DNA from: a virus
Strand: one strand, 5' to 3'
DNA length: 46,669 nucleotides
IMG/VR virus record: IMGVR_UViG_3300029267_002225
Location: 1-46,669 of that record
Position numbers and translations under genes: made by a program. The notes beneath the pieces were generated by a model, which had not been told where the DNA came from, made no database searches, and saw nothing but the letters and a program-made list of their open reading frames with translations. Shown here one piece after another: positions 1 to 46,669 of this stretch; position 1 is the first letter of the stretch; the number at the start of each line of letters is the position of its first letter.

Positions 1-1559
1 ATATGGCCGACGGTGATGCGCGGCTTGTGTCCACCGACGCCGAGCGGCTGTCATACGGCGATACGCTGACACGCGAATGGCGGTACGTGAAGCTGTCCGC
101 CATGCCGAACGACGGTGACGAAGGTGGCATCGTCGGAGACCCGATGGCTGACGGTGTGGAATACGGCGGAGATTATGTTGTCAGCGAATACCAGACCGGC
201 ATATCCGAGGACGGATGCTGGGGTATTGTCCGGCAGACGCTTATCAAGGTGGCTGAGACGTTGGCGGACCCTCGTTATGTGTCAGAACAGTGGGATGAAC
301 TACGCACGGGCCATGTTCTGGTTCGAGAGTTCAAGTACCTGAAGCTTTCCGTGATGAGCTCACTGTCAGACCCTGGCGGCATACTGATAAACGGGCCAGA
401 GGCCGACGGTGTAGCATACGCCGGGAATTATGTTATTTCTTCTGTGGATAGTGCGGAGACGAAGCATTATGGGATCATTCGGCAAACGCTGAGTGCGGTC
501 AATGTGAACGGCGCGCTTCCGACAGGCGTTGAGCTCGCAAAAGAGGAAGTGCTCCGGCAATACGACTACGAAGAAGGTGAGATGGCTGCGGTAGTCTATG
601 AGTATTACCACCTGCATCCAGAACAACAAAGCACATATATCGCTCTGGATGGACCATCTCCCTCGGCCTCGTATGAAGTGAAAGAAAAGCGGTGGCGCAT
701 CGAGGAAGACCGCACTGGTACACTTTCGGTATTGTGGACTAAAGCAACGTGGGAAGGCGGTGCAAGTGCCGATCTGGTCGAGTCCGTGTCTGGCCTGGAC
801 ACCGAAACGGACCACAACGTAGAGCGCACCAAGATATACCCAGGCATCCCCATTGAGGAGGTGCAGAGCCGGCTGGACAGTCTCAGGACGACAGATGACG
901 CTGATGCTTACCACGTAACCTCTGCCCGTATTGTCAACCGGCGCAACGGGGGCGCGGACATCAAGCAGGACCGGGCCTACGCCTATACAACTGATTCCGC
1001 TTTCATCCTTGAAGTGGACTATGATGATGACGGAGTGACAGTAATTGGCGGCTCACGGTTCTGGCCCAATTTGACCCCGAGCGCAGCAAACAGCAAAATC
1101 ACTGATCTGGATGATGACGCCAACTTCACATTGCTTGGGGCGAGCATCAACACCTCGCGTATTACCCGGCGCGTTGATGAGCGTACAGGGCTGGTTACGG
1201 TTATTCAGAGCGGGTTGGCGACGAATAATCTGGACAGCAAGATATTGCCGTCCCGTCGGCCGACGCGGCTACTTGATCAGGATTATGCAGAGCAATACTT
1301 CATCATGGACCTGAATGGTGATCGGTGGCGCGTGACTGTATCCCATCTTGTTACCGCCAGCCGATCCACGGCCAATGCGCGACTGAACTCCAGCACGTAC
1401 AACACACAGAACGACGACGATCAGCCCATACTGCAACGGCAGGCCGGAGCGACCGGCAAGACGTTCGGGCGGCTGGTTTATCTTCCTAACATTGGAAAAT
1501 GGAAGGCGACGGGCGTGAAGTTCGAGAAGGCTGAATCGGCATTCGGGGATGTAGTCTAA
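1..1559 (+). CDS. Modular repeat virion protein, 3' part (gene begins at 45717)
   Basis: This is the C-terminal part of a gene cut by the window ends. The 130-bp terminal overlap puts this frame in phase with the ORF starting at 45717; joined, it encodes about 793 residues. The N-terminal half consists of tandem modules of 84-89 residues, each with a YGD.LVR.W-like start, an ADG..Y.G.YV segment and a GxVRQTL.KV end; two modules lie here (about positions 39-290 and 290-510). The C-terminal half, from about 540, is not repetitive and looks like a fibre or baseplate-like domain. It sits between the head-tail gene at 44683 and downstream fibre genes, and its TAA overlaps the next ATG (TAATG). A virion or tail-spike-like role is inferred from context; I recognise no named domain. 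Confidence 0.8.
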   Translation, partial: MADGDARLVSTDAERLSYGDTLTREWRYVKLSAMPNDGDEGGIVGDPMADGVEYGGDYVVSEYQTGISEDGCWGIVRQTLIKVAETLADPRYVSEQWDELRTGHVLVREFKYLKLSVMSSLSDPGGILINGPEADGVAYAGNYVISSVDSAETKHYGIIRQTLSAVNVNGALPTGVELAKEEVLRQYDYEEGEMAAVVYEYYHLHPEQQSTYIALDGPSPSASYEVKEKRWRIEEDRTGTLSVLWTKATWEGGASADLVESVSGLDTETDHNVERTKIYPGIPIEEVQSRLDSLRTTDDADAYHVTSARIVNRRNGGADIKQDRAYAYTTDSAFILEVDYDDDGVTVIGGSRFWPNLTPSAANSKITDLDDDANFTLLGASINTSRITRRVDERTGLVTVIQSGLATNNLDSKILPSRRPTRLLDQDYAEQYFIMDLNGDRWRVTVSHLVTASRSTANARLNSSTYNTQNDDDQPILQRQAGATGKTFGRLVYLPNIGKWKATGVKFEKAESAFGDVV

Positions 1560-2320
1560 TGGCTGAGGCGGAGAAAACCAAGCAGGGCGGCGAGAGCGGC
1601 GATATTGAGCCGAAAGAGCAAGCCCCGGTTTCGCTGCCGGATGCTCCTACAGAGCAACAGCGGGATCAATGGAATCGCACATTTGCTGACACCGGTGACG
1701 AAGGCGTGGGTGAAGCGACGCGAAATGAGTTGCGCGAAGAGTTTGGCATAGACGACATTGTCACTGAATCCGACATACTCAAGATCAAGCTGGCTCGCGA
1801 GAAGATATTGCGAGAGATGGAGGCGGCCGAGGCCACGAAGGTCCGCAACCTCAATCGATCCAATGCAAGTGTTGCGGCGTCTGAATCGCAATACAACACC
1901 ATGCAGATAGAATACATGTATGCTGCCGATGGTGCTCACAGGATTGAAGACGGCGGCCATATTCCGACATTCGAGTCGGACATGAGCTATCGCACCCAGT
2001 CCTTTGGCTACTATCATTCCGCGCAGCGAGAGGTGACGATCCGTGCAGGCCGCGTGTGGTTTCAGGGTGCGAATCGTATTGACGTAACCGAGAGCACAGT
2101 GTCACTCACCGGGAATCCTGCATATGTGTTTCTTATGGTCAACCGGAGCGACTTGAGTTGGGAATACAAAGTGCTGGCCAGCTTTCCGACCCCGAACGCC
2201 ACATATTTCTGGCAACCGCTGTATCACTTTGTGTTAAGAAGCGACGGGAACGACTACTATCTTGGAGACGATTTTCGGTTCGATATCGTGCAAGACTTGC
2301 CACTGGTGGCCCCATCATGA
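1559..2320 (+). CDS. Tail-region structural protein, unknown
   Basis: Encodes 253 residues. It starts at the ATG overlapping the upstream TAA and ends in an ATGA overlap with the next gene, so it is translationally coupled on both sides. The first 100 residues are charged and Glu/Lys-rich with coiled-coil character. The rest is richer in aromatic and beta-type residues (for example a Tyr/His/Phe-rich stretch near residue 190 and the end at VAPS). That two-part shape, an alpha-helical N-terminus and a beta-rich C-terminus, is common in phage fibre or adaptor proteins. No family is recognised; a virion role is inferred from its place among structural genes. Confidence 0.7.
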   Translation: MAEAEKTKQGGESGDIEPKEQAPVSLPDAPTEQQRDQWNRTFADTGDEGVGEATRNELREEFGIDDIVTESDILKIKLAREKILREMEAAEATKVRNLNRSNASVAASESQYNTMQIEYMYAADGAHRIEDGGHIPTFESDMSYRTQSFGYYHSAQREVTIRAGRVWFQGANRIDVTESTVSLTGNPAYVFLMVNRSDLSWEYKVLASFPTPNATYFWQPLYHFVLRSDGNDYYLGDDFRFDIVQDLPLVAPS

Positions 2321-4515
2321 AAACAAGCACCTGCCTATTCATATTGCTATTCAGTTGCATGACCGCGAATGCTCAATGGGACGGCTTCCCGCTTGCCGAC
2401 AAGACCAACACCACCACCTACTACACAGTTGGTCCCGATTTTGGAGTGATTTCGCAACTGTGGTGGGCCGTGGCAGAGCGGCTGGATGTGTGTCAGAGTG
2501 AGCGAAACGTGGTTCAAGTAGGTCTCCCTTCCTTTGACGTGTTTGCCGGATACAGCAGTAAGGTCTACACAGTGACGAATCACTTTCCCTCGTTCAGCGT
2601 AACCAACACCTTCACGAACACGATTGTAGTCACCGAGTTAGCAAACGGGGGAGTAAATACGCGGGTGGTCTATACTTCTTCGCTGGGAGTGGTTACTACA
2701 AACCAGCCGCCAGTTGATCCTTATTTTTTCTATTACGGGCAGTTAATCTATCCTTTGCTCTATTATTACGACGATGATGAGGAGGAATTCACCTCGCTGA
2801 CGCAATTCGTGATTACGAACCTGTCAAGCACCGGAGATGCGAAATACGACGAGTGGTTCGGGCGGACGAATGCGGCCGGAGCAAATCCAACGAATCTGCC
2901 CGTGCACGACAGCGTATCTCTGTATTACTACCAAGATGTTGGATGGTACACGAATTACACGAATACTGGATGGGGGCGCATTGGATTTGTGAATGACTCC
3001 CCTGGTAGGAATCAGGGCAAAAACCTTGCTCTTTTGACGCACGAGTATGGCCCGACAAACATGCTCATGGCCGAGTTTGTATTCTCTCCAACAGGAACGA
3101 ATCAGTCGGCAGAATGGACTTTCCGAGAGGTGCAAGAGGTGCATTATAGATCGTCGGGTCCGGTTTACACTGAGACCAATTCCGGCTGGCAGGTCTGGAT
3201 GAGCTGCGAGTCACCTTCCAATGAACCAGCATCAGGTTCAGTGAAAGTGTTCGGGCAGGCTTTTGCTCCGACGAATTGGATTTTTGAGTCACTCCAGATT
3301 ACAACATCGGCGGCTGCTACTGTGGCAATTTCAACAAGTGCCCCTGTAGCTATACCCATCCAGTTCAAGTCAATCACAAACTGCCAGCCGGTGACTGCCA
3401 GCGTGCCGACCAACTCATTTCTGCATTTCCGTGTAACCAACAGCGTGAAAACTTATGCCGGGCTAGAGGTTGTGCCACATCGTCTTTATCGAGACATGCT
3501 GGATGAATTGTACTATCTGTTCGATGCTCTGCGATGGATACAAGATGAGGCCAACGCGGTGAACAGCACAAACGTGAGCCCGGACTACTTTTACGGCGAG
3601 GCGACTTGGACGGGATACGGCTGGGAGGCAGCCTACACGAACCGGGAACTGGTAGAGGAATACCTCCTTGCCACTGAGTTTCCGGGCGAATATCTGGATT
3701 CGGCACCAAACACAGAGTCGGTATCAATTGTTCCGCCTTCCGAAGAATACGACATTGACCGGATTTTCGGGGTCCTATCAAGGGCGTCAACAACTGTATC
3801 CAGCATATCCCGCCCGGGCTGGGACTATCGTTTCTGGTACGACAGCAGCGCCGATATGGTGGTATCTAATGGCCATACAAACGCTGCGACGGTGTCATAC
3901 ACAGTGGAGGGAGAAGAAAAAACCTATAATTCCGGTACAATTTCTGTTCCGCCAGAGTCTATTGTGACGCACCCATGGTCTCTGAGCAACGAGTTCTATT
4001 CCTTTACGGCCACCGGAGCTACGCATATACTAGACGCCAACCCAAAGTGGGATATTACCGTCGGCTACAACGCGCCCGACATGAGCGTAAATGTAGAAAA
4101 CTGGTCCGTTACAGCTACTAAGACACGGCCATACATTGAAGCATACCGTCAATGCGCGGCAATTCGTAGCATTGAATACGAGCCATGGGGCGTGCGATAC
4201 TTGAACAACGACCGCACGAACCTGGCCTCGGCCCGTGATCTGTATGCGCAGGGCACGAATCCGCCTGTTGATATACAGTCGTTCTTTGTGTGGGACTGCA
4301 CGAATAACATGATTCCGAACATGACCACTACCCAAAAGCATTACGTTGCAACGCTGGGCACGAACAAAAACAAGCATGTTTACTACGGCCGGACTAGCTT
4401 TGACACCAACACTCCACCCTTTTACAATGAATATGGGCAAAAGGGATATTGGATACGTGATGCGTTGTTCTTGAGAAGATGGGACGTAGAGAATGGGTTC
4501 CGGTTCGTAGACTGA
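2317..4515 (+). CDS. Secreted Thr/Asn-rich fibre-like protein with Sec signal peptide
   Basis: The start at 2317 (ATGA overlap with the upstream stop) gives 732 residues and places a clear signal peptide at the N-terminus: MKT, a hydrophobic core FILLFSC, then TANA as a signal peptidase I type site near residue 19. An upstream in-frame start at 2158 would bury the signal and is rejected. The mature protein is very rich in Thr, Asn, Ser, Tyr and Val, as in beta-structured extracellular proteins, with repeated TNT/TNTT motifs. It lies in the structural operon, so a receptor-binding or fibre function is plausible, but export by Sec is odd for a virion protein assembled in the cytoplasm. No named domain recognised. 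Confidence 0.75.
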   Translation: MKTSTCLFILLFSCMTANAQWDGFPLADKTNTTTYYTVGPDFGVISQLWWAVAERLDVCQSERNVVQVGLPSFDVFAGYSSKVYTVTNHFPSFSVTNTFTNTIVVTELANGGVNTRVVYTSSLGVVTTNQPPVDPYFFYYGQLIYPLLYYYDDDEEEFTSLTQFVITNLSSTGDAKYDEWFGRTNAAGANPTNLPVHDSVSLYYYQDVGWYTNYTNTGWGRIGFVNDSPGRNQGKNLALLTHEYGPTNMLMAEFVFSPTGTNQSAEWTFREVQEVHYRSSGPVYTETNSGWQVWMSCESPSNEPASGSVKVFGQAFAPTNWIFESLQITTSAAATVAISTSAPVAIPIQFKSITNCQPVTASVPTNSFLHFRVTNSVKTYAGLEVVPHRLYRDMLDELYYLFDALRWIQDEANAVNSTNVSPDYFYGEATWTGYGWEAAYTNRELVEEYLLATEFPGEYLDSAPNTESVSIVPPSEEYDIDRIFGVLSRASTTVSSISRPGWDYRFWYDSSADMVVSNGHTNAATVSYTVEGEEKTYNSGTISVPPESIVTHPWSLSNEFYSFTATGATHILDANPKWDITVGYNAPDMSVNVENWSVTATKTRPYIEAYRQCAAIRSIEYEPWGVRYLNNDRTNLASARDLYAQGTNPPVDIQSFFVWDCTNNMIPNMTTTQKHYVATLGTNKNKHVYYGRTSFDTNTPPFYNEYGQKGYWIRDALFLRRWDVENGFRFVD

Positions 4516-4527
4516 CAGGAGAGTACG

Positions 4528-5724
4528 ATGGCTGCACGCAGAAAAACAGGATCAAACACGCGAAGCCCTCTTCGTGACGAACTGGGCTCAGATGAGTTGG
4601 CCAGTCTGGCTCGCGAACGAGCAAAGGCTGCAAAGTCGGTTCTGGGCGACAGAAAGCCTGGTGCAAGCCCCGCACTGCCGCCGCCGGCAAGCAAAAGCGA
4701 GTTCATAGAACAGGAAGCGCAACGGCGCCTTGGACGTACTCGGCAGCCCACGGCGTCATCGTCGCGGGACGAACGCAGGCTTGCAAGTGGGCTTACTCCG
4801 GAAGAGCAACGGCAGCAGTCGCGAATGTTTGGGGCTCGTGCGCAGGTGCGTTCCGACTTGGAAGGCAGCGGTGGCAGCAGGTTGCGGGAGTCGCTGGAAG
4901 ATAGGGAACGTCAATTCCGGCAACAGCGAATGTCAGAGCGAAATCTTGCCTACCGCCTTGCTCCTGAGCAGGCGCGACGCGAGACGGAGCTGCAACTAAC
5001 GCAAGCACGCGGAGAGGCCGGATTGGCAGAAAGCGGAGTGCGTTCAGCGTTTGCGGAACGGGGTCAAGTGGTTGCGGGCGAAGAACGCCGAAAGGACATT
5101 GCGGCGAGGGGCGAACAGGAGTTAGAGCAAATTTCGGCACAAACTCAGTCGGCCCTGGACGTGATGGAGAGAAAGGGAGAGATCGACTCCTCGCTCGCAG
5201 TGCAAGAGCAACTGAACGAGTATGCGATGGCTGTAGCCAGCGGTGATGTGGTTGGCACGGAAGAATACGACAAGCGGTTCACCGATTCGTTAGAGGGCCT
5301 GAAGATGGAGTCGCAGTTGAGCTTGCTGGCGCAACAGGAAGCGTCGGCGGCTAATGCGTTTGCCGTGCAGTATTCACAGGCTGAAGACGACACAGAGCGA
5401 AAAGCTTTGCAAGAGACTTATGAAATGGCAAAGGACAAGATCCAGCAGACTCGGAAGAATGTTCTGGGCGGCGGGCAAAGGCGCGAGTCAAGCTATGGCC
5501 AGAGCCGCACCGCGGAGAAAGATATTCAAGCAGGCGAGATGGCCTTCAGCACAGCCGATTACAGGCGCATTGAAGCCAATGCGAGCCGGATGTCTGTGGG
5601 TGAGCTGAATGACGCGGCTGAAGACATCCGTGCACAGATTGCCGCCACGAATGATGCGCCTGAGCGGATAATGCTACAGCGCAAGCTTGATGTTGTAGCT
5701 GATGTACAAAGAAGGCGTTTGTGA
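4528..5724 (+). CDS. Coiled-coil, Gln/Arg/Glu-rich structural protein
   Basis: Encodes 398 residues behind an AGGAGA Shine-Dalgarno (SD) sequence. Composition is dominated by Arg, Glu, Gln, Ala and Ser, with long predicted helical coiled-coil stretches (about residues 70-320) and almost no hydrophobic segments. It lies directly upstream of the very large 1752-residue protein. By analogy with T7/P22-like podoviruses, where small helical proteins accompany the large ejection protein, it may be an internal or ejected virion protein. This rests on context and composition only; no family was recognised. Confidence 0.7.
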   Translation: MAARRKTGSNTRSPLRDELGSDELASLARERAKAAKSVLGDRKPGASPALPPPASKSEFIEQEAQRRLGRTRQPTASSSRDERRLASGLTPEEQRQQSRMFGARAQVRSDLEGSGGSRLRESLEDRERQFRQQRMSERNLAYRLAPEQARRETELQLTQARGEAGLAESGVRSAFAERGQVVAGEERRKDIAARGEQELEQISAQTQSALDVMERKGEIDSSLAVQEQLNEYAMAVASGDVVGTEEYDKRFTDSLEGLKMESQLSLLAQQEASAANAFAVQYSQAEDDTERKALQETYEMAKDKIQQTRKNVLGGGQRRESSYGQSRTAEKDIQAGEMAFSTADYRRIEANASRMSVGELNDAAEDIRAQIAATNDAPERIMLQRKLDVVADVQRRRL

Positions 5725-5726
5725 TA

Positions 5727-8700
5727 ATGGCCGAACCACGATCCAACACTGCGGCGGAACGACTGTTTGAGGGAACGTCGGTGCTCGAACCTGCAATGCA
5801 GGACGATGAAAGCGCGGAGAACAATCTCTCTGCGAGCGACCGACTGTTTGCCGGGGTGGGCAGAGATGCAGCAGAGCAAGCGGAAAGCCCGGCAGAACGA
5901 CTGTTTGCCGGAGTTGGGGACTCCACGTTGCCGGAGCCTGCCATACAGCCTGAGCCCCTGTCTGTGTCCCCGGTCGAAGCAGAGCCCAAGTCGGAAGCAA
6001 CACTGGAACCCAAAGCGACGCAAAAGCCGCAGCCGGACGCCGAGACTGATCAGGAAAAGACGGCGCGGCCTTCTGTGCTGGACGGTGTTGTAAAGAAGCA
6101 CCTTGCCCCAACGAAGCCGTCATTGCGTACTGCACTGCCTACAGAGGGACAACCGCCTTCGGAAGACGAGATGGATACGGCCGAAAAGGAGCGACTGGCA
6201 AAACTCGCCCGCACAGACCTGATTGCAGAAGAGCAGCGCATGGAGCAGATGTCGGATGCCAGAGGAGACATGACAGAGGATGATATGCGGACTCTGCGCC
6301 TGTTGCCCGATGAGTTGAAGCGACGGCGGAAGTTGCAGGCTCGTGTTCGCATCGGAGCACTTGAATACAACCAGAAATCCAAGAGCGTGTGGGGCATGGG
6401 GGTGGCGAATACAGGAAGGGGTATATTGCGCCTTGGGCTTCGGGCGCATCACTACTCACCGTTGCCAAGACTACTGGGATACCATGATGAGCTGGGGCAG
6501 TTGCGCGAAAAAATGGCCACGCCGATTGAGGATGAGACGGAGATTGCTGCAATGCTGTATGCTCCGGCCAAGCTGGGCCAGCAGTTTGTTGTGCAGCGGA
6601 CGCGTGGGGTAGTGGGCTTTGCAGCTACGGCACCTCGGGCGGTATCGCATGTATCCAAAAAGCTTGTTGGCGAAACACAATACAGTCGATTAGTGGATTC
6701 CATCACGGACTGGGCCGACAATCCGACTACCGCCGAGAAAGAAGTTCAAGGATGGCTGCAAGAGGAAGCGGAATCGTACTCCAAGCGTGCTCTCAGCGTG
6801 CGCAAGCAGGCGGCGGAACTGAAAGCAAAAGGCAAGAATGAAGAAGCGGAGCGCTTGGAGGCGAGAGCGGATGAGATTTTGCGCCAAAAAGCGACATTCG
6901 AGGCCACTGACAAAGGTGCTTCCATTGCGATTGGGTTGTTGCAGCTCATGATGGACACGTCTCTTATGGCAAAGGTGCCTATGCCCGGAAGCGCGACAGC
7001 GGCGCAAACCACGAAGACGGGGCGCGTGATTGCAAAGGCACTAGGACCAGGCGCGAAGTATATTGTTCCGGGCCTGAACAAATCCCGCACGGCGATTGTG
7101 AAGACGGCTTTGGCCCGTGGATTGTTGAGTTATGTAACCACTCCGGGCACGCAGAAAGAGAAGGCTCAGTCAGCCGGGCTGACGATAGCGTACCTGATGA
7201 CGCCTTTCGCAAGCAGTGCTGTTCCAAAGGCGCCTGTGTTGGCAGACATTGGCTTGAATACATTGATTACCAGTTTTGTGGCTGGAGGGCATGGCGATGC
7301 GTGGGAGCAGGCTAAGCGCGAGCAGCCGAACAACCTTGCTGAGCGCATGAAGCTTTTTGCTACCTTGGCATTGCCGGATACGCTTGCGGATATTTTCGGA
7401 TCACTCGGAACGCGGTCGATACCCTGGAAGCAGGCTGAATCAGTTGCTCGCGCCAAGGTGGCAACAATGCCAGATGGCGATGAGATCAATCGGCAGATGG
7501 AGCCGATACTGGAACAGAGTCGCATTCCCGTAGACGAAGTACGCATAGAAGGCGATATCCCACCCAAGGTGTCAGAACGGATTCAGCTCAAAAAGAACAA
7601 CCTGGACCCGGAAACTGAAAAGATCATCGACGCGTCAGTCTACGGCGACACACCCAAAGAGCCAGCGAGCGCGGAAGCGATACGAGCCGAATGCCGCGAA
7701 TACGAACGCAAGCTTGCTGAGTCTTTGGGTGGGCGTGCAGATAGAATTGACGTAGCCGATGATCCGCTTTCACCTATCGCCCTGCAACGGGAGATGCAGG
7801 TGGAGTTGCCGCGTTATCAGTTGTGGGAAGTGGCAAGGCGGTTGAATGACCATTTGCCGCCCAGCAAAAGAATAAACAAGACTCTGTCGAAAGACAACAT
7901 GGCCGTTGCGGTGGCAGAGGGCATAGCGGCATTCCGCGATGACGTAGATCGTATCTTTGCATCCGGCGAGACGACCGTGAAAGAAGCGAGAGAGATTGCT
8001 CAGGTGATGAACAAGGTGTTGCCGCCGGATGAGCGGGTCAACATGAAGCTGTCTGGCCAGGACTTATTTGACGCTGTTGACACGCGGTTGCCGTTGCTTG
8101 ACAAGGAATTGGTTCCTCTGATTGAGCAGAACATTCCGCGGACGGATGTCGAGCGGATGGCAAACACCGCGAATGAGTTGTTGTCTGAAGGCGAACAGGT
8201 GCAATTCCGTGTTACTGATCCGGAAACAGGCAAGAAGCGGACGGTTGGGCAAGCTGAGTTGCTTGAACAACTTCGAGCAAAATCAGAATTGGTAAAGCCT
8301 GCCACAACGCGATCGTTGCGACTTATCGAGCGTGCTGAACAAGACTCGTCTCTTGATGCCACCAAGCTCGATCAGATACGGCTGGCAAAGACAGGGCAAC
8401 GCAGTGGTGACAGTAAAGATATGACGCAGCAGGAAGCGGCTGCATATCTGACCACTCTGCGCAACACGGAGCGGTATATCAAGGCAGATGCCGCGAAGAA
8501 GCCGAAGAATAGGTTCAGGCTGCCGAATGGGCTGTTGAATGCCAAGGTGGCAAGATCCGCGTTTCGGCAATTGCGGCGTGTCGGTTCCTATTTAACCTTG
8601 AGTTCTGCTAACCTTGTGGACATCAGCCAAGGCAAAGATGTACGGGCACTGGTGTTCCAGAGACTGCAACGGGCTGAGGCGCGTGCGGCGGGCCGCTTAC

Positions 8701-10985
8701 AAGAGATGACATTTTCGGCAGAAGGGGTCAACAAGTCTGTTCGAGAGCTTGGGAAACTGCTATCTGAATACGACGACTCTGTGCTGAAAGACTTTATGAC
8801 CTCGCGTGGTACTCCGCACGGGGATTCTGCCATAGCATTGCAACGGGCCGCCGATACCCGGCTTGCGGAGAAAGCACCGGAGCTGCACGCGCTTATGCCG
8901 TATTTCCAGAAACTCTCCGATTGGCTATTTGCGGAAGCGCAAAAAATTGATCCTGATATCAAGTACCGGCAGGACTACTGGTTGGGGCTCTGGAAGGATG
9001 ACAGCGCGCAGGCATTACGTCGCTTGTTTGCAAGCACGCGATTCACAAAAACGAAGCAGTATCCGAGTTTTGCTGACGGCCTCGCGGCGAAAGCCGAGCC
9101 AAGGATCGTCAATCCGTTGGAAAACCTCACTCGTGAATACATGATGATTGAGCGGGTCCGGGCGATGCGTGACTTGAGAGAAGATCTTAAGACCGGAGTA
9201 GTGGACAACAAGATGTTGGCCGTTCCGGAGGAGAAAGCCAGCGGATACACTCGAAAGTGGCAGAAGGTGGATGATCCTCAGTTTGACGGGCTGCTTGTTG
9301 AGCCGGACACCGCGCGGATGATAAACAAGCTGATAAGTCACAACAAGGTGATGTCCGACAAGACGCTGAAAGGAATACGAAAGTCGTATCAGCTTATCGG
9401 TGCCATGAAGTTCATGTTGCCGCTGCACCATACTCGCACAATCACGACACAATCGCTCGTCATGGGCACTGGTGTGCCGTTGTGGACAAAAGGCAAGTTC
9501 ACCGCGCCGCCTAACGTGTTTGATGGGCGACACGTAAACGACAAGTATGGCGTAGCGAAACATGAGCGTTATGTGGCGGCTGGAGGTGCATCCAAGGGCT
9601 CTTTTGAGCGTGAGACGCAAGGGCTTGTGCAAAAGATGATACGAGTGATACCGAACCCCGCTGTTCGCAAAGGAATGTCTGCCGCCACTGGTTACTCGCG
9701 TTGGCTGTTTGACGTGGCTATACCACGGACCAAAGAGGCGATGTGGCAGAGGATGGTATTTGAGAAGGAACAGAAGCTTGGTCGCGAGCTGACCTACAAA
9801 GAAGATCAGCTTGTTGCGCGGGATCTTGACAATATTTTCGGCGAAATGAACGAGCAATTGCATGGCCGATCTCGCACTGCCACTACGGTATTGCGTTTGT
9901 TCAAGCTCGCCCCAGGGTTCAGTGAAGGCAATATTCGCACAAACCTTGGACTGTTCAAGGGCAACACAACCTCTTGGAAGAACGTTCCTACTGCCATGGT
10001 AGGAGCTGCGATGTTTGCCATGGTTGTGCGTGGCCTGTTCCATGGTCCCAGCGCGATGGTTCCGGAAGCTCCGGCTGCCGATGCCAGCGATGACGAATGG
10101 ATAGACTACGTGCGGGATTTCTACAAAATCGACACGGGCTACACCGACACTCAGGACCGCCCAATAGTCATGGATTTGATGACATACGAGAAAGATTATT
10201 GGGACATGTCTGTCGAGCCGCTTTTGATGCTGGCTACCGGAAAGCCCAAGGCGGCGGCAAAGCAAGCGTTGGGCAACTACGCTCGCCGCATATGGGGGTC
10301 TGAGGCTCCGGTGACCGGCATTGCGCGAGATGTATATGCGCTTTCTGCGGGCGAACGATTGACCGACCGCTATGGCAATCCGATCAACTACCAGCATGAT
10401 TCAGGATGGGAGAAGCTGCTGAACATCGTTTACCGGGAAGCTGACCGGGTTTCTCCAATTCCGTTTGAGACATATGAGAGGATGGAACAACGCGGCTTAC
10501 CTAACGGCATGGCCATGGCCCTTGCCTGTCTGGCTATTCGGGCGAACTACACCGAAGAAGACCGGGATTTGAACAAAATCCACTATGCAATGCGCGATGC
10601 TGGCAAGGAGCGGCGTGATATTTACGCACTGTTGCCGCATTTGGATAATCCAAGACGTGCAATTGCGTCATACAACAACAATGTGCAGCGTGTTCTGGAC
10701 TCCGACTACGTCACCGATGAGCTTAAGAAGGAGCGGGGGTGGACGAAAGATCGGATGTTGCTGGATGTTGATGAGATGTTAGTGAACATGTCCTGGCAAC
10801 TGACGAATCCGTCGCTGGACAACCGCAAGCGCGAAAACATAGTGGCGGGTCTCAAGAACCTGGGTTATGATCGTGCTGATGCGGCGAGGGCGATTTATCG
10901 GCACACTCCGCCATCGGGCGGGCTGCATCAGATGTCAACATTGACCGGACGTGCGACACGGCTAGGATCAAGGTGGAAGGACTAG
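5727..10985 (+). CDS. Very large internal/ejected virion protein-like polypeptide
   Basis: Encodes 1752 residues from the ATG at 5727. A GTG at 5721, overlapping the upstream TGA as GTGA, is an alternative start; GAAGG at 5711 could serve either. The N-terminal 75 residues contain three copies of an (A/P)AERLFxG(V/T) motif, then a Pro/Glu-rich linker. The middle is helical with a few hydrophobic patches (around residues 270-300 and 400-420). A further hydrophobic patch near residue 1430 (AMVGAAMFAMVVRGLF) precedes an aromatic-rich C-terminal domain. The size, helicity, patchy hydrophobicity and position after head genes match podoviral ejection proteins or the large polyvalent ejected proteins. 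A tape-measure role is the alternative, but no tail tube gene is seen. Confidence 0.75.
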   Translation: MAEPRSNTAAERLFEGTSVLEPAMQDDESAENNLSASDRLFAGVGRDAAEQAESPAERLFAGVGDSTLPEPAIQPEPLSVSPVEAEPKSEATLEPKATQKPQPDAETDQEKTARPSVLDGVVKKHLAPTKPSLRTALPTEGQPPSEDEMDTAEKERLAKLARTDLIAEEQRMEQMSDARGDMTEDDMRTLRLLPDELKRRRKLQARVRIGALEYNQKSKSVWGMGVANTGRGILRLGLRAHHYSPLPRLLGYHDELGQLREKMATPIEDETEIAAMLYAPAKLGQQFVVQRTRGVVGFAATAPRAVSHVSKKLVGETQYSRLVDSITDWADNPTTAEKEVQGWLQEEAESYSKRALSVRKQAAELKAKGKNEEAERLEARADEILRQKATFEATDKGASIAIGLLQLMMDTSLMAKVPMPGSATAAQTTKTGRVIAKALGPGAKYIVPGLNKSRTAIVKTALARGLLSYVTTPGTQKEKAQSAGLTIAYLMTPFASSAVPKAPVLADIGLNTLITSFVAGGHGDAWEQAKREQPNNLAERMKLFATLALPDTLADIFGSLGTRSIPWKQAESVARAKVATMPDGDEINRQMEPILEQSRIPVDEVRIEGDIPPKVSERIQLKKNNLDPETEKIIDASVYGDTPKEPASAEAIRAECREYERKLAESLGGRADRIDVADDPLSPIALQREMQVELPRYQLWEVARRLNDHLPPSKRINKTLSKDNMAVAVAEGIAAFRDDVDRIFASGETTVKEAREIAQVMNKVLPPDERVNMKLSGQDLFDAVDTRLPLLDKELVPLIEQNIPRTDVERMANTANELLSEGEQVQFRVTDPETGKKRTVGQAELLEQLRAKSELVKPATTRSLRLIERAEQDSSLDATKLDQIRLAKTGQRSGDSKDMTQQEAAAYLTTLRNTERYIKADAAKKPKNRFRLPNGLLNAKVARSAFRQLRRVGSYLTLSSANLVDISQGKDVRALVFQRLQRAEARAAGRLQEMTFSAEGVNKSVRELGKLLSEYDDSVLKDFMTSRGTPHGDSAIALQRAADTRLAEKAPELHALMPYFQKLSDWLFAEAQKIDPDIKYRQDYWLGLWKDDSAQALRRLFASTRFTKTKQYPSFADGLAAKAEPRIVNPLENLTREYMMIERVRAMRDLREDLKTGVVDNKMLAVPEEKASGYTRKWQKVDDPQFDGLLVEPDTARMINKLISHNKVMSDKTLKGIRKSYQLIGAMKFMLPLHHTRTITTQSLVMGTGVPLWTKGKFTAPPNVFDGRHVNDKYGVAKHERYVAAGGASKGSFERETQGLVQKMIRVIPNPAVRKGMSAATGYSRWLFDVAIPRTKEAMWQRMVFEKEQKLGRELTYKEDQLVARDLDNIFGEMNEQLHGRSRTATTVLRLFKLAPGFSEGNIRTNLGLFKGNTTSWKNVPTAMVGAAMFAMVVRGLFHGPSAMVPEAPAADASDDEWIDYVRDFYKIDTGYTDTQDRPIVMDLMTYEKDYWDMSVEPLLMLATGKPKAAAKQALGNYARRIWGSEAPVTGIARDVYALSAGERLTDRYGNPINYQHDSGWEKLLNIVYREADRVSPIPFETYERMEQRGLPNGMAMALACLAIRANYTEEDRDLNKIHYAMRDAGKERRDIYALLPHLDNPRRAIASYNNNVQRVLDSDYVTDELKKERGWTKDRMLLDVDEMLVNMSWQLTNPSLDNRKRENIVAGLKNLGYDRADAARAIYRHTPPSGGLHQMSTLTGRATRLGSRWKD

Positions 10986-10987
10986 AG

Positions 10988-13069
10988 ATGAAACGCTTAT
11001 TTGTTGGGCTGTTGATAATCAGCGTGCCTTTGCTGGCTTTGGGCGTAGGGACTCGGACACATACGGCGACCGTGAACATAGATCACATTGAAGGCGACTT
11101 TGATGATTTTCGTTTTCACTGGATTGGCCTGAACAACCAATCTGTAGTGCTCACGATAACCAGCGACACCGGCTATGTCACAAACATAGCCAGTGCGACC
11201 TACCGCTTGAACCGGACCGGAGTAGTTTACGCCACCGATTCAGTGACAGTGAACAAGTCGAATGTCACGGTAAACATTGCGTATACTGATGTTCCGCCCG
11301 ATAACAGCTATGAGCTGGAAGTGTATTCATCAGACCGGCGCACGTTAGGCCAAGGGCGTGTTGATGTCAGTAGATCCTTGTACGGTGACACTAACGTTTA
11401 CTCTGCTCCCACCAGCACCGGAACATATTTGCAACGGATATACTATGATGCTGACGACAACCAGACAGCCGACACCTCTGATGCGTTCATCAATTACACC
11501 AACACTGTTTTGGGTTTGGTTACCGGCAGCCAAGACACCGCCAGCATAACCATGGACGTGACAGGCAGGGTAATCAGCGGGATTGTCAACGAATCATGGA
11601 CAGATGCGCGGTATGCGGCAACCGCCACCGTTGCTGCCGTATCCGGGCGGGTAGATACGGTCGAGGGCCGAACCGGTGCGTGGAACACGGCGAGCACAGA
11701 CGCGAGTTACAGCACCAACTGGATTGAGACCAACAGTATTTTGGCTGATGCGAAAACATACACTGATGCAGCAACCAACGGGCTCGCGAGTGAGAGCTAC
11801 GTGGACGCCGCGACCAACGGCCTTGCGAGTGAGAGCTACGTTAACGCAGCCACCAACGACCTTGCTGCCGTATCCTATGTCGACGCGGCCACAAACGGCA
11901 TCCCCGAAAGCGTTGTTGCCGTTTCCAGCCGGGTAGATACGGTTGAGGGGCGAACCAGCACTTGGAACACGGCAAGCACAGACGCGAGTTACAGCACCAA
12001 TTGGATTGAGACCAACAGCATACTTGCCGACGCTCAGTCTTACACCGACGCGGCCACAAACAGTATTGATCCTGGTTACTGGCTCACAAATGCCGTGGGC
12101 GAGCTGTTGCCCTACAACACCAACGGGCCGGTTTTGGTCGGCACAAATGCCAGCTTTACGAATGACAGCGTGGCCGAGTTTGTGGGCAACGTGTATATTG
12201 GCGAGCAGCTTATCAGTCCCACGAATCAGGCTACCGCAAATTTGGATATGGGCGGCAATCGGATCATCAATATGGCGGCTGGGACGAGCGCGAGTAATGC
12301 GGTGAATCTGAGTCAACTCAATACAGTCAGCAATTACGCTGCTTCCGCGTCGTCCCTGGCCGCCGTCTCCAGCCGGGTCGACACGGTTGAGGGGCGAACC
12401 GGCACATGGAACACGGCGATCACTGATGCGAGCTACAGCACCAATTGGATTGAGACCAACAGCATACTTGCCGACGCGGAAACATACACTGATGCAGCCA
12501 CTAACGGCCTTGCAAGCGAGAGTTACGTGGACGCCGCGACCAATGGCCTTGCGAGCGAGGCGTACGTGGACAGTGCGACCAACAGCGTGTTGTCCGATGC
12601 AAACGCTTACACCGACACGGCCACAAGCGGCATCCCTGAGAGCGTCGTTGCCGTATCCAGCCGAGTAGATACCGTGGAGAGCAATATGGCCTCATGGGAG
12701 GTTGACTGGATTGCAGGCGTGGACGTGACAACCAACGTGGCCAGCAACATCGTCGAGCATGTTTGGACGTATCCCGAACCCGGCGTTTACACCTGGCAGA
12801 TCGGCGGCACGAGAGACACCTCCGACGGATCGCCGCCCTCCGAATCGCGTGAGTTTTGGTATTTTGACGACGTGGAATATGCCGCCTTCAGCAACACCCT
12901 GGGCATATTGGGAATATGGCCTTTTGATGCGACCTACATTGACACCAACGGCGCGGCCGGAGAGACGCACACCAACCGGCTATCCTGCCGCAAGAGCGCA
13001 GCCAATGTTGCGGACTACCACTGGACCAACCTGTCAGTCCGCGTAGAGCGGGTGGGGGACGTACAATGA
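10988..13069 (+). CDS. Signal-peptide-bearing fibre protein with internal repeats
   Basis: Encodes 693 residues. The start at 10988 follows AAGGTGGAAGG; an upstream GTG in the same frame is less likely because MKRLFVGLLIISVPLLALGV is a typical Sec signal peptide. Residues about 215-560 are built from repeated blocks: VDTVEGRT, then SYSTNWIETNSILADA, then several SYVDAATNG units, present in three longer copies and one short one. These alternating helical/beta repeats resemble trimeric fibre or autotransporter-like stalks. The C-terminal part has a Trp-rich GVYTWQIGGT section. It overlaps the next gene by ATGA. Likely a long fibre or adhesin-like protein; its export by Sec is unexplained. Confidence 0.75.
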   Translation: MKRLFVGLLIISVPLLALGVGTRTHTATVNIDHIEGDFDDFRFHWIGLNNQSVVLTITSDTGYVTNIASATYRLNRTGVVYATDSVTVNKSNVTVNIAYTDVPPDNSYELEVYSSDRRTLGQGRVDVSRSLYGDTNVYSAPTSTGTYLQRIYYDADDNQTADTSDAFINYTNTVLGLVTGSQDTASITMDVTGRVISGIVNESWTDARYAATATVAAVSGRVDTVEGRTGAWNTASTDASYSTNWIETNSILADAKTYTDAATNGLASESYVDAATNGLASESYVNAATNDLAAVSYVDAATNGIPESVVAVSSRVDTVEGRTSTWNTASTDASYSTNWIETNSILADAQSYTDAATNSIDPGYWLTNAVGELLPYNTNGPVLVGTNASFTNDSVAEFVGNVYIGEQLISPTNQATANLDMGGNRIINMAAGTSASNAVNLSQLNTVSNYAASASSLAAVSSRVDTVEGRTGTWNTAITDASYSTNWIETNSILADAETYTDAATNGLASESYVDAATNGLASEAYVDSATNSVLSDANAYTDTATSGIPESVVAVSSRVDTVESNMASWEVDWIAGVDVTTNVASNIVEHVWTYPEPGVYTWQIGGTRDTSDGSPPSESREFWYFDDVEYAAFSNTLGILGIWPFDATYIDTNGAAGETHTNRLSCRKSAANVADYHWTNLSVRVERVGDVQ
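11641..12690 (+). repeat. Intragenic fibre repeats in the 10988 gene
   Basis: The block coding for VDTVEGRT...SYSTNWIETNSILADA...YTDAATN starts near 11650, 11932 and 12377, with a truncated copy near 12664. Between these, shorter 39-48 bp units coding for GLASESYVDAATN-type motifs are repeated in tandem with few base differences. This is a substrate for slippage or recombination that would change stalk length. Confidence 0.8.
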
Positions 13070-13461
13070 CGCGGTTGTGGATAATCATAGCGGGAGTATG
13101 CATGGCCGGTCTTGCGATAGCCGGAAGCCCGTCTGCATGGCTATCTGATGGGGCGAGCATCAACCAGTGGAACACCAACGGATGGGTGCATTATCGCGTT
13201 GCGACGAACGGGTCGATTGTGCAGGCACCAGGCGCAATCACCAACGATTCCGCAATATGGGCCCAGACGCTCACGTTTTGCGACAGCAACGGTTGTTACT
13301 GGCGCGTGCGATGCAACACCAATCAGGCCCTGTGCGTAACCAACGCATGTAACGATACGATCTCCGCGCTTGTAGGCGGTGGCATCGGATGGCACACAAA
13401 CGGCTATCAGTGGCGAATGTACGTGACGACGAACGGCACCCTTGCAACGGAGGAGCTGTAA
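13066..13461 (+). CDS. Small secreted protein, unknown
   Basis: Encodes 131 residues, coupled by ATGA to the upstream fibre gene and by TAATG to the next. Residues 1-19 (MTRLWIIIAGVCMAGLAIA) form a signal peptide. The mature part is rich in Asn, Thr, Gly and Trp, and contains five Cys residues in its centre, including CDSNGCYW and CRCN-like spacing, which would suit disulphides in an exported protein. No family recognised. Its place between the repeat fibre and the LamG-like protein suggests a fibre-associated or cell-surface role. Confidence 0.7.
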   Translation: MTRLWIIIAGVCMAGLAIAGSPSAWLSDGASINQWNTNGWVHYRVATNGSIVQAPGAITNDSAIWAQTLTFCDSNGCYWRVRCNTNQALCVTNACNDTISALVGGGIGWHTNGYQWRMYVTTNGTLATEEL

Positions 13462-15143
13462 TGCGACGAGCGGCAATAGCGGCGGCGGTTTGGGTCTGTG
13501 TGGCAGTCGGAGCGTTTGCGGGTAGCACCATGCATCTTTGGACCGACCAGAACGGAGTGCCTCTGAGTAGCGGCGGGCTGTGCTTAGGCGAGAGCGTGGT
13601 GGAAATGCTGTACGAGTCCGGCGTCATCTTCTGGGAGTTTGAGGACACTAACTCACCCTCGGCAGGCAAGACCCCGAACAGCACGCAATACACGAACCTG
13701 TGGGGCGACTATAATCGCGGAACGGCCAACGAGCCAACGTGGCGCGAGGGGCTTTACGGCAACAACTACTTCCAGTTCGCGGACGGCGATCATGTGAGCA
13801 AAGATTTAAGCAGCGAAACCAACACGCTCTCGGCCATGACGACTGGCTTTGTGGATCTATGGGTCAAGTGGGCTGATATCCAGCAATGCTACGTGGTTAC
13901 GGCGGGGCGCGGAGCAGGAGAGGATCAGATTCATTTCCTCTATGGCATGCAGGTTCTATCTCCATACGATCACCACATTGCCATTGAAAACAGCGGGAAC
14001 GTAACCATTGACATGGAATGGATGACTGGACAGGGCCGTCGGGAACTTTGGGACTTGGCCCACGGTTGGCATCATATCTCATTCGTCCAGAACGGCGTAA
14101 ACGGCGCGAAGCTATGGCTGGATGGGGTATTGCGGCAATCTCAGACCGTGGTCGGCGATACAAACGAATGGTTTGCCGCCCTGGATTACTCTACCGGAAC
14201 GGTCAATAAGATTGAGGTAGGCAAACGGGTTGGTTATACCGGAAGCGCGGTGTTCGACGGCAGTATCGACAGCGTGCGAATCGGAACCAACACGTCAGCG
14301 GCCGGAGTTACCAATCGCTTCCTGGAGTCCGCGTCGAACTTTTGGTATGAGGCATATGCTACAAATTGGGTTGACCCGAACTCCGACTACCTTGCCTCCT
14401 CTTATCTGTGCGGTGAAACGGGTGTGGCCTACAGCGCGTACCACGGCGGAAACATAACCGGCATTTTGGATCAGGTTGGATCGGCACCGCTGAAGCTCAA
14501 CGGCAATCCAACGTTTCCCATCATTGGCACGAACATCAACGGCGATGTGATGCGAGCCGCCGAATGCGATGGTAACGGGGATTGGTTTGGACCTGCGGAT
14601 TTTGAGCACGATGCTCTGACAAACCACGGCGATTTCACCCTTGCCGTTTGGTACAACGTCTATAGCCCCTGGAACGTGAATGGTCAGGACGTCATGGTAG
14701 AAATACACAACGGCGTAGATGACGACGTTCGTATGACAATGGAGCGACAAGGGGGGGATTATGCTGGAGTAAAGCTACTCACGCACCCCGGAAGCTGCCG
14801 GGTCTCTGGGAATGTCACTCCTGGTGCTGCAACCAATATCTGGTTTTCGTTCATCGTGTCTATGACTGACGGGACAAACGGCACAGCTTTCATGAATGGC
14901 GATGAGTGGGTAGATAGTGCGGGCTCTCCCAGCAATTTAGCTGAGCTGGCATACATACAACTTGGACGGGCCAACCGGTCGGCGGTACAGCCAGCGTATG
15001 ACGCGTTCGGCCAGATGTACCTCGTCGACATCTACACCAACAAGGCCTTCACCGCGGCGGAGGCGAGCGCGTGGCACCGATTCACCGCGCCTAAAATTGG
15101 CGCTTACGGAACGTATCCGGTAGGCAATGTAAGGGAGTATTGA
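13461..15143 (+). CDS. Secreted protein with two LamG/concanavalin-like domains
   Basis: Encodes 560 residues. The ATG at 13461 overlaps the upstream TAA and is preceded by GGAGGAG; an upstream in-frame ATG at 13389 lies inside the previous gene and is rejected. Residues 1-20 are a signal peptide ending AFA. Two regions resemble LamG/ConA-like lectin folds: about 120-290, with GWHHISFVQNG and LWLDGVLRQS typical of the family, and about 370-545, with FTLAVWYN, INFWFS-like and FMNGDEW strands. LamG_3-type domains bind glycans in many phage fibres, so a carbohydrate-binding host-recognition role is likely. Exact binding partner unknown. Confidence 0.75.
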   Translation: MRRAAIAAAVWVCVAVGAFAGSTMHLWTDQNGVPLSSGGLCLGESVVEMLYESGVIFWEFEDTNSPSAGKTPNSTQYTNLWGDYNRGTANEPTWREGLYGNNYFQFADGDHVSKDLSSETNTLSAMTTGFVDLWVKWADIQQCYVVTAGRGAGEDQIHFLYGMQVLSPYDHHIAIENSGNVTIDMEWMTGQGRRELWDLAHGWHHISFVQNGVNGAKLWLDGVLRQSQTVVGDTNEWFAALDYSTGTVNKIEVGKRVGYTGSAVFDGSIDSVRIGTNTSAAGVTNRFLESASNFWYEAYATNWVDPNSDYLASSYLCGETGVAYSAYHGGNITGILDQVGSAPLKLNGNPTFPIIGTNINGDVMRAAECDGNGDWFGPADFEHDALTNHGDFTLAVWYNVYSPWNVNGQDVMVEIHNGVDDDVRMTMERQGGDYAGVKLLTHPGSCRVSGNVTPGAATNIWFSFIVSMTDGTNGTAFMNGDEWVDSAGSPSNLAELAYIQLGRANRSAVQPAYDAFGQMYLVDIYTNKAFTAAEASAWHRFTAPKIGAYGTYPVGNVREY

Positions 15144-15144
15144 T

Positions 15145-15546
15145 ATGTCACTACGCGAACTTATGGTCTGGATCGGGATTGTCGCGGCATTGACCGTACT
15201 GGCCGCCTATGCCGTAATGCAGGCAAATGCCTACAGCCTGGTGCCCAAGGAGGGTGAGGCTGTGCCGTATGTGTACTATCACGCGCGGCAAGGCTCAAAC
15301 TGGTATCGGATGAGCCTGTCATGGCCGCAACTTGCACGGCAGGGGGACGAAAATCAGGTGACCACCAACAGCCTTGCCATGTTCGCCGCACAGCATCAAT
15401 CGGTTGATCCTACTGACCGGTACTGGCATATACGCAACGCGGCAAACTGGTGGATGGGCGAGCCGGCCACGAACAACCCGTTACCATCATGGCCGGTGTT
15501 GACCAATATCGCAGAGTTTGATCTGGGTATCGAGTACCGCAAATAG
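15145..15546 (+). CDS. Membrane-anchored small protein
   Basis: Encodes 133 residues with an AAGGGAG SD at about 15129. One hydrophobic segment at residues 7-27 (MVWIGIVAALTVLAAYAVMQ) is an N-terminal anchor or uncleaved signal. The rest is soluble and Trp/Asn-rich. It stands first in a cluster of four small genes at the end of the late operon, a usual position for lysis functions, so it might be a spanin-like or signal-anchor lysis component. There is no catalytic motif. Confidence 0.65.
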   Translation: MSLRELMVWIGIVAALTVLAAYAVMQANAYSLVPKEGEAVPYVYYHARQGSNWYRMSLSWPQLARQGDENQVTTNSLAMFAAQHQSVDPTDRYWHIRNAANWWMGEPATNNPLPSWPVLTNIAEFDLGIEYRK

Positions 15547-15582
15547 CATGCAATGCACAGGGAGCAGAAGGGCAGGGAAACA

Positions 15583-15891
15583 ATGTCGAACGGAGCGCAA
15601 ATTGACTTTATCAAGCAGCGGGTGGAGATCGCTATGAATAACGCACTGGCAACCCGTCAGGCGGATCACACATGCCCGTCACATGACAAGACAATCGAGG
15701 TCGGCGTTACCAGCCTGCAACTCGGCGAGATGATGCTCGACATGCAGGTTGAGCAATCGCAGAAAATCGACATGCTGATACAACAGCGACGCGTCACGTA
15801 TCGCATTGTGCAACTGCTGGGGGCCTTGTGCGGAACCACTGGCATTGCGGGCTCGGCGTTTTACGTCATATCGTGGCTGACTGGAGGCTGA
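15583..15891 (+). CDS. Holin-like / XhlA-like protein
   Basis: Encodes 102 residues from the ATG at 15583, which has AGGGAAA at the right spacing; the ATG at 15553 in the same frame has none. The layout is an amphipathic, coiled-coil N-terminal two thirds (INxQxxxDMxxQ-type heptads) and one C-terminal transmembrane segment (about residues 76-98, LLGALCGTTGIAGSAFYVIS). This N-coil, C-TM shape is that of XhlA/haemolysin-type holin-associated proteins. It overlaps the next start by TGATG. Assignment rests on topology and position only. Confidence 0.6.
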   Translation: MSNGAQIDFIKQRVEIAMNNALATRQADHTCPSHDKTIEVGVTSLQLGEMMLDMQVEQSQKIDMLIQQRRVTYRIVQLLGALCGTTGIAGSAFYVISWLTGG

Positions 15892-16223
15892 TGATGCAGC
15901 GAATTCTTATGCTCCTGGTGTTGGCGTGCATGGCGTGCGTCGGTTGTGCAACGTTTGGAGAGGCTGTCGATCGCGGCAACGAGATCATCCGCGACAACCC
16001 CGGCTTGCAGATGAGCGAGCAGAGCGCGAAGATCGGCGTGCAGTCGTGGCTTACTGGCTTAGGTGGACCGGCAGCAGGGGCAGGCGGCGGCGTGGCGTTC
16101 GTTTACCTGTTCCGGGCACTGGTAGGCTACATGCACCTTAAAAAGCGCCGCCACGGCGATTCTCGCGGCGATAACGGCGACGGCAATGGTGATGACGGCA
16201 CACGAACGGAGGCATGGGAATGA
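15891..16223 (+). CDS. Small lipoprotein with second hydrophobic segment
   Basis: Encodes 110 residues starting MMQRILMLLVLACMACVGC; the start codon overlaps the upstream TGA. The hydrophobic leader ends in CVGC, an acceptable but not ideal lipobox, so Cys19 may be lipidated. A second Gly/Ala-rich hydrophobic stretch lies near residues 58-82. The tail is Asp/Gly-rich and very hydrophilic. In the lysis-like cluster, a lipoprotein next to a membrane protein is reminiscent of spanin pairs, but the length and second membrane segment are atypical. Confidence 0.6.
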   Translation: MMQRILMLLVLACMACVGCATFGEAVDRGNEIIRDNPGLQMSEQSAKIGVQSWLTGLGGPAAGAGGGVAFVYLFRALVGYMHLKKRRHGDSRGDNGDGNGDDGTRTEAWE

Positions 16224-16711
16224 CCGCAAAACTTCCGCCACGGTGGCAGGCCCTTTACAAGCTGCAAGATAGCTGGATCGAGCAGATCGACGAAAATCTG
16301 TGGGAGGTGCTGCACTGGATACAGGTCCGCACGCAGTACGGCACGGTGGCGATATACCCCGAATACACGTTCGACCGTGACAGCGTTGTGCGCAACTCGC
16401 CCGATTGGATGCCGTCGCTCTGCCACGATTTCCTTTATGACCATCGGATATTCAAGGGCGGAATGCTCGCCACGCGGCTACAGGCCGATAACATCTACAC
16501 CGTGATGAACAAGGCCAGCGACTGCCGATTCAACCGGCGGCGTGCAAACGTGCGGCATCGTGGCATCCGTCTGTTCGGCGTATGGGCATGGTATTGGCGG
16601 CCCCGGCTGTACGAAAGCGTGCATCGGCCCAAGCCGCTGCCAATAGACTTCCGGCCCATGTACAGCGACGCCGAGCCCGATCCAAGCCTGGGTCCCGTTT
16701 TCGCGATTTAA
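16220..16711 (+). CDS. DUF1353-like protein
   Basis: Encodes 163 residues. GGAGG at 16208-16212 is seven bases before the ATG at 16220, which overlaps the upstream TGA; a second ATG at 16214 is too close to it. The motif SLCHDFLYDHR followed by RLQADNIYTVMN resembles the HDxLY...ADxxF core of the DUF1353 family, found in many phages near lysis and tail genes and suspected to be a peptidase or hydrolase. If so, His74 and the downstream Asp would be the conserved residues. This is the last gene of the late module. I see no classical endolysin elsewhere, so it is the best lysis-enzyme candidate. Confidence 0.55.
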   Translation: MTAKLPPRWQALYKLQDSWIEQIDENLWEVLHWIQVRTQYGTVAIYPEYTFDRDSVVRNSPDWMPSLCHDFLYDHRIFKGGMLATRLQADNIYTVMNKASDCRFNRRRANVRHRGIRLFGVWAWYWRPRLYESVHRPKPLPIDFRPMYSDAEPDPSLGPVFAI

Positions 16712-16739
16712 GCCCCCCCAAAAAAACATCAATTTCCTG

Positions 16740-16768
16740 TTGACGTTGCGCAACAGTTGCGCGATACT
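16740..16768 (+). promoter_or_regulatory. Sigma70-type promoter with operator-like repeats
   Basis: TTGACG (16740-16745), a 17-bp spacer and GATACT (16763-16768). The spacer carries two direct copies of GTTGCGC (16745-16751 and 16756-16762), 11 bp apart, the first also part of the palindrome TTGCGCAA. A protein bound there would block RNA polymerase. It lies in the only gap between the late cluster and the repeat-protein/recombination operon and should drive genes from 16818 onward. Confidence 0.65.
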
Positions 16769-16817
16769 GCTCCCAGATCACGCGGGATGAGCCGCGAAAA
16801 AGGAGGTTTCGAGAACG

Positions 16818-17444
16818 ATGAAGCTGAACGATTACGATTACGACGCACTGTACGAATCCGGCAACTGGATGATCCGTATGGACAACGACGGCGAAAGCTA
16901 CAATGGTTTTTGCTGGAATCCGATTGGCGAGTGGACGGAGCCCAAGGAGTGGTCCGATGAGCCGACCTGCGACAGCGGCGGCTTGTTCGGACAGTCGCTA
17001 AAGGCTGCTGGATTCTGCGGATCAGGCTCACGTTTGGTGCTCTGCGAGACGGAGGGCGATCAGATTGTCGTGCACGGCAACAGAAAAGTCAGAGTCCGCC
17101 GGGCAAAGATCGTGGCGACGGACATGGACGTTGAGGCGAGATTTCTTGAGGGCATGGCCTTAGGGCTCGCCAGCTACGATCACCCGTTGCCGAAGGGGCT
17201 GATGAAGACGGGCTACCTGGATCTCACCGGCTACGCTCACCCGTTGCCGGATGGATTGGTGCAGACGGGCAACCTTTGTCTTGATAACTACGATCACCCG
17301 TTGCCGGCGAGCTTGCAGCAGACGGGCGAACTTTGTCTTGATGGCTACAATCACCCGTTGCCGGCGGGGTTGGTGCAGACGGGCAACCTGTGGCTCACCG
17401 GCTACGATCACCCGTTGCCAAATGGGTTGAAAAGAAAGGTATAA
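16818..17444 (+). CDS. Leucine-rich-repeat-like phage protein
   Basis: Encodes 208 residues with AGGAGG 11 bases upstream. Residues 1-110 form a Cys/Trp-containing N-terminal domain of unknown family. Residues about 118-205 are 19-residue repeats of the form Y(D/A/N)HPLPxGLxxTGxLxLxG, four full and one partial, matching the LPxGLxxxGxLxL style of LRR proteins in phages. It is the first gene after the 16740 promoter and is followed after two bases by a MORN-like gene. The repeats are nearly identical at DNA level (57-bp period). Binding function is likely; the target is unknown. Confidence 0.75.
   Translation: MKLNDYDYDALYESGNWMIRMDNDGESYNGFCWNPIGEWTEPKEWSDEPTCDSGGLFGQSLKAAGFCGSGSRLVLCETEGDQIVVHGNRKVRVRRAKIVATDMDVEARFLEGMALGLASYDHPLPKGLMKTGYLDLTGYAHPLPDGLVQTGNLCLDNYDHPLPASLQQTGELCLDGYNHPLPAGLVQTGNLWLTGYDHPLPNGLKRKV
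17162..17430 (+). repeat. 57-bp tandem repeats of the LRR-like gene
   Basis: Four full and one partial 57-bp unit, each containing CACCCGTTGCC. Copies differ at a few bases only, mostly in the residues just after the Pro-Leu-Pro motif. Confidence 0.75.
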
Positions 17445-17446
17445 TA

Positions 17447-18061
17447 ATGAAGATCACTGTAGACATGCTGCGCGAGAGGAACGCCTGCGAAGATCAGGTC
17501 GCATTATTTGAGCAGACGTTCCCAAACGGAATGCGTTGGCCGGATGATCTGGATACGGCCCATCGGGCCGGGCTGAACACGGCGTGGGGTGCGGTGGAGT
17601 TTGGGCTGTCGGGCGTTTGCGAGGAGTGGTACCCGGCCGGGCAGTTGCGCTACCGCGCGCACTACGAGCACGGCAAGCTGCACGGTGTTTGCGAGGCGTG
17701 GTACGCCAACGGGGAATTGAGCTCTCGCGAGCGCTACGAGTACGGCGAGCTGCACGGCGTTTGCGAGGGGTGGTACTCAGACGGGAAACTGCGCTCACGC
17801 GACCACTACGAGCACGGCAGGCTGCACGGCGTTTGCGAGGTGTGGTACGACAACGGGCAACTGTGCTCTCGCTATCACTACGAACACGGTCGGCTGCACG
17901 GCGTTTGCGAGATGTGGCATCCCAACGGGCAGTTGTGGTATCGCGCGCCCTACGAGCGCGGCGAGCGGCACGGCGTCCGCGAGGAGTGGCACGAAAACGG
18001 GCAATTGTGGTCTCGCAAGCGCTACGAGCACGGCGAGTTCGTGAGCGAGGAGGGGGTATAA
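17447..18061 (+). CDS. MORN-like (YwqK-type) repeat protein A, 6 repeats
   Basis: Encodes 204 residues. A conserved N-terminal domain of about 55 residues (MKITVDMLRxxNACEDQVxLF, then WPxDLxxA, then AWGAxxFGLS) is followed by six 24-residue repeats of the form GVCExWYxNGQLxxRxxYEHGxLH and a short C-tail VSEE. The repeat matches the MORN_2/YwqK family (COG2849), known in YwqJK toxin-antitoxin pairs and many phage proteins. There is no signal peptide, so it is probably cytoplasmic. Its TAA overlaps the ATG of paralogue B (TAATG). No partner toxin is seen nearby. Function unknown; a binding or decoy role is possible. Confidence 0.8.
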   Translation: MKITVDMLRERNACEDQVALFEQTFPNGMRWPDDLDTAHRAGLNTAWGAVEFGLSGVCEEWYPAGQLRYRAHYEHGKLHGVCEAWYANGELSSRERYEYGELHGVCEGWYSDGKLRSRDHYEHGRLHGVCEVWYDNGQLCSRYHYEHGRLHGVCEMWHPNGQLWYRAPYERGERHGVREEWHENGQLWSRKRYEHGEFVSEEGV

Positions 18062-18640
18062 TGCACATAACGGTAGACATGCTGAGGGCGAAAAACGCCT
18101 GTGAAGATCAGGTCGCATTATTCGAACAGACATTCCCGGCCGGCATGGACTGGCCGGAGGACCTGGAGAAGGCTGGCTGGGCCGGGCTGGACACGGCGTG
18201 GGGTGCGATGGAATTCGGGCTGTCGGGTGTTTGTGAGGCGTGGCACTACAACGGGCAACTGCGGCTTCGCACGCCCTACGAGCACGGCAAGCTGCACGGT
18301 GTCCGCGAGGAATGGCACGACAACGGGCAGATGTCCTCTCGCCTGCCCTACGAACACGGTGAGCGGCACGGTGTCCGCGAGATATGGTACAACAACGGAC
18401 AATTGTGGTTTCGCGAGCACTACGAGCACGGCGTGCTGCACGGCGTCCGTGAGAAGTGGCTCGCCAACGGGCAGATAAGCTCTCGCGAGCCCTACGAGCA
18501 CTACGAGCGCCACGGCGTTTGCGAGGTATGGTACAGCAACGGGCAATTGTGGTTTCGCAAGCACTACGAGCACGGCGAGCGGCACGGCGTCCGCGAGGAA
18601 TGGGACGAAAACGGGCAGTTGCGCTACCGCGAGCACTACG
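17615..18640 (+). repeat. 72-bp MORN-coding repeat arrays (paralogues A and B)
   Basis: Twelve 72-bp units in two genes. Units contain the recurring DNA words TACGAGCACGGC and CACGGCGT. The unit lacks stop codons in several frames, which produces long false ORFs on both strands. Confidence 0.85.
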
Positions 18641-18675
18641 AGCACGGCAAGCTTGTGAGCGAGGAGAAGGTGTAA
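18061..18675 (+). CDS. MORN-like repeat protein B, 6 repeats
   Basis: Encodes 204 residues, the same length and plan as paralogue A: N-terminal MHITVDMLRAKNACEDQVAL domain, six 24-residue repeats, C-tail VSEEKV. The first two repeats are almost identical in DNA to those of paralogue C (4 differences in 123 nt, 18261-18383 against 21148-21270), whereas the N-terminal part is closer to paralogues A and D. One repeat ends EHYERH instead of EHGERH. It is coupled by TAATG to both neighbours. Cytoplasmic, function unknown. Confidence 0.8.
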   Translation: MHITVDMLRAKNACEDQVALFEQTFPAGMDWPEDLEKAGWAGLDTAWGAMEFGLSGVCEAWHYNGQLRLRTPYEHGKLHGVREEWHDNGQMSSRLPYEHGERHGVREIWYNNGQLWFREHYEHGVLHGVREKWLANGQISSREPYEHYERHGVCEVWYSNGQLWFRKHYEHGERHGVREEWDENGQLRYREHYEHGKLVSEEKV

Positions 18676-18881
18676 TGACAGATCAACCGACCTTGACTTG
18701 CGACAACTGCGGGGAACCAATCAGCGATGAGCGCGTGTTGAGCGCGGCGGGCACGATCAACGGGCGACGGTCATATACACCGCTGGACCCGGACCGAGCG
18801 CGGGAGCTGCAACGGCTGGCCGTGGTGCAACGCAAGCTGAATCTGCAACGTAAGGAGGCGAAAAATGACACTGCCACCTGA
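18675..18881 (+). CDS. Small zinc-finger-like protein
   Basis: Encodes 68 residues; the start overlaps the stop of MORN B (TAATG). A single CDNCGEPI motif near residue 9 is half of a zinc-ribbon and could bind metal as a dimer. The rest is basic and helical. It overlaps the next gene by 17 bases, which itself has a strong SD. Function unknown. Confidence 0.6.
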   Translation: MTDQPTLTCDNCGEPISDERVLSAAGTINGRRSYTPLDPDRARELQRLAVVQRKLNLQRKEAKNDTAT

Positions 18882-19068
18882 CCCGATCCCGCGAAACACA
18901 CCGGTTGTCAGCCCGAAAGGCACGCGAGCGCGAATCGTGCCGCAACGCAAAACGGACCCGCCGAAATACCGATTGCGGTTTGCGTATGTGACCGGCAACG
19001 GCACGTATAACCGGCAGGAATTGATCGACTGCGGATTGGTGCTTGACACGGACGCGGCAGACGCGTAG
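18865..19068 (+). CDS. Small basic protein, unknown
   Basis: Encodes 67 residues behind a strong AAGGAGG at about 18851. Pro- and Arg-rich N-terminus, then a short beta-type segment (KYRLRFAYVTGNG). It sits just upstream of the recombination genes. Unrecognised; it may be an accessory DNA-binding peptide. Confidence 0.6.
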   Translation: MTLPPDPIPRNTPVVSPKGTRARIVPQRKTDPPKYRLRFAYVTGNGTYNRQELIDCGLVLDTDAADA

Positions 19069-19097
19069 GCTGAAAAACATAGGAGGTTCCACTCATC

Positions 19098-19235
19098 ATG
19101 CAGACTTTTGTTCCGGCGCGAGCTCTACCGGAGATTACTCAACACTTATGCCTTGTCCGGCACGCAATCGGGCGGGCAATCAACGCACGTCGGGCGCGGC
19201 GGCTCCCGGCGTTAAACAAGCTGCAACGGCTGTAG
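19098..19235 (+). CDS. Very small basic protein (45 aa)
   Basis: An ORF of 45 codons with AGGAGG at 19081-19086, eleven bases before the ATG, filling a gap that would otherwise be empty. The product is strongly basic in its second half (IGRAINARRARRLPALNKLQ), helical, with one Cys. The good SD and the fit between neighbours argue that it is real; function unknown. Confidence 0.55.
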   Translation: MQTFVPARALPEITQHLCLVRHAIGRAINARRARRLPALNKLQRL

Positions 19236-19259
19236 TTGCAGCAGCAAAGGAGGTTCCCA

Positions 19260-20051
19260 ATGGAACAGCAACAGCAAGAGCTAACACCGGTCGCGGCACC
19301 GCAACAGCAGGATATTGCGGTGGCATCGGATACCGGCAGCGCGGATATGACATCCGGGTTGATCCGGGCCGCAATTGACAAGGACTTGGACGCGGACAAG
19401 CTCGAAAAACTGCTTCGGCTTTACACCGAGGAGGCGGAGCGGCGGGCAAAAATCGCATACGCGCAGGCGATGAACGCGGCACAATCGGAAATGGAGCCGG
19501 TGCGACGTGATGCAAGGAACGAGTCCACCCGGTCGCGGTTTGTTCGGCTGGAAACAATGCACCGCAAGGCGTATCCGATTTTCACGGCGCACGGGTTTTC
19601 CCTGTCGCACGATGAGGCGGACTCGCCGGTGGAGGGCATGACGCGGTATCTGTGTATTTGCCGACATGTACAGGGACACAGCGAGACGTATCACGTTGAC
19701 CTCCCACTTGACGACCAGGGCATACACGGCAAACGCAACAAAACAGCCGTACATGCCAAGGTGTCTAGTGGGAGCTATGCGCGGCGGGTTCTGGAGGCGC
19801 GGATATTCAACATTGCTTTTTGCGATGACGACGATGACGGCAATGCGGCAGGCGGCCGCAAGCCGGAGCCAACAATCACGCCTAAACAGGTAAGCGCACT
19901 GGTCGAACTGTTGGATGAGGCGGACAAGCCGCACTCACAGGCGTTGGAGTACGCTGGCGTCGAGGAGATGGAGGACATTCCCGTCGGTGCATACAATAAG
20001 TTGGCGTCGCGGCTGCGGGGTCTAATCAAGCAACAGGGAGGTCGGCCGTGA
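19260..20051 (+). CDS. erf: Erf-family single-strand annealing protein
   Basis: Encodes 263 residues; AAAGGAGG is six bases before the ATG at 19260 (an earlier in-frame ATG at 19236 has no SD). The core at about residues 50-185 (AYAQAMNAAQSEMEPV, then TRSRFVRLETMHRKAYPIF, then the tail of an SGSYARRVLEARIF helix) matches the ERF superfamily of phage recombinases. These proteins anneal complementary single strands during recombination and genome circularisation. An acidic DDDDD run follows. It is immediately followed by the exonuclease gene (GTGA overlap), the classical pairing of annealase and exonuclease. In this phage it might also recombine the repeat genes on both sides. Confidence 0.85.
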   Translation: MEQQQQELTPVAAPQQQDIAVASDTGSADMTSGLIRAAIDKDLDADKLEKLLRLYTEEAERRAKIAYAQAMNAAQSEMEPVRRDARNESTRSRFVRLETMHRKAYPIFTAHGFSLSHDEADSPVEGMTRYLCICRHVQGHSETYHVDLPLDDQGIHGKRNKTAVHAKVSSGSYARRVLEARIFNIAFCDDDDDGNAAGGRKPEPTITPKQVSALVELLDEADKPHSQALEYAGVEEMEDIPVGAYNKLASRLRGLIKQQGGRP

Positions 20052-20743
20052 TTATCCATGATTGTTCACAGGGCGCCGGTGAATGGCTGCAATTGCGACT
20101 TGGTATTCCGACGGCTAGCCGGTTTGGCGATCTTATGACGCCGACAGGAAAGCGGCGCACGGGCGCTACACCGCAGAAGTACCTGGCGGAGCTGGCATAT
20201 GCGCGGATCACAGGTGAGCATCCGTCTCATTTTGAATCGAAGGCTATGGAGCAGGGCACGGAGTTGGAGCCCGAGGCGCGGGCGTGGTACAGCGTCGGGC
20301 ACGAGATTCGCCGTGTCGGCTTTGTGGCAGAGGACAACGGGCGTTGGGGTGCTTCACCGGACGGGTTGGTCGGAGAGGATGGCGGGCTGGAGATCAAGTG
20401 CCCGTGGGAGGCAAACTTCTGCCGGTATCTGATGTTCAATGATCCCGTTTACGAGCCCTATTACATGCAGATGCAAGGCTGCATGTGGGTCTGTGAGCGC
20501 AAATGGTGGGACTTCGTGCTGTTTACCAAGGCCCGCAATCTGGCACCGTACACATGCAGGGTTGAGCGCGATGACGGATTGTGCGCCGCGTTTGACGAGC
20601 ACATGCCGGAGATCTGCGCGGATCTGGACGAGGCCGTGACTACGATGATGAACACCTTGGGCATGGATGGCGAGCAGGCCGCTGCACAAAGGGCCGCACT
20701 AGAGGAAGCCGAGCACGCGACATACGGCATGCCGGACTGGTAG
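20048..20743 (+). CDS. YqaJ/lambda-type viral exonuclease
   Basis: Encodes 231 residues from a GTG that overlaps the erf stop (GTGA), with GGGAGG upstream. Motifs fit the YqaJ viral recombinase family (PD-(D/E)XK fold): GAGEWLQLRLGIPTASRF at residues 9-26, then WGASPDGLVGE with Asp105, then LEIKCPW with Glu115 and Lys117 as the catalytic ExK, and YYMQMQGCMWV as the helix after the core. It would resect 5' ends to feed the Erf annealase. Full family length and intact catalytic residues. Confidence 0.88.
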   Translation: MIIHDCSQGAGEWLQLRLGIPTASRFGDLMTPTGKRRTGATPQKYLAELAYARITGEHPSHFESKAMEQGTELEPEARAWYSVGHEIRRVGFVAEDNGRWGASPDGLVGEDGGLEIKCPWEANFCRYLMFNDPVYEPYYMQMQGCMWVCERKWWDFVLFTKARNLAPYTCRVERDDGLCAAFDEHMPEICADLDEAVTTMMNTLGMDGEQAAAQRAALEEAEHATYGMPDW

Positions 20744-20753
20744 GAGGTGGCAC

Positions 20754-20951
20754 ATGACAAGAATCCTGGACTGCAGGCAAACCGATACCCCGACGCCGAG
20801 GTGGACCAGTTGCGCGTTTTGCGCTCACCAGGTTGACACGCGATATCCGGCTGTGTGCGAGGGGTGCGGCACAATGGATGGGTGTAGCCGGTGTGTGGGG
20901 AACGGACTGTGTCCCGATTGCCAGCGCGAGAAAGACGGGGGTGAGGAATGA
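20754..20951 (+). CDS. Small zinc-ribbon protein
   Basis: Encodes 65 residues with TAGGAGG upstream. Four Cys pairs in a row (CAFC, CEGC, CSRC, CPDC) can bind two zinc ions, as in small phage zinc-ribbon proteins of unknown role. Ends in an ATGA overlap with MORN paralogue C, so the two are co-translated. Confidence 0.7.
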   Translation: MTRILDCRQTDTPTPRWTSCAFCAHQVDTRYPAVCEGCGTMDGCSRCVGNGLCPDCQREKDGGEE

Positions 20952-21634
20952 AAATCACTGTAGATATGCTGAGGGCGAAGGACGCGTGCGAAGATCAAGT
21001 TGAGCTATTCGAAGAGACGTTCCCAAACGGTATGCGCTGGCCGGAGGATCTGAATACGGCTGGCCGGGCCGGGCTGGACACGGCGTGGGGTGCGATGGCG
21101 TTTGGGCTGTCGGGCGTTTGTAAGTGGTGGTACGACAACGGGCAATTGCGGCTTCGCACGCCCTACGAACACGGCAAGCTGCACGGTGTCCGCGAGGAAT
21201 GGTACGACAACGGGCAGATGTCCTCTCGCCTGCCCTACGAACACGGCAAGCGGCACGGTGTCCGCGAGATGTGGCATCCCAACGGACAATTGTGGTTTCG
21301 CGAGCACTACGAGCACGGCGAGCGGCACGGCGTCCGCGAGAAGTGGCACGCCAACGGGCAATTGTGGTATCGCGCGCACTTCGAGCACGGCAAGCTACAC
21401 GGCGTCCGCGAGGAGTGGCACGACAACGGGCAACTGTGCTATCGCAGGCCCTACGAGCACGGCGAGCGCCACGGCGTTTGCGAGATGTGGTACGCCAACG
21501 GACAACTGCGCTATCGCAGGCCTTACGAGCACGGCGAGCTGCACGGCGTCCGCGAGGCATGGTACGACAACGGGCGATTGATCTCTCGTACGCGCTACGA
21601 GCACGGCGAGTTTGTGAGCGAGGAGGTGGTATAA
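20948..21634 (+). CDS. MORN-like repeat protein C, 7 repeats
   Basis: Encodes 228 residues: the family N-terminal domain (MKITVDMLRAKDACEDQVEL), seven 24-residue GVRExWYxNGQL-type repeats and the tail VSEEVV. Exactly one repeat (24 residues) longer than A and B. It has the cytoplasmic plan of the family and is coupled to paralogue D by TAATG. Repeat 4 (WYRAHFEHG) is shared with paralogue E on the opposite strand 10 kb away. The first two repeats match paralogue B. Function unknown. Confidence 0.8.
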   Translation: MKITVDMLRAKDACEDQVELFEETFPNGMRWPEDLNTAGRAGLDTAWGAMAFGLSGVCKWWYDNGQLRLRTPYEHGKLHGVREEWYDNGQMSSRLPYEHGKRHGVREMWHPNGQLWFREHYEHGERHGVREKWHANGQLWYRAHFEHGKLHGVREEWHDNGQLCYRRPYEHGERHGVCEMWYANGQLRYRRPYEHGELHGVREAWYDNGRLISRTRYEHGEFVSEEVV

Positions 21635-22080
21635 TGCACATAACGGTAGACATGCTGAGGGAGAAAAGCGCGTGCAAAGACCAGGTTGAGCTATTCGAAC
21701 AGACGTTCCCGGCCGGGATGAACTGGCCGGCGGACCTGGATACGGCCCATCGGGCCGGGCTGAACACGGCGTGGGGTGCGGTGGAATTCGGGCTGTCGGG
21801 TGTTTGTGAGGCGTGGCACTACAACGGACAACTGCGCTATCGCACGCCCTACGAGCACGGCAAGCGGCACGGCGTCTGTGAGGTGTGGTACCCAGACGGG
21901 CGACTGCGCTCCCGCGAGCACTACGAACACGGCAAGCTTCACGGCGTCCGCGAGGTGTGGCGCGACAATGGGCGATTGATCTCTCGTACGCCCTTCGAGC
22001 ACGGCGAGCGGCACGGTGTCTTCGAGGCGTGGCACACCAACGGGCAATTGTGGTTTCGCGATCACTACGAGCACGGCGAG
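21115..22080 (+). repeat. 72-bp MORN-coding repeat arrays (paralogues C and D)
   Basis: Eleven 72-bp units in two adjacent genes, interrupted by the 165-bp N-terminal domain of D. Same DNA words as the A/B array. Confidence 0.85.
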
Positions 22081-22104
22081 CTCGTGAGCGAGGAGAAGGT
22101 GTAA
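21634..22104 (+). CDS. MORN-like repeat protein D, 4 repeats
   Basis: Encodes 156 residues: N-terminal MHITVDMLREKSACKDQVEL domain, four 24-residue repeats, tail VSEEKV. It is shorter than C by exactly three repeats. One repeat begins GVFE instead of GVCE or GVRE. The start overlaps the stop of C and its own stop overlaps the next gene (TAATG). Function unknown. Confidence 0.8.
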   Translation: MHITVDMLREKSACKDQVELFEQTFPAGMNWPADLDTAHRAGLNTAWGAVEFGLSGVCEAWHYNGQLRYRTPYEHGKRHGVCEVWYPDGRLRSREHYEHGKLHGVREVWRDNGRLISRTPFEHGERHGVFEAWHTNGQLWFRDHYEHGELVSEEKV

Positions 22105-22343
22105 TGCAACTAATTCCGACCGAATATCGGCTACACGGTGCCGATGCGCTGCGAATCCTGCCGCACCCTGACCTATCCGGCCGCTGGTGCTGCAAACAAC
22201 ACGAATGCTACATGCGGGCCGATGGGATGTTTGTCAGCGCGAGTAGCGCACGGCACTCGCAGCAGACGGCGTTTTGCAGCCCGGAGGCGGCTGCGGAATC
22301 GTGGCGGCAACACCATGGATCGGAGCGGGGTGAGCAACTGTGA
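22104..22343 (+). CDS. Small Cys/His protein, unknown
   Basis: Encodes 79 residues, coupled by TAATG to MORN D. The centre contains WCCKQHECYM, a compact Cys/His cluster, and later Ala/Ser-rich helical sequence. Not recognised; the composition could fit a small metal-binding protein. Confidence 0.6.
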   Translation: MQLIPTEYRLHGADALRILPHPDLSGRWCCKQHECYMRADGMFVSASSARHSQQTAFCSPEAAAESWRQHHGSERGEQL

Positions 22344-22359
22344 GAGGAAACGAGAAATT

Positions 22360-22782
22360 ATGACCCGAGCACCAGCATTCAAACCGCACGAGCTGCCTGA
22401 CGCATGGCGGCGTGCATTGTCGGCTGATATCCGGCGCGACATCGGTGTGGAAACCGATGCCGAGGGCGCAGACCGCGTCAAGGCCGGACACGAGCGCGAG
22501 CTTCAGTCGCTCTGTGAGACCGAGCTAATTCGGCACGGCATTGAGCACCTGCACCTGTCGCCGCGAGCCCGCGAAAAAAAAGGCTGGCCCGATCTCACCT
22601 TTGCGTGCAACGGTGTGCCGGTTGCGGTGGAGCTAAAGACGGAGAAAGGCCGTCTCAGCGACGCACAGAAGGCCGTAAAGGGGCGAATGGAGGCGAATGG
22701 GTGGCGTTACCATATATGCCGGTCGTTCAGCGCGTTTCGGGGCATTTTGCGGCAGTACGAGCAGAGCGGAGGTTTACAATGA
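22360..22782 (+). CDS. VRR-NUC domain nuclease
   Basis: Encodes 140 residues; GAGAGGA lies upstream of the ATG at 22360. The C-terminal half carries the VRR-NUC pattern: KKGWPDLTF with Asp78, then VAVELKTEKG with Glu91 and Lys93, then LSDAQKAVKGRMEANGWRY. This PD-(D/E)XK family cleaves branched or Holliday-type DNA and is common in phage recombination modules. It follows the Erf/exonuclease pair and overlaps the next gene by ATGA. The N-terminal 60 residues are helical and unassigned. Confidence 0.85.
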   Translation: MTRAPAFKPHELPDAWRRALSADIRRDIGVETDAEGADRVKAGHERELQSLCETELIRHGIEHLHLSPRAREKKGWPDLTFACNGVPVAVELKTEKGRLSDAQKAVKGRMEANGWRYHICRSFSAFRGILRQYEQSGGLQ

Positions 22783-22991
22783 TCCATATCGTGCCATTGA
22801 ATGACTCAAAACCGCACAACGAGGACGGAACACAGTGCCACTGCGAGCCGCACGTCTTCTTCAACGACCCCGAGACTGGAAAAACACTTGCAGAGCCGAT
22901 TGTGCTGCATGTGGCGTGGGATGGGCGGGAAGTGATGGAGGAAGCAGAAGCTTTTTTGCGAGGCGAGAAATGGAAAGGGATTGGGAGGTAG
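22779..22991 (+). CDS. Small unknown protein
   Basis: Encodes 70 residues, ATGA-coupled to the VRR-NUC gene, with GGAGG upstream. Contains CHCEPH near residue 20 and an acidic C-terminal helix. It is the last gene before the terminator at about 23005-23063. No family recognised. Confidence 0.6.
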   Translation: MIHIVPLNDSKPHNEDGTQCHCEPHVFFNDPETGKTLAEPIVLHVAWDGREVMEEAEAFLRGEKWKGIGR

Positions 22992-23004
22992 CAATTGACA
23001 ACCC

Positions 23005-23063
23005 GGCGGCGGCCGTGGGTAGACTTGGAACCTCCGCCCGTTATGCGGTCGCCGCCCTTTTTT
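23005..23063 (+). terminator. Rho-independent-like terminator
   Basis: GGCGGCGGCC at 23005-23014 can pair with GGTCGCCGCC at 23047-23056, followed by C and six T (23058-23063). The loop is long (32 nt), which lowers confidence. It lies between the nuclease operon and a promoter, as expected of a transcription-unit boundary. Confidence 0.5.
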
Positions 23064-23074
23064 CGCGGAAACAG

Positions 23075-23103
23075 TTGACACGCACGCGGCTTGAGGCAAG
23101 AAT
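23075..23103 (+). promoter_or_regulatory. Sigma70-type promoter for the replication operon
   Basis: Perfect TTGACA at 23075-23080, 17-bp spacer, AAGAAT at 23098-23103 (4 of 6). Transcription would start near 23110, just before the AGGAAGGA SD at 23117-23124 of the small ORF ahead of the replication gene. Confidence 0.6.
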
Positions 23104-23131
23104 GCCAATGACGATCAGGAAGGACCGCACC

Positions 23132-23230
23132 ATGAATGCAACACAACACAGCCCCGAAACGGACAGGCATCCCCCTCGCGGTTTGACCCTGATCGTCTCC
23201 GGAGTAGGGGCTCCTTTTTGCCATGACTGA
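23132..23230 (+). CDS. Leader-type small ORF (32 aa) overlapping the replication gene
   Basis: AGGAAGGA seven bases before the ATG at 23132 is the best SD in this leader. The 32-residue product (MNATQHSPETDRHPPRG...) runs over the start of the next gene at 23223, ending TGA at 23230. The next gene has no good SD of its own, and its start lies just after a GGAG...CTCC hairpin followed by five T. Translation of this ORF may open that hairpin and couple expression. Read as a leader peptide; it could be chance. Confidence 0.45.
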   Translation: MNATQHSPETDRHPPRGLTLIVSGVGAPFCHD

Positions 23231-24275
23231 CCAACCGCAACAACGTCCATCCGGCGCGAAAAACCGACCGTCAGAGCCCGTGTACCCAGCCGATATTTTG
23301 TCCGATGATGACCTCCGCGCATGCAGCCTGATTGCACGCGGCGCATGGTACGAATGCCTCTTCCATATGTGGCGCAAACGCACCTGCGAAATCAGCCGTA
23401 CAAGGGAGGGTTTTGCCCGGATGTGGGGGTGTGATGTAGAGGCTGTCGATAACATTTTAAGCGAATTCCAATGTAACAATCCGTGCACTGTCACGCTTTG
23501 TCACAAAAAAGTCACGCTAATGTCACGCCGTTTGCACAGGCGAGAAAAAGCCCGTAAACAGGGGCGAAAGCGCAAGGAAAAATCTCGAAAGAAACAATGT
23601 CACACCGGTGTCACAGCGGAAAATGTGCTCCCTTCTTCTTCCTCTTCCTCTTCCTCTTTAGAGTTACCCCCCCCTACCCCCCAAAGGGGGGATGTGAGTG
23701 AGAGTGTTGAAATGCCTGTTCCGGACCCAGAGTCAGGGCCCCAACCTAAGCCGGCACCTGAACCCAAACCGAAGCCAGCCGACCCTGCACCGATCCTGGA
23801 ATCGGACGGCCGCTATCCGCTCACACCGGAGCAGTACGAAAAGCATCCCGGCCTGAAAATTCTGCATGACCACATTCCGTTGCGTGGTCTGACCCTGGCG
23901 GCGTGGCTGAAGCTGAAGGAGAATTTCTCGAACCGGAGCGACTGGACCCGGTTTGCCGAGCACGCGGTCGGGGAGGCGGAGCTGGAGGGTACGATCTACG
24001 CGCCGCGAAAATGGCTCAACAAAATCATGCAGCAATGGGATACCCGCAACACGCAGAACAAGACGGAGAGCACGCGACAGTCGCGGGCGGATTGGATGAA
24101 GCGAGAAATCATGCGCATGGCGGACAACTTGAGCGAGAACTACCGATTGGTAGGCGGCGAGGGCAACTGGGACCGGCTGCTGAATTGTTGGCGAAATGGC
24201 GGCCGTGAACGAATGGCGGATGAGGCGGTGAAGCTGGCGAGAGAACGGCGCAATAAGGAGGCAGAGCATGATTGA
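23223..24275 (+). CDS. YdaU/DUF1376-like replication protein
   Basis: Encodes 350 residues. The N-terminus (PADILSDDDLRACSLIARGAWYECLFHMW, about residues 22-50) has the signature of DUF1376/YdaU-type replication initiators, in which a winged-helix-like domain follows PxDWxxD...L. A basic KR-rich stretch (about 108-125) is followed by a run of eight Ser and a Pro-rich linker, then a helical C-terminal domain (about 215-345), possibly a helicase-loader-like partner domain. No helicase gene is present, so it probably recruits the host replicative helicase. Its start lacks a good SD, suggesting coupling to the 23132 ORF. It overlaps the next gene by 8 bases. Confidence 0.65.
   Translation: MTDQPQQRPSGAKNRPSEPVYPADILSDDDLRACSLIARGAWYECLFHMWRKRTCEISRTREGFARMWGCDVEAVDNILSEFQCNNPCTVTLCHKKVTLMSRRLHRREKARKQGRKRKEKSRKKQCHTGVTAENVLPSSSSSSSSLELPPPTPQRGDVSESVEMPVPDPESGPQPKPAPEPKPKPADPAPILESDGRYPLTPEQYEKHPGLKILHDHIPLRGLTLAAWLKLKENFSNRSDWTRFAEHAVGEAELEGTIYAPRKWLNKIMQQWDTRNTQNKTESTRQSRADWMKREIMRMADNLSENYRLVGGEGNWDRLLNCWRNGGRERMADEAVKLARERRNKEAEHD
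23629..23691 (+). repeat. TCT/TCC microsatellite and C6-AAA-G6 hairpin
   Basis: A pyrimidine tract coding for eight serines (from about 23629) leads into an eight-C run (23667-23674) and a perfect CCCCCC-AAA-GGGGGG hairpin at 23677-23691, all within the linker of the replication gene. Homopolymer runs of this length are prone to slippage, and a frameshift here would remove the C-terminal domain. Confidence 0.75.
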
Positions 24276-24582
24276 TCCGAAAAGTCTGAACGCCCTGGAC
24301 ACACGCATACGGCGCTGGCGGGCAAAGTTTGGCTGGCTACGGTCGGAGGCGATTTATTGCAAAAACACCGGCCGCGAGTTTGCACGCGCCGATCAGAAGC
24401 TGATGTGGCCGCGACCGTGCAACACGGACGGCAGCGACTGCATGACGCCGGAGTTTATGCAGGGCGCGGCGTGGGCGTTTGAGCGTGCGTCCGTGGAGCT
24501 GGATTGCGACGTTGATTGGATGCGGCGTAACGCGGTGGTTGATGAGGCCATCAAACTGGCGTCGGCGGAGGGAGGTCGATGA
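24268..24582 (+). CDS. Small helical protein, unknown
   Basis: Encodes 104 residues; overlaps the replication gene by 8 bases, with AAGGAGG upstream, and overlaps the next start by ATGA. Helical, with Trp- and Arg-rich N-terminus and an acidic middle. Unrecognised; its coupling to the replication gene suggests a replication or early function. Confidence 0.65.
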   Translation: MIDPKSLNALDTRIRRWRAKFGWLRSEAIYCKNTGREFARADQKLMWPRPCNTDGSDCMTPEFMQGAAWAFERASVELDCDVDWMRRNAVVDEAIKLASAEGGR

Positions 24583-24776
24583 GCCAGCACATGGATCTTG
24601 CGAAGACAGTTGTGTCGTTTTGCCGGGAGCACAACCTGGGGCGAGAGGCGATGATTGACCTGTACGAACAGTTGCGGGTTGACACGGAAGCCGATTGGGA
24701 TGATGACGATCCGTACACTGAGGCAGCGGCGATTATTGACGCGAAATGCAACGCAGAAAGTGAGGTTTCGGAATGA
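24579..24776 (+). CDS. Small acidic protein, unknown
   Basis: Encodes 65 residues, ATGA overlaps on both sides, GGAGG upstream. Very acidic in its second half (DWDDDDPYTEA). Helical throughout. No recognised family. Small acidic early phage proteins are often host-takeover or DNA-mimic proteins, but nothing here proves that. Confidence 0.6.
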   Translation: MSQHMDLAKTVVSFCREHNLGREAMIDLYEQLRVDTEADWDDDDPYTEAAAIIDAKCNAESEVSE

Positions 24777-25123
24777 CAAGCGAAGCGCGGAATGACGATA
24801 AGCTCGGCTGCCTTGTTCGACAGTTGATGGACAATGGGAAGGAGGTTGGTGTTGTTTTTAATGATTCGGAAAGGGTTGAGCAGTGGTATGGGGATGTCGA
24901 TACCTTGCGCGACCTATCCGACGGTGAACTCGATGGGATTATAGATTTCGCCACATGCAAGGACATCATCGTGCTGGTCAACAGCGCGTGGAACGAGCCA
25001 GAGACTCAGTACGGGACAGGGTACGGCGATGTGCTGAATATTCCCGGTTATTGGGATTGGGAGATAGCTGGGCAATTTGATTATGAAGAGTTGTCGAACG
25101 ACAAAGGTGAGCGTCATGAGTGA
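24773..25123 (+). CDS. Acidic protein, unknown
   Basis: Encodes 116 residues, coupled by ATGA to the previous gene. Highly acidic (many Asp/Glu), with aromatic residues near the C-terminus (NIPGYWDWEIAGQFDYEEL). No metal ligands apart from two separate Cys. A single-domain alpha/beta protein by appearance; function unknown. Confidence 0.65.
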   Translation: MTSEARNDDKLGCLVRQLMDNGKEVGVVFNDSERVEQWYGDVDTLRDLSDGELDGIIDFATCKDIIVLVNSAWNEPETQYGTGYGDVLNIPGYWDWEIAGQFDYEELSNDKGERHE

Positions 25124-25358
25124 AGCGAAGCGAAACGAATGTACGGCTCCATCGTCTTGTTCGCGCCACCAGTGGCGCTTGATGCAGGACCCGTGCATCC
25201 GTATGAAGTACCACGTCTGGTGCTCCCGTTGTGGCAAGCGGTCGCCGGATGACATCCTTCTCGGAGAATGGGATAAGGCTGCGCTTCGGCGCAGGTTGAT
25301 TCGTAGAGCGAACAGAGCAATATGCGTCAACGCGAACAACGAGGAGCAAGCAGAGTGA
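25116..25358 (+). CDS. Small Cys/His protein ending in the CVNA junction motif
   Basis: Encodes 80 residues from the ATG at 25116, overlapping the previous stop by 8 bases. Contains NEC...SCSRHQW and WCSRCGK, enough ligands for one zinc site. Its last residues (NRAICVNANNEEQAE) are encoded by the recurring gene-junction motif also found near 26242, 27834 and 29367. Function unknown. Confidence 0.6.
   Translation: MSEAKRNECTAPSSCSRHQWRLMQDPCIRMKYHVWCSRCGKRSPDDILLGEWDKAALRRRLIRRANRAICVNANNEEQAE
25309..25346 (+). repeat. Gene-junction motif, copy 1
   Basis: CGAACAGAGCAATATGCGTC, then AACGCGAACAACGAGGAG. Encodes the end of one gene and contains both an alternative ATG and the SD of the next. 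Copies 2-4 lie at 26242-26270, 27834-27871 and 29367-29396. Confidence 0.75.
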
Positions 25359-25921
25359 GCGGGATGGAAAACTGTACCACGCATCATCACGCTTGCGACT
25401 GCCGAGAGCAGAAGTTTGCCGAGATGGAAAATGAAAACCGCACTCTCCGGTGCCGGTTGCAGTATGCGAACGGGAAACTGAGCGAGGCTATGCTGAAACT
25501 GGATGAGTTGCGGGAGCTGATTTGCGACACGGAGCTACCCGATAACACGGAGGTCAGCAGCAAATTTCCCGGCAAGACGGAAAGGAAAGACATGGGTGAT
25601 TCATTGGATGATTTAGACTTCCCGTCTGTTGCAAATGCGATGTTCGAGCCTAATACAATAACACGGCGCAGACCAAAGCCGCCCGCGCTGGGGATTGTCA
25701 AGCGGTGGAGATTCGTTTTCCACATGGAGGATGGGGGACAGGAAACGGTTGGCGACGATTATATTGCCACGGAACCTGAAGCAATGTGGGAAGGTGAAAA
25801 CCGGTTGTTTGACCACGAGCATAACGGCGGAGAGACTCCGGCAAGCATTGAGGTGCAGTCTCAAGGTAGCCCCAACGCCGGCAATGAGAGGCGGCAAGAG
25901 CCGCCAGAAAGGAAGCCATGA
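25355..25921 (+). CDS. Unknown protein, coiled-coil N-terminus
   Basis: Encodes 188 residues from a GTG at 25355 overlapping the upstream TGA (GTGA). GAGGAG at 25341-25346 is eight bases away, which favours it over the earlier ATG at 25322 (no SD) and the ATG at 25364. Starts with a His/Cys-rich segment (CTTHHHACDC), then a coiled coil (FAEMENENRTLRCRLQ), then a beta-type region (RWRFVFHMEDGGQE). Ends in an ATGA overlap. Unrecognised. Confidence 0.6.
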   Translation: MSGMENCTTHHHACDCREQKFAEMENENRTLRCRLQYANGKLSEAMLKLDELRELICDTELPDNTEVSSKFPGKTERKDMGDSLDDLDFPSVANAMFEPNTITRRRPKPPALGIVKRWRFVFHMEDGGQETVGDDYIATEPEAMWEGENRLFDHEHNGGETPASIEVQSQGSPNAGNERRQEPPERKP

Positions 25922-26238
25922 AGATCAGAACCACGCTCGCGGCGGCTCTTGCCGTACTCTCGATTGCGTTGTTGGCTCTTGCCGAGCCCGTGACCAACGC
26001 CGTCGTCGAGGTCTACACGGTCGTCGAGACCAACTGGGTTGCCAGTTTCGCCACGTCCACGCTGATGTGGCCGCCAGAGGCGAACACGACGACCCACTAC
26101 GAAAGCGGCACGGTCGCCAGCAACACGTATCTGCGCACGACGTGGAGCAACCACACGCACGCCATACAGATCGAGAGCCGCCCGTTCGCATTCCTCACAC
26201 GCAGTTATCAGGACAAGGTGGTCCGTGAGTACAAGTAA
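25918..26238 (+). CDS. Small exported protein, unknown
   Basis: Encodes 106 residues. Residues 1-22 (MKIRTTLAAALAVLSIALLA, then LA) form a Sec signal peptide. The mature part is Thr/Val/Asn-rich with TNW and TNAV motifs like the exported fibre-type proteins of the late operon, though this gene sits in the early accessory region. A surface or periplasmic role, for example superinfection exclusion, is conceivable but unproven. Confidence 0.65.
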   Translation: MKIRTTLAAALAVLSIALLALAEPVTNAVVEVYTVVETNWVASFATSTLMWPPEANTTTHYESGTVASNTYLRTTWSNHTHAIQIESRPFAFLTRSYQDKVVREYK

Positions 26239-26241
26239 ACC

Positions 26242-26270
26242 CAACAGTGCAATATGCGTCAACAGAGGAG
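26242..26270 (+). repeat. Gene-junction motif, copy 2 (shortened)
   Basis: AACAGTGCAATATGCGTCAA followed by CAGAGGAG: same core as copy 1 with about 9 bp missing before the SD. Lies in the only true intergenic gap of this cluster (26239-26277). Confidence 0.7.
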
Positions 26271-26277
26271 ATAAGCA

Positions 26278-26364
26278 GTGAGCGAGCGGCAAACGACAGA
26301 GACGATCATGTGCCCGGAGTGCTTACGCGCTGCACCTGATTGTTCGGCAGGGGGTGACGCATGA
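26278..26364 (+). CDS. Miniature zinc-ribbon protein (28 aa), deletion derivative of the 28571 gene
   Basis: GTG start at 26278 with AGAGGAGA upstream; 28 residues (ETIMCPECLRA, then PDCSAGGDA) ending in an ATGA overlap. It matches both ends of the 71-residue gene at 28571 but lacks 46 internal codons (138 bp in frame). One CPEC pair is left, so a full zinc site is unlikely unless it dimerises. It may be a degenerate duplicate kept for translational coupling to the next gene. Confidence 0.5.
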   Translation: MSERQTTETIMCPECLRAAPDCSAGGDA

Positions 26365-26473
26365 AATGGTGGGTGCGATGCTTCGACAGGAACTGGGTAC
26401 GCTGTGCAAACCACGACTGCCGCACCGAGTTTTGGTACGAAAATGTAAAGCGGCGGCGCAAGTGCCCGAAGTG
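26290..26473 (+). repeat. Direct repeat, copy 1 (deleted form)
   Basis: 26330-26473 (144 bp) is identical to 28752-28895. 26290-26331 matches 28574-28615 with one mismatch. The two matches are joined here but are 136 bp apart in copy 2. Confidence 0.9.
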
Positions 26474-26780
26474 TCGCCTCCAATGCTTGGTTCGGCTCCG
26501 GCTGGACCAGAGCGGAAAGGACAAAATGGAAAACAGACCTCCAGTGGTGACGATTGAGACGGCAAGCGGCAAGGACTTCGAAACGACGTGCGCACAACTG
26601 CATGAGGCCGGGTACACGATGAAGGCGTGCAACGTCGGTTTCGTGAACAGCGAACAGTATGACTTCTGCGCATCGTATATGGCGATATGGGTAGACGCCG
26701 GTGTTTGTGAGCCGAACAAGGCGCTAGACGACAATGGCGGCGCGAAACGAGAGGAGCAGGCGGAATCAAATGGCCTTTGA
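26361..26780 (+). CDS. Zinc-ribbon/unknown fusion protein
   Basis: Encodes 139 residues. The first 38 (MKWWVRCFDRNWVRCANHDC, then the CPKC pair) are identical to the 60-residue product of 28783; four Cys and one His could form a zinc ribbon. After the repeat ends at 26473 the sequences diverge, and here the frame runs on into a second domain beginning near MENRPPVVTIETASGKDF. That Met at 26526 has its own GGAAAGGA, so this may once have been two coupled genes, as at 28783/28962, now read as one. C-terminal domain unrecognised. Confidence 0.6.
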   Translation: MKWWVRCFDRNWVRCANHDCRTEFWYENVKRRRKCPKCRLQCLVRLRLDQSGKDKMENRPPVVTIETASGKDFETTCAQLHEAGYTMKACNVGFVNSEQYDFCASYMAIWVDAGVCEPNKALDDNGGAKREEQAESNGL

Positions 26781-26970
26781 GCGATTCACCGGAGCACGCA
26801 AGGTCACACCGGCACGCATGGAGATAGGTCAGATCGTGATCCGCAAGAGCATAGCTCGAAAGACCATTACTGCACTACGAACTGCGATGCGTAAGGCCAT
26901 GCGGGATCACGGCATGCAGTTTTCGGTTGATGAGGGGGATGGTTGGTATGCGATACGGAGGGACAAATGA
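26770..26970 (+). CDS. Small basic protein, unknown
   Basis: Encodes 66 residues from ATG 26770 (GAGGAG at 26751), overlapping the previous gene by 11 bases and the next by ATGA. Basic, mixed alpha/beta (IVIRKSIARKTITALRTAMR). Could bind nucleic acid; not recognised. Confidence 0.6.
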   Translation: MAFERFTGARKVTPARMEIGQIVIRKSIARKTITALRTAMRKAMRDHGMQFSVDEGDGWYAIRRDK

Positions 26971-27590
26971 GAGAATGGTATTTTGACTGGGAGACGAGCC
27001 GCGACATACGGGCTCACCTGTACGATTACAGGGAACAACGACAGATTGCCGCGCATGAATCCCGAGATGCTGACTGGATGTTCTTTGCCGGTGCAGTGAA
27101 GGCCATTCAGCGACTTCTGCATCTCGAACGCGGACGCAAACGCACCCTGCAAATTCCGCGTGAACACCGGCAATTTCACAGCGATAGCAAACCCACGATG
27201 TGTTGGGTCTGTATGGGGTCAGGCATACATCCGCAGAACACTGGCGGAGGGTGTGATACTAAGCACTTGGATCGGCTGTGCGCCGGAGTCCGCGAGGCTG
27301 CGGCGAAGTTGAAAGATCCACCGACCTGCCCGTTGTGTGATGGTATTATCGACTACGGCGTATATATCGGCAGCGAGAAGGTCAGCCCGTCTTGCCGGGA
27401 TTGCAACAGTTCTTTCGGGTCGAAGGGGTTTGCTACGCTAGAACAGGCGGTGCGATTCATGCGCGGGCCGGAAGGGAAACGGCGCGAGTGGTTCAAGGCG
27501 GAAGCGGAACGCCAGAAGCCACAGCGTGCTGACCAAGTGAAGCGGAAGAAGGGACACCGGAAGCTCACGACGATTGTGGGGAAGCCATGA
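26967..27590 (+). CDS. Zinc-binding protein with two Cys-pair motifs
   Basis: Encodes 207 residues from ATG 26967 (ATGA overlap, GGAGGG upstream). Cys motifs: CWVCMGSG near residue 81, CPLCDG near 120 and CRDC near 142, the latter two resembling an HNH-like or zinc-ribbon knuckle (CPLCDG...CRDCN). Lys/Arg-rich C-terminus. HNH nucleases have C-x2-C pairs of this kind, but I do not see the His-Asn-His core, so only zinc binding is proposed. Confidence 0.6.
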   Translation: MREWYFDWETSRDIRAHLYDYREQRQIAAHESRDADWMFFAGAVKAIQRLLHLERGRKRTLQIPREHRQFHSDSKPTMCWVCMGSGIHPQNTGGGCDTKHLDRLCAGVREAAAKLKDPPTCPLCDGIIDYGVYIGSEKVSPSCRDCNSSFGSKGFATLEQAVRFMRGPEGKRREWFKAEAERQKPQRADQVKRKKGHRKLTTIVGKP

Positions 27591-27889
27591 CCCGATGCGA
27601 AGCAATGAACATGAACGGCGCACGCTCGAGGCTTTGTTCGGCAGGTGAACTCGTGAACATCAAACACAAGACAATCGACCGCGTGCGGATCACTGGCCCA
27701 ATGACCGAGATCGGCAAGGCCCTGGACTACTGTGACCGCAACGACTACCGCGTCACGTGCAGAGGACCGAAGATGATCGGTCCCGGTCGCGCCGACGTGA
27801 GACGGTTCGCAATCACGGCAGAGCGGATTATGCCGAACAGAGCAATATGCGTCAACGCGAGCAACGAGGAGCAGCAATGCACGAAATGA
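27587..27889 (+). CDS. Small protein ending in the CVNA junction motif
   Basis: Encodes 100 residues; ATGA overlap with the previous gene and 13-base overlap with the next. Mixed alpha/beta; the C-terminal NRAICVNASNEEQ is nearly identical to that of the 25116 product and is encoded by junction motif copy 3. No family recognised. Confidence 0.6.
   Translation: MTRCEAMNMNGARSRLCSAGELVNIKHKTIDRVRITGPMTEIGKALDYCDRNDYRVTCRGPKMIGPGRADVRRFAITAERIMPNRAICVNASNEEQQCTK
27834..27871 (+). repeat. Gene-junction motif, copy 3
   Basis: Almost identical to copy 1, including AATATGCGTCAACGCGA and GAGGAG; supplies the SD of the lipoprotein gene at 27877. Confidence 0.75.
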
Positions 27890-28545
27890 AACAGCACCAA
27901 GACGAACTGACACGCGAAGCTCGGAAACAGGCAATGATCGCGCTCACCATGATCGGCGCCATTACAATCGCCATCATGTTTTTGTGCATCTCCCTGGCCG
28001 GATGCAACACCCCGGGCTTGGGCGACCTGGACGAGATCCCCGTATGGGACAGCATACCGACGAACATTGTGCTGCCGCCGCTGTACGAGCCAGAGCCTGA
28101 TCCCGAACCGCTGGCCGACGATATCGACCCGGCAACCATCCGCTGGCACGATGCCGATGTTGGCAGTTGGCCGATCACAACGGACCTGAGCGTGCAGATT
28201 GGCCGCCGTAATATCACATATCGCCACGAGAAAGCCGCAGAATGGCCCGCGAAGGCGATTTCTGACACGGCAGGTAGCAAATCACTATACGGCAACCCCT
28301 GGATCGTTGTGCGCGATTCTCGCGGACAGTGGCATGCGTCGACCTGGGAGTGGTTCCGGGCCGGGCAGGACACGAAGCCGCATTCGAAGATCGAGCCGGG
28401 GCACCTCAAATCGGGGGGCCCGTTTCGGGAGTTCCGGCTGGTGGATGGTGAGACGTATGGATTTCTTGTCTCGACGCTGGCTCGTGGTCCGTCGCGCACG
28501 GTGGACGAGCGGAGTCGGATTGTGTTGGCGAGGTGGGGGCAATGA
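27877..28545 (+). CDS. Lipoprotein of unknown function
   Basis: Encodes 222 residues from ATG 27877 (GAGGAG upstream). A charged N-terminus of about 18 residues is followed by a hydrophobic segment ending LAGC, a textbook lipobox, with Cys near residue 43. The leader is unusually long; a later in-frame Met (about residue 20) would give a standard signal. An acidic Pro-rich linker (YEPEPDPEPL) follows, then a domain of about 130 residues with many Trp and the end (ETYGFLVSTLARG...RTVDERS). Membrane-anchored, possibly surface or exclusion function; no family recognised. Confidence 0.65.
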   Translation: MHEMKQHQDELTREARKQAMIALTMIGAITIAIMFLCISLAGCNTPGLGDLDEIPVWDSIPTNIVLPPLYEPEPDPEPLADDIDPATIRWHDADVGSWPITTDLSVQIGRRNITYRHEKAAEWPAKAISDTAGSKSLYGNPWIVVRDSRGQWHASTWEWFRAGQDTKPHSKIEPGHLKSGGPFREFRLVDGETYGFLVSTLARGPSRTVDERSRIVLARWGQ

Positions 28546-28570
28546 CGAATGGCGAGAAAGGATGACCATA

Positions 28571-28786
28571 ATGCAAACGACAGAGACGATCATATGCCCG
28601 GAGTGCTTACGCGCTCTCCGTCTGCAAGGGTCTAAGATACCGCGCCACGGGGACCGAAACATCAACGCCGTTCCGCGTCACGCCGTAGGCGGCTACAGAA
28701 CGAGACCATGCTCCGGAAGCGGCATGGCCGCGACCGTGAAGAATGCGTACCCTGCACCTGATTGTTCGGCAGGGGGTGACGCATGA
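28571..28786 (+). CDS. Zinc-ribbon-like protein
   Basis: Encodes 71 residues from ATG 28571 (AAAGG upstream; an in-frame ATG at 28562 is possible). CPEC near residue 9, His near 25 and CSGSG near 48 follow a pattern I know from small phage proteins of the form CPxC...IPRH...CxGSG, likely a single zinc knuckle. Full-length relative of the 28-residue ORF at 26278. ATGA overlap with the next gene. Confidence 0.65.
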   Translation: MQTTETIICPECLRALRLQGSKIPRHGDRNINAVPRHAVGGYRTRPCSGSGMAATVKNAYPAPDCSAGGDA

Positions 28787-28895
28787 AATGGTGGGTGCGA
28801 TGCTTCGACAGGAACTGGGTACGCTGTGCAAACCACGACTGCCGCACCGAGTTTTGGTACGAAAATGTAAAGCGGCGGCGCAAGTGCCCGAAGTG
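28574..28895 (+). repeat. Direct repeat, copy 2 (full form)
   Basis: Contains both segments of the 26290-26473 repeat plus 136 bp of unique internal sequence. The 144-bp segment 28752-28895 is a perfect match to 26330-26473. Confidence 0.9.
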
Positions 28896-28965
28896 CGGCA
28901 GCTTTAGCTGTACGCCCCATTGGCCTTGTTGGGCACGTCCCGCAAGGCCGGAAAGGAAGACATGA
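28783..28965 (+). CDS. Small zinc-ribbon protein
   Basis: Encodes 60 residues (MKWWVRCFDRNWVRCANHDC...CPKCGSFSCTPHWPCW), with four CxxC-type ligands at the start and further Cys/His at the end. N-terminal 38 residues are identical to the 26361 product. ATGA overlaps at both ends, GGGGGTGACGC upstream. Confidence 0.65.
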   Translation: MKWWVRCFDRNWVRCANHDCRTEFWYENVKRRRKCPKCGSFSCTPHWPCWARPARPERKT

Positions 28966-29180
28966 AGACACAGAAAGAGATCGTGAAAGAATTGGAGGCC
29001 ACTTTGCAATGCAACTGCGACCTGGGCAACTGGGAGCCGGAACGCGACACCGGACACTCATGGGTGTGCCGCATCCATAAACAGGCTAAGACTCGTTTTC
29101 GTAATCAACCGAACGTGAAGGATGAGGGGCGCGGTATTCCGCGTACCTCTCCATCCGATTGTTCGGGAGGTACGCGATGA
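28962..29180 (+). CDS. Small Cys-containing protein, unknown
   Basis: Encodes 72 residues from ATG 28962 (GGAAAGGA upstream). Contains CNC, CDL and CRIHKQ, a possible loose metal site. Its end (SDCSGGTR) resembles the PDCSAGGDA end of the 26278 and 28571 products, and the same DNA (GATTGTTCGG) carries the SD of the next gene. Unrecognised. Confidence 0.6.
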   Translation: MKTQKEIVKELEATLQCNCDLGNWEPERDTGHSWVCRIHKQAKTRFRNQPNVKDEGRGIPRTSPSDCSGGTR

Positions 29181-29383
29181 GGGTGAGGATTACGGTTGAA
29201 GGGCTGGAAGGGCACTGGGACGTTGACATCCCCGAGGAGCATAGTTTCATCGAGTGGGCGTGCCAGAAACGGGACGATGGCGACAAAGTGGGGTGGGACG
29301 CCGTGGCCGCCTTCGAGGGTGCGATACGCGATTGCATCAGTGAAGAGTTGTCCGTTGAGATCATCCCGAACAGCGCGATATGA
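29177..29383 (+). CDS. Small acidic protein, unknown
   Basis: Encodes 68 residues from ATG 29177 (ATGA overlap, GGGAGG upstream). Starts with a beta-strand pattern (MRVRITVEGLEGHWDVDI), followed by a Trp-rich helix. The end PNSAI is encoded by junction motif copy 4. Unrecognised. Confidence 0.6.
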   Translation: MRVRITVEGLEGHWDVDIPEEHSFIEWACQKRDDGDKVGWDAVAAFEGAIRDCISEELSVEIIPNSAI

Positions 29384-29396
29384 GTCAACAGAGAAC
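29367..29396 (+). repeat. Gene-junction motif, copy 4 (diverged)
   Basis: CGAACAGCGCGATATGAGTC then AACAGAGAAC: same core, with ATGA replacing ATGC so that the preceding gene ends and the next starts inside the motif. Confidence 0.65.
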
Positions 29397-29595
29397 AATG
29401 ACCCATTACCCCGCAATCAACGGCACGCCAACCGGTGAACGCCGCACATGCCCGCGATGCAGGCAGCCGCATGAGATCATCGAAAGCCAGTCACACTCGT
29501 GGATCACATGCCCGGTTGTCGGTATCGTGATCCCGCTCTCGGAACCCAGGCGCAGCAGAAAACAACGTCAAAAGGGCAAATCGTCGGGCGGCTGA
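29380..29595 (+). CDS. Small zinc-ribbon-like protein, last gene of the rightward early operon
   Basis: Encodes 71 residues; ATG at 29380 overlaps the upstream stop (an internal ATG at 29398 is possible). CPRC near residue 24 and a later Cys at CPVVG could bind zinc; the C-terminus is Lys/Arg-rich. It runs convergently into the SSB gene with a 28-bp overlap, leaving no room for a usual terminator. Confidence 0.6.
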   Translation: MSQQRTMTHYPAINGTPTGERRTCPRCRQPHEIIESQSHSWITCPVVGIVIPLSEPRRSRKQRQKGKSSGG

Positions 29596-30011
29596 GAACC
29601 CCCCTCGTCTGTCGACTCAGCGGCGGTGCCGGGCTCAGACTCCTTACGGGGCTTTCCCTCCGAGTCGCTTTCGTCTGTCGATTCGGGCCGCTTGTCAAGC
29701 AGCACAACACGTTGCGCGTACACAAGCACCTTGCTTCGCCGCTGTCCGTCTTTCTCCCAACGATCCTGCACAAGCTCGCCCTGCACGAGCACAAGGACAC
29801 CTTTGCCCCCGAAATCCGCAATATAGTCGGCGGTCTTGCCGAAGACCTTGCAGTCAATAAAGCTCGCCTGATTATCCCATGCACCGTCTCGCTTCACTCG
29901 CCGGTTGACCCCCACCGCAAACTCGCCGAATGACGTGCCGCTACGACCCGCCCGAACATCGGCCGATTTCACCATGTGCCCGACTAACACTACATTGTTG
30001 TAACTTGGCAT
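29568..30011 (-). CDS. ssb: Single-stranded DNA-binding protein
   Basis: Encodes 147 residues. N-terminal OB fold of the bacterial SSB type (VVLVGHMV...VRAGRSGTSFGEFAVGV near the start, ASFIDCKVFGKTADY, GKGVLVLVQGELVQDRW, and VLVYAQRVVLL), then a disordered acidic linker, then the conserved acidic tip DDLPF, which recruits host replication and repair proteins. GGGGGGAAT upstream of the ATG serves as SD. It supports Erf recombination and replication. The leader contains GACTCcgtGAGTC (30024-30036), a small inverted repeat that may be regulatory. Confidence 0.92.
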   Translation of the reverse strand: MPSYNNVVLVGHMVKSADVRAGRSGTSFGEFAVGVNRRVKRDGAWDNQASFIDCKVFGKTADYIADFGGKGVLVLVQGELVQDRWEKDGQRRSKVLVYAQRVVLLDKRPESTDESDSEGKPRKESEPGTAAESTDEGGSQPPDDLPF

Positions 30012-30084
30012 ATTCCCCCCGTTGACTCCGTGAGTCTGTTTCTGGTTTTACTGTGCAATCCCTGCCGGAACACTGACGCAGAGC

Positions 30085-30090
30085 ATTATA
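30085..30090 (-). promoter_or_regulatory. Perfect TATAAT -10 box upstream of ssb
   Basis: On the minus strand TATAAT reads from 30090 to 30085, about 75 bp upstream of the ssb ATG, overlapping the end of the RHH gene. No good -35 is found at 16-18 bp spacing (CATCAT is the 17-bp candidate), so an activator or a weak promoter is likely. Confidence 0.4.
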
Positions 30091-30265
30091 GTTCGCTCTC
30101 ATCGAGCATGATGTAGCCTTCTCGGGCAAGCTGGTATATTATCAAGCGCCGAACAAAGGCCCCGGTAGTCACCCCTGTATGGCGTTCACGCGCGGCCAGT
30201 GGCTCTTCCATGTGCTCGCTGACGTGCGTAACTACCCGTTTCGTTTTTCGAGGTTTCTTTGACAT
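30086..30265 (-). CDS. Ribbon-helix-helix (CopG/Arc-type) regulator
   Basis: Encodes 59 residues from the ATG at 30265, preceded by GGAGGGA; an upstream ATG at 30307 has none. After a basic N-terminus (SKKPRKTKRVV) come a beta strand, a helix (EHMEEPLAARER) and the turn plus second helix (GVTTGAFVRRLIIYQLARE), the RHH layout. Such proteins bind DNA as dimers of dimers. It is divergent from the 30300 gene, with only 34 bp between the starts, and lies upstream of ssb, so it probably represses one or both. Confidence 0.7.
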   Translation of the reverse strand: MSKKPRKTKRVVTHVSEHMEEPLAARERHTGVTTGAFVRRLIIYQLAREGYIMLDESEL

Positions 30266-30288
30266 TGCAGCTCCCTCCATATTACTGT
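30259..30288 (+). promoter_or_regulatory. Possible promoter for the 30300 gene
   Basis: Perfect TTGACA at 30259-30264, 18-bp spacer, TACTGT at 30283-30288 (weak -10). Transcription would start a few bases before the ATG at 30300, giving a nearly leaderless mRNA, which fits the absence of an SD. The -35 overlaps the SD/start of the divergent RHH gene. Confidence 0.35.
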
Positions 30289-30299
30289 ATTCTTGTTTT

Positions 30300-30890
30300 A
30301 TGTCCACTTCTGAAACATCTGATTTTCCTTCCAGTCAGCCAAGCCAAGACGCGGCCGATCAAAACCCACGCAACGAATCCCGGCGGACACAGCGGGTGGT
30401 ATCGGCACCGGAACGCCGGGAGGCAACGCCACATGAGGACGGCATCCGTCGCGTTGTGCATATGCTGCCCGACGAAGCGACAGACGAACAGCGGCAGATA
30501 CTCCTGGACCTGGTGTTCTACTCAGTCCACGGCGTCGCGGAGAAGCACGGCATCGACCGAACCACCGTGTACCGCACCCTGGAACGCTATGAGCGCGAAT
30601 ATAAGGCGCTCGTGGCCGCGAAAACGGACGTGTTATGCTCTCTCTGTGAATCATCGGTATATTCCGGGCTACATCTTATCAACCGCAAGCTCGCTCTGTT
30701 GACCGAGGATGACCTGTCACCGAACAACCTGAAAAACATCGCTTCTACCACAAGCGCCGCCGCGAAGCTTCTGGAGTCCCTTAAAGCCGGTGCGGATCAA
30801 TCAGACCCCGAGGACAAGTGGCGTCAGCTCAACCGCGACGCCACAAAAGCCCTCGCCACGGTCAACAAGTCCCGATCAACCAAGCAGTAA
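30300..30890 (+). CDS. Helix-turn-helix protein, possible small terminase subunit
   Basis: Encodes 196 residues from ATG 30300. A disordered Ser/Gln/Arg-rich N-terminus (1-60) precedes a helix-turn-helix at about residues 72-100 (DLVFYSVHGVAEKHGIDRTT, then VYRTLERYE), then a long helical region (DVLCSLCESSVYSGLHLINR... KNIASTTSAAAKLLESLKAG) that could oligomerise. HTH followed by helical oligomerisation is typical of small terminase subunits, and none is seen near the large subunit. A transcription regulator is the alternative. Confidence 0.55.
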   Translation: MSTSETSDFPSSQPSQDAADQNPRNESRRTQRVVSAPERREATPHEDGIRRVVHMLPDEATDEQRQILLDLVFYSVHGVAEKHGIDRTTVYRTLERYEREYKALVAAKTDVLCSLCESSVYSGLHLINRKLALLTEDDLSPNNLKNIASTTSAAAKLLESLKAGADQSDPEDKWRQLNRDATKALATVNKSRSTKQ

Positions 30891-30938
30891 TTATCCAGAA
30901 GCCCATTGTACCCAGCACTAGCCACACCATTGGATCTG

Positions 30939-31346
30939 TCAAATATCGCACGGCATCCCCCCTTCAAGGCCAATGTCTGCCAGCGCCGAGGTGACGCTCA
31001 ACACCCGGTGCATTTCGTCCGGCGTCGGCCAGGTAGTCAGTTGCCGATGGCCTAACCAGTCTGCAAACGACTCGCACAGTCCGTCCCAGCTATACGGATC
31101 ATCAACCACCGCGTGCGTATCCGGCCAGCGCAACACCCACAGCCGGCCGTCAAGCTCCGGCCGCCGCCAGTAGTCGGTATTGTCGGACGTGTCTATTTCA
31201 ACGGGCTCGCCGTGTGCCCGGTTGGCTCGCGTAATACGCCCTACCCAGGCCGCCGCGTGGTCGTGCCGGTAGTCTGGATCATGTGCGGCCCTATAGCCCA
31301 GCATTTCCGGGCATGTGCACACCAGCAGTTCAAGTTTCATCTGCAT
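30939..31346 (-). CDS. Unknown soluble protein
   Basis: Encodes 135 residues from the ATG at 31346, which overlaps the stop of MORN E (TAATG) with GGGAGG upstream; longer upstream reading into MORN E is a false extension. Contains CTCPEM near residue 8 and a Trp/Asp-rich middle (TDYWRRPELDGRLWVLRW, DPYSWDGLCESF). It is the last gene of the leftward operon and is convergent with the 30300 gene; the 48-bp gap shows no hairpin. No family recognised. Confidence 0.65.
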   Translation of the reverse strand: MQMKLELLVCTCPEMLGYRAAHDPDYRHDHAAAWVGRITRANRAHGEPVEIDTSDNTDYWRRPELDGRLWVLRWPDTHAVVDDPYSWDGLCESFADWLGHRQLTTWPTPDEMHRVLSVTSALADIGLEGGMPCDI

Positions 31347-31744
31347 TATACCGCCTCCCTTTTTACGAGCTTGCCGTGCTCGTAGTGCGAGCGAAACCAC
31401 AATTCCCCGTTGGCGTACCACGCCTCGCAAACACCGTGCAGCTCGCCGTGCTCGAAGTGCGCGCGATACCACAATTGCCCGTTGGCGTGCCAGTCCTCGC
31501 AGACGCCGTGCAGCTTGCCGTGCTCGCAGCGCCTGCGATAGCGCAGTTGCCCGTTGGGGTGCCACCCCTCACGAACCCCCGACAATCCAAACTTCACCGC
31601 GCCCCACGCCGTGTCCAGCCCGGCCCGGCCTGCCGTCTCCAGGTCTGCCGGCCAGTCCATACCGTTTGGGAACACCTGCTCAAACAGCTCAACTTGATCT
31701 TCACAGGCGTTTTTCGCCCTCAGCATGTCTACAGTTATTTTCAT
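31346..31744 (-). CDS. MORN-like repeat protein E, 3 repeats
   Basis: Encodes 132 residues: the family N-terminal domain (MKITVDMLRAKNACEDQVEL), three 24-residue repeats and a variant tail (VKREAV). AAAAGGAGG lies upstream. It is the shortest family member with an N-terminal domain. Repeat 2 (WYRAHFEHG) matches a repeat of paralogue C. It lies on the opposite strand, about 10 kb from A-D, in the RadC operon. Function unknown. Confidence 0.78.
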   Translation of the reverse strand: MKITVDMLRAKNACEDQVELFEQVFPNGMDWPADLETAGRAGLDTAWGAVKFGLSGVREGWHPNGQLRYRRRCEHGKLHGVCEDWHANGQLWYRAHFEHGELHGVCEAWYANGELWFRSHYEHGKLVKREAV

Positions 31745-31775
31745 CGTAACCTCCTTTTAAGTTCACCCTGTCTTA

Positions 31776-32123
31776 CTACTTACGCCGGGTTGCTCCTGCC
31801 AGGAACGCATTGACCATTTGAGCCTGTTCGCCGCGCTCGTGGACCTGGATATAACAGTTGTAAGTATCCATCATCACTCCTGTATTGCGATCTGTGCTCT
31901 GCTTGTATACCACCTGCAGTCGTGAGGTGCCGTTTTCGTATCGCAGCAATGGCTTCAGGACCGCTAACACGGCATCGATAAAAGTCCGCGTGCCAGTGAG
32001 CCGTATGCCGTCTTGGTCATACGTGCTGCCCTCATGTTTATACGGGACTGCATTCATTGCGATATTATCGGCCGTGTTGTCAGTCAATCCGGCCCAGTGT
32101 GTAAGCATTTCTTTCTTTTTCAT
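31776..32123 (-). CDS. Unknown protein
   Basis: Encodes 115 residues from the ATG at 32123 with GGGAGG upstream (the block GGGAGGTTCCAAG resembles that of the radC gene). Mixed alpha/beta: basic N-terminus, YENGTSRLQVVYKQSTDRNT hairpin-like segment, HERGEQAQMVNAFLAG helix. No Cys and no membrane segment. Not recognised. Confidence 0.6.
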   Translation of the reverse strand: MKKKEMLTHWAGLTDNTADNIAMNAVPYKHEGSTYDQDGIRLTGTRTFIDAVLAVLKPLLRYENGTSRLQVVYKQSTDRNTGVMMDTYNCYIQVHERGEQAQMVNAFLAGATRRK

Positions 32124-32193
32124 CTTGGAACCTCCCTTTTTATTTCGCTCGCCCCGCCAGTCTGCTACTATGCGGATCATCCATATGCTCGTA

Positions 32194-32397
32194 TCATGCG
32201 GCGGCCGTGATTTTGCAAAAGTTAATGCTATCCCACCTGCGGCCCCGCGCCACCTCGCAGTGATCGCCGTTGAGCCTCACAAGGTTGGAGTGCTTGGGGT
32301 CAATCTTAGTGCTTCGCCAAGCCGTTGTGGCATATACCGTCATTCCTTCTGCGTGGCGTGCGTCGATCCACTTTTTGATGGTTTCGCCCCTGTTCAT
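32194..32397 (-). CDS. Small unknown protein
   Basis: Encodes 67 residues, ATGA-coupled to MORN F. Basic, with a helix (GETIKKWIDARHAEGMT) then beta-type sequence (NLVRLNGDHCEVARGRRWDS). A short DNA- or RNA-binding protein is possible. The 70-bp gap after it (32124-32193) has no obvious promoter. Confidence 0.55.
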   Translation of the reverse strand: MNRGETIKKWIDARHAEGMTVYATTAWRSTKIDPKHSNLVRLNGDHCEVARGRRWDSINFCKITAAA

Positions 32398-32642
32398 TGT
32401 TCCCTCACAAATTCGTCCACGCCAATCAGCACGCCATGCTTGTAGTGCCTGCGATAGCGCAATTTCCCGTTGCTATACCACACCTCACAGACGCCATGTC
32501 GTTCGCCGCGTTCGTAGTGCGTGCGATAGAACAATTGTCCGCTAGCGTTCCAAGTCTCACGGACGCCGTGCAGCTCGCCCCGCTCGTAACGATCGCGAAA
32601 GCGCAATCGTCCGTTGGGGTGCCGGGCTTCACGTATTTTCAT
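32394..32642 (-). CDS. MORN-like repeat protein F, N-terminal domain lost
   Basis: Encodes 82 residues: MKI then three 24-residue-type repeats (REARHPNGRLRFRDRYERGE, and so on) and a different tail (VDEFVREQ). The SD and first codons (GGAGGTTACG, ATGAAAATA) are the same as in paralogue E, but the rest of the N-terminal domain is missing, as if an internal deletion joined codon 3 to a repeat. It overlaps radC by 14 bases and is coupled by ATGA to the next gene. Confidence 0.7.
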   Translation of the reverse strand: MKIREARHPNGRLRFRDRYERGELHGVRETWNASGQLFYRTHYERGERHGVCEVWYSNGKLRYRRHYKHGVLIGVDEFVREQ

Positions 32643-33375
32643 CGTAACCTCCGTCGAAGTCTACTAGTCCATGTTCACGCAGACTCACAAACGCCGGTGC
32701 GCCGTTGATCGGTGACCCCAGCACAACGTGGTCCAACACCTTGATGTGGACAGCCTGCCCGGCCGAAACAAGCTGTCTTGTGATGCGTATGTCTTCCACT
32801 GATGGGGTCGGGTCGCCGCTGGGGTGATTGTGAGCAACAACCAACGCGACTGAGTTGCGCATTATTGCAGTTCGGAACACCTCTCGCGGGTGCACCAGGC
32901 TTGCGTCCAACAGGCCGCATGTAATCTCTACCGGCTCGCACGCCATGCGGTTTTTTCCATCAAGCGGAATCACGTAAAACTTCTCTTGCGTCGCACCATT
33001 GATCCGTGGCGTGAGCAAACGAGCTATGTCTTCCGGTGTGCGCACAGACTCTTCGTGTGTCACCCCAGTCATAGCCACTCTACGCCCTAGCTCAATGCCC
33101 GCTAGGAGCACCGCGGCCTGTTTTCCCGTCATGCCGGGACACGTTGCCAATGCGTCAACGGTCATATGCCGCACCTTAGCCAGTGGCACGCTGGCCAGAA
33201 GACCCCTCGCCAAATCCATTGCGTTGTGTTTCCTGTTTCCAGTGAGCATACATGCCACCAGTGCGGCCTCATCCAGGTTGTCGACCCCCTGTCTCCGTAG
33301 GGCATCAGCAGGCCGTAAGGCCGTGGGCATTTCTGCCACGGTTGTTGTCGATTCTCGCACAGTCCAGTTTATCAT
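32629..33375 (-). CDS. radC: RadC-family JAB/MPN protein
   Basis: Encodes 248 residues from the ATG at 33375 (GGGAGG upstream; a longer start at 33423 is less likely). The N-terminal part (LRRQGVDNLDEAALVACMLT, CPGMTGKQAAVLLAGIELGR) is the helix-hairpin-helix-like region of RadC (UPF0758) proteins. The C-terminal part has the JAMM zinc site: AHNHPSGDPTPSVED at about 181-195, with His182, His184 and Asp195 or Asp188 as ligands. Intact and of usual length. RadC proteins are frequent beside phage and plasmid recombination genes; activity is still unsettled. First gene of the leftward operon. Confidence 0.88.
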   Translation of the reverse strand: MINWTVRESTTTVAEMPTALRPADALRRQGVDNLDEAALVACMLTGNRKHNAMDLARGLLASVPLAKVRHMTVDALATCPGMTGKQAAVLLAGIELGRRVAMTGVTHEESVRTPEDIARLLTPRINGATQEKFYVIPLDGKNRMACEPVEITCGLLDASLVHPREVFRTAIMRNSVALVVAHNHPSGDPTPSVEDIRITRQLVSAGQAVHIKVLDHVVLGSPINGAPAFVSLREHGLVDFDGGYDENT

Positions 33376-33426
33376 CTTGGATCCTCCCTTTCGTTTCTCG
33401 CCATTACACCCGCAACCGCCCATCGC

Positions 33427-33443
33427 AGTGCGATAATGGCACT
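33427..33443. promoter_or_regulatory. 17-bp inverted repeat (AGTGC-N7-GCACT)
   Basis: Perfect 5-bp arms around GATAATG, 52 bp upstream of the radC start. Same 5-7-5 geometry as the two TGTCG sites further right, but different arms. Candidate operator for the leftward operon. Confidence 0.45.
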
Positions 33444-33507
33444 ATCACATGCAGACCGCATGCCAATCACCACGAATGTCGCGTTTTACTACACTATTGG
33501 CTGCCAC

Positions 33508-33524
33508 TGTCGCATAATCCGACA
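33508..33524. promoter_or_regulatory. 17-bp inverted repeat TGTCGCATAATCCGACA
   Basis: TGTCG and CGACA arms around a 7-bp core. A second copy with the same arms and ends of the core lies at 33808-33824. Degenerate versions start at 33477, 33556 and 33928. Confidence 0.55.
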
Positions 33525-33750
33525 CTTTCCGCATCCGACGGCCATGGATGCACGCTGTCGCATTTCGCACATTCGCCACACCGCGCATCAGCGTTGCAAT
33601 CGTGATAACAGCCGACCAGGTGCCGGGCGTGCGCCGATGCCGGCGGGTGTATGGATACGCGCGCGCGTGTAGGGTGCCTGGCATGTGTCGGGTAAGAGAG
33701 GGGGGCGGCGAGGGGGAGTTGGGTTGGCCCGCGAGTCCCCGCTCGCCATA

Positions 33751-33794
33751 AATGAGACACTAATGAGACACTCGTGAGACACCAATGAGACACT
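33751..33794. repeat. Four tandem 11-bp iteron-like repeats
   Basis: AATGAGACACT, AATGAGACACT, CGTGAGACACC and AATGAGACACT follow each other without gaps, one per helical turn. Matching units recur at 34736. Such arrays bind initiators or repressors cooperatively on one DNA face. Confidence 0.75.
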
Positions 33795-33807
33795 TTGCCC
33801 TCTATTG

Positions 33808-33824
33808 TGTCGCGTTTTCCGACA
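33808..33824. promoter_or_regulatory. 17-bp inverted repeat TGTCGCGTTTTCCGACA
   Basis: Second copy of the TGTCGC...CCGACA site, 13 bp right of the 11-bp repeat array. Only the central bases differ from the 33508 copy. Confidence 0.55.
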
Positions 33825-34735
33825 TGTCGTGCAATCTGCAACGCATTCGCAATCTGCACGGCAACTTATTCAGCCGTCGACGCCGGGGTCGCAACTCCTT
33901 GCAATCGGCGCACTTAGCTTCGGCCAGCGTCGCATAATACCGCTTATGTTGAGTTCCCCCACATTGCCCATGACGCGCTAACCGTTGCAAACGCAATGGG
34001 TTTCCGTGTGCGACTAGCGTTGCGGTTGTGGCTCAGGCTGGATGGATGTGGGTTGCCGCCGGCCGTCATGCGGTGCCATATGGGTGCCTATTTGCAGGGG
34101 TTTGGGCCGTTCGCCTATCCGGCTGACCGGGCAGGGGGGTAGTCGTTCGCCTATCCGGGGGCCTACCCTTCCCCTCCCCCCGGCCTATCCATACCCATAC
34201 CCAACCCCGACAACCCCGAATAGTTGCAAAAACAGGCCCTGCAAGAGAGACACAAAGCTGCGAAAGAGAGGGTTCTTGGGTGGATTGCATGCAGGGTTCA
34301 AATATGCACAAGTGTGCACAACTGCGAGAGAGTAAACTTCCCCCCTTTGGAGGGGAAGCTGGGATGGTGAGACTCATGCTGTGCGCGAGATGAGTAAAGG
34401 CAACGTGTTGAGAGACGCGGCGCATGGGTTGAGCCAGGACCTGGCGCGTGTGTCGCAGACAGACGGTTCCCCGATTCTGCCGTACTGGTCCACCAGCTTG
34501 GCCTTAGTGAGGCCGAACGGTATTGGTTTCATCGCAGTGTTTTTGCAATGGTTCCCGTTGCGCGGGGTTGGCACATGGCTTTATCCCCACACAAGGTGGT
34601 CTAACCACGGAGGGCGATCACACACAGCCCGCCTTGTATGTGGTGGTATTATGGCCGGGGTGGAAGAGCAAGTCAAGGAGTAGTGGGAATAAAGAGGTTG
34701 GACAAGAAGTGCGGCTGGTGTTAGTGTGAGGGCTT

Positions 34736-34768
34736 TATGAGACACTGATGAGACACCGAGAAGACATA
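34736..34768. repeat. Second 11-bp repeat array
   Basis: TATGAGACACT and GATGAGACACC, then a degenerate GAGAAGACATA. Same unit as at 33751, in the same orientation, about 0.95 kb away, and just upstream of the first ORF of the late strand. Confidence 0.65.
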
Positions 34769-34791
34769 CCTTAGATATTTATGGAGATGAG

Positions 34792-35058
34792 ATGGGCAGC
34801 AATGATTTTGAGTTTAGTGAGCGGCTACGGGTGGCGACGCGGCTGAAAGAGGCGATGGGCGGGCTGTTGGTAGAGCTGGAATCAGCCAAGGCCGTGGTGG
34901 GGAAGCATGCTGAGCTAGACAGTGTGATTTCGATAGTAGCCGGGGTAAGTTTCCGTGCGGTTGATGTGGTACTGGGTTCAGCCGGCGGAATGGGGGATAG
35001 AGAGGTCTGTGGAGATGATTGGGCGCTGTCGGATTCTTGCGAGGCCGTCGGCGAGTAG
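34792..35058 (+). CDS. Small unknown protein upstream of the terminase
   Basis: Encodes 88 residues; GGAGATGAG lies just upstream. The first 60 residues form a plausible amphipathic helix protein (FEFSERLRVATRLKEAMGGL); the remainder is less protein-like, and the 3' end overlaps the leftward ORF at 34978. It might be an early regulator or a small terminase, being next upstream of the large subunit on the same strand. Coding status uncertain. Confidence 0.45.
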   Translation: MGSNDFEFSERLRVATRLKEAMGGLLVELESAKAVVGKHAELDSVISIVAGVSFRAVDVVLGSAGGMGDREVCGDDWALSDSCEAVGE

Positions 35059-35373
35059 TTTTCGTTTATTGGGAGGCACATGTGGTTTCCAGAGCAGAAC
35101 GAACTTCGGCAAGTCTGGGGTACATCGGAAGGAAGAGACGAGGATTTCAGCGTCCTGGCGAAGAGAGCCGTCCTCGAAGAGAAAACCGATCAGGCGGCTG
35201 CGTTGGGTTTGTGCGTAAAGGATCGGGATGTAGTTATACTTGGTCAGTTGCCCTATGGTTTGCGATTGGACGTAATGGAGTGAGCCATTTCGGAGCACGC
35301 ATGGGTGAGAGAAGATATCCTTGCGGTCGATTTGGTTATCGTGGAGCCATTGAAGAAAATCGTCTAGTTGCAT
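34978..35373 (-). CDS. Leftward ORF, possibly a decaying gene
   Basis: Encodes 131 residues with natural composition and codon use (FLQWLHDNQIDRKDIF, YIPILYAQTQRSRLIGFLFE), unlike the Arg/Gly-rich ORFs on the other strand. Yet there is no SD before the ATG at 35373, and the in-frame sequence upstream, back to a TAA near 35420, also reads like protein (RLDRLDLAVYPVS) without a start codon. A gene that lost its start, overlapped by the beginning of the terminase gene, would explain this. Function unknown. Confidence 0.4.
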   Translation of the reverse strand: MQLDDFLQWLHDNQIDRKDIFSHPCVLRNGSLHYVQSQTIGQLTKYNYIPILYAQTQRSRLIGFLFEDGSLRQDAEILVSSFRCTPDLPKFVLLWKPHVPPNKRKLLADGLARIRQRPIISTDLSIPHSAG

Positions 35374-35413
35374 GGAAACAGGGTAGACGGCGAGATCGAG
35401 GCGGTCAAGGCGA

Positions 35414-37180
35414 ATGATTTACCGGCTACCATACGGAGGAAAGTGGCACGTATTCAGCGATCGGGACCTGCTGGATATGTCCAAGCGCGGGGATGGGGAC
35501 ACGGCTGATTTTCTGCTTACGCTGTATCGGGAATATGAGCGCAATCATCTGGCTTTTTTTCTGCCGCATGGCGGGGTGCTGGACCTGCTCAACGACTGGA
35601 AGAGTGATTTTCATATTGTGCTGGCCGGCAAGCAGCGAGGGAAGACCATAGGGCTGCTGGCTTGGCTGGCGTTGCGGACATGCAAGTGTGACAAACACTG
35701 GCCGTTGTTTCAGGATCATGGCGTGATATGTCCAGAATGGACCGGACCGAAACATTGTGCGCTGGCTACCTATCGGATGGGCACGCACGCGAAGACCAAT
35801 TTGTGGCCCAAGATTGTGCGGGAGATGTTTCCGGTAGATGAGCTGCGGAAATACAGCAGCATATGGGCGAAAGAGAACGGCGCTCATGTACGGCGCGTCA
35901 ACTGGAAGAGCGGATCTCCGATGGTGGAGCTGGGAAATGGAAGCACAGTCACCATGTACAGCTACGAGCAGGGTTTGGAAGCATTTACCAGCAGCAGCTA
36001 TGATGCAGTTGCGTTCGACGAACAGCCGCCGGAAGACATATTTGACGAAGCGTTTGAGCGCGGAAAGATGCGTGAACACTACCAGACTGCGGCCGCGATG
36101 ACGCCGCACAAGATACCCGGCAATCCCTGGACTGGCGGAGGTGGATGGGTGCATCAGTTGTATCTTGGGAGCAAAGACAAAGGTATTGATGTACGCTTCA
36201 GCCGCATAGATATCGAGGATGTGCCTGATGCAATAATGAGCGCAGAGCAGAAGGCCGATGAGTATGAGCGGAATATTGCTGCACCGGAGCGGCAGGGCAA
36301 TGCTCGCGACAAGCGGCGTGGGCGTTCGAACTATTATGGGGAGTTTGAGGTCAGTGAAGGGCTTGTGTATGACAACTGGGACCCGACAGTACACGTCATT
36401 GATCCGATTGAGATACAGCCGCACTGGACTTTATGCCGTTCTGTAGACCATGGCCGTGTTCATCCCTGGGCGGGGCTATGTGGCGCGGTAACAGAGCGTG
36501 GTGATCTTGTGTTGTATCGAGAGTTCTTCCGTGTAGGTGCGTCTGTATATGAGAATGTGCGGGATTTCGTGGCTGCGTGCGGCAATGAGTTGAAAGAAAT
36601 TGGTCAGTTCGAGGGTGAGGACGGCTCCTTATACAAAGAGTACAGAGAGGTTTACAAGTCCGAAGAATACGACTTTACCGTACTGGATGGGCGGAGTTTC
36701 AAGCGGCCGACAGACGAAAGTGTTGAGACATTGGGCGAGTTGTATATTCGCCATGGTCTTGACTGCACACCGGCCAGCGGAATGCACGACACGAATGCGG
36801 TGCCGATTGTGCGGGAATGGTTCGATTGCAGTGAAGACCGGCCGCATATACTGGAATGGCTCCAGCTCAAGGACCGGGTAGTAGGCTCTGACGGCGAGCC
36901 ATTGGCAGGATCTCCGCGAATATACGTATTTCGCACATTATCCAACTTTCGGCGTGAGATAGCCGGATACATGAACCGGGAGAACGATGAGCGTCCGGTA
37001 GACCACGACAACGATCTTATGACGGCATTGAAATACATGATTCTGGCAGAGCCCCGCTATCTGGGATCAGTGCGCCATGAGACTGAGGATTCGGATGATC
37101 TGCAGGTGGAAAAAGGCTTTGAAGGGCAGCGTATTCGCTCGTTGGGCAAGAGTCAGGGGCGGTTTGTGTATCATGTGTAA
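35414..37180 (+). CDS. terL: Terminase large subunit
   Basis: Encodes 588 residues, AAGGCG upstream. ATPase: Walker A AGKQRGKT (residues 71-78), Walker B YDAVAFDE (196-203) with the catalytic Glu203. Nuclease (RNase H-like): Asp345 in SVDHGR, Asp425 in VLDGRS and Asp532/Asp534 in VDHDNDLMTALKYM. This enzyme packages DNA into the procapsid and cuts the concatemer. All key residues are intact and the length is in the normal range. It heads the packaging and head gene block; the next gene follows after 16 bases. Confidence 0.93.
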   Translation: MIYRLPYGGKWHVFSDRDLLDMSKRGDGDTADFLLTLYREYERNHLAFFLPHGGVLDLLNDWKSDFHIVLAGKQRGKTIGLLAWLALRTCKCDKHWPLFQDHGVICPEWTGPKHCALATYRMGTHAKTNLWPKIVREMFPVDELRKYSSIWAKENGAHVRRVNWKSGSPMVELGNGSTVTMYSYEQGLEAFTSSSYDAVAFDEQPPEDIFDEAFERGKMREHYQTAAAMTPHKIPGNPWTGGGGWVHQLYLGSKDKGIDVRFSRIDIEDVPDAIMSAEQKADEYERNIAAPERQGNARDKRRGRSNYYGEFEVSEGLVYDNWDPTVHVIDPIEIQPHWTLCRSVDHGRVHPWAGLCGAVTERGDLVLYREFFRVGASVYENVRDFVAACGNELKEIGQFEGEDGSLYKEYREVYKSEEYDFTVLDGRSFKRPTDESVETLGELYIRHGLDCTPASGMHDTNAVPIVREWFDCSEDRPHILEWLQLKDRVVGSDGEPLAGSPRIYVFRTLSNFRREIAGYMNRENDERPVDHDNDLMTALKYMILAEPRYLGSVRHETEDSDDLQVEKGFEGQRIRSLGKSQGRFVYHV

Positions 37181-37196
37181 GAGAGGAGAAAACACA

Positions 37197-37637
37197 GTGG
37201 AAGAGCAACAGGTGTTGACAGTGAGTAGATTTGTGGAGCGGTTTGGTGAAGAGCATTTGGCTTTTCCGACTGGGAGCAATGGTCCGATGGCTGTTCGGGG
37301 TCACTGGCTCTGGTGCCGGAGATGTCGTCCGGTTGATCCTGTATGCGAGGATGATTCCGGCAATAAGCTGACCATATACATGCCAGAGCGGAGCAAGACG
37401 GTGTGTGAATGGTGGGAGGTACTCGCCGTTGGGGCCAAGGTTGGATGCCGGAGAGAATGCAGCAAGCTGGACTTGCGTCGTCGGCTTACGCCCAGGCATA
37501 TGTGCAAGGCCTACGAAGAGGGTGATATAATTCTTTCGCCTAGCGTGTCGTCATGGGGGATAATAATGTCGCCATACGATGAACGGGAATGCCTTATCGA
37601 CGAGGCTTTTGCAATTTGCAAATGGGAGGAAACATAG
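37197..37637 (+). CDS. Unknown protein between terminase and portal
   Basis: Encodes 146 residues from a GTG at 37197, chosen because GAGAGGAGAA (37181-37190) is correctly placed; an ATG at 37173 lies inside terL. Contains WCRRC, and CEW and CRREC further on, so a zinc site is possible. The C-terminus is acidic and aromatic. Conserved position but no recognised family; a packaging accessory or HNH-like role cannot be supported because no HNH motif is seen. Confidence 0.65.
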   Translation: MEEQQVLTVSRFVERFGEEHLAFPTGSNGPMAVRGHWLWCRRCRPVDPVCEDDSGNKLTIYMPERSKTVCEWWEVLAVGAKVGCRRECSKLDLRRRLTPRHMCKAYEEGDIILSPSVSSWGIIMSPYDERECLIDEAFAICKWEET

Positions 37638-37640
37638 ACC

Positions 37641-39803
37641 ATGACCGTGGAAACAAACATACCGAATAAACAGGCTGCGCCAGAAGAAAAAGAACAGGAC
37701 AGGGTGTTTTCGAGAAAGAATCTGGCAGGAGATGCTGAGATCTGTAAAGAGGTTCTTGCGCGCGCCAAGTCCTTTTACACGTACTTCCAGGGGCAGGATG
37801 CGCGGGAAAAGTTTGAAGAGTCGATGCAGAAGGCCGATGAGATGGTCCGGCTGGCGGACAGTCAATCCAAGCAGGAAGAGAACCTGACTCGTGATGAGGT
37901 GGACAGGCGGCCGGATATTGTCTACCGGATCATCCGTGCGGTATCAAGCGCGGAAGCGGATGTGATGGTTCCTTTGGGCGATCTGCCTGTCAAGTACGGG
38001 CCCAAAGACACTGCGGACGATGCCAGGCTACAGGAAGGTCGCGTTATTGCCGATCAACAGAATGCGGTACTGGAATACGGGCTGATTGCCGATGATCGAA
38101 GAAGAAAGCTGCGCGACGGATTCTTCTTTCTCAACAAGTACGGCGCGGTGTTCATGTATATGAACTGGCGCTACGAGGAGCGCAAGTGCCGAGAAAAAGT
38201 TGTGGCCGAGCGGGATGAGGATGGATTGCCTACTCGCCTTGAATGGCGCACTGTGAAGAAAGTCGAGCAGTATCCTGAATGGCAAGCTCTTGACATCAAG
38301 GATACGTGGTTTGACTGCAACGTGACAGATATGCAGAATCAACAGTGCATTATCATTCGCGACTATCCAGATTTGTCCGAACTGGTGCAGATGCAGGCAA
38401 GCAGCCAATATATGAACGTTGGCAACTTGACCCAGGAACACGCATATAAGGGGGAATCATCGTCCACTGTTTTGGGAGATCGTCAGCGGAATGCCGGTGA
38501 ATCAGGCGGTGCGAGCGAGCCAACCGGAGCGATGGTCCGATTCAACGTGTTTATTCGTGAGCCGATTGACGAAGAGAGCGGCAAGCGCGATCCAGAGAAA
38601 TACTATCCGAAGTGGTACTGGGCCACATTTATTGGTGATCTGGAGTCCGGGAAAAGCGTATGCGTGCGTTTGATACGGCTGCCATTTCCGGAGGATGAAG
38701 TTCCCTGCAAGTTATGGCACGCGCTTCCGGACGACAAAGGCGCGTTTCACAACGGGCCGTGCGATCTTCTGGCTCCCGCCTATGATGAATACAAGACCGC
38801 GTTGGACCAGTGGACCGACAGCAAGAACACGATTCTGAACGCTCCGTATGTCACAGAAGAAGGCGCGATCATCAACGATGACAAGAGCTTTGGCCCCCGG
38901 AAGCTCATCATCATGAAGCGCGGCAAGTTTGGGTTATTCAAGCGGATGGAGATTCCCAGCGTGACAAACGACATTACGCAGCATTTGCTCTATCTGGAAG
39001 AGCGGATCAAAGAGACCGGTGGCGCGAGCAAGGCGTTGCTTGGCGAGGCGCACGATGGCCGAACAACTGCGACCGAGGCTGACGACATTGCCAGCCAGCA
39101 AGTTAAGCCAAGTGTTGTCAAAATGAACTACGAGGCTGACGGGCTCGCGTGGATGGCCAAGTGGGACATGAAGCTGTGGCGCAACTTTGCGACCTCCGAC
39201 CTCATTATCGCTGTTACTTATGGGGGCCGGGTGCGAGAGGTCAAGCCGTCTGAGCTGTACGGGGATCTGACGATCAAGGTGGAGACCGTGCATGAATACG
39301 AGAAAGACACGATGCAACGTGCCGAAGAGGACCGGCTGTTGAGCCTTACGCTGGATCGACTGCCTTCGGAGATGCAGATCAAGCTGATAACGTCAATATA
39401 CCGGCGTCGCGGATTGCCCGTCGACGACTGGATACCGCAAGAGCGCGAAACAGATTCTCGCAACATTGCAAAACAAGAGTTTGAGTCATTGCAAATGGGG
39501 GTGTGGGATGAACCAGAAGATGGTGAGAATCATCCTGTGCATATTGACCAGCACAAAAACGACCTTCGGCTGTATCGGCTGTTGCCAGAGGCAGACAAAG
39601 AAGTGGTAGCTCTGGTAGAGGCTCATATACAGATACACGAGGCGTTGCAGCAGAATGACAAGCAACAGTCCGCCGGCCAACAGGCAAATGGTGGATCCGG
39701 GGGCGGAATGGCCACCGGCATAGGGCCAGGTACACGGGCTCCGGCCAGTGCCGGGCAGATGGGCCAGCAAGTTCTTGGTGCCATGGCTGGCGGGGCGGCA
39801 TGA
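37641..39803 (+). CDS. Portal protein
   Basis: Encodes 720 residues with GGAGGAAAC upstream. Length and position after terL fit podoviral portals (P22-type, about 725 residues). Internal features fit too: an Ala/Glu/Arg-rich N-terminal helix region, a beta-rich middle (FMYMNWRYEE, WQALDIKDTWFD), a helical stem region (ITQHLLYLEERIKETGGASKALLGE), and a Gly/Gln-rich C-terminal tail. The dodecameric ring is the DNA gate and head-tail connector. Start of the next gene overlaps the stop (ATGATG). Confidence 0.85.
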   Translation: MTVETNIPNKQAAPEEKEQDRVFSRKNLAGDAEICKEVLARAKSFYTYFQGQDAREKFEESMQKADEMVRLADSQSKQEENLTRDEVDRRPDIVYRIIRAVSSAEADVMVPLGDLPVKYGPKDTADDARLQEGRVIADQQNAVLEYGLIADDRRRKLRDGFFFLNKYGAVFMYMNWRYEERKCREKVVAERDEDGLPTRLEWRTVKKVEQYPEWQALDIKDTWFDCNVTDMQNQQCIIIRDYPDLSELVQMQASSQYMNVGNLTQEHAYKGESSSTVLGDRQRNAGESGGASEPTGAMVRFNVFIREPIDEESGKRDPEKYYPKWYWATFIGDLESGKSVCVRLIRLPFPEDEVPCKLWHALPDDKGAFHNGPCDLLAPAYDEYKTALDQWTDSKNTILNAPYVTEEGAIINDDKSFGPRKLIIMKRGKFGLFKRMEIPSVTNDITQHLLYLEERIKETGGASKALLGEAHDGRTTATEADDIASQQVKPSVVKMNYEADGLAWMAKWDMKLWRNFATSDLIIAVTYGGRVREVKPSELYGDLTIKVETVHEYEKDTMQRAEEDRLLSLTLDRLPSEMQIKLITSIYRRRGLPVDDWIPQERETDSRNIAKQEFESLQMGVWDEPEDGENHPVHIDQHKNDLRLYRLLPEADKEVVALVEAHIQIHEALQQNDKQQSAGQQANGGSGGGMATGIGPGTRAPASAGQMGQQVLGAMAGGAA

Positions 39804-40069
39804 TGAATACGGCCGGATTATCTGGCAGCGGCCAGTTCACCAGCGACGAACTGAACGAATTGCGTGAGATGTTCAACGGCCACGGCTGGAAGACTATGCA
39901 GAAGTGGTTTCGGTCGTTGCTGGAGGAATACGGCCAAGAAGCACTTCGCGATATTGACATGGGATGTCAGAAAAAACTACACGGCAAAGCGGAATTGCTT
40001 GACTTGCTTTTATCAGATTTGATAAAAGCATGTAGTGAAAGCTTGGATATGCTCTCAAAACCGAGATAG
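39800..40069 (+). CDS. Small head-operon protein, unknown
   Basis: Encodes 89 residues coupled to the portal by overlap. Fully helical, with one Cys (MGCQKK). Short helical proteins between portal and scaffold occur in many phages as portal or scaffold accessories; no family recognised. A perfect 10-bp hairpin lies inside its 3' part at 40006-40029. Confidence 0.6.
   Translation: MMNTAGLSGSGQFTSDELNELREMFNGHGWKTMQKWFRSLLEEYGQEALRDIDMGCQKKLHGKAELLDLLLSDLIKACSESLDMLSKPR
40006..40029 (+). promoter_or_regulatory. Perfect hairpin GCTTTTATCA-GATT-TGATAAAAGC
   Basis: Ten-bp perfect stem and four-base loop, 40 nt before the end of the 39800 gene and about 110 nt upstream of the scaffold start. AT-rich and without a T-run, so more likely an RNA processing or stability element than a terminator. 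Could also be a protein-binding palindrome. Confidence 0.5.
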
Positions 40070-40080
40070 ATGTCGGAAAA

Positions 40081-40099
40081 AGCGACAGTGGTTGTCGCT
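40081..40099 (-). terminator. Minus-strand hairpin followed by five T
   Basis: AGCGACA (40081-40087) and TGTCGCT (40093-40099) form a perfect 7-bp stem. Read on the minus strand it is followed by TTTTT, a terminator shape; on the plus strand it is followed by CCC. No leftward gene is known here, so it may stop antisense transcripts or act as a plus-strand RNA stem between 39800 and scaffold genes. Confidence 0.4.
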
Positions 40100-40136
40100 C
40101 CCGCTCTGTTGAGGAATGGAGAGAAAGGGGAAAGAG

Positions 40137-40898
40137 ATGCCAGAAGAACTGGAAAAACTCGAATCAGAGTCCCAGGTCAAAGGCGAATTGGGCCGGGAGA
40201 ACGAGTCTGGAGATCCGGACGCGAACCAGGGCCAATTCTATCTGCATACGTTTCGGGATCGAAACGCTGCGGAGAAGGGATACAGCGAACTCCAGGCGCG
40301 GGCTACTCGTGCTGAGCAGGAGAATCAGGAGCTGAAGAAGCAAAGTGAGAGCACACAGTCACAGTTGCTTCAGAAGCTTGTGGATCTTCAAACGAGCCAG
40401 CAGGAACAAAGCAATGCGCCGGATGTAGATGAATCCCGATTGCGACAGTTAGCGGAAGAGGCGGGCGTGGATGAAAAGGTGCTACTGCACATTGGTTCAC
40501 TTGTGAACGATTCCACGGAACGTCTGCGGGAAGAGTTGAAGGCTGAGACGAGCAAGGAAAGCCAGTCCGTCGAAGAGCTCAGGAATGAGCTCAACTCACT
40601 CCGGATTGAGACTGATCCTGATTATCAGCGGAACAAAGCACGTGTCGATGAAGTTGCTGAGAAGTTCGGCATATCGAAGGCGAAGGCCAAGGATATTGTC
40701 GCTGAGTTGGTTCCGGCCGATGAGCTTCAGGTGCCGTCGGGCATGCCACCGATTGGTGGCGGACCTAGCGGAGCGCGTCGTGTAAGCGACGACAAGCCGA
40801 AGGGGCTATCGGATGCGGAAAAGAAGTCGCTGCGAAATATGGGCGCTTCTGACGAAGAAATCTCACAACTGGATGCAGCATACAAGGAGAAGAAGTGA
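40137..40898 (+). CDS. Scaffolding protein
   Basis: Encodes 253 residues from ATG 40137 (AAAGGGGAAAG upstream). Composition and layout are those of capsid scaffolds: acidic, Gln/Glu/Lys-rich, coiled-coil heptads (about 45-175), a short Pro/Gly linker (about 205-220) and a C-terminal helical, charged segment for capsid interaction. Placed between portal and coat genes as usual. Overlaps the next gene by TGATG. Confidence 0.8.
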   Translation: MPEELEKLESESQVKGELGRENESGDPDANQGQFYLHTFRDRNAAEKGYSELQARATRAEQENQELKKQSESTQSQLLQKLVDLQTSQQEQSNAPDVDESRLRQLAEEAGVDEKVLLHIGSLVNDSTERLREELKAETSKESQSVEELRNELNSLRIETDPDYQRNKARVDEVAEKFGISKAKAKDIVAELVPADELQVPSGMPPIGGGPSGARRVSDDKPKGLSDAEKKSLRNMGASDEEISQLDAAYKEKK

Positions 40899-41491
40899 TG
40901 CCGACATACGACAAAGAAGCGTGCCCGATCTGCGGTGAACTCATCAGCACAAGACCTTCCGCGAGAGTAGCGCACATGCGTAAGCACAAGCCTCCCGAAG
41001 CGGAGAATGCCGACGAGGCCGAAGAGAAGCCAGCGGCAGGACCTGCCGCTCAAGGCGGAGTGTCTGCCAAAAACATGCCTGAAGTGAAGGACAACCCGGA
41101 GCTTCAGAAGGCGTTGGCGCGTGCTACGCGTATTGTTGAACAGCAACAGGCTACTGCCCCCGATGCTGAAGCAATAGTGAATGCGCCCGATCCAATGAAA
41201 GAAAAGGTGGAGCATTGTCGAAAGTTGGGATTGATTGAGCCGGACATGGCTGACAGTTGGCACAAGACGGAGGACACCGGGATCGTTGCGACACGCGGCT
41301 ATATTCCGGTGATTGAGGAGGGAGAGCAGGTTTCGTATAACGAACTGTCTCTCTTCAAGAGGCCCAAAACGGTTTCCTGTGCCAATATTGAGGCGGCGGC
41401 TATCGAATCTCGCAATCGGCTGAACGCCTTCAAAAACAAGGGTCGGGCACGTGATAATAAAGACTCGCCTCCTCAAAAGGGGGCTGACTAA
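40898..41491 (+). CDS. Zinc-finger head-operon protein
   Basis: Encodes 197 residues from the ATG overlapping the scaffold stop. The N-terminus is a C2H2-type finger: CPIC at 9-12 with His26 and His30 (AHMRKH), unusual in phage head operons. Residues 33-90 are an Ala/Glu-rich linker; the C-terminal part (about 100-197) is mixed alpha/beta. Might be a head-completion or maturation accessory, or a DNA-binding protein packaged in the head. No family recognised. Confidence 0.65.
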   Translation: MPTYDKEACPICGELISTRPSARVAHMRKHKPPEAENADEAEEKPAAGPAAQGGVSAKNMPEVKDNPELQKALARATRIVEQQQATAPDAEAIVNAPDPMKEKVEHCRKLGLIEPDMADSWHKTEDTGIVATRGYIPVIEEGEQVSYNELSLFKRPKTVSCANIEAAAIESRNRLNAFKNKGRARDNKDSPPQKGAD

Positions 41492-41509
41492 CAAGAAAAG
41501 GAATGAACG

Positions 41510-42022
41510 ATGGCTACACTCACTGCGGTGAATCCGAAATGGCTGCGTAGTGCAACACGTCCGACGATGTCTGTAGAGAATTGGCTTGTCGACGGGGATG
41601 CTACGTTTGAGATGGGGGAGCTCTGTCGTATCGCCTCTGATGGCCTGGTTTACGAAGGCATTACGGGCGCGAACAGTGGCGTTGGAGATGACGCGGTTCA
41701 TCTTTACGCACTGGAGCCAGTCGGCTCTGCTATTGGCAATGACACTACTCGCAAGCGTTTTGCGCGTATTCATGCCGACGACGAGTTCGAGATGCACGAG
41801 CTGGACGGAACGGTAAGCGAGGCTACGAAGGGCCAGGTATATGACATGGATGTAACCAGCAATGTTTGCACTGTGAATGTTGACAGCAGCTCACATGCAA
41901 TCTTTGAGGTTGTGAATCCGACCTGGCGGGAAGAGCCCATATTGAATGACAGCGCGGACGTGAAAGCGCGTCTTGTTGTCAAGGTTCTTGAGACCGCATT
42001 GAACGCGACCAAGACCAACTGA
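41510..42022 (+). CDS. Capsid decoration-like protein
   Basis: Encodes 170 residues (MATLTAVNPKWLRSATRPTM). Beta-rich, Ala/Val/Thr-rich, acidic, one Cys pair; placed directly before the major capsid gene, where head-decoration (Hdp/gpD-like) proteins normally lie. AAAAGGAA upstream. The assignment rests on position and composition. Confidence 0.65.
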   Translation: MATLTAVNPKWLRSATRPTMSVENWLVDGDATFEMGELCRIASDGLVYEGITGANSGVGDDAVHLYALEPVGSAIGNDTTRKRFARIHADDEFEMHELDGTVSEATKGQVYDMDVTSNVCTVNVDSSSHAIFEVVNPTWREEPILNDSADVKARLVVKVLETALNATKTN

Positions 42023-42058
42023 TTGAGCCAGGAAAAACAGAAAGGACGGTAACAGATT

Positions 42059-42997
42059 ATGGCTACGACACTGAAATATCCTGTTCTTGGCACTATCCAT
42101 GTTGATGGTCGTGACAATGAACTCGACAAAGAAATGGACCTGTACTTGCTGCGGGAGTCGAATGTTCCCGTGCAGGGGTTGCAGTTTTTCGTTGAAAGTT
42201 CGGCGAAAACTTCAGCTTTCAAGCTGAGCTCGACTTCCAACATTATCGGACTGCCGCGAGAGAGTGAAGACGTTGATCCTCTGCCGGTCAATCAGGATGC
42301 ACCTGGATACAGTATGGATGTGACCATCTCTACGCACCGGGACAGCCTGAAGATATCACGTCAGATGCGTGATGATGACCAGTCGGGCACAGTCATGAAC
42401 AAGGCCGCTGGCCTTGCTCGTGCTAACCGGCGGTTCCTTGAGTACAAGTCGGCCGATGTCGTCAACCAGGGCTTCACTACGGATGGCGCGGACGACACTA
42501 CGTTGTTTGCGAGCGATCATCCGCTTGAGAATGCCAGTTATGGCACATGGGACAACCTGGAATCCGCTGCTGTGCTTTCTCCGTCTTCGTACAACACGAT
42601 GCGGATGAACATGCGTAAGCGTAAGGATGAAGTTGGGCATGTCAGTCCGATAATGATGAAGATGCTGCTGGTATCTGCGGACAACGAAGAGACGGCAAAG
42701 ATACTGTCAATGTCGGGCAAGCGGCCTCAGACAGCCAACAACGATGCGAATGCGTGGCAGAATCTTGACTACATGGTCTGGGATTATCTGACCAGCAGCA
42801 CCGCATGGTTTGGCTGGGGAGACCTGGACAAAGACCAGTGGGGTCTGCATTACGTAGTGAGGGACAAGCCGGAAGTGGCGGCATTGCCGTATCCTACGGC
42901 GGATTATCCGGACATCGTTGCGGGATGGCGTTCTCGTATTCGGGTTCAGATGATTGGCTCACTGCTTAAGAACATGCACGCGAACGCTGGGGCGTGA
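42059..42997 (+). CDS. Major capsid protein (HK97 fold, Mu gpT-like)
   Basis: Encodes 312 residues with AAAGGACGG upstream. Patterns common to the Mu gpT-like branch of HK97-fold coat proteins: the DTTLFASDHP motif near residue 145, an N-rich loop, MNMRKRKDEVGHVSPIMMKMLLVSADNEETA (helix plus the LxVPP-like segment), and a conserved C-terminal RIRVQ strand. Middle of the head block, high-expression codon pattern. Followed after 19 bp by a strong hairpin. Confidence 0.85.
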   Translation: MATTLKYPVLGTIHVDGRDNELDKEMDLYLLRESNVPVQGLQFFVESSAKTSAFKLSSTSNIIGLPRESEDVDPLPVNQDAPGYSMDVTISTHRDSLKISRQMRDDDQSGTVMNKAAGLARANRRFLEYKSADVVNQGFTTDGADDTTLFASDHPLENASYGTWDNLESAAVLSPSSYNTMRMNMRKRKDEVGHVSPIMMKMLLVSADNEETAKILSMSGKRPQTANNDANAWQNLDYMVWDYLTSSTAWFGWGDLDKDQWGLHYVVRDKPEVAALPYPTADYPDIVAGWRSRIRVQMIGSLLKNMHANAGA

Positions 42998-43016
42998 TTC
43001 GGAACATCGGAATGGT

Positions 43017-43041
43017 GGCGGGGAGCCGAGTGCTTCCCGCC
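43017..43041 (+). promoter_or_regulatory. Intergenic hairpin downstream of the capsid gene
   Basis: GGCGGGGAGC (43017-43026), loop CGAGT, GCTTCCCGCC (43032-43041): ten pairs including one G-U. No T-run follows (GCTTGAAAGGAG, which holds the next SD). Suits mRNA 3'-end protection or partial termination after the most abundant virion protein. Confidence 0.6.
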
Positions 43042-43057
43042 GCTTGAAAGGAGAAAC

Positions 43058-43789
43058 ATGAAGCACTTAGCTTTATTCATTATGTTGATTACAGCTTGTG
43101 CGTGTGCGACTTCAGTATTTGCGGCAGAGACCAATGCCAGCACTGACATAGCACATTGGGGCACGGCTGTAATACAGCAAGACGGCACCTTTCTGACCGA
43201 TGGTGACGTTACGGCAAGTGGTGCGCTGAGCGGCGCGTCATTGAGTGCGAGTTCTATCAGCAATGATACCGGGTTGATCTACGGCTCCAACCTCACGGTT
43301 GTGACCGGAGGCGCGGTTGACTTCCCGGATGACTCGCTGGAAGTGGCTGACGTGGCGGCTGGGTCATTGCCTGCTGATGTTATTGCGCAGAATCTGAGCA
43401 ATGACACGGCGCAGGTCTACGGCTCGAACCTCACGGTTGTTGCTGGAGGCGCGGTTGACTTCCCGGATGACTCGTTGGAAGTGGCTGACGTGGCGGCTGG
43501 GTCATTGCCTGCTGATGTTATTGCGCAGAATCTGAGCAATGACACGGCGCAGGTCTATGGCTCCAACCTCACGGTTGTTGCCGGAGGCGCGGTCGACTTC
43601 CCGGATGACTCGCTGGACAAGGCTGACGTGGATGCGGATCTGTACGAGAAGGATGGCGTGAATATGTTGACTGAAGGGTATTTCGACGTAGTCGATTACT
43701 CGAACCTCGTGTTTATCGCAACGGAAACAAACGGCGTGGCGCTGGCTCCGTATGTTACAAACAGCATTGACGCAGACATAAGTAACTAA
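43058..43789 (+). CDS. Exported protein with tandem 46-residue repeats in the head operon
   Basis: Encodes 243 residues with AAAGGAG upstream. Residues 1-22 (MKHLALFIMLITACACATSV, then FA) are a Sec signal peptide. From about residue 80 come repeats of 46 residues (GGAVDFPDDSLEVADVAAGS ... QVYGSNLTVVA): three starts, two full units plus a partial. The DNA repeats are nearly identical, 138 bp apart. A secreted repeat protein next to the major capsid gene is unusual; capsid fibre, decoration or cell-surface functions are possible. Confidence 0.7.
   Translation: MKHLALFIMLITACACATSVFAAETNASTDIAHWGTAVIQQDGTFLTDGDVTASGALSGASLSASSISNDTGLIYGSNLTVVTGGAVDFPDDSLEVADVAAGSLPADVIAQNLSNDTAQVYGSNLTVVAGGAVDFPDDSLEVADVAAGSLPADVIAQNLSNDTAQVYGSNLTVVAGGAVDFPDDSLDKADVDADLYEKDGVNMLTEGYFDVVDYSNLVFIATETNGVALAPYVTNSIDADISN
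43291..43615 (+). repeat. 138-bp tandem repeats
   Basis: The block CCTCACGGTTGT begins at 43291, 43429 and 43567, exactly 138 bp (46 codons) apart, with only a few base differences between copies. Repeat-number change would keep the frame. Confidence 0.85.
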
Positions 43790-43798
43790 CTCAGTTTT

Positions 43799-43836
43799 GG
43801 GAGGCGCGAGGACCCTAATCCCTCCTCGCGTCTCCC
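43799..43836 (+). promoter_or_regulatory. Strong intergenic hairpin (14-bp stem)
   Basis: GGGAGGCGCGAGGA (43799-43812) pairs with TCCTCGCGTCTCCC (43823-43836), one G-U pair, loop CCCTAATCCC. It ends just before the SD GGGAGGA of the next gene; no T-run. It sits in a 58-bp gap, like the hairpin at 43017. Confidence 0.65.
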
Positions 43837-43847
43837 GGGAGGACGAT

Positions 43848-44282
43848 ATGAAGATTCTGATTGCAGCTATGCTGTGTTTGAGCGCGATTTGCCTGCTTGC
43901 TTTCGCCGATGAAGTGGACGTAATTGTGCTGGACCTGGAAGATGTGAGCACAAACGCAACTCCAACAACGGCAACAACTCCCATCACGCGTGGATATCTG
44001 TCCGCAGTTATTGTCGATCTGAAGACGGCAGGAACTACGTGTGATGTCGCTATTGTCACTCACACTAACGCGGTTGACACTTATGAAGAGACGTTCTTGA
44101 GTGTGAGCTCCATTACAACGGACACCCCATATTACCCAGTCTTGACGCAGCACACATATGACGGTGTTCTGACCAACAGTGCAGCCCGCCCCCTGGCGGC
44201 ATACGAGCAGCTTGTGGCCGAAGTGTCCAACTGCAACGCCACAAACAAGGATGTGCGAATTACTCTGAAGATCGTGAGGTGA
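43848..44282 (+). CDS. Exported small structural-operon protein
   Basis: Encodes 144 residues from ATG 43848 (GGGAGGA upstream). Residues 1-20 (MKILIAAMLCLSAICLLAFA) are a signal peptide. The mature part is Thr/Val/Ala-rich and beta-type with Asn-Thr motifs (SNCNATNKDV). It resembles the other exported proteins in composition. Not recognised; lies between the repeat protein and head-tail genes. Confidence 0.65.
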   Translation: MKILIAAMLCLSAICLLAFADEVDVIVLDLEDVSTNATPTTATTPITRGYLSAVIVDLKTAGTTCDVAIVTHTNAVDTYEETFLSVSSITTDTPYYPVLTQHTYDGVLTNSAARPLAAYEQLVAEVSNCNATNKDVRITLKIVR

Positions 44283-44286
44283 TGCT

Positions 44287-44670
44287 ATGGCAATAAATGG
44301 ACCGGCGTATTTTGAACGGAAACAGCGGCAATACAGGGTACAGAACAGCCACAGCAATTTTCGTAATGATTATCTGATGGCCCTGAACGATGCATTAGCA
44401 GAGCTTGGTGCCGCATTGGATTCCGATTTTGGTGGTATTGGGGACGTAGATGCCGATGTGCCCGTTTCGCCCATTCAGGCAGTAGCGTTGGGATGGTTGA
44501 TGGATGCGCACCTTATCACGATGGGCCACAAGAGCGGGGACTTGACGGCGGAAAGCGCTGATAGGTTTGCCCAAAGAGCCATAACGAGAGCGGGCAACGC
44601 TCGTGATATGGCCAGCACAAGCGACGCCACGAACCAGAGCACGGTGGGTTTTTTTACGGCCAATGAATAG
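44287..44670 (+). CDS. Head-tail-region protein, unknown
   Basis: Encodes 127 residues four bases after the previous stop; SD is weak (GAGGTGATGCT). Helical, with an N-terminal Arg/Gln-rich segment, acidic loop (DSDFGGIGDVDADVP) and C-terminal helix. Size and place fit a head-completion or adaptor protein; no family recognised. Confidence 0.6.
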   Translation: MAINGPAYFERKQRQYRVQNSHSNFRNDYLMALNDALAELGAALDSDFGGIGDVDADVPVSPIQAVALGWLMDAHLITMGHKSGDLTAESADRFAQRAITRAGNARDMASTSDATNQSTVGFFTANE

Positions 44671-44682
44671 AGGAGCGTGTAA

Positions 44683-45720
44683 ATGGCTGGCACAGACATG
44701 GTGTGGAGCGCACTGGCTTCACAGTTTCCTCCTTCATTGGACACGAAAACGGCTTCTGATGCGCTATCGGACGGTTTCAGCCCAGACTCTTATGGATTGT
44801 CGCTAGACACCGACGGCGTGCTTTCGGCCGGGACGGTGCCTTCGGGGAGTTCACACGTCGCTGATACAGAGACGATTTCTGACAATGTGTGGACGTGGTA
44901 TTTCCGGCGACTCTGGCGTATTGATGGCGTGACGCTTCTTTACAACTCGCCCGAGTATCGGGACGTAATACTGCCCCAGGATTTGGATGGGTTGCGGTTT
45001 GACGAAGATGGCAACTCATTATTGACCTTCTTTCCTTTTGCCGGTGATTCGTTGTTTGTAGCCAAGGCGTCTGGGGCCTATCAAATACCAGGAGCCGGAT
45101 CGCTGGGTGGAGCCTTCACTCATGGTGACATCGAGGAAGCGCTAAAGATCAGCAATGCCGCAAACGCGATCATGCTGGATAATATCGCATACGTCAGCAA
45201 TGACAACGGCTTTTTTGCATGGGATGGGCGCGAGATAGTGGAGCTTTCGCGAGCAATCAACAACGACAGCACAACCCTGGACGCATTTAAGAATAAGGCG
45301 CTGACCGCCGACTTTAGCAAAAAGTACATAATCGGCGGCACAGACTTCGTGTACGACGTAGGCAACAAGAGGCTGATGCGGTATTCAGGCAGTGCGTTTC
45401 GCTTTACCACCCGCACTGTTGTCACGAAAACACGGCAACCATTTACGGTCGACAAGATTGCGCTTGCCGTTGATGGGGCTACTGAGAGCAAGAGCACCAT
45501 AGCCTTGCAGATAAAGCGCGATGATGAATGGGAAGACGAGCGCGAGTTCAGCGTGATCGCAGACTACAACACTCGACGGCGGGCAGAGTATATGATTGAG
45601 CAACCGATTGAAGCCCGGCAATTCACGTTACGGCTTACTGATGTACCGAGCCATATCAAGATCCATCAGATTGATATTCGCAGCAACAGCGGCAATGACG
45701 AAGAAGGGTGGAGCGAATGA
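44683..45720 (+). CDS. Beta-rich structural protein
   Basis: Encodes 345 residues with GAGGAG upstream. Contains repeated short beta-propeller-like strands (LLYNSPEYRDVILP, FFPFAGDSLFVAKASGAYQI, NIAYVSNDNGFFAWDGREIVELS, YIIGGTDFVYDVGNKRLMRYS) that suggest WD-like or tail-needle/stopper-type blades; about six such units. It overlaps the next gene by ATGA. Likely a head-tail connector or tail hub protein; domain name not certain. Confidence 0.65.
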   Translation: MAGTDMVWSALASQFPPSLDTKTASDALSDGFSPDSYGLSLDTDGVLSAGTVPSGSSHVADTETISDNVWTWYFRRLWRIDGVTLLYNSPEYRDVILPQDLDGLRFDEDGNSLLTFFPFAGDSLFVAKASGAYQIPGAGSLGGAFTHGDIEEALKISNAANAIMLDNIAYVSNDNGFFAWDGREIVELSRAINNDSTTLDAFKNKALTADFSKKYIIGGTDFVYDVGNKRLMRYSGSAFRFTTRTVVTKTRQPFTVDKIALAVDGATESKSTIALQIKRDDEWEDEREFSVIADYNTRRRAEYMIEQPIEARQFTLRLTDVPSHIKIHQIDIRSNSGNDEEGWSE

Positions 45721-46669
45721 GCAATCCGGCACTGAATACTACCACTGCTGAAGCTCGAGCCAAGCTGGTTAGGGCCACGAAAGACCGGTTGGATGCAGGC
45801 GATGTATTGATACGGCGTTGGGACAACCTGGACGCCACTGCTGCGGATGGTTTACTGGCCGCTCTCAAGGCAGGCAGCCTGTACGTCACAGATCCTCAGG
45901 CGGACGGCCGAGAATATAGCGGCGAGTTTGTGCGTGTTGATGTGCGTGCAGAGAACACAGACACCCGGTGGGTGACTATTATCGAGACGCTTCAGAAAGT
46001 CGCAACCACAATTCCAGAGGCACAAGCCCGCCTTGTATCAGCATCTGGCGAGCGGCAGACGTATGGCGACAAGCTTGTTCGGCAATGGCTATACCTCAAG
46101 CCAACAGAGCTGCAATCGCTGGCAGAGAGCGTCAGTGAAGGCGATATAGTCAGTGGTCCCAGTGCCGACGGGAGTGGCTATACTGGCGATTACGTTATAA
46201 GCAACGTACAGACCTCGCTGTCAGAAAACCAGCGCACCGGCACATTGACCGAAGAATTGACCCGTGTCGGCAGTGCATTGGACGCAGAGCCCGATTTGGT
46301 GAGCAAAGACAACGAGCGATTGACATACGGCGATAAGCTTGTTCGACGCTGGCCCTTCTTGAAGATCGACGGATTGCAGACGCTGGCAGAAGGCACAGAT
46401 GTGGGCGAGATAGTCGATGATCCCAGCGCCGACGGTGAGACCTTTCCCGGAGAATACGTAGTATCCGACAGCCGCGCAGAAGTAGAACCCGACGCAAGAT
46501 GGGGCGCAGTCCGGCAGACGCTTACCAAGGTTGACCCCGATATGGCCGACGGTGATGCGCGGCTTGTGTCCACCGACGCCGAGCGGCTGTCATACGGCGA
46601 TACGCTGACACGCGAATGGCGGTACGTGAAGCTGTCCGCCATGCCGAACGACGGTGACGAAGGCGGCAT
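45717..46669 (+). CDS. Modular repeat virion protein, 5' part (continues at 131)
   Basis: The ATG at 45717 overlaps the upstream TGA and has GAAGGGTGGAG upstream. The frame is open to the window end and continues, through the 130-bp overlap, as the gene ending at 1559. N-terminal 55 residues are helical (TTAEARAKLVRATKDRLDAG), followed by a degenerate module and then the modules with starts near 46056 (YGDKLVRQW), 46320 (YGDKLVRRW) and 46587 (YGDTLTREW), spaced 88 and 89 residues. Each module ends in ...VRQTLTKV. Virion role inferred from context. Confidence 0.8.
   Translation, partial: MSNPALNTTTAEARAKLVRATKDRLDAGDVLIRRWDNLDATAADGLLAALKAGSLYVTDPQADGREYSGEFVRVDVRAENTDTRWVTIIETLQKVATTIPEAQARLVSASGERQTYGDKLVRQWLYLKPTELQSLAESVSEGDIVSGPSADGSGYTGDYVISNVQTSLSENQRTGTLTEELTRVGSALDAEPDLVSKDNERLTYGDKLVRRWPFLKIDGLQTLAEGTDVGEIVDDPSADGETFPGEYVVSDSRAEVEPDARWGAVRQTLTKVDPDMADGDARLVSTDAERLSYGDTLTREWRYVKLSAMPNDGDEGG
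46540..46669 (+). repeat. Terminal redundancy with positions 1-130
   Basis: 130 of 130 positions align, with one difference (T at 125, C at 46664). This marks the window as a circular or permuted genome opened at an arbitrary point inside one gene; unique length is then 46539 bp. The mismatch is synonymous (GGT/GGC). Confidence 0.92.

Follow-up and report, generated by a model that had tools for sequence, protein, structure and literature searches.

Two clusters of an iteron-like word beside the packaging operon of an uncultured phage mark a candidate control site

The analysed DNA, referred to here as the window, is the whole of an IMG/VR virus contig of 46,669 bp that represents an uncultured phage. 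The 8-letter word TGAGACAC occurs in it at positions 33753, 33764, 33775, 33786, 34738 and 34749, always on one strand and nowhere else. Four units form array 1 (33753..33793, + strand) at an exact 11-bp period, and two units followed by a degenerate third at 34760 (GAAGACAT) form array 2 (34738..34767, + strand) with the same period. The preliminary description had reported two 11-bp iteron-like arrays, with four tandem copies in the first and two to three more, similarly oriented, in the second; this is borne out, the four copies being exact and the second set consisting of two exact copies and the degenerate one. Six occurrences compare with 1.59 expected in the window, and none of 100 shuffles reached six. 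The spaced pair TGAGACACN3TGAGACAC, with its 11-bp step, has four exact matches in the window and six when up to three mismatches are allowed, against 0.42 expected, and no further run of three or more units (up to one mismatch each) is present elsewhere in the window. The spacers between units vary (TAA, TCG and CAA in array 1; TGA in array 2); thus, conservation is greater in the core than between cores, and simple duplication does not describe the arrays.

Array 1 lies to the right, in window coordinates, of a RadC-like JAB-domain gene (32629..33423, − strand; PF04002, 3e-35), the first gene of a leftward block. The stretch from this gene to the first small rightward gene (33424..34389) is non-coding and contains neither a DnaA box nor an A+T-rich segment unusual for the window. 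A small ORF follows at 34381..34683 (+ strand), with a likely ATG start at 34390 and a codon-usage score of −0.06, compared with 0.03 to 0.11 for recognised genes and −0.28 to −0.34 for true non-coding frames. About a third (34390–34683) of the gap of about 0.95 kb previously described as having little coding potential therefore has coding-like codon usage, and the non-coding part is approximately 33424–34389. Array 2 occupies a 108-bp intergenic gap approximately 25 bp upstream of the start codon at 34792, which belongs to a small coding-like gene without a family match (34792..35058, + strand). The large terminase gene (35414..37180, + strand) starts the packaging/late operon, and a connector-like gene and a head-protein gene lie beyond it in the rightward direction. 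No small terminase was recognised in the window. Repeats of other kinds are also present: numerous tandem coding repeats of 57 and 72 bp at 17166–22081 with a YwqK/MORN-like peptide pattern by eye, an opposite-strand copy related to them at 31368–31570 (31.4 kb), and, in the late region, a 138-bp tandem repeat at 43278–43631 (2.6 copies, 93 % identity).

Several general signs of an origin were sought around the arrays. GC-skew changes sign near 33.9–34.0 kb, as an origin had been predicted to show, but this is the same place at which gene direction switches from leftward to rightward; since that switch explains the skew, the change does not independently point to an origin. Near the arrays, the lowest-GC 40-mers do not stand out in the window, ranking 0.45 and 0.81. 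DnaA boxes are absent near the arrays, the only box-like matches in the window being at 10648, 13084, 25716 and 36629. A scan of the window for HTH_36 gave no match and no O-like initiator was found, although a divergent one is possible.

The gene at 23223..24275 (+ strand), 10 kb from the TGAGACAC arrays, had been put forward as the putative replication gene whose product recognises them. It has no Pfam or PHROG match, its protein shows no detectable similarity to a set of O-like initiators, and a single-sequence structure model (pLDDT 48) is too poor for interpretation. Its middle part carries a rival iteron-like array (23489..23619, − strand) of TGTCAC-type units at 23489, 23499, 23510, 23521, 23598 and 23609, spaced mostly at 10–11 bp and placed ahead of a pyrimidine tract. 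With its six units leading into a pyrimidine tract rich in CTTCCT and into poly-C, the whole segment 23489–23690 is reminiscent of an in-gene phage origin. Recognition of the arrays by the 23223 protein is accordingly not supported, given that the protein is unlike O-like initiators and that its own gene carries a different 11-bp-phased repeat. On the opposite strand the TGTCAC array reads TGTGACAC, one base off TGAGACAC, and this variant is found five times near TGAGACAC arrays elsewhere, against 0.4 expected. The true origin might thus be the TGTCAC array, in the arrangement of lambda O, with the TGAGACAC arrays as an accessory site; phage P4, with ori plus crr, is a point of comparison for such a pairing. 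This is considered rather unlikely, as gene 23223 has no recognised replication domain and chance could produce near-repeats of 11 bp in a coding gene. The probabilities assigned to the different readings overlap where the readings nest: an accessory site that serves an in-gene origin counts under both.

Relatives of the phage were searched for via the terminase, which gave none among viral contigs and distant matches only among isolates, and via the 23223 gene, which gave none. In the absence of close relatives, comparison was made through the DNA word itself. A literature search combining TGAGACAC with phage and terminase returned few matches, of which the one examined was a primer, and TGAGACAC with iteron returned nothing relevant. 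Among bacterial genomes, the only word arrays were one locus in Microcoleus and a handful of tandem duplications. The Microcoleus genomes (L026–L028, L030, L032 and L034–L036) have in common an 11-bp tandem repeat, TGAGACACAAT, upstream of a regulator-like gene.

Within IMG/VR, three exact 11-bp TGAGACAC units are present in six unrelated viral contigs and two such units in 53 stretches, of which perhaps 20 are attributable to chance by base counting. With free spacing, three units occur in 115 stretches, compared with 63 for the reversed control word CACAGAGT, about half of the latter being perfect duplications. Tandem arrays are therefore common, and raw three-unit counts prove little. The control result is also what speaks for the arrays of the window being a product of chance or a functionless tandem duplication. 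This explanation is nevertheless highly improbable in view of the varied spacers, the uniqueness of the word in the window, its two separated clusters and its degenerate and inverted companions in other genomes.

These companions are more informative than the raw counts of tandem units. Clusters of TGAGACAC are found in dozens of otherwise unrelated IMG/VR phages, at loci of about 30–69 % GC and mostly confined to one cluster in each genome. At 23 of 71 TGAGACAC loci, inverted copies lie no more than 300 bp away, whereas the control word has them at 3 of 50. Measured for TGAGACAC only, several one-mismatch variants are enriched more than 10-fold around the arrays, as is expected for real degenerate sites; extra TGAGACA copies near the arrays at 26 loci number 88 against 1.7 expected, although some of these were the basis on which loci were chosen; and in 12 virus records 57 of 64 word sites fall in one cluster by our own count. 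A word so nearly restricted to one cluster points to a single site and not to a regulon. Array spacings elsewhere centre on 8, 9, 11, 12, 21 and 23–24 bp. The earlier argument that helical-turn spacing indicates binding on one face consequently applies to this phage, where 11-bp phasing is evident, and is not general.

Of 94 dereplicated loci, at least 18 have the array within the coding sequence of a lambda-O-like winged-helix initiator (HTH_36 or O-like). These arrays sit in the linker that follows the DNA-binding domain, where the repeat is translated as PCLKNG/RVS. The lambda origin likewise lies within gene O (PMC5043065). In prophage-type records (L109, L123, L145, L091, L136 and others) the unit takes the form TGAGACACGG, repeated every 23 bp inside the HTH_36 initiator gene, where it encodes PCLKNG/RVS in the linker of the protein. 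An array of mixed spacings lies within an O-like gene (phrog_391) at L078. The reversed control word CACAGAGT also forms arrays in or near O-like initiator genes, at L185, L193, L200 and L240. An array within an initiator gene is thus a general property of iterons and does not prove that TGAGACAC always has this role; the control arrays show that such genes can carry different iteron words, among which TGAGACAC is frequent but not exclusive. A P4-type primase is not the common initiator, as DUF5906 is present in 7 of 40 records and in several of these is far from the array. The suggestion that the arrays of the window are a site of cooperative binding, possibly an origin, is strengthened by the clustering of the word, with degenerate and inverted copies, in unrelated phages and by the 18 dereplicated loci within initiator genes; its 11-bp spacing has not proved general.

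The window belongs to a second class, that of intergenic arrays beside a terminase, in which function is suggested by position and resemblance. Pfam models place a large terminase no more than 2.5 kb from the array in 7 of 12 distinct groups, where approximately 2.8 would be expected by our own estimate from record lengths, and the terminases concerned are of different types. A seed-based count placed a terminase at 28 of 40 loci (control, 5 of 10), but its seeds were taken from those very loci and so overstate the link. This proximity is consistent with a packaging-initiation site, pac or cosB-like, at which the small terminase subunit would bind iterons beside its own operon. In keeping with it, the array and the terminase genes are separated by an endonuclease VII/HNH-type gene at two loci, and in T7-like loci the array is positioned at the terminase/early-gene junction. 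A packaging site is judged unlikely, however: small terminase families differ among the loci, cultured phages with related terminases have no arrays, contig ends show no significant clustering at arrays by hand calculation, and the 18 loci inside initiator genes do not fit. Only terminase and portal genes recur beside the arrays, and family scans of the neighbours found no common DNA-binding protein.

Compared with other intergenic gaps, arrays of the second class are only modestly A+T-rich (mean rank 0.38); some loci look like origins, with inverted clusters around A+T-rich DNA and, in L017, DnaA boxes. At L017:2150–2800, mirror-image TGAGACA arrays with a DnaA box (TTATCCACA) on each side surround an A+T-rich core, the array being located between a GpA-type terminase gene and a DUF5906 primase gene. 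Inverted clusters flank an A+T-rich core at L041 as well.

Another locus of the second class looks like a late promoter. In a phage-plasmid of Apilactobacillus kunkeei (L089:3094–3550), four 11-bp TGAGACA units come directly after an activator gene (phrog_248), just upstream of a perfect TATAAT, and precede the small-terminase gene. The window has a possible −10 box, TATTTA, 16 bp beyond the first base of the degenerate unit in array 2, at the same offset as the Apilactobacillus TATAAT. Together with the placement of the arrays between divergent operons, an arrangement also seen at L008, L010, L041 and L079, and with the closeness of array 2 to a gene start, this raises the possibility of an early/late switch in which a phage regulator, activator or repressor, controls the leftward RadC and rightward packaging operons, possibly by looping between the arrays. 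Such a switch is somewhat unlikely. A −10 box at fixed offset is missing from the other loci, the TATTTA matching L089 only; a promoter scan gave nothing at the arrays; and other operons carry no repeats of the word. In addition, promoter operators seldom include inverted or variably spaced units or lie inside coding sequence. No activator was found by PHROG or Pfam among the scanned neighbours of the arrays in the window, where 30210–30890 has a weak HTH_23 match only.

The reading preferred here is that the TGAGACAC arrays are initiator-type iterons whose likeliest use is replication initiation, as origin or accessory site. It is the best single reading because the word occurs inside initiator genes. 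A nucleoprotein complex needs clusters of just this type, occurring once per genome with degenerate and inverted copies. In the mechanism envisaged, a DNA-binding protein would bind the 8-bp sites side by side, one helical turn apart, and so assemble a nucleoprotein complex at a single phage control site; situated where the leftward genes give way to the rightward packaging operon, this site would most likely govern replication initiation. We infer that TGAGACAC serves here as in the arrays of other phages. For the window itself, the preferred reading is kept just short of an even chance, since A+T-rich segment, DnaA boxes and O-like gene are lacking near the arrays and since gene 23223, with its own TGTCAC repeats, may hold the real origin. 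That arrays of the second class adjoin terminases rather than initiators also counts against it, and the position of the arrays fits an early/late operator or a packaging site about as well as an origin.

Elements of this kind are ordinary; what is unexpected is how widespread the unit is. A broader proposal is that TGAGACAC is a widely shared phage iteron, reflecting a common winged-helix specificity in many unrelated uncultured phages and used both in initiator genes and at a terminase-side site that couples replication to the packaging operon; this is doubtful at present. Sequence hardly ever reveals the origins and packaging sites of uncultured phages, and a word recurring across unrelated phages as one cluster per genome, in one class inside initiator genes, provides a simple handle for locating such sites as well as a testable protein–DNA specificity. 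For this phage, the arrays narrow the search for the main control site to about 1 kb.

Several known systems share features with the window. Repeated initiator sites recall the lambda ori in gene O, and at 18 other word loci they lie in the linker of O-like winged-helix genes. In the window, the arrays lie outside any initiator gene, being intergenic, near the terminase and distant from the putative replication gene; an 8-bp core at 11 bp contrasts with the 19-bp iterons of lambda, and an adjacent A+T-rich segment is lacking. Plasmid iteron origins of the RK2, P1 and R6K type have helix-phased direct repeats, as do the four and two units of the window, yet their period is about 22 bp rather than 11 bp, and a Rep_3/RepA gene was not found for this phage, nor a DnaA box or A+T-rich block at its arrays. 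Cos and pac sites with repeats bound by the small terminase are similar in the adjacent terminase (large subunit, 35414); they differ in that small terminase families vary between array loci. The RinA/ArpU late-promoter regions of Gram-positive phages share an array upstream of the packaging operon, and in the Apilactobacillus locus also an adjacent activator gene; the window has no identified activator among its scanned neighbours, and −10 spacing is not fixed across loci. The parC centromere of plasmid R1 consists of two clusters of 11-bp direct repeats. Although the clusters of the window are almost 1 kb apart and no ParM/ParR pair was seen beside them, the window resembles parC in having two clusters with this same 11-bp period.
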